Source: Pegea sp. RAD2-039
Taxonomy: Eukaryota; Chordata; Thaliacea; Salpida; Salpidae
Reading direction: 5' to 3'
NCBI GenBank assembly: GCA_034620365.1
Contig: JAQGEQ010000380.1
Coordinates: 62,001 to 126,000 of the forward strand
DNA length: 64,000 bases
Shown here: positions 1-64,000 of the stretch, piece by piece
How the letters are laid out: every line of letters starts with the position of its first letter
Numbering within the stretch: position 1 is the stretch's first letter
Translations under genes and position numbers: made by a program
Notes under the pieces: generated by a model
Told to the model about the DNA's origin: nothing
Seen by the model: the letters and a program-made list of their open reading frames with translations, nothing else
The model's database searches: none

Positions 1-275
1 AGAGGTTCATGAAGCTATGGATACATCTTAATAAATTTGATGTTTAAAATAGATTTGATGGTTATTTCATTTAGTTGTTTGTATTTAGTTTAATATTATT
101 TTCAAGTTTAAGTCAAATTTTCACCTTCTACATTTCTAGATGTAAAATTTTGTATATTATTTAATAAAATGTAAATATAGCAAATGTTGTTGTGATTATA
201 ACGCTTCTAAACTGTTATTTACAATTTTCGAAACCATCTTTCAGGTTGTTACTTTGAAATAGTTTAATTGTTTAA
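1..275. other. 5' flank of the LRRC47-like gene
   Basis: AT-rich non-coding sequence with no gene that I can see. A pyrimidine-rich stretch ending in CAG at 242-244 looks like a 3' splice acceptor, 31 bases before the ATG at 276. It could close an intron in the 5' UTR or be a trans-splice acceptor. Confidence 0.4.
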
Positions 276-2129
276 ATGGAGAATGTCTGGAATGAAATAG
301 AAATTGCTGCTGATGAGAAAAGGAGGGAACTGGTAATAAGAAGAAAAGAAAATGTAGAAGAATTACCTCCTCAACTTTATCAGCTAAACTTGTTAAACTT
401 TCTAGATATTTTCTCTTTGCCTATTGTAAGAATTGATGATAGAATCAGTAATTTGCAGAACTTAACTCAATTGTATGTGAAAGATACTGAAATAGCTGAA
501 TTACCTGACAGCATTTGTGACTTAAAACTAATTAAAAGTTTAGATGTTTCACAAAATAAATTAAACCAACTTCCAAAAAGACTTGGAAATCTGAGCAACC
601 TTCAAAGCTTCAATGTCTCTTCAAATAATTTATCAATATTTCCTCAAAGTATTTCAAATTGTTCCTCTTTATCAGTTATTAACTTCTCGAAGAACAGATT
701 TGTCAATTTTCCAGTGATGTTGACAAACAGCCCCCTAAGTTCCAAACTAGCTCAAATTTTCGCTTCTCACAATCAGCTTGTTGAAGTCGAAGATTCTATC
801 CAGAATTTAACTGCTTTGAAAAATCTGGATTTATCAGAAAACTGTTTAAAGCAGCTTCCACAGGCGCTCGGTAAATGTCTCAAGTTGAAACAAATCAATT
901 TCAAATCGAACCAACTTGAAGACAATCGTTTGAAAAAGCTAATTGAACAAGAAAATGGCCCTAAATCGATTTTGAACTATATTCGGAGTAGGGGAAAGCC
1001 CTCAAAGTCTGAGAGATTAGACGGTAAAGAGAAGAAGCCATCAAAGGTAAAAGAAAGTAGAAAAAATTTCAAAAATTCTCAGATGTCGACGAATGAAGAA
1101 ATTGCCAAGTTTTACATCAAAGTAATTAAATCAGAAGAAGTTTTTAGTGAAGGTGGTTTGTTTGTAATGAAGTAAATGATTATGACGTCATCTTTTATAG
1201 GATGTAAACCGCTGAAAATCGTCGTTAGTGATGACGTATGTCAAGTTCGACCTTATATTGTCTCTTGTATTTTAAGAGGACTTGATTTGAAAGAATCTTC
1301 AAAATTTCGAAGCTTTATTTCGATACAAGTTAGTCTATAAATTAACAAATTTTCAAAAAACTTTCAATTATTTCCCACAGACTCAAATTCACTCCAATCT
1401 TTGCCACAGAAGATCGCTGGCATCAATTGGAACTCACGATTTGAAAAAATTGAAAAACTCCCAGCTGATTTACGATGCTAAAATCTCCAAACTTTTTAAG
1501 GTGATTAAAGAATCGTGTTTACGACAAACGTTGCAACAACTTTAAATAGATCAGGCCTCTTGGCGCTGAGAAAGAAGTTTTAGTTGAAGAATATTTGAAG
1601 AATTTACAAGAGAAGTTGCAAAGTTGCTCTAAAGATCCTACTGGTGTAGAAAAGTAAACAAGCAAATCAACTGGTCCATTTTATAACCAGTTTGATGTTA
1701 GGTACCTACATTTGATTAACCATTTAGATAAATCTGCTTTTCTGTGTCGTACTGATGATGGCTGTGTCCTTTCTCTTCCTCCTCTGATCAATTGTGAAGA
1801 GTCCAAACTAACATTTCAGTCTTCTGATATTCTTGTTGAAGTAACTGGATCTACATCTTTGAGTAAATGCAAAGAGGTTATGGATGCTTTTTTGAAAGAA
1901 CTTATCCAAAAAGAATTTGTTTCAAATGTTAGTAGATATATCAGTAATTTCAAATATCAATTTACGTTGGTTTCAGGTTGATTCTGGTCACGTGGTTGCT
2001 TGTAATGATAACCAAACTCTTGTAGTTCAACAAGTAAGATGTGAAGACTCGAGTGGACGTTTAAAAGTCGTGTATCCTTCCAAAACTGACTTATTTCATT
2101 TCGCACCAATGATTAAAGTGATTAGATAA
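276..2129 (+). CDS. LRRC47: LRRC47-like protein: leucine-rich repeats plus B3/B4 (PheRS-beta-like) domain, six exons
   Basis: Six exons fit one reading frame: 276-1152 (or 1155), 1201-1328, 1381-1500, 1550-1645, 1691-1927 and 1977-2129, giving about 536 residues (human LRRC47 is about 580). Introns are 45-52 bp with GT-AG ends. Exon 1 holds about seven leucine-rich repeats (for example L-K-N-L-D-L-S-E-N) followed by a Lys-rich linker. Exons 2-6 carry the B3/B4 fold shared with the phenylalanyl-tRNA synthetase beta subunit: V-R-P-Y-I-V in exon 2, A-S-I-G-T-H-D-L in exon 3, L-S-L-P-P-L-I-N and L-V-E-V-T-G-S-T in exon 5, and L-K-V-V-Y-P-S-K-T-D-L in exon 6. LRR plus B3/B4 is the LRRC47 architecture; FARSB lacks the LRRs. 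LRRC47 has been linked to translation, but its reaction is unclear. The first ATG of the open frame follows a splice-acceptor-like site. Confidence 0.85.
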
Positions 2130-2245
2130 TTAAATCTGTTGTTAGTTCCAACTTTTTTATTTAACCTTCTTGTAAAGAAGACTGAAATATTTTCCACTTC
2201 TTTCATATTCGAAGTTTATTGATTCAAAAAACATTTTTTATTTAT

Positions 2246-2251
2246 AATAAA
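2246..2251 (+). terminator. Candidate polyadenylation signal of LRRC47-like gene
   Basis: An AATAAA hexamer lies about 117 bases after the stop codon at 2127-2129. In sequence this AT-rich the hexamer is common, so the assignment rests on position. Confidence 0.4.
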
Positions 2252-2482
2252 AGTAAAGTTTAAATATAATTCACCAAATTTGTTTACCTTCATTTTTTAA
2301 AGATTTGTAAATATTTCAATTTTCATTTATCAGTTACAGAGATTAGAAAATTAAAAAATTAAATTTAAAAGTTGACTGAAAAATGTCTCCAACAACTTCA
2401 CAAATTATTAAGGTGATAATAACATAGTAGATAAATAGTAAAAATAAATGATACTCATATTATCATAATTATCATATATTAT

Positions 2483-3555
2483 TACAATAAATGCGAAAGG
2501 GTATGCCTGAGGAGAGTATTTTCACAAATAACATCTATTATATCTATTAAGTCAGAATTAGAGAAAGTAAAGGATATAACACATGGCATTTCAGTAGCCC
2601 TTAAAGCAGCAAACAATTACATAGAATGTTGATAATATACAAAAGAGAAAAAATCACTGTTTAGAAATGACAATGTTGGTAATATTATAACGGTTCAACT
2701 TCTGCTTGAACAACACGAGTCATTCTGACATGACAATGTCTGATGGCAGCTGGTTCCAAGTACTAATTGTGCGGTATAAGAAAAGTTTTCTCTGATTAAT
2801 GTACCAGGTTATATGGGCTTATTTAGATGTAAAGTGTGTCGTCTGAGTTGATATAATTTGATGAAAGTACTAGTGGAAAAGAAATCATCGAATTTAAAGT
2901 CAACTAAATTGTGGATAATTTTAAAATTAAGAATTAAGTGGTATTAAATCAGTCGAATTTCCAAAACATCTAAATTCATGGAGCTAAGACGATTTTTATA
3001 ACTATCGTATTTAATATTAAGTTTCCTGCATACTAATCTCGTAAATGTTGTCTGAACAGACTCGATTTTTTTGGTATCACAAACTTGATATAGTATCCAT
3101 GCACTGAAATTGTATCCAAGAATTAAACTTACGTACAAATTGAAGAGATTTATAAAGAAGTATCCTTATAATTAAAGGTCTTTATAATAAGGTAGACAAT
3201 GTTGATTGATTTTTCTAAGATTTTGGAAACATGGTTGTGTCATTTAAAGTCAGATGATAGGGTAATGCCAAGGTCTAGGACCGAAGACACTCGTTGAATA
3301 ATAAATACATTTATGGAATATTGGTTTAAGGAACTTGCAGCTGGTTTACAGGAGAAAGTTATAAGCTCAGACTTTGTGGGCTGGATTCTGAGCTGCCTGC
3401 TCGTAGACCAATTTTCTACAAAGTGTAGTTCAGCTTAAAGTTTTAGAGGATTGCAAGATGATAGCTTAATGTCATCTGCAAACACAAACACACTGACATT
3501 ATCTATTGCTACTAGTCTTCTGAGAAGTTTCTATAGTTATTTATTCAACGTGAGG
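2483..3555 (-). mobile_element. Decayed LINE (non-LTR retrotransposon) fragment, copy 1
   Basis: The minus strand carries remnants of a LINE reverse transcriptase. The catalytic box F-A-D-D-I-K-L-S-S is readable at about 3458-3485. About 350 bases downstream in the minus sense (2944-3138) is a stretch typical of the C-terminal end of LINE polymerases: I-E-S-V-Q-T-T-F-T-R, then a Y-x-x-R-L motif and L-x-V-L-E-I-R. The frame is broken by stops between these parts. The left end, the element's 3' end, begins with a TTACAATAAA-like sequence shared with the copies at about 30.8 kb and 44.0 kb. It is 5'-truncated and inactive. The clade (Jockey, CR1 or related) cannot be fixed by eye. Confidence 0.75.
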
Positions 3556-3558
3556 CTG

Positions 3559-3590
3559 AAATAAATAAATAAATAAATAAATAAATAAAT
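3559..3590. repeat. (AAAT)n microsatellite
   Basis: About eight uninterrupted AAAT units sit at the right-hand edge of LINE copy 1. A short simple tail like this is common at LINE termini, but here it abuts the truncated 5' side, so it may belong to another insertion or have arisen independently. Confidence 0.9.
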
Positions 3591-4769
3591 TTAACTTCTT
3601 AGGCCAACTGACGAAAAGTTTTTTTTTTGACACTTGCTGGTAAAATTTTATGAAGACAGTTTGAAATGGTTAAAAACTCTAGATTAAACGTTGGGAAATT
3701 TAATAAAATTGCTTTAGTTTTAATTGCATATTTTTAGCTTTAATAATTTTGGTTATTTATGACACACTTTTGTTTTTCCTGTAATAGAAAAGTTAATTAT
3801 CGGACTTTAAAATTTTAGTTAAAATTTTTTTTATAGAGAATTCAATTAAATTCAAAGTTAGATATACTGATGTACTGGATACAAACTTTTGCATCTTCTA
3901 TTTGAGTTTCAAATGGATATACTTTTGCCTTGTACCAATCATTTAATTTAAGTTTCAGCTTCGTTCTACAACGCTTTTTTCTTTAATATAATATATTTCT
4001 TTTTAATATATGTTTGGAAAAGTTGAGTTTAAGGTGGATATGGAAACTCACAAAAAGCTTTTATAAACTGTAATTCAGTAGAAGCAGGAATAAAAATATT
4101 TGCAGAGCTTTTATCAGCTACAGAATATCTATTATCTTTTAACAACAAACAAAATCTATAAAATAGTATAAAGTAAAAGAGTAGGATAAAGTCCTCAACG
4201 CGCGGTTTTCATGACAACCAGCGTGTGGATTCGCTCATATGTCTATTAACTCAGTTATAGAGTAACTATCACCCCAGAAACTGCGTGAATCTCTGAGTGA
4301 AATAATTGTAGCGCCAGGCAACTCTCGGTGGCCAACTGTTTTGACACAAACACTCCCGGATGCAAATCTTTGAAGTCAATTTTATTTCCCAGAAGAACGA
4401 GACAAACTACTGGCGTTCAAGATGACTTCTTCATATCGTCAAGTAATAACAATATATGATTTGAAGTAGCAGAAATTCATCAGATCTGTACCTCTCACAG
4501 TTACAAGCTGAAGGCACAAAGTATCTACTATAAGTAAATATTGGATGCTTGAAAAAGCTGTTAGAAATTAATTTGCAAATTCTACATTTATGGATTTTCG
4601 ACTACATCTTCAACTTCAACAACCTGTGAAACAATTATTCGATAATAACCTGAAAAGTGTTACAAAACTTACTAAGTAACAGTATAGAAGTAAAGAAGGT
4701 ACTAATAATTGACGAAGTACAAGATTTTGTCAAAGCATTTTAGTAAGCCGTAAATAATCACCATACAGA
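3591..4769. other. Intergenic, no gene recognised
   Basis: No supported reading frame. The first part is AT-rich. From about 4190 to 4400 the sequence is clearly richer in GC and may be the decayed 5' part of the LINE that is recognisable from 4770 onward, but I could not read protein from it. Confidence 0.4.
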
Positions 4770-6115
4770 ATAGATTCTCACAGAAGCTGACATACCCAAG
4801 CATCAGTGGAATCCAATATCAGTTGCAAAAGTTTCCCAGGCGCTGAAAAAGACACAGAAATTGAAGTCACCTGGTAATGACAAAATGTCAAACTTCTGGC
4901 TGCACCACCTGCCTACTGCTCATAATGTAACTGCAAACCAGCTGAAGAAACTCATGGAATTGACTACCAAAGAACCATCTTGACTCACAGAAAGAGTAGG
5001 ATATCTACTCCCAAAGTCAGAAAAAGCGAAGAATCCAAAAAACTACCGACCAATTACGCTTAATTACTTGATATAAATTACTTACTTCAATTCTTAATGA
5101 AAGAATCTACAAGCATTTCGAAAAAGCAATCTGATACCCGTGCAACGAAAGAGATGTTAAAGAATACTTGATTACTAGTAACTTGTAAGAATGTCGAAGA
5201 AGAACAAATTCTGATCTTTATCTTTATAGCTGAGCTGTCTCAAAGCGATTTTTTTCAACTTTTTGATTCGACACTTTTGACGACATTTCCACACATATCA
5301 TTTACATCAACCCATTTACCTGGAGTAGCATCTTTATATCATATATTTGTTAATTTTTCTAAGGTATCATGCCAAAGCCTTCGGTAGCATACACCACAAG
5401 TGATAGCTGCACTATCATCTTTCTTTAATATAGTTTGTATCACCATCAACAGCAAAAATACATCGAAAACAGTAAAAAGACACCAGAAACAGAAAAAAGA
5501 TAAAACAAGTATTTAAACACTTTTTAGCCTTTTTGAACTATCAAAATATTGGACAGAATACCAGACATATATCAAATGTATAAGAAAACAGAACACACTT
5601 GTTAGAACAATCTACTTTATTCTAGATTGAATAAATTGAAAATCTTTGCTAGAAGCATTTAATCGCTACCAGATATAGGCTTAGTACTACCCATACCTTC
5701 AGCAAAGATATTAGAATGACTTTTCGCACTAAGAAATGTGCAAAAGTGAAGAGAATCAAACAAACATCAACCGAAACATTCATTTCAGCGAAAATCAATG
5801 ATTTAGACGAAGAAGCAAACTACTAAGAAATAAGGAAGCACAAGAAATATCGCCTACAAAAATGAAGGAAAAGATGTGGAAAGAGTTTTACCGAAGAACA
5901 AAAAAGATTTTCTCAACAGAACTCGACTCTGAGAATAAGCTTAAAGCTTTTAATAGCTTGGCAATTTCAGTATTGATGTTTAGTTTTAATATCATCAACT
6001 TGAAGCTCAAATCTAAATATAGAAATCCGAAGAATGTGGAAAATGAATACCAAAACACTTGAAAAATTCTGCTGAACATTAGCTGCGTCATCAGCAGAAA
6101 GGAGGTGGATCTTTT
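4770..6115 (+). mobile_element. Decayed LINE of R2/R4 (Dong)-like type, plus strand
   Basis: Broken plus-strand reading frames recall the polymerase of R2/R4-type LINEs. At about 4785-5130: L-K-S-P-G-N-D-K-M-S-N-F-W-L, then Y-L-L-P-K-S, N-P-K-N-Y-R-P-I-T and L-N-E-R-I-Y-K-H, the conserved start of the reverse transcriptase domain. At about 5190: E-C-R-R-R-T. At 5715-6060: K-K-C-A-K-V-K-R, I-N-D-L-D-E-E-A, K-M-K-E-K-M-W-K-E-F-Y-R-R-T and F-N-S-L-A-I-S-V-L, the region after the catalytic box. In-frame stops and frame changes interrupt it, and the middle (about 5220-5700), where the catalytic box should be, is unreadable. It is a dead copy, oriented opposite to LINE copy 1. Confidence 0.7.
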
Positions 6116-6694
6116 AGATCTTTTGACGTGATGTAAAAATATTTCCATCAGATCTTTTATAGAGGTAGAATATGAATAGATAGAATAGAAAATAAACAAA
6201 CAAATTGTTTGTAAAGAACATTCACTGCTACATAAGTTATAAAAACATCTTCTATTTGTTCACTTAATGTATTTCTATCGCTCTTTTCCTTTCTATCTTA
6301 TTTGTTTCATTTAAATGGGATTTGATTTTAGATATACATTTAGTTTCAGTGAATTCTCTTGCGACAATATTTAATCGATTTTTAATAAAAACAATTTTCA
6401 TCTTCCTTGTTCATGCTAAGTTTCTAAGAAAAAGTAAAATTGATAAAGTTGACATATAAGGGTGAAAATTCATAAAATTATATCTCAAACTAAATCTGGT
6501 TACTTAATTTGAATTGTAGCTGATAATTGTTCAAATATTTCTTGTAAGAATCATTAGTTGAATCACTCTTTCTAATATTTGATGATTTTAACTGATTCAT
6601 TTTCTATAAAAATCGTATTTACTACATACAAACAAAATAAGCCGAATAATTTTATTAAGTCATCTGTATAAAGAAAAGAATTGCACAAATATTT
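6116..6694. other. Intergenic / 3' flank of TRPA gene 1
   Basis: AT-rich sequence without a supported gene. The minus-strand hexamer AATAAA (TTTATT at 6651-6656) lies about 40 bases beyond the stop codon of the neighbouring minus-strand gene and is a candidate polyadenylation signal. Confidence 0.4.
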
Positions 6695-9600
6695 CTACTT
6701 CTTCGATTTACTCAGAGAAGCAAGTTTGAATTCTTCTTGAGTTTCGATGACGTATTTCACACTTTTAGTTAAATGATGTAAGAAATCATTGACTTTATCA
6801 AAAGACTTCACAAACTTCTCGTTCATTTCTTCAATACTTTGATTGCAAAGATTAATTTGTGATTTTAATTCATCAATATTAGAAAGGTTTTCTAAAATAT
6901 TTTCTTTCATAACCGAAAAATCTGTTTTTAAATTCTCCTCTAAGCTTAGAAGTTTTTCTTTGTTCCAGCAAACATTATTTTCAATCTTTGTCAGCCTCTC
7001 CTCCGTATAAGCTTCTTTCTTTTCATTTTCTTTACTTTGAGTGTTTAGAATTTGAATCACATTTCCAACTTGCTCATTACAGTTTTGTAGTTCAGCTTTC
7101 ACTTCAGCAACTGAACTAATTTCTTCTAATAATTTATTACTAGTATTTCGAATCTCTTCTTTGACAGTATCTTTTGAAATTTCAACTTTTTCTTCACAAA
7201 TTGTTAAATTTGACTGCAAAACATCAAATGCTTTACAACGATCTAACAAAGATTCAGAACTTGCAGCAATACAACCCTTCAAACCAATGTTTAGTACTTT
7301 CATTTCTTCTTTACATGTTTCGATATTATCATTTATCTTTTCGATCAAATTCTGATTGCCTTTCCCGACCTCAGTAGAAAGCTTATCAGCAACTTCAGTA
7401 TTATTTTTAATCAGCTGATTGTGATTTGTTCCAATCTCATCGAGAAATATCTCTTTTGTTTCATTTATTTTCTCTTCAAGCTGCTTACAACAGTTGATGA
7501 TATTCTCGTTGATTTCTTTTGAGTTTATGTTTAGTTGGTTTGAAATCTCTGTTTCATTTTTAGTCAATATTGAAATAAGACTTTTATGGCCTTCATCAAA
7601 ATTGTTTTTGCACCAAATTGCTTTCTCTTCCATCTTTTCTTCCAACAAAGTTTGAGATGATTTAATCAACTCTTCAAGTTGTAGTTTGCACTTTTCAACA
7701 TTATCAACACACTTATCTGAAAACTCAGCAACTTTTTCACCCAAATTGTTCTGCTTTTCAGTAAAATATTCCCAAATTTCATCTTTACAAACAGTCACAT
7801 GTTCTTTACAATCTGTGATGTTATCATCGATTGTTTTCTGTAAAATACTTTTGGTGAGTTCTATTTCTTTGCCTGTAATCATTTTACTATTATCAATTAA
7901 CTCGTTACATATCCGAAAGTTGATTTCCATCAGTTCCTTCACTTCTGTGTTGCCACTAACCAATTTTTCTTTGATTTCTTCATCAGTTTGAATTATTTGA
8001 TGATTACATTTACCAATTTTCAAACTTAAATCTTCCAATAATAAATTCTTCATCTGAATAATTTGTTTCAAAACATCAACCCTTGACACGTTCACACTTT
8101 TGTCACAATCAGAGATTTTTGATGAAATCACATCGAGAAATTGTAATCTAGATGTACAGATAGTCGTCGATGCTTGTATTTCACTGATCAACACAATTTT
8201 TGCCTAAAAAAATACTTTCGATAAAATAGAAAAGCTGGTTGAAACTGAAATACCTTTTCTAAGAATTCGTGGGTTTTGTGAATATCGATTCTCAAACTGG
8301 CAACAAGTTGTAAAGTGTTCTGAACTTGTCCTCTTGTTGTGTTTGATTCGTCTTCTGTCGTATATTTTAAAGCAGATTTTGTACTTGAAATTGTTTTGTT
8401 CAACTCTAAGCTAGTATCACTGAGCGTTGCCATAAGATCCTAAAATCTGGAGATGAGAAAGTGACTGAAAAGTTTCAAAAAAAACCTCTGAATAGGCTTT
8501 TGCTTCAGTTCTTGTACTCATCAAAATGAGATCAACTTTTTTAACCCTCTGCCTCAGATCTCCTTGCTCATCATAGATGTCATTTAATCTTGATCTTAAG
8601 TTTGTTAGTGAAGAGATGATTTGATTACTCTCAGAAAGTTGGTTGTTATTCTAAGATACAAAAATTTGAAAGTAGAAGTTGTCGATGATAAAATTTACTT
8701 CCTCAAAGTCATCCTCATGCATCTGATCATGAAACTTCCTCAAGATCGAAGGTTTGAACCGATTCGGATTCAGACGGAAGATCCTAATGATGAAGAGCTT
8801 TAATCTTCCTCTATTATCCTCAATCACTTCTTTTTTTCGCGTAAACCTCCTTCGGACCCAAGAAGGAAAAAAAAATTCAACATCAAGCGAAGAGTCGATC
8901 TGAATGACGAAAATGACGATCAATTGAAGATGGGAGACTGTTTCCATGGATACCTGCATCCCGATTCTTTGGATTGTCGCTTCTTTTTGTATCTCCATTA
9001 TATCACCGACCGCGAGACCCACCTGAGGTATCAAACTTTGAAGCTGAAGTTGAAAGAAGGAAGAACTCACCAATAAATTCATGATAAGGATTGTCATGAC
9101 GATGGAGAAAGTTAAATAAAGAACGTAGCTCGCGACTTTTGTGTAATTCTGAAAGATATTTTCGATGCAGCAACTAGCTTCACTTCACACACTTACTTGG
9201 TCTGCATATCCAGAACTACTAGGGTAGAATTTACCGGAGTAGTCGAGTTCTCCCATCATCATGATGAATGTTGTAACGATTGAATCGTACCAAGTTTCGA
9301 AAACCATCTGAATATGTCACCAAAATTCAAGTTGATAATCAAAATCTTTTAGAAATATTTCAAATGAGTCACCTGATTGCCGAGAAGAATGTAGAACGCG
9401 AGTCCAAACCCGATTATAAAAAAGATAAAAACCATCAAGAACTGAGCAAATGTCATCAGGATCACAGTAAGCATTGTCACATAAATCCCTGCATCCGCGA
9501 GAATCGGTAACTTTTGGATGTGAATTATTAAACCAATCCAAGATAGAAATATTGCAAAAGCAGCTAAACTTTCTTGCCATTCCTGAAGTGACTTTTAAAC

Positions 9601-12600
9601 TTAAGTTTTTAAGAAATAGTTTTGAAACTAACCTGTCGTATACCAGTTTGTGATTGTAGATTGTCGAAGACCGTCAGGTTACTGATGTTGTTACTTGTTA
9701 ATGTCTTTAACCCTGAGTTGAAGCGAAAGTACTCAAAGTTCAAAGTTACCAGAATACACAGCGAATAAAGAAGCAACTCGAGAATTTTCGAAATTTTTAT
9801 CGTTTTTCTTCTAGGAACTACAACACAAATCTAAAAAAGTTGAAATTATTTGAAAGTCTTCAACTTAAAAAAATTTCATCTTTTCAAACCTCAAGAAAAA
9901 TTTGTATTGCTGCATAGAATAAAAGAAGTTGTCTTTCTGTGTTGTGAGTTTTTGGGAGGATATTACATCCTGTCTTCAGATTCAAACTGACCATAATGTC
10001 GTTACGGTAGAAAAAACAAGAAGAACTAAACAGCAAATCAAAAATACATTTTCCAAATTCATTAGATCAGTTTCTTACCTTGTGTTTATTCCTGTTGAAA
10101 TAAACTGAATAAACTTTCTGATTTTTCAGTGGCAAATCATTTTAAACTTTTTATTTAATAATTTATAAACATCTCACCTGTTCGCTCACTATATAGCTTT
10201 TGCCAGTCGATCCGATAAAATTGAGGGGTTAATAAAACATAATGATTCAACATAATGAGAAAAGTTACAAAGAACAGAGTACTTGAGTAGTAGACGTATC
10301 TCACACAATTCTTCCATTTGAAATCTAACAAAGCGGACACCAGTGGGTGAACTAAAAGTTTTTCGCATTTCTCATCCGCCTATATCAAATAATCTTTTAG
10401 ATAAAAGTTGAAGGAGTATTTAGATTAAACCATGATATTTAGTGGATGATTCTTCTTCAATTTACTTGAAGATCTTGAATAAGTATGTGATGAAGATAAA
10501 GGAATTTCGTCTCCATCATAAATCTTTTCAAAAAAAGTTTTATTTTATTTTTCTGAACAATTTTAATCACAAACCGAAACATTTGGTTCCTCGTTTCCAT
10601 TTAGTTGGTTGTTCCTTCCATTATCAGATAAAGAAATCTGTCGGACCATATGCATTTGGTTCAACCATTTTGAACATGAGTAAGTATCATCTAGAAACTC
10701 ATAAACCATGGTCACCTTCAAATAAAAGGAGAAAAATCAGCTGAACAATTTACTTTTCGTTTTATTATTTACAGATTTTTTCAGCAAAGACTCACAGCAA
10801 AATCTTTATCAATCGGTCTCTTCCCATTATCATACATGCATTTATCCAAAGCAATCTCTGCTAAATCAGGCATCTTCCGAATCAACTTCCGCATTGGTGT
10901 GTCAGTGATTCCTACAAAATCAAAGAACTTGATGACTTATATCCACCATTTCTACATTTTACCAGTATTTGGGTTTCGGACCGCGTTTTTTAGTGAGTCT
11001 TGCCATGTGGAATGTTGTATCAACGCATAAGCACATTCTTTGTGTTGAAAATCTAACGCAAAATCTAAAGAGTTTCTTCCATCCGGAGATTTGAAGGCAA
11101 CATCCGCTCTCCACTGAAGAAGTATCCGAACAATCCCCACATGCCCCTTCTTACAAGCGAGGTGCATCGGAGAAACCTAAAAATCTTCAGTTAGAAGAAA
11201 ACCATTTCTGATTTCAAATCAGACTTTAAACTTTTTGATCGGTTGAATTATCGCTCCTGCCTCTAATAAAGCGATCGCGGCTTTCTCGAAGCCGGCAAAA
11301 GCAGCACAATGTAAAGGCGTCCACTGTTTGTTGTTTTTCAGTTCAATATTGGCTCCGAGTTGAATCAGTCTACAAAAAATAGAAATCGAAATATGAAGTT
11401 GTTTGTTTGAAGCTCAAAGCTGGCTTTTTATGAAACCATAATATCCAACTTTGTAATTTATTTAGTGAGTTACATACTCAATAACACTTTTGACGTTTCG
11501 ACCAAGAGCTGCTAGATGAAGAGCTGTGTTGGCTTCCTCGTCAGTACAATTGATTATTGTTCGGTGTTTTAGGATTAAATCTGAGATGATTGAGTTGTGT
11601 CCTTGTAAAGCAGCAACATGTAGAGTTGTTCGATCTGCTTTATTCTTAGCATCAGCAGTGGCTCCACAAAGCTCTAGAAGTACCTTTAGAAGATGCACAT
11701 CAAGATAAAACTCTCAAATCCTCTTTTAAGCATAAAACTAAACCACCTGAACACTTTCTTCATTGCCTTTATTTGAAGCCAAGTGGAGTGCCGTGTTTGA
11801 ATATAAATCTCTATTTTCAACCATATTTCTTACTTCAGGCCTTTTCATCAAAATCTATTTCACAAAAATCAAATTTTTCATTCACAATTTGATTTGAAAG
11901 ATAAAACCTGAATAACAGCAACATGGTTCTCTTCAGCGGCCCACATTAAACAATTTTTTTTATCGTTGTCTACATCTGAAAGATCGATATCATACTCTAG
12001 AAGATGTTCCAGCGTTTCCACATGCCCATAACGAGAAGTTATCAACAAAGCTGTCATATTTTCAGCATCTTTCACGTTTGCTTTAGCCCCACTAACAACA
12101 AACAAAATTGGATGAATGAAAAATGATTAAAACTTCAAAATGTCAAATTACTTTTGTAGTAATAGGTCTACAACTTCATGAGAATTTTGTTTGCAAGCAA
12201 TTGACAGGGGTGTTGCTAAACTTTCATTTTGAATATCAATGTTAGACTTTTTATCAATTAATAACTTGACGATATTCAACTTGTTGGATAGCACAGCGAG
12301 GTGTAAACAAGAAGTCTTTCCAGCCCTACATCTATTTACCATATTACTTAAACCTTCAACAATAAATTAGTTATTTACTTTTACCACAAATCTCAAATAA
12401 CTAACCAGCTGCTTCAGAAATTTCTAGAATATATTTTACGAGATTTTGATAACCACCTTCTACAGCTAAATGAATTGGTAAATTGCCATTAGCATCTGAA
12501 GCTTCTATTAAACTTGCTGCTTCAACTAGAGTCATATCAACCTCAGTTTCTTCTTCAGTTTCTATTGTTACTATAAAAGATAATAAAATAGTTTGAAGAT

Positions 12601-13983
12601 TTACTTCGTTGAGATTGTTTACTATAAATTCTTTTACTTTAATTTTTTAAAATGTTGTGAGTAATTTAAAATTTAATATTTCATTGAAACAGAAATTGGT
12701 TTTCTTTAAACGTTAAACAAAAAGAAAATTGAAACATAAAATGATTGAAGATTTTAAACTTCACATTTTTAACAGATTTAATTTGAAAATAAAATTTTAT
12801 GTGAGTGATTGTAAAAGGTCAAAGATAATTATAACAAATTTATTCCCAAAATTTAAATAATTAAATTATCGACACTTTACTTTCAAACTGATTTGTCTCA
12901 TCATTTCGAGAAGTCTCCTTCCCGTAACTCTGCACTAGAAGTTTTGCGATCTGTTTCATAAAAAATTGGAATTTGTTTTATCTAAAAGTGAAAAAATCAC
13001 CTCCAAATTTCCAACAGCGCAAGCAATATGAAAAGGAGTTAATAATTCAGTGTCTTCCGCTGTGATAAAAGCTCCTTTTTCGATCAGAATTTTCGAAATC
13101 TCTAAATTGCCATTCCAACAAGCATGATGCAAAGGAGTCATTCCCTGGTTGTCAGTATCCTAAAACACAACTTTTGGGCTTTTTGCAAAAAATACCGGGA
13201 CTTTTACTTCGAGGTCAATGCTTGGAAAATTGAGAATATCGTTTACAACAGTCGTGTTTCCGCTAATACAAGCATGGTGTAAGGGGGCAAGTCCTCCTAA
13301 ATCTTTATCCCATAATAGCGCTCCATTCTCAACCAATAGTTTCAACGGATTTTCATTTTTGTTGAGCTGCAAATTTACCAAAACTGATTTTTCAAAGAAC
13401 TTTTGGACATTTAACAATCACTCACGTCATCTAAATCTTTTACTCTTTCTATATTTTTAGCCAGATGATGCAAGGGAGTCAACCCATCTTCATCTTTAGC
13501 TCTTATATCTGATCATTTGTAAACTTTCAGCCAAATATTTCGCTTTTTACACAAACTTTCAAACCTGCTTTGTATTTGATGAGTAATTTCATTCCTTTAT
13601 AAGAATGATTTTTTGCTGCATAATGAAGAGGCGTCAAATCGTACTCGTCGCGTTCATTCGCTTTTTTTCTGCGATTTTTTTCCGATGTGCGAGCCAAAAT
13701 AACTTCGATGGCTTCAGCGTTTCCTTCACGTGCTGCCTGTTACATAAAAAGTTGTGAAAATTTGTGTAAAGACGGAATACTGGTTTCAAACTTCATGAAG
13801 AGTTTTGTTGAGAAGTTCTCCAATTAAATGACTTTGTCGTCGAATTACAGACATTGATGTGCTTGGATGTGGATGCGGAACATCTTCTGAAGACTCGAAT
13901 AGAGTATCTTGAACTGAAGTTAACCTTCTACCAAGGTTGATGAGGCCAGCTGCGAATTCTGAACCTCTTCGTTTCAGTTCCAT
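6695..13983 (-). CDS. TRPA-type cation channel, cluster gene 1, with giant cysteine-repeat coiled-coil tail
   Basis: Split minus-strand gene, roughly 25 exons with mostly tiny introns; ATG at 13983, stop at 6695. Exon 1 ends K-T-L-H-E before the intron. Next come about 16 ankyrin repeats (T-P-L-H-x-A-A type) from about 13.7 to 11.0 kb. Then the TRPA linker T-P-M-R-K-L-I-R-K-M-P-D-L-A-E (about 10.9 kb), membrane helices (10.3-9.1 kb), the pore exon 9195-9307 with M-M-M-G-E-L-D-Y, S6 with M-T-I-L-I-M-N-L-L, and V-G-L-A-V-G-D-I at about 9000-9022. TRPA channels are tetrameric plasma-membrane cation channels opened by irritants or temperature. The tail is exceptional: the last exon (about 6695-8205) alone encodes some 500 coiled-coil residues with 18 cysteines, whereas known TRPA1 tails are short. 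The C-terminus S-K-S-K-K has no PDZ ligand. Confidence 0.88.
7217..8107 (-). repeat. 99-bp coding repeat: nine 33-residue hendecad modules with core cysteines
   Basis: Within the last exon of TRPA gene 1, counting residues from the codon at 8192-8194, cysteines fall at 30, 63, 96, 129, 162 and 195, exactly 33 apart, and again at 294 (30 + 8 x 33). At the skipped positions 228 and 261 there are Ile and Leu. In every 33-residue unit hydrophobic residues recur at unit positions 5, 12, 16, 23 and 27, a 4-7-4-7-4-7 spacing that is the signature of an 11-residue (hendecad) coiled coil. A second cysteine sits at unit position 8 in three units (136, 169, 235). After residue 326 the register slips by six, and further module starts are seen at C333, C372 and C450. 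The DNA copies are diverged, so the repeat is old. Confidence 0.8.
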
Positions 13984-14406
13984 ATTCAAAATTTAAATTT
14001 TGAAATTCACCAAAAAACTATTTTAAGTTCTTCTTAATAAAAACTTTGAATCTAAAGAATCATATAAGACTTGAAGTTTTATTTCCAACTATTTGTTAAT
14101 TTTAAAAGTTCGAAACCAAACAATAAATTAACAAATTCGATTGGTTCGTTTTCAAACATTTTTCAAAAAATGAATTTCAAAAATTAAATAAAATTGAAAT
14201 TGATTTACTGATAAAAACAAATACACAAAAACTATAGCTACTGGCGATAATAATTGCTTTTGTTTGAATGAAAAAGTTTTTAATTCAAGAATAATGTTGA
14301 AAAATGACTAAAAAGAAAATTTTTACTCCAGAAAAGCATTTTCCAAATAACTCTTTTTTCATTTCTAAGTTTTCTGAGTAACTTGTTCGAAAAATTCAAA
14401 TATTTT
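13984..14406. other. Spacer between TRPA genes 1 and 2
   Basis: Only about 420 bases of AT-rich sequence separate the start codon of gene 1 (13983) from the stop codon of gene 2 (14407) on the same strand. It must hold the 3' UTR of gene 2 and the promoter or leader of gene 1. I see no distinct motif. Confidence 0.5.
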
Positions 14407-17400
14407 TTAAACATTAGTTACTAGTTGATTTTGTAAAACCGCAATTTTCAATTGAATCAAGTCATTCTGTAACTCATTCCATTTTGCAAACCAATTTCGA
14501 TTATTTTCTTCAATATATTTTAGAAGATCACTTGAATCACGCTCCTTCAACCTTTCTTCAATTCTTTTTGTTTGATTAATCAATTCTTCTCCGAGTTGAT
14601 TCCAATTCATACATTGATTATTAACATTATCTTTAACTTTATTAATACTTTCTCCAATCTCTTCTTCAGTACTTTGAAGAAATCTCATCTTTTCATATAA
14701 TTCAAGTTTACTTTTCACAATTTTTTCTACTAATTCTGCTTCAACCTGTTCGAAACAAACTTAATTTCAACAAACTTCTAAAAATACTGCAAACCTTGTG
14801 AAGTTGTTCTTCTTGTGCGCGTGAAACACCTTTCAAATATAGCACAAGATCCTTAGTGGAGCTGACTGCTCCGTGGGTACCAGTAACTTCGGTTTTTGTG
14901 TCTTTAACCTCTATATGAGTATCTTCAATCTTTGTGCGAATATCTGTTCGAGTACTTGATAGGTCGCTCCTTAAAATCTTTCAAACAAAACTAAATAAGT
15001 TGTTAGGTTGTAAAAGTTGAAAATATTTTAACAAGTTATTTTTTCACTTGGCTGTTTTGGTTTGCTTCTTCTTGAGTTTCTTTCAACAATTTTGAAAGCT
15101 TTTGAAGTTTAAAATTTTGATTATTTTGTTCATCTTTTACATCGTCAAGTTTTAAACGTAAATTCGATAAAACTGAAAATATTTTATCCATATCTGAAAC
15201 ATTCTCGACTTGCTCCTGCTGAATAATTCAGTAAACATCAAACAATTTAATAATTCTATTGATTACATCATCATCATCATCTGGTGATAATTGATATTTT
15301 TGAAGAGTTTTGAAGATTGTTCCTTTTTTACAAATATCAAATAAAGAGCTAAAACAAGATTTGTTTCTTTCCGCATTATAAATCGTTTCTCTTCTTCGAT
15401 TAAATTGTTTGCGAAGAAAATTTGGGAGATAAAATTCCATATCAAGGGTAGACCGAATCTGCTTAAAAAACTGTTTATAAAATTTCAATAATTTCTTGAA
15501 TTTGGTAACCTGCAAACCAACTCTTTGTATTGTGGCATCTTCTCTGACTTGCATTATGTCACCCACAGCAAGACCAACCTTTCATATTTCAACAAAAAAT
15601 TAATGATTAAATTATTTTGTAAAAATAGAACTTACCAAAAGGTTCATAATAATTATCGTCATTACAGTGACAAAAGTGAAGAACATTACGTAGCTTGCAT
15701 CTTTAGTGAACATCTGCAAATATTTAACTCAGATTTGATTCAAGGTGAAAAATTTATGTAAAAATTTTACTTGATTATGATATGAAACGTCAGAATTGAA
15801 AAAGCGTCCGGCATAATCCATTTCTCCAACCATCATTACAAACACAGTGATGATCGATTCATGTAAGCTTCCAAACACATACTACAAAATATATTTGTAG
15901 AAAATTAAGTTACAAGCCAGTTGTATGTCCCTAACTTGGTTTCCTGCTAAAATATGAAATGATAAGGCGAATCCGACAATAAAAAAGATCAAAATGACTA
16001 AAAATCTGAGAAAGGTTTTCAGCGTGTTTGTAAACATGATGACAAAGACTCCAAGATTTGGGATCAAGGAAATCTTCTGGAGCATCATTAAGAGATTTAT
16101 CCAAGACAAGAAAACGCAGAATGCTGCGATCTTTTCCTGCCATTCCTATAGACTTAGTAGTTAAGTTTGAAAGTAAAATTTAAGAACTTACTTGACGTAT
16201 TCCAGTATCTTTTTGTAAATTGTTCAAAGCGAAAAAATCGATTTTTGATTTGTTAAAAATTTTGAACTCTTTTAAAAGATTATCTTCTAATTGATAATTA
16301 GTGAAGTTGATTGTAAGTAAGACACTAAAAACATACAAAATGATGAATGTGATTTTGGACAACTTTATGCGCTGTATATTAACCACAAAAAAGACAGCCT
16401 GTAATCAAAAAACAGTTTGTTAGATTCTATATAAAAAGATTTTTCAAATTGCATCAAAATTAATTTTATTTTGTAGCTTAAAGTTAAATATTTAATCCAA
16501 AGATAAAAAAGTGAGAAGTTAAACCCATATTCAAAGTTATATCAAATATAATTCGTAAAAATTCTGCGGGTTTTTAATAAAAAAAACTTAAATTTACCTC
16601 AAAGCTTAACTTGATTACAGCAAAAAAGAAGATGACCAAACGGAGGTTAGATACTTTCTCATTTAAAATCCAGCAACTTCTATTCACATTTTGGTGTAAA
16701 AACAAACATTTTGGGCTAAATAAGTAAAATACTTTCATTAAAGTTTTGCCAAATAGCTACTTTTATAATTCAATTATTTTAAACTATAATAAGTTCTAAA
16801 ATTTTGACAGTTTTTTGACTCTAAATCAAAATTTTTCTGAAGTATTTTAGAAGTTCGATAAATCAAATGTTATAAACAGATGAACATTTTCTTAATTTTA
16901 TAATCCGAGTATTTAAAAACTGTATTTATAAAATGTTTAAATTTTTAAAACTTACGAATAAGCTGAAGATTTTGATTTAAAGTTATCTGTAGAAATGGAA
17001 ATTAAATTTTGTAAATTTGAGATAAGATTTACTCACATACAAAAGACTGACGCGACTCACTCAACTTTATCCAATCAATTGTATAAAACCTGGGTAACAT
17101 TAGAGCGTATATATTCAAGATAGTTAAAAATACAACATATATAAGCAAGTTTGAATAATAAATATATTTTCCAAACTGATTCCATTTACTATTTAATAGT
17201 CCTGTTATGACAGGGTGGACTAAAAGCTGGCGGCATTTTGAAGATACCTTTACACATAATTTAGAAATTAAAGTATGAAGTTACAACTTGCTTTTATTAT
17301 TTTAAAACTTTCAACAGCTTGTAGAAAATATTAAAGTTTTTATTTTGCTCAAATAGATAAACCTTCTTCAACTTATCAGTTTAACTTAAGAAATTGTTTT

Positions 17401-20400
17401 CTTGAAATACGAAACTTTTAACCACAAAGCTGTTGCAATATTTATCAAATTTTTACCATAATTTTTAGAGGATGATTTTCTTTCAAAATATTTTTTGATT
17501 TATTGTATGGGACAGCAGCTTCTAGTAATCTATCATCATCACCATACGCCTGAAAAGAGGTTTTTACAAATTAGTGAAATACAAAACAACAAAACTATTT
17601 TTTGATTGAATTAATTTGCAAAGAATATTCAGGAAACATTTACCTGATATGAAGTATCTTCAACCGGAAAACCTACGTCCGTATTTGACTTGCTAATTGA
17701 ATCTGAAGAAGCGATCCATTCTTTACAAGAATAAGCATCATCCAAATATTCATAAAATAAAGTGACCTGAAATTAAAAACCACAAAATATTGGGACCGTT
17801 ATCACCGCGTAATCACTTCTATTTGCTACAAGATGAAATACTCTTACAGCATAATCATCAGCAACCGGTCTTTTACCATTGTCACTTATACATTTGTTTA
17901 AAACCATTTCCGCCAAATCCGGCATCTTTCTAATCAGGTTCCTCATCGGCGTATCCACTTTTCCTTAAAAGGCAAATTTAGGATTTCTTTATAAATAATT
18001 TATATTTATAATTATTACATTTATGATTTTTATATTCATAATTTTTAAATATGTATTTAAAACCTTTAGAGTTTAGTAAACCTTTTTGTATAAGAACCTG
18101 TATTTTTGTCGTAATTTGCATTTTGTAGAGATAATTTCCAATTGCCATCTTTTATAAGCACCATCACACATTCCTTATGTGCAAAATCCAGCGCTGTATC
18201 GAGAGCGTTCTTCCCGTTTGGATTCTTGAAACGAACATCTGCTTTCCACTCCAAAAGAAGTTTCACCAATTCTGAATGTCCATGTTTACAAGCAAGGTGC
18301 AAGGAGCTCGTCTGCATCTCACAAATTAGTTTTCATTAGCTACCTCATCTCCATCACCTTAATTTTTCCGGTTGATTCAATCTTCGCTCCATTTTCTAAT
18401 AAGATTTTAGCAACTTTCCCCTGTCCATAAGCTGCAGCACAATCCAAAGCTGTCCAGTCCCGAGAATTTTTCTTCTCAATATTTGTACCAAGCTTTATTA
18501 ATCTAAGAAAGTTGAAATGTTGCTTGAAACAATCTGAATATTAAATAGATTTGATGGTTTACTAAAAACAATAGAAACCGGATTGAATAGTTCACAATTG
18601 AATTAAAAGCTTTTAGTAGGAAAGAAATTAATTGAATTTATTATTTTCATCATAAGGTGACAAAACAACAAATATTTTCAACTTTTTAATTTTCAGCACT
18701 TGCTTCAACTTTTCTTTCATTATTTTCAAACCTTTTGTTTTATGAACTGAAACATGGTTTTGAACTTACTCTTCAACGCATTGAGACACACCATCTACAG
18801 CAGCTAGATGTAAAGCAGTATTCCCATCTTCATCAATACTATTGACACTTGATCTATCGTTTACAGTTAATTGTTCTATAACACTATTATGTCCCCCCAA
18901 AGCTGCTAAATGTAGCGGCGTTCTTTCAAAACTATTTTTCACTTCAATAGGAGCAGACAACTTCAGCAGCACCTAAATACAATTCATGTCATCAACAACA
19001 TTAAAAGATTTGAATTTTACTTCAACACTCTCTTCATTTCCTTTTGCAGCAGCTAAGTGTAATGCTGTGTTTTTACAACTATCAGTTTCAAGTAGCATTT
19101 TTGGGTCACATTTTGTTACTAAAACCTGTATAATCGCAACTCACGTAAGAATCAACACGTTTTTGAATAAATAGTTTAACTAACTTCTAGTAGTTCGACA
19201 TTATTTTCTTCAGCAGCTAGCATTAAGCAGGTTTTTTCTTCTCTATTTTTGTCTTTAGTATTAGCATTTTTATTCAATAACAATTTTACGATATCAGTAT
19301 TCCCATATCTAACTGCTGTTAGTAATGGAGTCATATTCATCAAATCTTTTCTTTCCAAATCACACCTTCTATACTTTCATCGTAAATTTACAAAGCTTCA
19401 ATTTTAAAAACAAATTCTTACTTTTCTATAAGATATTGTAATATTTCGATATAATTCAATTGACAAGCCATAAAAGCTGCTGTCGTTAAGTTGCTATCTG
19501 GTGAATCTATAAAAGCACCATTCTTATAAAGAAGTTTTACGATATCTAAGTTGTTTGCTTGAACTGCCAGATGTAGACATGATGTTCCACCAATTCGTTT
19601 TTCATTAGTAAGTTTGGAAACATCTGAAAACAAACTTTTTGGTAATCAGTCAAAACTTGGAATCTGAATTACTTTTATCCTTCATTAAATTGATAAAAAA
19701 TTGAACAATTTCAATATGGCCATTTTCAATTGCAAAGTGAATTGGTAAGTTTTGTTCATCGTCTCTTTCATCAATTAAAGACTTTGTGGTTATGGAAGAT
19801 TTTCCTTTCTTCAACTTATTTTCTTTTAACAAATTTTTTTGAATAAGTTTTTATAAATTGACAGTTTTATAAATAAACCAACTTTCTCTTGATTTCAGAA
19901 AAAAAGGTTCAAAATCGATTTCGACGCTTCTCGAAGCTTTATTTGATGAACTTTCAGATATAGAAATCATCTGAAACTTTTCGGTAAGAAGCTTAACAAT
20001 CTGTAACAAAAATAAAGATCTTCAAACCTCTTCCTATTAGTCGATGACGTCTTATAACTACAAATCTGATGAAGATTTCTCACATTGAGATTTCCTCCAC
20101 AGCAAGCAAGATGAAGTGGAGTGGCTCCATCTTTATCTTTGGGAGTCAAATCACAATTTTTACGGATCAGCATTTGTACGATACTCAAATGTCCGTAAAG
20201 ACAAGCAAAGTGAAGAGCGGTCATTCCCTGATTGTCTTTCAGCTGATGATGAAGCAAGTGAAATTCAGAATGACTTTGAACAGTTAAAAGAAATAAAGAC
20301 AAATGTATAAATGGTCTAAATGTCATCAGGTAAATTATTTTCCTTACCTCGATATCAAGAGAAAAAACTGCCAGTAAGTCTTCAACAACAGAAGTATTTC

Positions 20401-21601
20401 CTTTCGCACATGCATAATGTAACGCTGTCAAACCAGAAAAATCTTTAGTGTTGATTTTTGCTCCGTTTACAATCAGTGGTTTCACGCAAGAAAATTTCAG
20501 TTCCTCATATTCATGCTGTTTAAAGTATCAGAAATATTTGTAAAAGAATACAAAATATTTACAGATATCTTCTCACTTGACTTGAATCACTTAAAACCGG
20601 TTTTTTGTAACTATATTTTGCTACATAATGTAAAGGTGTGAGTCCTTCTTCCCCACAAGCTTCTACATCTTCAACCAATTATTCGATGTTGAAATATCAA
20701 CAGATGAATAAATTTTTGGTCCTTACCTGCCCCATTCTTTATTAGATATTCAATCATCTTGTAATGATGATATCTTGAAGCATAATGAAGCGCTGTCAGA
20801 TAATTATTATCTTTGGAATTTATTCGTCTTTTCTTCAAGCTTTTATTTGTTATTTTATCGAGAAGTTGTTCCAAATCCTTTACTTTTCCTTGAATAGCTA
20901 TCTGATAAATTTATTTAAAGTTTTTCCAAATTTTTCATAAAATTTACAAAACTATTTGATAAAAATTTGTTATCATAAAATTATCAATTTTTATTAATTT
21001 ACTTCTAATTTATTCGAGTGAAATGAATTTATCAACTTTTTTTACAAATTTGTTGATCACTAAAGTTCATCTTAAAAAAGTAAATTGTATAAATATTTTG
21101 TGGAGGAGGGACTTCCTACATTGTGGGAATTTCTACTTCCTTCAACTTTTTAGAACATCCAAAAGCTCAAAAAAAAACTATTTTTTTTAACAATTACAAA
21201 AAAAATGATTTAAAATTGAACAATAGGTTGAGACACTTTTAAAAGTTTTTTTTAGATTTTAGCAAACGAAAAAAATAATTAAAAAAATTCACTTTCAAAA
21301 TATTTTTGAAACTAATTAAAGACATAATAAAAAAGAAACTAAATAGTTTTAAATACAAACAAATTATATTCTAAACATTTACAAGGCTACTTATTCAGAT
21401 TGCTTCACTATAAATAGCTAAACTTAACCAGTGGTTAAAAAAGAAACTTTGATGACATACTTGGTGAATACTTCCATTTCCAAGAGATAATAGATCAGTT
21501 GAAGTTGAAAGTTGTGACTTTTTAGAAAGTAAAACTTCAAGTTCTCTTTCTACAGGAAGATCTATCGCCACATTTATTTGTACCTCTTCAACCTTATCCA
21601 T
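14407..21601 (-). CDS. TRPA-type cation channel, cluster gene 2
   Basis: Minus-strand split gene with ATG at 21601 and stop at 14407. Exon 1 (M-D-K-V-E-E-V-Q...) ends G-S-I-H-Q before an intron of about 550 bp. Ankyrin repeats follow from about 20.9 to 18.1 kb (e.g. L-T-A-L-H-Y-A-S-R-Y, M-T-A-L-H-F-A-C-L-Y-G-H). Then the linker T-P-M-R-N-L-I-R-K-M-P-D-L-A-E at about 17.9 kb and the membrane segments at 17.2-15.6 kb. The pore at 15.8-15.9 kb reads M-M-V-G-E-M-D-Y, S6 ends M-T-I-I-I-M-N-L-L, and V-G-L-A-V-G-D-I is at about 15.56 kb. The tail is a modest coiled coil (last exon about 105 residues). The protein ends Q-L-V-T-N-V, matching a class-I PDZ ligand. The S4-S5 region looks closest to gene 3, suggesting that pair is the younger duplication. 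Ligand or thermal sensitivity cannot be predicted. Confidence 0.87.
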
Positions 21602-22928
21602 TTCAATTATTTCAAATAATCAAAAGTTGTCAAAACTCTTACAACTAATCAATCTATCACTTTTAATTAATCTGTACAACTTTTAACCAACTTTTAATCA
21701 AGGCCCACTCTTTTAAAGTTTGTGTCTGCTAATACCGCCGACCTATTTTCTATTTAAATTAATAATTTCCTATTTTGCTTAGATGTCATTTTTAACTAAA
21801 TTTTCTCAATAACTTTTGGTTGAAAGTATTTTTAATTTGGTACACTGTAATTTTAATGATTTAAAAGAAAGTTTTACAAAGAAATATAACATCTTTTATG
21901 TCAAAACTTCAACAAAATAAAACTTTTTTAAAACTTTTTCATTCGTTTCTATATCATTAAATCGTTTAGAAAAACTCAGATATAAAAATCCAGCTACAAA
22001 ACATTAGTTCTTGTGAAATTATACAAAAACTTGTTAGTAATTAAGAAAGAAGTTTGATATTCTATTTCTAAAGATGTTTAAGTACCTTCATAAGAGCTAT
22101 AAAAATATTTAACTTCTAAACTTATACAAATATGCTTTATTTACTTTTATTAATAGAAATTATTTCAGAAATTTTATAACAAAATTCTTTTTCAGCTTCT
22201 GCAAATTTTGATTTTTATCTGCAAATTTATACCCCAAGTTTTGAAAAACATTTTTGTTGTTTAATTTGATTTTGTGAAATTACAAATCGATAAATTAGAA
22301 ATTTGATTCTCCATGAAAATCTTTCGTAGCAAATTATAGATAAGTTTCTAGCGATGAATCCAGCATTTGATCAAAGGTTTGAGGGTTTGTAAAACGACTT
22401 AAACGCTTTAGATGTTTTCTGTCATAAAATTTGTCTCATATTACAGACTGATTTCGTAATTGCCAGTTTTTTAGCTCAGAGAAAATTGCAAAATAACTTT
22501 TTACTTAAAAGAGTTTATTCGTAATAGAAATTTTTAGAATATAATTGAAATGTGACGAACTAAATAAGTTTATTTCATACTTTTTAAAATTAGAAAATTT
22601 TATTTTGTTTTATTTCAAATGTTTAATAAAACTTCAGTTTGTTTTCATTACCTGACTATTACCAGCTAGTTTATCTGTAATTCATTTGAGAGAAACTGTA
22701 CATTGAATCAACCTTTCCTGGAAAGAGCTTTGATGATTGTGTTGATAAAAAGTTTATTGTTCTGAGTCCACAAAAACCGAAAAAGAAATTTTTATTTACA
22801 ATCAATATCATTAAATGAATGTATTTTGAAACTCTGCAGGTATATACAAAAGAAGAAAATAATGGAAAAATTTACAAATTAAAATTTTGTGGAAAAATAT
22901 TTTTGAAGTAAAGTTGAGAAACTTGAAG
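21602..22928. other. Spacer between TRPA genes 2 and 3
   Basis: About 1.3 kb of AT-rich sequence without a supported reading frame. A minus-strand AATAAA (TTTATT at 22791-22796) about 130 bases past the stop of gene 3 could be its polyadenylation signal. The rest presumably holds the promoter of gene 2. Confidence 0.4.
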
Positions 22929-25900
22929 TTAAACATCACTAGCTGTGAACTTATGAGCAAATGCAGTTTTTATTTCTTGAATGTTTCTATTAATCTCATC
23001 TTTAGCAGATACAAGCAGCTCAGTTGTTCCTTGTAATTTATTGTGAATTTCAGATATCTTTTCAGACTTTCCATCTAAATCCTTTTTAACTTGAAGAATT
23101 TCACTGGAAAGTCTGTCTTCAATTCTTTGCCAAGTATTCATGTTTGTAATCACTTCTGATTTGCTTCGAACCATTCCTTGTTGTAAATTGTCTTCTAAAT
23201 TAACCAACTTTTCAGTTCTTTTAAACACATCTTCATCTACAGACTCAATTTTGTTGTGAAGATTGTTTGAAACCTATTAAAACTGCTTTAAAAACTTATT
23301 TTGAAAATATTAATAAATTAATGAAATTTTATACCATTTAATTTCAAAATCTTTTTAATATAAATTTGGCAATTTTTGTTTGCAACTAAATAATTTGCTT
23401 TACGAATTTACATCAATCAGATAAACATCGAACTAAACAAAAACTGTTATCAAAAATTTTCTTAAATCTTAAAAAAAATTAATTAAAACTTAAATCAAAG
23501 CAAATTTTCCATTTTTGAGTTTTAATCAAAAAATTTAAAGAAAATTGAAAATTAGCAAAAAATCTCCAAAGAAAATTTCTGGTATTTTAGAAGTGAGCAA
23601 AAAAGAAGACATAAACCGCTGTTTGGAATTAAATCTCGAAACTTTTTACCAACTGTAATTCTTACCGATGAAATATGTTCTTCCTGACGTCTAAACTCTT
23701 TTTTTAAATCTTCAAGAACTTGTTGAGTGATGTTAAGTTGTCCTTGAGTCTCTACAACTTCATCATTTGTGATTAACAAATGATTATAAGTTGTTGATAT
23801 CTGATTTCTTAAATTGTCAGTTTTTTCAGCTAAATCTGACTTCAGAACCTAGAAAAAGAAGAAGAAAAGCAAATGGAAGTTGGGATGTACATTTAAATCT
23901 TACATCTAAATCAACTTCACACTGTGTCTTAAAGTCGGAAAGGTTTTTCGTCAAATTTTGGATTTTGTATTTTGATTCACCTTGCTCATCGATCATATGT
24001 TCGAATTTTGTTCGGAGTGATAAGACTACTGATAAAACTCGATCAATTTCCGAAAAGTTCTCAACCTCTTCCTATTTATTCATTTTTTTTTAAATATCAA
24101 AACTATCTTTTCTAAAATCTTACGCAATCCTCATCAATCACAGTTTGAGATGTTTTAAAATCTCTTAGAAGAGCAAGAATAGATGATGAAGAATAAAAAT
24201 CGAAAAATGTTTTCCCTTTTTGCTTAAAAATTTGTCGTCTCCGGGAAAATTTTTTCGAGAGTAAACTTGGAAGGAAAAATTCGATTTCCAAAGCAGAGTT
24301 GATCTGAGAAAAGGTTTTTAGATCTTGTAAAGTAGTAAGAAATCATCTTACTTGTAATCCTAATCTTTGAAGAGTGGCGTCTTGTCGGACCTGCATAATA
24401 TCACCAACCGCCAAACCAACCTAAAAATCCCTCCAAGAATTAATTTCACTCAAAACATATTTCGTTTCACTCACCAACAAATTCATGATGATAATAGTCA
24501 TCACAATCACAAAAATGATGAACATCAAAAAACTGGCATCTCTAGTATATATCTGAACATCATGATATCAAAGAACGAAGTTTAGACTTTTAACTCACCA
24601 TATTGCTGTATTGATTTTCTGATCTGTAAAATCTTCCACCATAGTCTATCTCTCCAATCATCATCACAAAGACGGTTACAATAGACTCTTGCCAACGTTG
24701 AAATAAAACCTAACCGTTGAAGTTTGTAACAAAATTCTTAAAGATTTTCAGTTTTTTACCTGATTACCAATTAAAATACTGAATGATAAAGCAAACCCAA
24801 TAATGAAAAAGACCAAAATAACCAGAAATTGAACAAATGTTTTTAAAGTGTCTGTAAACATGACAATGAAGATGCCAAGATTTGGAATTAGAGGGACGTT
24901 TTGAAGCATAAGTAACAAAGTCATCCACGAGCAAAAAACAGCATATGCTCCTATCTTTTCTTGCCATTTCTACAACATAAAGTCGAATTGCTTGAATGAA
25001 CTTAAAAAAAGCTGAAAGTTTTGTAGTAAGTCATGTTTTGAAGAATATTTCAAATGTAGAGATGATAGAATAAATCAGAGGCTTTCAAAAATGAAAATTT
25101 ACTGATCGAAGATCTTAGAGAAGAAATTAAAACAACTTTTATGAAAAATATTTCTCAAGTTCTTGATTTAAATCTGATTTGAACTATTAGTATTTTACTC
25201 GATGAGAATATAAGAAAGCGAATTATAATAAAAAGTTGTTGAAAAAAAAACTTTTACCTGTCTGATGCCGGTGTCATGCTGTATGCCTCCTAAATTAGTA
25301 AAAGTGGTATAATTGGACGATGCGCTCAAATTTTGGGTTATGTCATAAGCATAGAAGTCACTCGTTAATAAGATGCATAGAAGATAAAGCAATGAGCTAA
25401 TCACTTGCTGCAGCTTCAAGATGCCAGTATTCATTGAGATGAAAAAAACCTGAATAAAAATCAAACTTTTTGATAAATCAATAAATTTTCTTGATATTCA
25501 ATTTTCTAAAATTAAAGCAATAAAAAGATCTGTTAATGTTAAAATGATTTATTAGTTGGTTGAAAGTTCAAAATGTTAATCACCTCTAACATCAAAGCAA
25601 GAATGGAGAGTGAAAGTATTACAAGGCGAAGATGTCTCGCTATTTCACTGATTTCAAAGCATCCAGAATGCTTTAGAAAATTTGGTAAGTCACTTCGAAG
25701 GTACAAACAATTTTCCCTGTCAAGATTCATTCTTAAAAATTGTTGAAAACTTTCTTTGATTTCACTTACTGATGAGTTGATGTAAGGTGGCTGTTGCCTA
25801 CAAACACATAAAAATTGTTACAACTTCTTAGGTTTTAGTTTAAAGTTGCTTCTAGATATTTTGAGACATTTTACAAATATTTTTCAGCAACTTTTTTCCC

Positions 25901-28900
25901 TCCATATAACTAATTTCAATTTTACTTATCTTAACGATGAAAACTATTTCAATCAAACAAAAATTGAACTTCAGAGACTTTCTAGAATTTACATCAATAT
26001 ATTAAAAGGTTCAAAATCATTAAATCCTTGATTGAAAAGTTTCGCTTTTAAATATACTTACTTTAAGATAAGAAATCAATTGTTTTTAGATATATTGATT
26101 TTAAAGAACTATTTTTATTTTTCGTGGACTTCGAAAAAGCTTGTAGAAACTTTTCTTGGATAAATTTTATGATTAAATTTTAATGGTCGACCTTGTTTAA
26201 AACTATAAGTTGTTTATCTGTAATAAGTTTTTTTATTACTTTTCGTTGGCTTATCATCTTAAGTTTTCATAAAAATTGAGCCTTGCGTTTAAACATCAAA
26301 GTTTGTTTTTACATTGAAAGAGAAAGTTGGGAAACTATAAAAGCTTAAAATCTTACTACAAAAGATTTTCAGCAGTAAAAAAACTTAATTTGAAAACATC
26401 TTTTATATTTCGATTATTATTTGAAAAAGTTTAGTTTCCATGAGAAAACCTTAGAAAAAATAAGATAAAAAAAAAACTGTTTGGAAACACTGTTAGTCTG
26501 AAGTGATTATAAATACAAAAAACTTAAAAAATATTACTCACTGAAATTTTTCGATCTTTCCATATTTGTTTTGGTCCAATCAACCATATAAAATCTGGGA
26601 ATCAACATCATATAAGTGTTTAAAAGTAAAAGATACATTGTAAAGAGCAATAAATTGCTGTAATAAACATATCGACTGAAGCGAGTCCATTTGTACGTCA
26701 ACAAGCTTGTCACTAGAGGGTGGACTAATAACTGGCTACATTTAGAGCTGACCTGTAACAAACCATCTTGTAAATATTGTAAATATTTATCATTGACACA
26801 CCATAATATTCAAAGGATGATTTCCTTTCAACACTTTTGGCTTTGCATCATACGAAGTAGCAGCTGTTGTTAAATCATCATTTTCATCATATGTCTAAAA
26901 GGCATTTCGATAATTGAAGAAAGTTTTTAGATTGATTTTTACCTCATTTATATCTTCGCTTAATTCTTTGTTATTTGCTTGATTATAATTACAAGATTTA
27001 CTTAATATTGATGACTCTGATTCAGTCACCCAACTTGTACACGCGTAAGTATCATCCAAGAACTCATAAAGTAAATTGGCCTGTAGATCAAAAAATTAAA
27101 TTTTATTCTGAAATATGTGACAGAAACTTTTCTTTTTTAAATTAATTTTATCTTAAATGAAAACATAATTAAATTTATTGCAAAGATTTTAAAGTTTCAT
27201 TTTCAAAGCTTCACTTATTTTGAAATATAAGAATTTGTACTTACAGTAAACCCATCTTCGAAGGGCAACTTGCCGTTGTAAACAATACATTTGTCAAGAA
27301 CTATTTCGGCCATTTCGGGCATTTTCCGGATCAACTTTCGCATTGGGGTATCCACCAAACCTGAAAGCATCTTCCAGTTTTAAAATGAAAATATTAAAAG
27401 TAAAATTGAAGAATTTGATTTGTAATGATAAGAAATTTCAATAAATTAATTTTCTACATCAAGCAGAAGTTAAATAATTTTAAATTATTAGATTTTTAAG
27501 CTTTTAAAAACCTGTGATTCGGTCTTTACAAGCGTTTCTGAGAGACTGCTTCCAGGTATGATGCTTCAACAATGGTAAGACACATTCCTTATGAGCAAAG
27601 TCTAGTGCGAAGTCCAAAGCGTTTTTACCGTCGAGTGATTTAAATGTGATATCCGCCTTCCAGTCCAAAAGTAGTTGCACGATGTTCGCGTGTCCGCGTT
27701 TACAAGCGAGATGTAAAGCGCAAACCTAGAAGAAGTGATGATTGTTCATTCAACCGCTTGATATAATAATCCAAAGTTATTTCGAAGCTTAAAACAAAAA
27801 GTGAAATAATACAAAGTTGAACAAATATTTATCTTAAAAGTTCAAAAATTTTAATCATTTTTTTTATTTAAATTCTTTCCCGAAAAATTTGAACAAAAGG
27901 AAAATTTTTTATTTAACTTTTGAAAATAAGCAAAATATTTACTGTTTCGAAATTTAACAAAACTGAAGACATAAAAAAGTCAGAAAAAACATCATTTTTC
28001 AATCTTTGAAAAGTAAAAAATATATTCTTAGAATATTTCAAAAGTTTGAAAAAGTATGAAATTTTTGACTAGAAGTTAAAAATGCTTTAAAACTAACCCG
28101 GATTTTTCCTGAAGACTGCATTTTAGCTCCAGCTTTTAATAACTTTAGAGACACTTTTTCCCAACCATTTGCAGCTGCACAATCTAAAGCTGTCCAGTTT
28201 CGACTATTACGAAGTTCCAGATTTGCTCCGTTATTCAACAACCTATTTGTAAAGATCAGAAATTGTTGAAGAGATAAAAGAGTGAAAAACCGACTCAAAG
28301 ACACATTTAGAATTGCCTTCGATGGCCGCTAGGTGGAGCGCTGTATTTCCTTCATCATCAGCACAGTTTAAAATTGAACGATCAGATGAAACGAGGTTTG
28401 AGATGAAGGTGCTGTGCCCGTTTATAGCAGCGACATGTAGTGCGGTTCGATCTGAAGCATTTTTTGCTTCTGTCGGAGCTTTAAGTTCGAGTAAAAGCTG
28501 AAAAGATAGAAATTTAAAATGTGGAATTATTTGTTTTCAATTCTCATCGAACTTTCACACAATCTTCATTCCCTTTCATAGAAGCTAAATGGAGTCCAGT
28601 GTTGCTGTTACGATCTCTACCCTCTAACAGCTTCCTGTCACTTTTTTCCAACAGTAGCTAGAAACACATCAATGAGTTTTTGTTGATCAACAACATCCTC
28701 TTCTTTACCATAATCACTTCCGAGTTGTTTTCTTCAGCAGCTAACATCAAACTACTTTTATCTTCTTGATCAGTTTCACCAAAATCTGCGTGATTATTCA
28801 GAAGAGTTGAGACTATATTAATATGTCCGTTTCGTGAAGCTATCATCAATGGAGTCATCATATCTGAGTTTTTCAACTCAATATTTGCGTTTCTGAAAAT

Positions 28901-30539
28901 TTTATCTTTTTTACAAATTATTTTAAATCATTTCAATCAAACTTTTCGATCAAAAAGTTAACAATTTCCAAAAAGTCATGTTGAGCTGCTATATAAATAG
29001 GAGTTATTTGCTGAGACGTCCTACAATTCACTTCAGCGTCTTCTTCAACCAACATTTTGACAAGTGCTAAGCTGTTAGCTTCTACAGCTAAGTGTAAACA
29101 CGAGTAATCACCAATTCGTCTTTGGTTGGTGATGTCTTTTATATCTGAAATTTTTATTCAGTCTTTATTGAAGAAATGTTGATTAGTGACTGACCATATC
29201 TTTTAGCAGCTTCCAACAAGTATTCAACGATTTCAACGTGCCCATTTTCAATTGCTAGATGAATAGGAAGGTTTTGATCGTTGTCTTTTTCTTTAATAAG
29301 TTCTGCTGCTAAACTCAATGATCTTTTTTTGCTGTTACTAGGACCAGAGATAGTCGATACAACTTTACAAATAAAGGACTTACTAGGAAGCACAATATGT
29401 CTGTATTGAAACTCACCTGTAGTAACCTTTGAAGTATTTAAAAACTTCTCAGCTTCATCAAGCAAACATTTTGCGATCTGAGATGAAATATTTAAATGAA
29501 AAATTGAATTTAATCAAATTATATTTACATCTACGCTTCCTTCCACACATATCAAGTGCAAGGGAGTTGTTGAATCCTTATCCTTACAGTTCAACTTACA
29601 TCCGTTTTGTACCAATTTTTGAACGATTTCAAAATGACCGTATAAGCAAGCATGATGTAAAGGGGTCATACCCTGGTTGTCGGTAACCTGAGAACAGTTT
29701 TGAAGTTATTAAATCAATGTTTTGTAAATTTTCATCTTCTAGTCGATAATACCTCCAAATTGACGCCACCAAATTCCAGTAACTCGGTTAAAAAGCTGAT
29801 ATTTCCGCGGATACAAGCGTGGTGAAGAGCAGTTAATCCTAAATCATCTTGTGATGTTAAACTTGCTCCAGCATTTAATAACAAGAAGAGGCAACTCATC
29901 TTCTCTTCAATTGGAAGATCTTTAGATGACTGCTAAAACAGATGTTAATTTCTGAGTAATTTTTTCATAAATATCTCACCAAAGGTTTGAACTTGCTTGG
30001 ATATCTTGCCAACAAATGCAGAGGAGTCATATTATCTTCTCCAAGAGCTTGAACATCTTTGAAAAAAGTTTGATGGAGTTACAAATGAATCTGAAACTTT
30101 GAAACTAACTTCCATCGTGGCTAATCAAGAGCTTGATTGTCCAATAGTAATGATATCTCGCCGCATAATGTAGAGGTGTGAGTTCCTCTTCATCAAGAGA
30201 ATTTACCTTTTTTCTTTTTAAAGGTTTTGGATATCGTTCAAGAATTCTTTTCATCAATTCATGTTTCCCCTCACGCGCGAGCTTTAAACACAAAAACTAA
30301 ATTGATGTAAACAATAAAAGATTTTCACGAACTTGATGCAGAGAAACGCTTGCTGTGTACTCATTCCCACTCGTCGAAAACAGTGGAGCACCCTGCGAAC
30401 TGTTATTTAAATCGATTACATCAGATTGATCATCAACCGAATATCGGAAAATTGTGCTGAGCTGTTTTTGGATTTGGAAGGAGATGCGTCGAGCGGCGCT
30501 CACTTTTTTGGCAGATTCATTTTTTTCCACATCATCCAT
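22929..30539 (-). CDS. TRPA-type cation channel, cluster gene 3
   Basis: Minus-strand split gene with ATG at 30539 and stop at 22929. Exon 1 (M-D-D-V-E-K-N-E...) ends V-S-L-H-Q at the same place as the exon 1 ends of its neighbours. Ankyrin repeats run from about 30.3 to 27.5 kb (L-T-P-L-H-Y-A-A-R-Y, M-T-P-L-H-H-A-C-L-Y). The linker T-P-M-R-K-L-I-R-K-M-P-E-M-A-E lies at about 27.3 kb, and the first membrane helix at 26.6-26.7 kb. The S4-S5 exon is at 24.76-24.96 kb. The pore (24.60-24.71 kb) reads M-M-I-G-E-I-D-Y, and V-G-L-A-V-G-D-I is at about 24.41 kb. The coiled-coil tail ends in a 99-residue open stretch with no cysteine. The C-terminus T-A-S-D-V fits a class-I PDZ ligand. Introns within the ankyrin and channel parts are mostly under 100 bp, with several of 150-600 bp. 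Confidence 0.87.
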
Positions 30540-33500
30540 GGCAAAATGTTTTCAAAAGACTTTTTATTGCGAAATAAGCTTCGTTATCAGCTGACGTTCG
30601 TGAACAAATTTCATTTTTACAAAGTTTATATTTAGATAATATTGTTTAATTATCAATCAATATAATTGAAAACCGATCCATAAAAATAATATCAAAAAAA
30701 TTCTCAATTTTTACTTTAAATTATAAAATTCAAATTTTCAAAAATAATTTTAATGCATCAAATCATGAAAAATTTTTCTTAAAATATTATTTATTTGTTT
30801 ATTTATTTATTACAATAAATGCAAAGATGAATGCCTGGAGAAAGCACCTTCCGCTAACACACATTCTCAAAAATAATATCTATTAAGTTAGAAATATAGA
30901 AAGAAATAGATGTAACACATGGCATTTCAGTAGTCCTCAAATCATATAACAGTGAACATTCACATAGAATATTAATAATATAAAAAAGAAAACAACCACT
31001 TTTTAGAAATGGCAATGTTGGCAATATTTATTAGAACTTTGATGAAATTTATCAAAAATAATTTGTTTTTGATCATTATCAATAAAATAAAAACAGAAAA
31101 ATACTTTGAAAAAAATCTTTTTAAAGCAGATCAAATAAAATACTTAAATTAAGAATAATCTGTTTGCTGAACCTTAAAATCAATTTCCAAATTAAAAATT
31201 GTGAAAAGCCGAAAGTTTTGATAATTCGAATAATAAAAATCAAAAATTGGATCTCATGACATAAACGAAAAAATTAAAAATGTCTATCATTTGATATGAA
31301 AATAAAAATTGAGTTGATTTCTGCTGTGAGCTGATATTTAATTCCCAAAAACTTCTTTCTTGTTGTTTTCTGAGAGACAAAAAAATAAAAAAGAGAAAAA
31401 GTAATTTGCTTTCAGAGCTAGTCACGGATTTTCAATTAATCTGTTCTAAATTAACGTTTGACTTTATACTTTCACATTAAAGTTTTCACTAATATCATAA
31501 ATCATATTTTTCTTTCTTTAGAATTCCTAAAAGCCAACTGTAGCAACTAGTTTCAAACAGAGGTTGTATCTCTAATCTAATACTGGCAAAGTTCAAAATA
31601 GAGAATTGCCAAATGCATTAAAGCTACAACAATAGCTAGTTGAAATTACAATTAATCTTAGCGGATTTAACTTCTCTATTTCATTAAATCAAGTTACAAT
31701 CACATTGCAACAAACTCAAACAAGAATTTCTTTAATCAATATCTTTTTCTAAAACTGTTGTAATATTTAATATCCGAGTAGTTTCGATGACCATTTTAGT
31801 CAAATTATTAAATATTGCCCCCCTTGACTTTTATATTTGAATTTTCTGATGCATTCAATGACTAACTTGTCAAACAGAATGATGTTTAGTCAATTTTTTT
31901 AATATTATGAGCTCATTTTCATAATTTTTATTTTTGATTTTCACTATCAATGTGTTTCCACTCAAAAATATTACTCATAAATTAATGATAAATTTGTGAC
32001 AAAGCAAAATGTATAATTCAAAAGTTTCAATAATTAGTAGAAACAGAAAAAGCGAAGTTTGTTTTGAACTTTCTGTTTGTATTCAGAATTGATGTTTATT
32101 AAAGTAAATTAATAATTGAAATAAATTCTGTTTAAAATAAAAACATTCTTTTTTTAATTTAAAGATGTGCAATAATAAAAAATTGATAACAAAATATTGT
32201 GCGTGTGTGCAGAAAACTAAATTACAGCAATTAGTCAAATAGTTTCATCTTTCAGTCATGCTTTGTTACTTTGGTGTAATTTAGCTAAAATTAGCCTAAT
32301 TTTTATGATTAGCTTAAACTTTCATTGAAATTAATTTCAAAAAATATTAATCAATATTTTTCTAATTATTAATTTCTAATTTTTAATTTCTAATATTAGC
32401 TCTTGTTCGAATTACTGCAGAAATTACTGAAACAGATTGATTTCATTTCATTTATCTAAAGGTAAAGAAACGAATACAGCATTTATTTAACTAATTGCTT
32501 GCTTCTAAGGCTTTTGAAAGATAACTTGACTTAATAAATGGTAGAGAAATATATTAAATACAAATTAAAATGTTTCCGAAATTAAATTCTAAATCTGTAA
32601 ACATCTTCAAGTTCAATTCGTACATTCAAACTATTTTTACTACAAAACTCTTCAAGCAGTTTCAACTTTTAACTGACTTTGCAGTTGCAAAAGACTTTAT
32701 AGTTTTATTAAGGAAATAAGTAACTGTTTGAGCGGTAAAGAACAAATAGAACCACAATTTGTCATCAAGTAAATTGTGTATTTAGAAAAAATAAATTGCA
32801 GGAAAAAGTAAATTCTTACTATTGAAAGAAATTTAGAAAAATCCTTTACAGTCACCAGGCTTGTAGTCTTAAAATTCAAAAAATATTTGTTTATTGAGAT
32901 CAACTAATTGCCAAAAAATCAAATTAAAAATTTATTGAGTTTAACGATGTTTAATAGCCACATATTTATTCATAAGAATCTTGTTTTTCAAATGAAGTGG
33001 AAATATTCATCATTTAACTAAGATCAAATTTCTTTTTGTTATTTTATGGAAATAGTTTACTTTTGAATGATTCATAGTTTAAAAAAGGTTTATGACGACT
33101 TAGAAAAGTTAAAATAAATATTTAAACAAACAAAAGTTTGCATAAATTTAATTGAACACTTGAAACCAACAACGACTTCCAAATTTTTACAATTTTGTTT
33201 TCGACGATTATTTAGAAATCGTTTTCGAGTTTTCTTAAAACATTAAATTAAGCGTTGCTTCAGTTGAAGCCCCGAAATTAGACGTCTGTTTTGAAGATTT
33301 CAACTTTTGAGGTTTTTTCTTTGAGACTTTTATGGGTTATTGGTTGTGTATAAACAAAATCAACTTTATTTTTAAATTTATGAATTCATTTTCGCCGTTT
33401 TTATTTTGTATTTTGAAATATTAATAATCAATTATAAAAAGTTTTTTTCACTTTAAGCTATTTTTTCATTATTATTTTACTTTAATTTTTTAAATCAACT

Positions 33501-34941
33501 AAAAGCTTCAATTTTCAAGTTTTGCTTCTAAGAAAATTTAGAAAATTTTAAAATTACAATTAAATGTTCATCAATCTTAATTTTGTGAAAAGTATATAAA
33601 ATTTGTTTTAAAAGAATGTTTTTACAATTTAATGTTCAATTTGTTAAAATGTATCTAAATATTTTTACAGTTTGTGGAAAGAATTCAATCAAAAGATGGT
33701 TTAAAAATATGATGAGGAAAAATAATTGGACAAAAAATGATTTTCTTTCAGATATAGATTAAATTAAAGGCATTTTAGTTTGTTCAAGTTTGTGTTTGTA
33801 GCATGAAGACTGAAACAAATTATATTTTTGTTTTCAACTAAAATCATTTTAAACATTTTAGAGTTTAACTTGGGTTATAAAATTTTATTTCAGCAAATTT
33901 GAAGCTTTTAAAGTGAGTGATGAGCTTTTAGATTCGAAACTTCTATATTCGAATTAATTGATTTAATTTGCTTCATTCAAATTAATTCTATTGGAATCAC
34001 CTTTAATGCTGTTTAAAAAATATTTTTTAAAAAGCGAAAAAATTAAATTTGTAAAAGTTAAGTGTGCGTAACTAAATTCAAATCAGTCTCATAACTTTTA
34101 TTTTAAATCATTTAAAGCCTAAAGAATATAATAAGATAAATCTTTAACAAGAAATAATTTTACCTATTCATAAATTCAAACCAAAAAAAGTTTAATTGTC
34201 AAAATTTTTTTCAGTTTCAAACAAATAATTAAATAAATTTATTCGTTAAAACTAAAATGATTTTGAACTGAAACTTTAAAATATCTTGCTGAAACTTTAT
34301 AATAGCTTTCAGTTAATCACTTTAGAATTTTGAAGTCAATTTGAAATAAAATTTGAAACTAGTGAAAAAAACAGATTAGATTTTAAACAGAAGTAAGAAC
34401 AATAATAATTCATCTTGTTTTAGAAATTAAGACTTTATCTACTTATATTATTCCTTTTTTTACTTAAAAATATTGTAGCAATAAAAATAGCTTTATAATT
34501 TTGTAATATTTTAAACAACTCCTATATTACTTCACTTAATAAGCAAAATCTTTTTCATCTTTTCTTTTTTAAATCTTTTTTAATTTCGGTAAAAGACGAA
34601 GAAAATAAAATTATTTTTGTGGATCTCTATTTTACAATTTTACTTTGAATTATTATCATAGATACTAAATAGATTTAGATGCAAAAATACTACATTAAAA
34701 GCAATTTTGAAAATGTAAAATAAAAATATTGCAATTACACCCAATCTTTTATAAAAACTAAATATTAACCTGGTAATAAATCGATTCAGATTACATAAAT
34801 GACAAAATTAAATTTAGAGTTTGTAGTTTAGATTCAAAATTAGATTCTACGATCTATTATTATATTTGTTCAAATGCGAAATTGTCAATTATTTGCAATT
34901 TTTTATAAAAATTGATTGAATCAAATTTGTTTTAATAAATT
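30540..34941. other. Spacer between TRPA genes 3 and 4
   Basis: About 4.4 kb of very AT-rich sequence. Apart from the LINE 3'-end fragment at 30.80-31.04 kb I see no gene: short open frames here have no family resemblance and no coding-like composition. Confidence 0.5.
30803..31035 (-). mobile_element. LINE 3'-end fragment, copy 2 of the 2.5-kb family
   Basis: About 230 bases align by eye with 2483-2700, including shared blocks AACACATGGCATTTCAGTAG and TTTTTAGAAATG. It holds only the non-coding 3' end of the element, so it is a heavily 5'-truncated copy in the same orientation as copy 1. On the left it runs into TTTATTTATTTATTA, which on the minus strand is an A-rich (TAAA)n-like tail as expected for a LINE 3' terminus. 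Confidence 0.8.
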
Positions 34942-37900
34942 TTAAACTTTAGTCATAAACTTCTCCTTGACTAAAACAATTTTCATCTCTTCCAAACTTT
35001 CCAGTATCTTCTTTTGAGTTTCATCTATTTTGGCATCGCATCTTTCAAGTCCAGACTGAAGCTCCTTCAAAGTCCTTGAAGTCAGATCTTCTTGTAACTT
35101 CCCTATTCTTTCTTCTAACCCAACTTTCACCTAAAAATATTTTAACTTTTAAACGTTTTTCAATTATTTGGCTTTGAGTTGATTTTCAACTTCAAATGAA
35201 GCTTTTCAACCAACAAGTCTCCGTTTCTTCCATCTACCGTTTCAAGTCTCTCTTTGGTGATATCGACTTCTTGTTTTAAGGATGTGATCTCTTCATGCGT
35301 ACTGTCAACTTTCCCGCGAGTTTCATTCGATTCCGTTTCAGTTTTTTCTGATAACCCAACTCGCGTATCTTCGATTCTTTGACCGATCAAATTCTCCGTC
35401 TTCGTCAAATTGTCTTTGACTTCCTGTTGATACAGAAGATATAGAACGTTCAAAGATCCTTCAACTTCCGAGATCAACCTCCGAGTATCCTTTTGCCTCT
35501 CTTCTCACATCCCTGATCTGGGATCGAACTCCTCTCAATCCGAGCTTCATCTCAGCTTGATCGTTTAGAAGATCTGAAATTCTTCCTTTTAAAGATGTCA
35601 TCTGACTCAATATCCGATCTGTAGTTGAGATTCCATCATCTCGATTCATCTGATGGCGAAACGCGAATCAATTGTGACGTCATCACTCTGATATCAACTC
35701 ACAGAGTCTTCTGTATCGACAGCTTTGCTTAATTTCTCGAATGTCATATCACTATCTTGATAAAAGAGTTTTTTGAAGAAGTTCGCTTTCCTGTATTTAT
35801 TTATTTCTATTTTTTGTCGCCTTAAACTGAACTTCTTTCTAATAAAAGCTGGAATCCCAAATTCCACTTCTAAAGAGGAATCCACCTAAATGAAGAAAAA
35901 TTTTGAAGTCTACAAGATCGCGTCATCGTCATCCACCTGCATCCCGAGTCGTTCAAGAGTCGCGTGTTCTTGAACTTGAATAATATCTCCAACAGCCAAA
36001 CCCACCTGCACTCATGAAGTGAATCTGAGTTTTCGTGAAGTAGATGTGAACTCACCAACAAATTCATGATGATAATCGTCATCATGACCAGGAAGATACT
36101 AAAGAGGGCGAAACTGACTTGCTTCGTATACAACTGAAAGTTTTTAAATCAATTTTAGTTTGAAGATTCGTGATTTAATTCACCAAATCTTCATAATTCT
36201 CGCTGGAGAAGAACTTTGATGTGTAATCAAGCTCACCAATTGTCATCACTGTGACAGTGATCAAAGATTCGTACCAATTTGCAAATACCAGCTACAAATT
36301 TGATGATGATGACTCGACAGTTTGAAACTTATTTTATAACCTCACCTGGTTTCCCATTAAAATACTGAATGAAAATGCAAACCCAAAAATAAAAAAGATG
36401 AAAACGAACAAGAACTGAGCGAATGTCCACATTACATCAGTAAACATGACAACAAATATCCCTAATCGAGGAATCTTTTGTATGAAGAGCAACAAAACCA
36501 TCCACGAGAAGAAAACTGCGAAAGCTCCAATCTCTTGTTGCCATTCCTAAGTAATCTTCATCAAGTCAGTTGTAGAAAATTTTAAAGATTTACTTGTCGT
36601 AATCCTGTATCTTCCTGAAAGTTGTTCAAGGCGGAAGTGTTCAAACCGTCAACTATTGAATCGGATACTAAAAGACGAAATCCATCATCCACAGAATATT
36701 CAGCGAAATTCAAAGTGACAAGAAGTGAAAGAACGTAAAGAGCAACTTCAATGCAATTAGTCACATCCAAATAGTTTAGTTTCTGTCCAACCATTTGAAA
36801 AACCTGCAAAAGATAAAAAAATTCTAAACATTTGATTTTAAGTGACTGAAATTCATTTTAAACATTTTTTTATAGTTTGGAAATATTTTTATTTGATGTC
36901 TTGAAGTTGTAAAAGCTTTTGTAGTCTCATTTTACAGTCAGATATAAAAAGAAGGAAAACCTCTCTGAGTAAGTTGAAGATCGAAAAAGCGAAGATTACA
37001 TAACGAAGATTGAGTGAAAATTCATCTAGAGTCTGGCACCCCGCCAAATCTTTATTTTTTGTGATTAGGTCTTCAAGAAAAAAGAAGCAATTTCTCCTAC
37101 AAACAAAATCGACTTTTAAATTGAAATATTTTCTTTTTAAACAAAATTTGGTGAAAATAAATTTGATAAATCCAGAAAAAGAATCTCAAATAACCGACTT
37201 GTAGATAAAACCTCGTCTACTTACGGTTTTTCACTTTCTTCAGTAATTCCTGATGAAAGATTGCTTTTAAAGAGTTGTAATTAAAAATGTTTTCTAATTA
37301 TTGCAAAGTTGAAGCTTTTGGAACTTGAAACTTGAAATTTACTTCAAAATTTGAATCTGGAATTACCTGATAGATTTTCACGGTATTCAATCGTAGTCTT
37401 CCAGTCGATTCGATAGAAAGGAGGTAAAATCATCATATAAACATTTAGAAGAACCACAAAAGCGGTATACACTAAAAGGGTGATGTAATAAACATACCTC
37501 CCAAACTGTTTCCATTTGTAGTTTAATAATCCAGTGACAATCGGGTGAACTAACAACCTCTCACATTTTGCTCCCACCTAAAAGATAACTGAAATAAATT
37601 CCAATATTTTCTTCAATGTTGACAAAAACCATAATATTTAAAGGATGGTTGTCTCTTAGATGATCTGTATTTGGGTCATATGTTCTTGCTTCTTTAGTTA
37701 ATGAATCGTTCTCATCATAAACCTGATCAATTTGGGAAGACTTTTATGAAAATTGTTAAATAATTTAGAGGAAAAAACCGAATAGGGGTTTTCGTCGAAG
37801 TTGATAGTCGTCATTTCTCCAGAAGCTGAAGTTGGTCTTGCTGAAGTCTCAGACTTCTCCATCCATTCAGAGCAAGCGTAAGTGTCATCAAAGAACTCGT

Positions 37901-40900
37901 AAAGAAGAGTCACCTTAAAAGAAGAAAGTCTGAAAATATTTTCAGAAAGTCGAAACTTGATGACAAGATGTTGAAACTCAAATCGCACAGCGAAATCGTC
38001 GTCTTCTGGCTTTTTGCCGTTATTAGTCACACATTGGTTGCAAACAACTTCAGCCATATCTTCCATCTTCCGGATCATCTTCCTCATCGGAGTTGTAAGC
38101 ATTCCTGGAAATAAAAAGATCCTTCTTTTAAATTCTCGCTGTTTCAAGACATTTAATTATATTCTTTATAAGTATAAACAACAAAACTCAAAATAGGATC
38201 AACAAAAAGTTGTTCAATAAATTGATAGTTTCCAATTTCGTGATAAAACTATTTTCAACCAGAATAATAGAAAGGGTTTAGTGCCTGTTACTGGGTTCTT
38301 CACTGCATTTTTCAGCGATAATTGCCAAGTTTCATGTTTTATCAAAGCTAAAACACAATCCTTCTGTGAATAATCTAATGCAAAGTCCAAAGCATTTCTT
38401 CCATCAGCTGATCTGAATGTTACGTCTGCTTTCCACTGGAGTAAAAGTTGAATCATTTCTACGTGACCTTGTTGACAAGCCAGATGTAGAGCGCAAATCT
38501 GTTGATGAAAAATTCAGTTTTATCTTTGAAAGATGATCAAAAAAATGACATCTTTCAGTCATCATCTTTCTGAAGTTTCAGACTTTTTCCTTGTTTTATA
38601 TTTAGTTTAAATTTAGTATTTTAAAATATTTTCTGATGAGATTTCTTTGAAATGTTTTTTTTTTATATTTGATTATCTTTATGTGTCAAAGATAGAAAGA
38701 AATTTGACAAATATATTCTGCTGATGTAGAAACATGCAAACTTTAAAATATTTTCAACAAAGTTTGTTCGAAGTTTCAACTTTTCAGAATAAACAAATTC
38801 GAACAAAGATTCGAACAAATGTTCTACATTTCAGTAGACCTTCGAAAAACTTTCGAGTTGTTTACATGCATCAAACTCGATTTTGCTAACTTATATTTAC
38901 CTGTCCTGCCTGTTTCTGTTAAGCAATAAAAAGTTGAAAATTCCACAAATATTGAAATTCTGTTGAAATAATTTCAAACCTTAATCTTCCCGCGAGGTTG
39001 AACACTTGCTCCCGCCTCTAAAAGTCTTCTGGCGGCTTTTTCCCATCCATAAGCAGCTGCACAATCTAATGGAGTCCATTGGCGAGCGTTTCGAAGTTCT
39101 ATATTTGCTCCAAGTTGAATCAAACTACAAAATGAATCAAAAATTGTGAAATAAAGTCGGTAGGTGAAAAGAAATCAGTACACAGAGATACAATTCGTGT
39201 TTCCTCCAATACAAGCTAGATGAAGAGCTGTGTTTGAATCTTCATCTCCAGCATTTATAACAGCCCGATCTCGTTGAATTAGATCGGGAATGATTCCAGC
39301 ATGTCCATTAAGTGCTGCCATATGCAGCGTGGTTCGGTCGTCATCGTTACGAAGGTCAGCAGAAGCGCGGAAACTCAACAATAACTGAAAAAGTTTGAGA
39401 AATTTATCTGAATATCTGAAAACACGAAAAATTGACAACAACACGACAAACACAAACCCACTTTTACTGTAGCAGAATGTCCCTTATTCGCAGCTAGATG
39501 TAAAGCAGTGTTGTTGTATTTATCACGTTCTTGTATCATCGAGGAATGCTTCTTAGATTTCTCCAACAACAACTAAGCATTTGAAACAAACCAATTTGTC
39601 AGAATAATAAACATTTATTAATAAATTGCTATATTTTACTTTAATTGCTTCTGTCCGGTCTTCATCTGCGGCCCACATCAAGCCAGTTCGGTCATCTTTG
39701 TCAGTTTCTGTGACGTCAGCTTTATACTTGAGTAACCAAGAGATCGTTTCCACGTGACCATGTTTAGATGCTGTGTGCAAAGGCGTCATGAAGTCGACAT
39801 CCTTCAACTTGATGTTGGCTCCTCTGAAAAGAGTTCAAATTAAATTGTAAATTTTTGGAGGAAATTTTCTGCCGACTTTTCTAAGAGATGTTTCACAATT
39901 GTATGAGCATTCAGTTGGCAAGCAAGAAACAATGGAGTCATAAGAGCAAGATTTCTTCCATCTATCTCCGCATCATGCTCCACCAACAACTTGACGATAT
40001 CAAGACTATTTGCTTGAACAGCCAGATGAAGACACGAATTTCCACCAGACCTTGTCCTATGTATGATATCAGAAAGACCTACTCAGCAAAATTAGTTTCA
40101 TCTTCAATCTTCAAAATAAATTTTCTTCATTACCTGCTTCTTCTGCTTTTTTTAAACAGAACTCAACCATGCTTAGATGACCATTTTCAATTGCGAGATG
40201 AAGTGGAAGATTCTTTTCACTGTCCAATTCTTCTAACAAGTCAGCGGCGCTCACTAAACAAATCAATATTTCATTAGTTGAAACAAAATCGAAAAAGTTG
40301 AAAAGATGTAGATTTATGTGGATGACCTTGTTGACGTCCTGATGATGAAAACACATTTGCAGCACTTGCGTGTCTAGCATGACTTATTCTCTTCAATATG
40401 TCATCAGCTTTTCGTTCATCTTCGCTTATTACTTGCTGAGTTTTCTCTTTTTCAAATTCTTTTTCAGCTTTTTCCAGGAGCAAATTTGCAATCTGTTCAA
40501 AAATGTTATCATGAGCTGATCTTCTTGAATCAAACTTACATCTAAACTTCCTTCTGCACAAACTAAATGAAGAGGAGTCGTCGCATCTTTATCTTTACAT
40601 CTCAAATAAGATCCACAGTCAACAAGAATGTTTACAATCTTTAGATGACCGTACAAGCACGCAAGATGCAATGGAGTCATACCTTGGTTGTCAGTCATCT
40701 AAATTTATTGAAATTTATAAATCTAACAACGAATCTCTCAAAAAAAAACCTCCAAACTAATCCCACTGCAAGAAACAAGCTCTCTAACGATCGGAGTATT
40801 TCCTCGTGTGCAAGCATGATGTAAAGGAGTCAATCCCATCGAGTCTTTCGTGTTGACTTGAGCTCCGTTTTCAATTAGAAGTTTTAAACAACTATTTTCT

Positions 40901-41851
40901 TCAATTGGAGCATCCTCATCAGAATCATACTGAAATTGCATCATCTTAAATCTAACCGATCACAGACTCTCTCTTCTAACCCACCTCATCTTCGCCTGCA
41001 TCAATTCCTTTTTTCTTCTTGTACTTTGCGAGAAAGTGAAGAGGCGTGACGTCATCTTCTCCTTTTATTTGAACATCTACAAAAATTGTTGTTTAAACTT
41101 TTGGTGAGGCTCTTAAAATTTCCGAAATGAGAAACAGTTGAAAAGATTTTGATCTAAAATTTAATTACTAGCTCCGTTTTTGATGAGGTAACTCATCATG
41201 GTATAGTGATTGTATCTTGTCGCATAATGAAGCGCTGTCAGCTTGCTGTCGTCTTTTGAATTCAATTTCTTCTTTCTTTGTTGTTGAGGAACTCTTTCTA
41301 AGAGTTTGTCCATCAGAACGACATCCGCTTCGCGAGCCACCTAAAAATACTCAAATCTTAAACAATTTTAATCAGAGAAACTCGGAAAGCAAATATGTTT
41401 TATCAATCAAATATTTGAGTATTAAAATCAGGAGATATTAAAGATGAAAAACTATTTAAGTTTTGTTAAAACTTTTTATGAAATTAGAATGACTTTCAAG
41501 ATTTTGGTATTCACGAACAAAAATATAACTTTAAAAAGATTTATTTTTGACTATATGCATGGAAATTTGACTTGAATAGATCTAAGAATGTATCATCAGT
41601 GTTCAATCATTCTCAAGATTTCAAACTATTTGAAAGATAAAGAAGCTTACCTGATGAATAGTTAAGTTAGCAAGTTCAGTAGCTGTGAATATTCTTCCAA
41701 TATCAACCTTGCTCGCAGAAACTTCTGGTTGAGCTGCTGATGAAGTTATATTCTGATTAAACTGACCAACTATAGAGTTCCCGAGAGCTTTAGCTCCTTC
41801 TTTGGTGCTGTTTAAAGCTTTTTCCTTCATTTCAAATGCTTTATCCATCAT
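34942..41851 (-). CDS. TRPA-type cation channel, cluster gene 4
   Basis: Minus-strand split gene with the likely start at the paired ATGs 41846-41851 (M-M-D-K-A-F) and stop at 34942. An in-frame stop at 41891-41893 lies upstream. Exon 1 ends L-T-I-H-Q with donor GTAAGC at about 41650, followed by an intron of about 300 bp. Ankyrin repeats run from 41.3 to 38.2 kb (L-T-A-L-H-Y-A-T-R-Y, L-T-P-L-H-H-A-C-T-R). The linker T-P-M-R-K-M-I-R-K-M-E-D-M-A-E is at about 38.06 kb and the first membrane helix at 37.4-37.55 kb. The pore (36.18-36.30 kb) reads M-T-I-G-E-L-D-Y, unlike the M-M-x of the other three, and V-G-L-A-V-G-D-I is at about 36.0 kb. The tail is coiled coil. Its last exon contains one module like those of gene 1 (C-D-A-K-I-D-E-T-Q-K-K-I). 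The C-terminus F-M-T-K-V fits a class-I PDZ ligand. Confidence 0.87.
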
Positions 41852-44800
41852 AAAATCAGTTTTTTGTATATTTCGTTTGATCAAAACATTCTAGGAAATA
41901 AACTCTTTAAAAAGACTTCTAAAAATTGTTCAATTAAAAAACAAACTCAACATATTTCAACCTAGCCACACAAACTTTGATACTTTGAAACGTTTTTAAA
42001 GTATCATTGCCTCAACACACGTGACTAGCTATGAGTAGAACAGATTAAACTGTCATATTATTAAGTTTAATACAACAATATTTTATTATTTCCGCTATAT
42101 GATATTTCAATACAATTTTTGAAAAGTGAATGTAATGAATTATTTTGTTAACTAAAACTCATGAATCAAATAAATTTTAACAATCGAACGTTTGTTGATA
42201 TTTTTATACAGTTCAGCACTTAAGAAAAGTTCATAATCGAAATTCTCTGTTTTTATTTTGTTGTAATTCTTCGAAAAAAAATACATTTCTAAACTTATTT
42301 CTAAATCTAAAAAACGGTAAAAATTTGTAAGTTAATTTTTAACTAATTAATAAAAAGTATTTTTTTCAATTTCTACCTTGTTGATAAGTTAATTGATAAA
42401 TTGTCTTCCACATTAAATAAGATTGAATAATTATCTTAGATTTGTGTCACCATGTCAGCTACTTTTAGGTATAATTGGTTTGTTTCAACAACTATATAAA
42501 TAAGTGAGTTTTCAATAAACAACTTATTTGTTCTATTTTTTACTATTTTCTTTATTGGCAGTAAAAGAAAACTGTTTAAATAAATTTTCATAATTACATT
42601 ATTAAAAAGTTTTTTCACTTATGCTACTGACGATATGAATTAGATTATTTCTTCTTTCCTACAAATAAATATATTTAATTTTCAAACTAAATAGGATATT
42701 TTAAACTTACAATTAGAAAAAATATTCTTTATACAAATAAATTAAGTCTAACAGATTGTTTAAGTTCTTCAAATTGTAAAGTAATAACAAACAAACAAAT
42801 TTATTTCTTGCAAACCAAAGCTGGTTTCAAAGTAACTCTAAAATAAGTATCAATAAACATCAATAGCTTCAACTTTTTCTTCACTAAATCAGACTGAAGA
42901 CAATAAAAGTGAACTTCTTAGCTCACTTAGGCTTTCTGCCGTCTTCATTTATTTATAGGGCGGCGACTGACTTAAATAAACGAAAAAAAGAAATGTGTAC
43001 GACATCCGCAAAAAACATTTTCAGATTGTAATAAAATCCGTTTTGTTTTGTGGCTTGTGATTTGTCAAAATATTTAAAGTTTATTTTTAAGATTATTCAT
43101 ACAAAAGCTGTTAGAGATCTTTAGAGTTGTCAAAGTTACTGATGCATTAAATAATTTCAAATAGTTCAAATATGACACAGACTTAAAAAGTTTTTTTTAA
43201 TCTGATTTTTTATAATTATCAATAAAAGTTTTGAAAAATGATTTTGAATACTTTGCTTAAAATGATAAACAAATTTCCATCTTTATCGCTATATATGGAA
43301 AAATTTATGAATTTTTACCATATAAATGAAATATTGATCTACAAAAGATATTTAAAAATTTTTCGTAAAGTGACAAAAACATAAAAAGGTTTCTGAATAA
43401 TGTGAAAGAAATTGTTGAAGTTTTGTTGAAAGTTGTAACGCCAACGACAAATACAACTAAACGGTTTATAATAGGCTTAAAAACAGTTAACAAATTATTT
43501 CTAAAGTTCTTTCTCATTACTTGGTTAAATTATTAAATAACAAAAATTTCACAATTATCTGATAACTTCTATATTTAACAATTGTTTTATTATAACAAAA
43601 GAATTCTGTAATTTCCTTTGAGTCATGAAAATGATATTTGAAAATTCTTATTTTTATGTTTTATCTTAAATAATACTCATGACTGTAAATCTAAGAAGTT
43701 TACATTAAAGGGTCGTTTCACAATGACTTGTGTGAAGCAAACGGCTCTCAACAAACAACATCTCTTTTAAATATTGAGATATTTCTTATCTTAGAGATGT
43801 TCTTGATTGAGGATTTAGAATCTAATATCGAAGATATGAAGAAAAATCAAATTTTATCTTATAATTAACTAAAGTTTTGTAAATTGAGCAAATGGAAGAT
43901 AGTTTTGTTAGTAATATCAAAATAAGTTTTAAAGGTAACATTGGAGCTAATTTTTATTATACTACAATAAACGCAAAGGATTTCAAGTATTAATTGTGTT
44001 GTAGGAGAAAGAAAACTGTTCTGATTAACGTACCAGGTGATATGGGCTTATTAAGGTGTAATGTGTGTCGTTTGAGTCGATATGACTTGAAGGAAGGACT
44101 AATAGAAAACAAAGCATCGAATTGAAGGTCAACTAAGTTGTAGATAATTTTAAAAATAAGAATTAAGTCGTATTTAATCCGTCGAATTTCCAAAGTATCT
44201 AAATTTAAGAAACTAAGACGATGTTTATAACTATCGTAATTAATATTAAGTTTCCTGCATACCAATCTCGTAAATATTGCCTGAACAGATTCGATTTTTT
44301 TATATCACTAACTTGATATGGCATCCGTGCACTAACGTTGTATTCAAGAATTGGACGTACGTACAATTTAATGAGATTGATAGAAATTATGAACCCTTAG
44401 AATTAAAGGTTATTACAATAAGGTTAACAAGGTTGATTGATTTTGAAAAGAGTTTAGAAACATAATTTTGCCTTTTAAGGTCAGATGATAGGGTAATGCC
44501 AAAGTTGTATAAACTGGAATTTTCAAAAATGTTATCATAAAAGTTGATAAAACAAATCTTTTAATAGGTAAGCACCATAACTTAGCTGGAAGAATAAAAG
44601 GTGATCTTTAGTGGTACGAAAGCGTAATAATATTTTTTGTTTTTTTACGATACTTGTGATCTGATGATGAAAATTATTTTTGAATTTCTAACTATTAACT
44701 AACTAACTTTTGTTATTCAGATAAACCTGGCAAAAATTTCCTAATCGAATTATTACGTTTAAAATATTGTTTTATTAAACAAATTAGATGACCAAAAAAC

Positions 44801-46358
44801 TAAAAATAAATAATTTACACAACAATTTTTAATGCTTATAAAAAGTTACTCTAAAAAACTATCTAAATATAATTAGAAGTCTTTTATCTTTTTAAATCTA
44901 TTTTTTGGCAGTTAAATAATTTTTACTTAAGGGTTTCTGCCCCTTAAACAATTAAAACTTCTGTCGTTCTGTAACTATTTATAACAAATTAAATAGAAAC
45001 TAAAAACTTCTAACACCTTTATGTCAACGTCCTTTTATTTAATGGTTTCTATTATTAGATTTTAAGTTTTAGGTGTTCTAAGTTTCTTTTTGAAGCTTTA
45101 GAAACAAATTTGGTTTGAAGTATGCTTCAAAAATACTTTAAAAAATATATTTAGATTATAAATTTACTATAAAAGTAGTTAAATGATAATCGTGATTATT
45201 GATAATTATTTAAATTACAATTGTCACTGAAGTCAAAAAAATACAGACAACCTGAAGTTAGCAAACAGAACTTGCAAACTTTCAAATTTTATTTAATGAA
45301 GAAATTATTTCAAATTTTTATCAGGTTAAAAAATTAAATCTTTTATAAAATGTTTTTTTTAGATTGCAAATGATCATTTGAAACAATTTTTTTTATAAAT
45401 TATTTTATATTTATTTAAAATAAATAAATAAAAATTTGTAAATATTGAAAGTTTCTATAAAAAGTTAGTTTTTGTAAAAAGCACTAAAAAAATCCTTAGT
45501 TATTTCAAATTACTAATTTTCAGAATTCATTAATTTGTTAAACATTTTTGAATAAATTTATAAAAGATTACAATTAGGTTGTAAAGAAACTCGAATTTTT
45601 TTTCAAGATGATTTTTAGTTAACATTTTTTTATTCAATTAATAAAAAGTTAAAAAATTTATTGTAAAATTCAAAATGAAAATTGTCGGCTGCAAAAAAAC
45701 TTTTTTTCCAATTATTTTTTTTCAGTTTTATTGTAAAATATTTTTGCGTAAATTTTCACTTTCAATTAGAAACAAATAAAAGTACGATAAAAGAAAAAAA
45801 TTTTTTATTTGTTTCAATAAACTGACGAGTAGAAATATTTGATCGAAAATTTGCTTCAATTTAAAAGCAAAAAAGTTTATAACAAAAGAAATCTCAAGAA
45901 TATTTAAAAGAAACAAAAAAATAATAATAAAATTGTAGAGAATTATGAGCAAAAATCTTTAGTTAAAGATCAGATGAAGTCTTCTTTAGCAGCTAAAACT
46001 TTTTTGAACCTAAGTTTTGTTAAATTGAAAGTGGGTCTACTGAAAGATACAAAATCAGTTTTGTTGGTTTGAAAAGTTCTTTTGAACGAAACTAAAAAGA
46101 AAATTGAGAAGATGAAATATTTGCTGAAATTGAAATGAAAACATTTTTGAAAATGTTACAAAAGTAATACTGCAAATAATTTCGCGACTTCTTTGAAAGA
46201 AGTTGAAATATCATCAAAACTGCCCAGACTGTTTAAGAAAGCCAAAAGACGATCTTTCATCAAAGAGACAAACAATTTGAAGATGATGAAGGCAACGAGA
46301 AAGATGTAGATGTTTGGAAGGCACCGAAAAGAATATCATTGAAAATAAGTCAACAAAG
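41852..46358. other. Intergenic region left of the minisatellite
   Basis: About 4.5 kb of AT-rich DNA. It contains LINE copy 3 (about 43.96-44.52 kb) and otherwise no gene I can support. At 46.0-46.35 kb composition is slightly less AT-biased, with short plus-strand frames (for example V-W-K-A-P-K-R-I-S-L-K) that might be remains of an exon, but they are too short to call. Confidence 0.45.
43963..44515 (-). mobile_element. Decayed LINE fragment, copy 3 of the 2.5-kb family
   Basis: The minus-strand reading at 43990-44265 gives V-C-R-K-L-N-I-N-Y-D-S-Y and I-K-Y-D-L-I-L-I-F-K-I-I-Y, the end of a LINE polymerase. DNA from about 43.99 to 44.50 kb follows 2.75-3.27 kb of copy 1 closely. Compared with copy 1, about 250 bases of the 3' untranslated part are missing: the element jumps from the CTACAATAAACGCAAAGGA end straight to the TTCAAGTATTAATTGTG block. 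Frame breaks show it is dead. Confidence 0.8.
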
Positions 46359-46558
46359 GTTTGATTAGTGGACCAGTGGTTTGGTTACTGGACTGGTGGT
46401 TTGGTTGGTGGACTAGTGGTTTGTTTGGTGGGCCAGCGGTTTGGTGGTGGACCAGTAGTTTAATTAGTGGACCAGTGGTTTGGTTGGTGAACTGGTGGTT
46501 TGGTTGGTGGACTAGTGGTTTGGTTTGTGGACCAGTAGTTTGGTTGGTGGACCGATGG
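46359..46558. repeat. 20-bp minisatellite, about 9.5 units
   Basis: Tandem array of a 20-base GT-rich unit close to TGGACCAGTGGTTTGGTTGG, with substitutions between units (TGGACTAGTGGTTTGTTTGG, TGAACTGGTGGTTTGGTTGG) and one 19-base unit near the middle. It stands out from the AT-rich surroundings by a strong G+T bias on the plus strand. A Trp-rich plus-strand open frame across it is a by-product of the repeat and not a credible protein. Confidence 0.9.
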
Positions 46559-47086
46559 ACGCCTGTCCTTAAGTGTAGTGTACGAAGTATTTACAAGATT
46601 TTAGTCGAAGAAGCTAAATGAAAAGAATAAAATTTTATTGAAAGATTGCGAGATGAAGAAGCAGCAAAAAAAATAATCAAATTAATTTAAGACAAATAAA
46701 ATGATTGCAGAATCTACGAAAACTTTGAACCACTAAAAGCTACAAAGTCTGCTTTCTTATCAAGAGAATCTCAAATCACAATTTGAAGTTTTTTTATTTA
46801 TGTCGAAAAGATGAACAAAAATGAAAGTTTGAATAGAAAATAACTGAAGCTGGTCGCTGAAAATATCTGAGTTAAAATCTGTCGTCGCCGAAGAGTCTTC
46901 CTCCTTCCCGGATGTTAACTGTTGTTAAAAAAATTGGTTAGAAAAGAAATCGCGCGTCGAAGATGAGAAAGAGAAGATGTTAGATGATACATGCCGAAGA
47001 TCAGGCTGAAAGACAATGAGAAGAAGCTACAAGTTGCGAGTAGAAGGTGATAGTAAAAAGATATCCATCATCAAAACTAAGGGAAG
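46559..47086. other. 3' flank of ROCK gene
   Basis: Non-coding as far as I can tell. It includes the 3' UTR of the minus-strand kinase gene. A minus-strand acceptor-like site near 46.92 kb, followed by a short frame ending G-R-L-F-G-D-D-R-F-stop, could be an alternative last exon. Confidence 0.35.
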
Positions 47087-54964
<7,878 letters not shown>

Positions 54965-55427
54965 ACTGTTTATCAAACTTCTTTAGCATATTAAATGTAG
55001 TAAAACCAAAGCAGCACTTAAAACTATTTTCAAATAGATTTTTGTCGAAAATTGCTTTAGAAAAATTGTTAATTATTTGCAATAAATTAATATGATAGCA
55101 AATATGAAAACAAAATAATAAATTACAATCGAAAAACTTCCTTTTAAAAGTTTAATATAAAAGATGCTTGAGATATTTTGTTCACATAAAATTCTATAAA
55201 ATGCAAGCAATAAAATTGATATTATAAGATTATTCATAAAAACAATTTTCAAAGAAAATACCATTTTATAAAACTTTTATAATAGAATTTTAGACACAAT
55301 ATAAAAACTTTGGTTAATTTAATCAATAAAAAAACTAAAAACCTATTCTAGTGGAAACCGAATTTACTTGAAATATTATATTTTTTTCAACTTATCTGAA
55401 GCAAAATACTTGAAAAAATTTATTTGT

Positions 55428-55511
55428 TGTTTTTTATTATTAATTATAGAAATTTGTAAAAAGATTTTTTGTTTTTTATTATTAATTATAGAAATTTGTA
55501 AAAAGATTTTT
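55428..55511. repeat. Perfect tandem duplication of 42 bp
   Basis: Two adjacent identical 42-base units, each starting TGTTTTTTATTATTAATTAT, with no mismatches. The identity implies a recent duplication or replication slippage. An assembly artefact is a possible alternative. Confidence 0.85.
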
Positions 55512-58500
55512 AAAACAAAACAATAAAAGCTAATATATAAATATTAGATTGAATTTTAGAAGCAACTTATATCAGCAGTAACTAAAGTTAAGAAATATTT
55601 ATTAGATAAAAATAATTATAAAATATTTGCTACAAAATGTATAATTAAATGAAACCATTTAACAAGTAGAAAATAAATCATAAATATTTAAAGCAAAAAA
55701 TTATAATTATTCAAAAACAAAAAGTTGATGGTTTTGATTGAATCAAAATAATTTATCAAAAAATATTTATTTAAGAATAATCAAAAAAGTTTGAACTAAA
55801 TGAAATAACTGCAAATGAATATTATAAACATAACTTAATGATATTTTGACAGAAAATATCAAAATTGATATCAAATATGAAAAGTTAGTATTCAACTAAA
55901 GTTGAATAGAAAATTCCAACAAAAAAATTTATTTCAAAAATTCAATTTTAAAAATGAAGTGAAAATTAGTTTCAATTTAGTTTAGATAAACATGGTTAAA
56001 ATTCAAGTTCATAATAAGCTAAAATATTGATAAATAACAAATATAATAATCAGCTTATGAAATTTCATCAGTATAAATAACATAAGTACCCATAAAACCA
56101 AACAAAATAAATCTTTTAAGAAAAAAATATAAAAAAAAGTTTTTCTGTAACAATAAACAAAGTAGTTAACAAATAGGAACTTTAATTGATACCAGCAAAC
56201 TCAAAACAACTTTTAAAATGTCTTAATAACATTTACGTTGGTAATTTTTAATTTAAAAATAAATTTTAAAACATAAAAATTTTTTTTATGAAACCTTAAG
56301 TAGATTAAATCAAAACATGAAAAAAACTTTTATATAAGCTTTATTTAAAAAAAATTATGTAATTGATTTATAAAAATTATGTTTATAAATAATAAAATAA
56401 CTAAAGCTTAAAGTTAAACAATAATTGAACTGAAATTGTTAAATATTATCACATACTATAAAAGTCCAATATTTGAATTAAAATTAGATAATAACATGAT
56501 AATGTTAAATTAAAATAAAACTAATGAAAAAACCAAGTAAATTATTACTATAAGTTAAAAACTTTATTTCATTTAAGCCAAATTTTAATAAAAACAATAT
56601 TCAAGATGACTGATTTTTTCAAAATTTCATAAAATTTATCAAAATAAAAATTTATATTTGATAAAAATTGAAGCTAAATCAATACAAAAAGTTTTCCAGA
56701 AAAGCATTTTAATAAAACAAATTACTTTACAATAAAATCAACCTAAAGTTTTAAATGTTCCTTTTAATAAATAAATTGTAAAAAATATTAAAAACAATAA
56801 ATTAAAAAAGATCAATATATTCAAAAAATAATATTTTCTTATAAATAAAAACATTACTACAAATGTTGGTGTTTTGAAACAAAAAAACTTTCCAATGAAA
56901 ACTCTGAATCTTATAATAATTCCAAATTATATTTAATTATTATAAAATAAAAATCTTATTTCAAACTTCACTAAAACTTTACTATCAGCTTATTGATAAA
57001 ATGGTTTTTAAATAAACAAAATAAAAACTGTATAAATAATTAAAATAATATTTAAATATAGACCTATAATAAAATATATTTGAATAAAAAGAATATCTTA
57101 CTTATATAAAAAAACTTAAATAATTGATAAAAAAAACCAAAATATTCTTTTTCTGAAAACAAAGATGAAAATCAACTTAAATATATAAAAACTTATTTTG
57201 AAAATTAAAACTATGTTAAATATTTTTTTTCAACTATCTAACAATAAAATCTATTAAATTATTATTTCTAATTGAATTACTACTATAAATAAAATAACTT
57301 TCCTCTTCTATTTAAGTTAAATCAACAAATATTATGAGTTGTTGCTTCAAAGTACTAATTGTTAAATAAAAATAGTTGATAAAAATGTAATGACCCAAAG
57401 TTAACATAAAATCTTTTTATATAAAACTTAATAGTATAATATATATTTATAATAAAAAATCATCTTTTCGTATACACAAAATCAAATTATAGAAATTACA
57501 AATTGCAACCAAACTTCACTAATGCATGTTTATAAATGTTTATTTTCTACAAAATTAGAGTAAAGTAGATTTTAAAATGTTGTTCAGTGACCGTTTTTGC
57601 GTAAAAGCTTACAAAATGAAACAAACTGTTGTACAATGACTTAATAATAACAAATATAATAATTTAATTACATCTAATCTTTATTTTACAGTAATAAGCT
57701 CTGCCTAAATCTAAACTTTTAGTCACAGACTTTACATACAGAAAAGGGGTAGGGAACTGACGTCATCAACACTACCTTCTAAACTCAAAAATTTTAGGTT
57801 ATTTGCTGAACAAGAATAATAACGCACACCATAAGAATTATATGTTTTTATATTAATTATAAAAAATACTGTTTAAGTAAAATGTTTCTATCTTTAATCA
57901 TAAAGTTTAAAAAAATTTCTCTACAAAATATCTAATATTCAAACTTTTTTAAAGATACTTAATCAATTTTCAAAGTAACTAATTTCACAAACATCTTAAC
58001 AAAGTTATCAACAAAGTTATCAACAAAATTAAATATTATAAATTTCACTAAAACTTTAAAAGTATTTGAAATAAGAATCTCAACACTTTGATAGAATTAC
58101 TTTAATGTCGGTATTCTCACTTCGACTACGTAGTTAAGAAGTCAGAAAAACTCAATATAATGCAGAAACAAAACCAAAAGATAATACGTTTCTTTAAAGA
58201 TCAAAAAATTCTCATTGCTTCCATACCTTCTACTTAATTTTGGCAAGCTATATATAAAGCTAATGTAATCTTTAAAAATCGTAAACTTGACTACCTATAG
58301 ATAGATAATATAGGCCTTATCTCATCATCAGCAGCAACAAAATATTCACAAAAAAATGTGAAGTTTTGACTTTAACTGATAAGATTTTAAATAAAACTGT
58401 CATTGATTGAAACCAATTTGGTTAGCAATCAATCATTTAAAACACAATGTATTATAATTATTAAAATGAAATTACTAATTTTAGTTTATCCTCTTTTCTG

Positions 58501-60146
58501 TAGAATCAACTTAAAACTGAACAAAACATTGACGAAGGAATAAATTACTACAAAAATATATTTTTTAAAAGATAAAATATCAAAGTGGTATTGCTGCAGT
58601 TATCGAAGAATAGTAATTAAAACTAAGTTTTTAAAAAAATTCAAAATGCATTTCAGTATTTTTCTTTTAGTTTTCAAAAGTATGAATTTCTCAGAATTAT
58701 CTACTATATTATTCAATCGTTTAGCTTGTAGCGTTATAGAAGTACAAATTTAAGTAGATAAAGTGTTTGGATTAATGATAACCTTATGAAAACCAAAAAC
58801 TTTAATTTATTTTTAATTTTTAACTTATTTTCTATACAAAGTAAACTCTATGGTATATTTAGCTTACAAAAAAAGATTTTGAGATAATGCTTAACGTAAT
58901 TTATGTTTGATTTTAGCAAACTAGGATTAAATCTTTTTTAAATCAATTCAAATAAATATCAAACTAATATAATCAAAAGTTCTAATTAAAATCTTAAAAA
59001 TTATTTGATAAATATATCCATACATATAGAATGAAATTTCAAACTTTGATTATTTTTGATGTTTTACTATTCCCTTTATAAATTTACTTCAACAAAATGT
59101 TTAACGCTTGGGTAAAACCAGCATTATCATAATTAAAGATATTGGTTCATTAAGTGTGATGACGTCTTTGATGATATTCATTTGTGTCGTAAAAGCATTT
59201 AATAAATGTTTGCTTAAGTAAAACTAAATTATAAAATAGAAAAGTCTTCTTTGAGACTAAAAACTTTTATCGTAAAGTTCTAAATTTATTTTATGCCAAG
59301 ATCAATTTTTTAATCAAAACGTTATATAAAAAATGTTCTTTTTTATTTTTAAGTCTTTTCTTCAAATATCTAGCTGGTTTATAAATTTTTTTACCTTGTT
59401 CAAATAACTCTTTCGAACAAATTTTACCTTTATGTCAACTTTTATTTTATTAGTTTTTTATCGAATGTATTCTGTAATTGTATTTTCATTTTTTTGAAGA
59501 TAATTTTTGTGAATTTAATGATTTTACTCATGGTTAAAAGATCTTCATTTTCTCTTTTCAAAAAATTTTTTTTTTTTGGACTAAATTTTAAAACTGTTAA
59601 TCTTAACTTTAATTTCTATGCACTGAAATTTTTAGTGAAATTGGTTCCGCTTCTTTTTACTGTCTCTAACTTCTACAATTTTTGTTTTCGTTCAAATAGT
59701 TTTTTAGTTTCTATGTAAACTTGAAATTGTTTTTTCCTTACCCAATTTTTTAAACCTATGAGTCTTCAATAATTTTGAGGCTTTCAAATCTAAAATATTT
59801 TTTTACAAGTAAGACATGAAAACTTTCTTTAATCTTCTGACGTTACTTGAATGTCGCTTTTGTTGTCAGTTCAGCGCTTCTTTAATCTTTTATTACAAAC
59901 AATATTTTTGTCAAAAACATTTTCTGTAAAATCTTTTCTTATTTGGCAAGATTTTTGGAAATTTTGGAGGTGTTTTGTTGTTTTTTTTGACAAATAAATT
60001 TACGATTTTTGCAGTTGGCAACCCTAATGACTTCATAAAAGTTATTTTCTGCTTTCAAAGCACTCTAACAGATTGAATTTTAAAGTTTTTATTTTTGTAA
60101 AAATGATCTGAAAATAGATTTTTAAATCTACGCTTTTTTATTTTTC

Positions 60147-60148
60147 AG
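60147..60148 (+). promoter_or_regulatory. 3' splice acceptor just upstream of the vasa start codon
   Basis: A long T-rich tract ending TTTTTCAG at 60141-60148 precedes the ATG at 60166 by 17 bases. It marks either the end of a 5' UTR intron or a spliced-leader acceptor. The coding region itself has no introns. Confidence 0.5.
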
Positions 60149-60165
60149 TAGAAGTAATTGGAAAT

Positions 60166-62067
60166 ATGTATAACGGAGAAAGTATATTGGAGAAAGAGTT
60201 TTCCAAACTGACTTGTAGTGAAAATTCTGTGAGAGATAATATTCCAAGCTCTAATCCTGAGAGTGGGGATTTTCCAAGATCGAACTTTTACAAACCAAGC
60301 ACTAGAACCTGTTTAAATGGTTTTGATAAAGAAAAGAGTTCTTCTTTTTCAGCCAACAATAGCTCCAATGGTTTTCAAAGAGATGGTAGAAGATCTCCTT
60401 CCTCACATGAGACTCAAGTGGTGAGGCCTCCTGTTTATGTTCCACCACCACCCCCAGATGATGAGGAATCTATTTTTACTAATTTAAAACATGGAATCAA
60501 TTTTGATAAGTATGATCAGATTCCAGTTGAAGTTAGTGGAGTGAATCCCCCAAAAGCTTTAAATAGTTTTGAAGAAGCAAATTTACCTGAAAAAGTTGCT
60601 TCTAATATCAAAAGAAGCGGTTATAAAAAGCCAACGCCTGTCCAAAAGCATGGAATATCTATCATTAATGAAGGACGAGACATTATGGCTTGTGCTCAAA
60701 CTGGTTCTGGAAAAACTGCTGCTTATTTGTTGCCAATTATCAGCAAACTTATTAGATGTGAAAATGGGGTTGATAGCGACTTCAGTTTGATCAAACCCAA
60801 AGCTTTAATTATTGGTCCGACACGAGAATTGGTTAATCAAATATACCTAGAAGCGAGAAAATATTCTTTTGGAACTAGTGTTCGATCTGTTGTACTTTAT
60901 GGAGGAGCAAGTAGTATGCATCAACGGAAAGAACTTCGCATGGGATGTAATATTCTAGTGGCAACACCAGGTCGACTTGAAGATTTTATCAATAGGGGTT
61001 ATCTATCATTAAATGAAGTTAAATTTTTTGTTCTTGATGAAGCAGATCGGATGTTGGATATGGGCTTCGAATCAAAGATAAAATGTTTTGTTCAAACAAT
61101 GACAGATAAAAAGAGTCGAAACACTTTGATGTTTAGTGCAACTTTTCCTCCCGCTATCCAAAAGCTTGCTTATGATTTCTTATGTTCTGATTTCATCTTC
61201 TTGAGCATTGGTGTTGTTGGTGGAGCTTGTTCAGATATTCACCAAAATCTTCTCCAAGTTAACGCCATGGAAAAAAGAGAAACTTTGATCAAGATGCTTT
61301 CTGATATTCAAACTACTCGAGCCCGGACCCTAATCTTTGTTGAGACGAAAAGGAACGCAGATTTTCTTGCCTGCTTCCTTTCACAGTCGGAAATACCAAC
61401 TACGAGTATCCATGGCGATCGTTTCCAACAGCAAAGGGAAACCGCTCTCCGAGATTTTAAGTCTGGACAATCACTAGTACTAGTTGCTACTTCAGTAGCT
61501 TCTCGCGGTTTGGATATTTCCCAAGTTGAACACGTGATCAACTACGACCTTCCTAGTTGTATAGATGATTATGTTCATCGAATCGGTCGAACAGGAAGAT
61601 GTGGAAATCAGGGCAAGGCTACATCTTTTTTTGATCCAAATAGAGATACTGCACTTTCACTTGATCTTATTAAGATTCTTCAAGATGCTCAACAAAACGT
61701 TCCTGATTGGTTGATTGAGAGTTCAGTTGAATTTAAGAAGAGTGGGTTTGGCAATCAAGTGAATACTGGTAGTTTTGCAAATACAGACGCTAGACGGATG
61801 TTTAAAGGATTTAATAACAGCTCTAAAAGCAACGGAGCAGCTTCCAAGAGGGCTGATCCCGTTTTTAATGGAGCTGATGCCGTTTTCAAGGGAGCTGATC
61901 CCGTTTTTAATGGAGCTGATGCCGTTTTCAAGGGAGCTGATCCCGTTTTTAATGGAGCTGATGCCGTTTTCAAGGGAGCTGATCCAACTATGGCTATCAA
62001 AGAAGAGATTAATCCTCACAAGTTTAGCTATAACAATGATGATATTGATGATTCATCTTGGAACTAG
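60166..62067 (+). CDS. vasa: Vasa/DDX4-type DEAD-box RNA helicase, intronless, 633 residues
   Basis: One uninterrupted frame from the ATG at 60166. ATP-dependent RNA helicases of this group unwind short duplexes; Vasa acts in germ granules in piRNA and translation control. All motifs are intact: Q motif P-T-P-V-Q (156-160), Walker A A-Q-T-G-S-G-K-T (177-184), P-T-R-E-L (218-222), T-P-G-R (267-270), D-E-A-D (291-294), S-A-T (324-326), A-T-S-V-A-S-R-G-L-D (441-450), H-R-I-G-R-T-G-R (471-478). The segment V-V-G-G-A-C-S-D-I-H-Q (350-360) favours Vasa over PL10/DDX3, which lack it. The C-terminus is acidic and ends D-D-S-S-W-N, like the Vasa terminal D/E-W. The N-terminal 90 residues have no RGG boxes or zinc knuckles. 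Residues 563-606 are a tandem repeat. The absence of introns contrasts sharply with every other gene in the window. Confidence 0.88.
   Translation: MYNGESILEKEFSKLTCSENSVRDNIPSSNPESGDFPRSNFYKPSTRTCLNGFDKEKSSSFSANNSSNGFQRDGRRSPSSHETQVVRPPVYVPPPPPDDEESIFTNLKHGINFDKYDQIPVEVSGVNPPKALNSFEEANLPEKVASNIKRSGYKKPTPVQKHGISIINEGRDIMACAQTGSGKTAAYLLPIISKLIRCENGVDSDFSLIKPKALIIGPTRELVNQIYLEARKYSFGTSVRSVVLYGGASSMHQRKELRMGCNILVATPGRLEDFINRGYLSLNEVKFFVLDEADRMLDMGFESKIKCFVQTMTDKKSRNTLMFSATFPPAIQKLAYDFLCSDFIFLSIGVVGGACSDIHQNLLQVNAMEKRETLIKMLSDIQTTRARTLIFVETKRNADFLACFLSQSEIPTTSIHGDRFQQQRETALRDFKSGQSLVLVATSVASRGLDISQVEHVINYDLPSCIDDYVHRIGRTGRCGNQGKATSFFDPNRDTALSLDLIKILQDAQQNVPDWLIESSVEFKKSGFGNQVNTGSFANTDARRMFKGFNNSSKSNGAASKRADPVFNGADAVFKGADPVFNGADAVFKGADPVFNGADAVFKGADPTMAIKEEINPHKFSYNNDDIDDSSWN
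61852..61985 (+). repeat. Perfect 42-bp coding repeat in vasa, 3.2 copies
   Basis: Three identical 42-base units (61852-61893, 61894-61935, 61936-61977) plus a partial fourth encode A-D-P-V-F-N-G-A-D-A-V-F-K-G three times in frame. Each unit is itself two related 7-residue halves (G-A-D-x-V-F-x). DNA-level identity points to very recent expansion or homogenisation. Confidence 0.95.
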
Positions 62068-62246
62068 CTCTTAACTATTTTTTAACATTTTGAATTCGTC
62101 GAAATTGTAATGACTTATTATCAACCAACAGTAGCTCTGTATTTATATGTCATATACAATTACTTTAGGTTTGATGTAATTGTTATCTAAGTTATTTAGT
62201 GCAATAAGGCATTTCGTTTCTGTTCTTTTGTGATTGAAAGATCGCT

Positions 62247-62252
62247 AATAAA
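62247..62252 (+). terminator. Candidate polyadenylation signal of vasa
   Basis: AATAAA about 180 bases after the stop codon (62065-62067), within the 540-base gap between the convergent helicase and beta-propeller genes. Confidence 0.4.
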
Positions 62253-62609
62253 AACTGGTTTCTTACAACATAAAATGTAACTAAACTTTAAAGACTGGTG
62301 ATTAGAATAGACTTCAGATTAATAGATTCAATTTTTGTTCCCACAACAGTCTTATTAAATTTAAAATCATTTTTGTCACTTTATCAGGAGGACTTGTTAG
62401 AAATCTGTCGACCAGAAAAGTTGAATGTTTCATTTCCAACAACCTTAGGTACAAACAAACTTCCAGAAAGCTAATTTGCTTCAATCCTAATTTTATGAAT
62501 AATTTTCTATCTACTTTAAATAAACCACAAAAAACTCCAAATTTCAGAAAGGTCTATGTCGAGTAAAATTAACAATCCACACAATCAACAAATTACATAA
62601 AATGAGTCT

Positions 62610-64000
62610 TTAAAAGCTGGTGATGTTGTACAAGACTGCCTGTTGCTTTTCTGAGCTATTTTTTAGCTTCACAGCTTGAAGTCTCTGAAATTCATTAAAC
62701 TTTATCATTCGAATTTTAGATTAATATTGAAAATATTCCTCACTCTCAAATCAGCAAATAAATCGTCTTCCAGTTTAATCAATTTGTTTCCAATACAAAG
62801 AAGGAATCGGTTTTGTTCTGTAGGTAAAATGTGAGCAAGTTAATTTGAAATATTCTTGTAAACTAACTTGAGAAGATCAGTGATAACTTTGTAATATTTG
62901 CACCAAATCTTTTCATCATTAAAAATGGTTTTTTCTGGAAACCAAGAAAAGAATATTTGTAAAGTATGATATGTCCAGTGGTGGTCCCAACCCAAATGTT
63001 TTGTTGCATTTCATCAAAGGCAAGCGAAGAAATGAACAAACTATTTTTTCTCATCTAAGAAATGTTTGGAAAAGTATTTATTTAAAAATTATAATTGATT
63101 TACAAACAATTAATTTCATAAATAAAGTCAAACATCTTATAAAAAATCTAATTTAACTTTTTATAATCATTAAAATTCCAAATTTGTTTGATGATGAATT
63201 GTTTAAAGGATTTTCTTTACTAACCGTCGAAAAACTTTTTTGAATACTTAAAGTAGAAAGTCTCATCAAACAAGGTTCACTCTTCCATAAAACCAATTTA
63301 GTCTTTGTGTTTGTAAGCAAAATATTTTTGCCGATGAGAACACCACATAAATAATTTTCTTCAAGTTTCGTGGAGTTTATTTTTGATTGAAGAAAAATGT
63401 TTTCAATTACAGCTGGTCTATCTGCAAGTTTAGAAGTAATTGATATTTGAAATTATTCTTAAAACTTTTATATCTTACTTACTTTTATCTTCAAAAGATA
63501 AATGACTGATGTTACTTTTGCTACAAGCAAACAATTTGTGTTGATGTAACACGATCTTAATAATAGGATTATTTTCAAAATGATGAAGGTTAAAGACATG
63601 CAACAAACCAGTTCCCGAATCATTAAGAAGCTAAATTTATAATTTTAGTTTTCTCGATTCTATTAACTCGGAAATTTTACCTGTTTCAAAGAAAACATAA
63701 ATATTTTAGAGTCTACAGAGCCAACCATAATATAACCTTCGTTGTCGTCTTCAAAGTTTTCAAATAGTTTGTAAAGTAAATGGATCAAAAAATATTTTAA
63801 AATAAGTTGATACAAGCAAAATATTTTACAAAACCTTTATCAGTTTGAGATGTATGAAAATATAAACTTTCAATTTGATTCGGTAGATGAACTTTCAAAC
63901 GGAAAGAATTGAATTTAGCCAGAGATAAATGCCCCTAAAGAAAGTTTAAAATAAATTTAGAGTTAAAAGATTCGGTGGTTTTGTTTATCAGGATAAATAA
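62610..64000 (-). CDS. 3' part of a WD40/beta-propeller-like protein gene (runs off the right edge)
   Basis: Minus-strand exons with 40-100 bp GT-AG introns, ending at the stop 62610-62612. Readable exons include about 63.84-63.93 kb, about 63.67-63.75 kb (E-G-Y-I-M-V-G-S-V-D-S-K-I-F-M-F), about 63.48-63.63 kb (G-L-L-H-V-F-N-L), about 63.23-63.42 kb (L-I-G-K-N-I-L-L-T-N), 62.87-63.05 kb (N-I-W-V-G-T-T-T-G-H-I-I-L-Y), 62.74-62.82 kb (R-F-L-L-C-I-G-N-K-L-I-K-L), and a last exon ending L-Y-N-I-T-S-F. Repeated V-G-T/S-x-x-G/S-x-I-x-x-F/Y strands are typical of beta-propeller blades. The W-V-G-T-x-x-G-H-I blade resembles the C-terminal propeller of LRRK-type Roco kinases, and also those of some RhoGEFs, so I do not name it. 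The 5' part lies outside the window. It is tail-to-tail with vasa. Confidence 0.6.

Follow-up and report, generated by a model that had tools for sequence, protein, structure and literature searches.

The window analysed here, a stretch of 64,000 nucleotides corresponding to bases 62001-126000 of contig 6 in a genome of 105.7 Mb and 387 contigs that is probably an animal's, to judge by its TRP channels and short introns, carries four TRPA-type channel genes in tandem on the minus strand. The gene that concerns us, g1 (6695..13983), has 28 exons encoding 1845 residues, and all 27 of its introns are bounded by GT-AG. This is a home-made splice model with hand corrections, which is in frame and without an internal stop, and whose borders are uncertain at some exons (around exon 7 and at the small exon 18). 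The predicted protein has ankyrin repeats (Ank_2, 2.7e-90, 297.5 bits, above the Pfam cut-off) and an ion-transport domain (PF00520, Ion_trans, 31.9 bits against a cut-off of 25). Compared with solved structures, its channel part matches TRPA1 chains best (about 3e-35), ahead of TRPV3 (6e-7). When the ankyrin repeats are included, NOMPC (5vkq) comes first at 1.9e-79 and TRPA1 second at 1.7e-76, an order that results from NOMPC's own ankyrin repeats. The scores thus agree with an earlier note on this DNA, which had taken the channel to be of TRPA type. Structure-sequence matches place the S5-pore-S6 exons of g1 at 9071..9582 (9582-9373, 9307-9197 and 9148-9071) and the TRP-helix exon, which follows S6 (VGLAVGDI...), at 8954..9022, all on the minus strand.

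Upstream of g1 and on the same strand lie the paralogues g2 (14407..21601), g3 (22929..30539) and g4 (34942..41851). Their upstream exons are partly uncertain; in the full models some transmembrane exons are absent or wrongly placed, and only the tail and pore exons were drawn on. A fifth TRPA-type gene, g5, is found on contig 76 (L011/L012, about 388622-395665) and has a single 58-residue tail exon followed by a stop; downstream of it is an ORF that looks reverse-transcriptase-like by eye (L012 2834-3349). Over the pore region, g1 is 56, 53, 55 and 45% identical to g2, g3, g4 and g5, the last from a partial model. Searching the genome with the TRP-helix exon gave 8 matches at E <=1, one of them on contig 22 at E 0.49, and the gene counts are lower bounds. 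Ion_trans has at least 131 matches in this genome (150 of 160 candidates scored), with tight runs on contigs 3, 6, 13, 96 and 293 that represent either many-exon channel genes or tandem copies. Elsewhere in the window are a leucine-rich-repeat protein at 276-1175 (plus strand, LRRC47-like by eye), an array of a 20-base unit at 46358-46553 (9.9 copies, within a larger period of 99 bases), protein kinase pieces followed by a coiled coil at 47087-54677 (minus strand, ROCK- or MRCK-like by eye), and a single-ORF DEAD-box helicase at 60118-62067 (plus strand, Vasa-like by eye) with 14-residue tandem repeats near its C-terminus, which match the 42-base array at 61845-61985.

Exon order is common to g1-g4, in that the TRP-helix exon is followed by a linker exon and then by tail exons A, B and C. 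In g1, exon A (8486..8650, minus strand) encodes 55 residues and exon B (8254..8439, minus strand) 62 residues, both without Cys. Exon C (6695..8203, minus strand), the last exon, is open throughout and encodes 502 residues with 18 Cys and no Pro, compared with 112, 114 and 62 residues and 1, 0 and 1 Cys for the last exons of g2, g3 and g4. Given that exon C is far larger than its counterparts in the paralogues and that its link to the channel is read from genomic DNA, the exon could derive from a separate gene or a mis-assembly, in which case the tail would be no part of the channel. However, exon C is joined to exon B by a 50-nt GT-AG intron in phase 0 (8204-8253), which would leave little room for a promoter, the exon order is the same across all four genes, and an AATAAA (6651..6656, minus strand), a candidate signal by sequence match, lies 38 nt past the exon C stop codon. 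We therefore rejected a separate gene on the grounds of paralogue exon order, the short in-phase intron and the AATAAA past the stop, and consider this origin highly improbable. Because the four tandem paralogues share this layout, exon C is, as judged by position and homology, part of the channel, which upholds the assignment made in the earlier note. If the intron at 8204-8253 were retained, the protein would end after 21 extra residues as a short-tailed form like the paralogues.

Like TRPA1 and TRPA1-like channels, g1 combines ankyrin repeats, an ion-transport domain and a TRP helix, and it has an additional segment at the site of the TRPA1 coil. By exon order that site falls in exon A; the structure-sequence match ends before this exon. 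The TRPA1 coil is tetrameric in structures (PMC6386368, PMC10073219), and the isolated coil is reported to tetramerise only at tens of micromolar (PMC6386368). The two differ in length, as g1 continues for 645 residues past the matched TRP-helix region, whereas the TRPA1 chains among the matches listed continue for 58-131 depending on the construct (99 being commonest, and 102 in chain 7ykr). The best period of exon A lies at 3.43-3.47 in each of the five genes (g3, p 0.004; g4, p 0.022; g1, p 0.07; g2, p 0.12; g5, p 0.37). Taken each alone, g1 exons A and B have no significant helical period (p 0.07 and 0.11), and the same is true of several of the tail exons in g2 and g4, so that a coil running unbroken from the pore into the tail is no more than a possibility. 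With A, B and C combined, g3 has a significant period, g2 a borderline one (p 0.044) and g4 none that reaches significance (p 0.064), and the paralogue tails are less regular than that of g1.

The regularity of the g1 tail is that of a hendecad repeat. Numbering exon C from codon 8194-8192 as residue 1, residues 1-297 (7304..8194, minus strand) comprise 27 unbroken hendecads, or nine 33-residue units, in one register and without an indel. Hydrophobic power at a period of 11/3 is 18.3 against a mean shuffled maximum of 3.9, with none of 2000 shuffles as high, and power at 7/2 is 0.3; the 11-residue period proposed previously is thus sound. Position 1 is hydrophobic in 26 of the 27 hendecads and position 8 in 18, with Cys in 7 more, while position 10, on the opposite face, is hydrophobic in none and charged in 78%. 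If the core is read as 3-4-4, its third position is position 4, where the residues are small or polar and three are Cys. With respect to the canonical a-d-e-h core, a and h are strongly hydrophobic, d is small, polar or Cys, and e is mostly polar. Hydrophobic residues had been described at positions 1, 5, 12, 16, 23 and 27 of each 33-residue unit, which is correct when the ladder Cys is counted as 1 and is equivalent to 1, 8, 12, 19, 23 and 30 when counted from residue 1.

Within this register, Cys residues form a ladder with exact 33-residue phase at 30, 63, 96, 129, 162, 195 and 294 (7313..8107, minus strand; codons starting at 8107, 8008, 7909, 7810, 7711, 7612 and 7315), each at position 8 of every third hendecad. 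The two skipped rungs are Ile at residue 228 (codon 7513) and Leu at residue 261 (codon 7414). A second set in phase with the same period lies at position 4 of the hendecad (residues 136, 169 and 235, all Cys; 7490..7789, minus strand), and residue 202, its missing member, is Gly. Both ladders and the substitutions at the skipped rungs had been read correctly in the earlier note. The span that it gave, 7217..8107, is right at the 8107 end; the last ladder codon is 7315-7313, so the other end is about 100 bases too far. Twelve of the 18 Cys of exon C are found in residues 1-297, with seven in the ladder, three in the second set and two (13 and 236) in neither, and the other six (308, 320, 333, 372, 409 and 450) lie past residue 297.

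The arrangement is unlikely to have arisen by chance. When 18 Cys were placed at random among 499 positions, a six-rung ladder of any period from 5 to 59 appeared in 0 of 20000 placements, so that the 33-residue Cys period is significant under the type of shuffling check previously suggested for it, and six or more Cys pairs at the best of lags 10-59 occurred in a fraction of 0.00035 of 20000 placements. Under the strictest null, in which seven Cys are dealt among the 27 position-8 sites, the probability that all fall in one third is 1.2e-4. In residues 1-297, 10 of the 12 Cys occupy positions 4 or 8 (4e-5 for the best two classes), and Cys is present at position 8 in 7 of 27 hendecads and at position 1 in none.

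The 33-residue unit is carried largely by these Cys. Lag scores peak at 33, 66, 99 and 132 (z 7.8, 7.5, 7.1 and 5.8), with lags 11 and 22 at 5.1. After removal of the pairs that hold a Cys, lags 33, 22 and 11 are nearly level at 5.8, 5.5 and 5.3, indicating that the 33-residue signal comes mostly from Cys. When the 27 whole 11-mers were rearranged at random, the 33-residue unit stood out at z 5.7, with 0 of 2000 permutations as high; the same permutation without Cys gives z 2.8 (P 0.006), mainly from position 5 (z 5.5) and to some extent from position 4 (z 2.1). Consistently, column 27, which lies three residues ahead of the ladder Cys, has a hydrophobic residue in 5 of 9 units, compared with 0 of 9 for column 16 and 1 of 9, a Cys, for column 5. 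The 33-residue unit is thus composed of three non-equivalent hendecads, and is real though weak without the Cys.

The nine units share only about 15% identity, and of their 33 columns that of the ladder Cys is conserved best, in 7 of 9 units, where the next best column reaches 5 of 9. At the DNA level, identity at lag 99 is 0.393 compared with 0.315 (SD 0.030) for in-frame lags. Where two residues 99 bases apart are the same, their codons are identical in 20 of 39 cases, compared with 49% at other lags, and synonymous sites between units look saturated. If the tail arose from an amplified 99-base unit, this amplification would be old and the Cys would have outlasted nearly all else, which suggests that the ladder Cys may be under selection.

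From about residue 298 the period changes. The distal tail (residues 298-499; 6698..7303, minus strand) has a period of about 3.55, with power 17.1, and a 39-residue unit; its best lags are 39, 67, 78 and 117, and when the sequence is laid out in 39-residue rows, every one of the five rows has hydrophobic residues in columns 4, 11, 29 and 32. Cys 333, 372 and 450 are in 39-residue phase with Cys 294, while 409 is off by two and 308 and 320 do not fit. This occupation of three of the five sites after 294 has P 2e-4 for period 39 and 0.048 over any period of 11-59, and the 39-residue Cys phase is therefore marginal and suggestive only.

Helices built on 11-residue repeats do not always coil. In lipid-binding helices, of which apolipoprotein, synuclein and perilipin 4 with its 33-residue repeats are of the 11-residue kind, the polar face is usually positive or neutral and the discriminant D is well above 0. 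The g1 tail resembles these in having three 11-mers per 33-residue unit, as perilipin 4 does, and residues 23-193 of exon C match PF01442 at E 4.9e-5, as might be expected if the tail were an amphipathic helix lying on a membrane. However, that match scores 23.5 bits against a cut-off of 90, the apolar face is narrow, and residues 1-297 have a net charge of -19 and a D of -0.08. Perilipin 4 is moreover a lipid-droplet helix of a different composition, and the charge of the g1 tail speaks against such a helix. We therefore rejected a lipid-binding helix on the basis of the sub-cut-off Apolipoprotein profile and the negative charge, and consider it very unlikely. Ankyrin repeats, which are also 33 residues long, were rejected because no Ank family matches exon C at E <=1. 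The remaining Pfam matches to exon C were likewise below threshold (CaMBD, E 0.09; PsbP, E 0.59). Comparison of exon C with the sequences of solved structures gave 3 matches, the best at E 0.14, and Foldseek with a 175-residue model gave 6 matches at E <=10 and none at 0.001. Searched against its own genome, whole exon C found only itself at E <=0.001, and none of the tail exons in g2-g5, the other four TRPA-type genes found, has the Cys ladder. The tail pattern occurred in 5 stretches of viral contigs, none of which was confirmed, and weak PADLOC matches to JetC (8.6e-5) and ZorA (4.3e-4) are taken as shared coil periodicity.

The reading that best accommodates these observations, to which we assign a probability of about 0.6, is a stalk that lacks proline, extends over tens of nanometres as a right-handed coiled coil and has Cys in its core, where it is kept in the third hendecad of the 33-residue unit. 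The last exon of one of four tandem TRPA-type channels would have grown into a tail of about 500 residues that is proline-free and probably helical. Over its first 297 residues the hendecad helix would run without interruption and most likely wind around the equivalent tails of other subunits as a right-handed coil of about 45 nm; beyond residue 297 a coil of 39-residue period would add about 30 nm. Taking 1.5 A for each residue, the length is about 5 nm for 33 residues and about 75 nm for 502. The simplest function would be that of a rigid cytosolic stalk or tether, which may fix the distance between the channel and a partner or couple the channel mechanically. AlphaFold2 with the single sequence of whole exon C gives mostly helix in a poor, low-confidence model (mean pLDDT 53), and for residues 123-297 the best of five single-sequence models has a mean pLDDT of 76, with the other four at 63-68. 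The best model contains helices at 29-99 and 103-174 (model numbering), and the helix is broken in places in both this and the whole-exon model. These predictions indicate helix propensity and, as single-chain models, are silent on pairing.

Some features count against such a stalk. The canonical a-d-e-h core is only half present, with positions 4 and 5 mostly not hydrophobic, and the 33-residue similarity beyond the Cys is modest. The earlier note had envisaged a tetramer with its core Cys stacked along the coil. The apolar stripe covers 2 of 11 positions and is narrow, which would not favour a four-stranded core; because of this stripe and the small or polar position 4, two-stranded contacts fit at least as well as a tetramer, although the strands might begin as a bundle of four and then separate into pairs. 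Hendecad coils have been surveyed by Martinez-Goikoetxea and Lupas (2023), who reportedly described families of proteins made mostly of hendecads and repeat amplification as their origin; the g1 tail is likewise mostly hendecads, a comparison made through the citation alone. According to PMC6131620, long hendecad pairs form the stalks of rotary ATPases, where right-handed coiling gives rigidity in the direction of rotation. The peripheral stalks (b2, EG) thus resemble the proposed g1 stalk as hendecad, right-handed coils serving membrane complexes, but they are unrelated proteins and two-stranded, EG is about 14-15 nm long, and the passages considered here mention no Cys ladder (PMC6131620).

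What the Cys contribute to the stalk is a separate question, on which two refinements, both compatible with the stalk, can be ranked. The first is packing, in which Cys, as a small apolar residue, fits the position-8 layer of the third hendecad and is inherited from an ancestral 33-residue unit with no chemistry involved. Packing is consistent with the substitution of Ile and Leu at 228 and 261 and with the confinement of Cys to position 8 rather than position 1, as expected if the layers differ in room. It accounts less well for the retention of Cys, rather than Ala or Val, in 7 of 9 units despite low overall identity, and we hold it as a tentative first choice, a little short of even odds.

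The second is thiol chemistry, in which disulfides between the core Cys of neighbouring strands, or their reaction with oxidants or electrophiles, would stiffen or loosen the rod and change gating. A redox- or crosslink-sensitive rod had been suggested in the earlier note. The concentration of Cys at positions 4 and 8 and the conservation of the Cys column are in keeping with a redox sensor. However, the cytosol is reducing and buried core thiols are slow to react, Cys may also be just a small core residue, and the last exons of g2, g3 and g4 have one Cys or none, so the cluster as a whole needs no Cys there. TRPA1 is a cysteine-reactive channel (PMC6386368, PMC10199097), in which AITC modifies C621, C641 and C665 (PMC10199097). 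With these residues placed by counting along the chain, the aligned g1 residues are Thr, Cys and Asp in a weak alignment of 11-12 bits, and the first site reads TPMR also in g2, g3 and g5, the g4 model lacking that exon start. Because two of the three human electrophile Cys appear to be replaced in this weak alignment, canonical electrophile sensing by g1 is doubtful, and electrophile sensing by its tail is hypothetical. A redox or electrophile sensor is accordingly ranked after packing and seems unlikely. A graduated rod, in which two to four core Cys at every third hendecad are joined as disulfide or metal-thiolate rungs that set stiffness and gating, is more speculative and rather improbable. 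If true, reversible rungs would occur at steps of about 5 nm, widening to about 6 nm in the distal tail, and would replace the lost electrophile Cys of TRPA1.

In the open-licence literature covered, no paper was found on TRPA and hendecads together, and a search combining hendecad, ion channel, C-terminal and coiled coil returned no title on TRP channels. Within that literature, the novelty lies in a TRPA-type channel with a probable extended hendecad-coil tail and a regular Cys ladder. Among the five TRPA-type genes found, g1 is the only one with so long and exactly repeat-graded a tail, whose length would carry it well past the channel itself, and the last-exon lengths of 62, 112, 114 and 502 residues suggest that repeat amplification may lengthen the terminal exon of a single member of a tandem array. 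The gene would thus offer a natural test of the effect of a cytosolic rod on a TRP channel, and of why Cys is retained at regular core layers.
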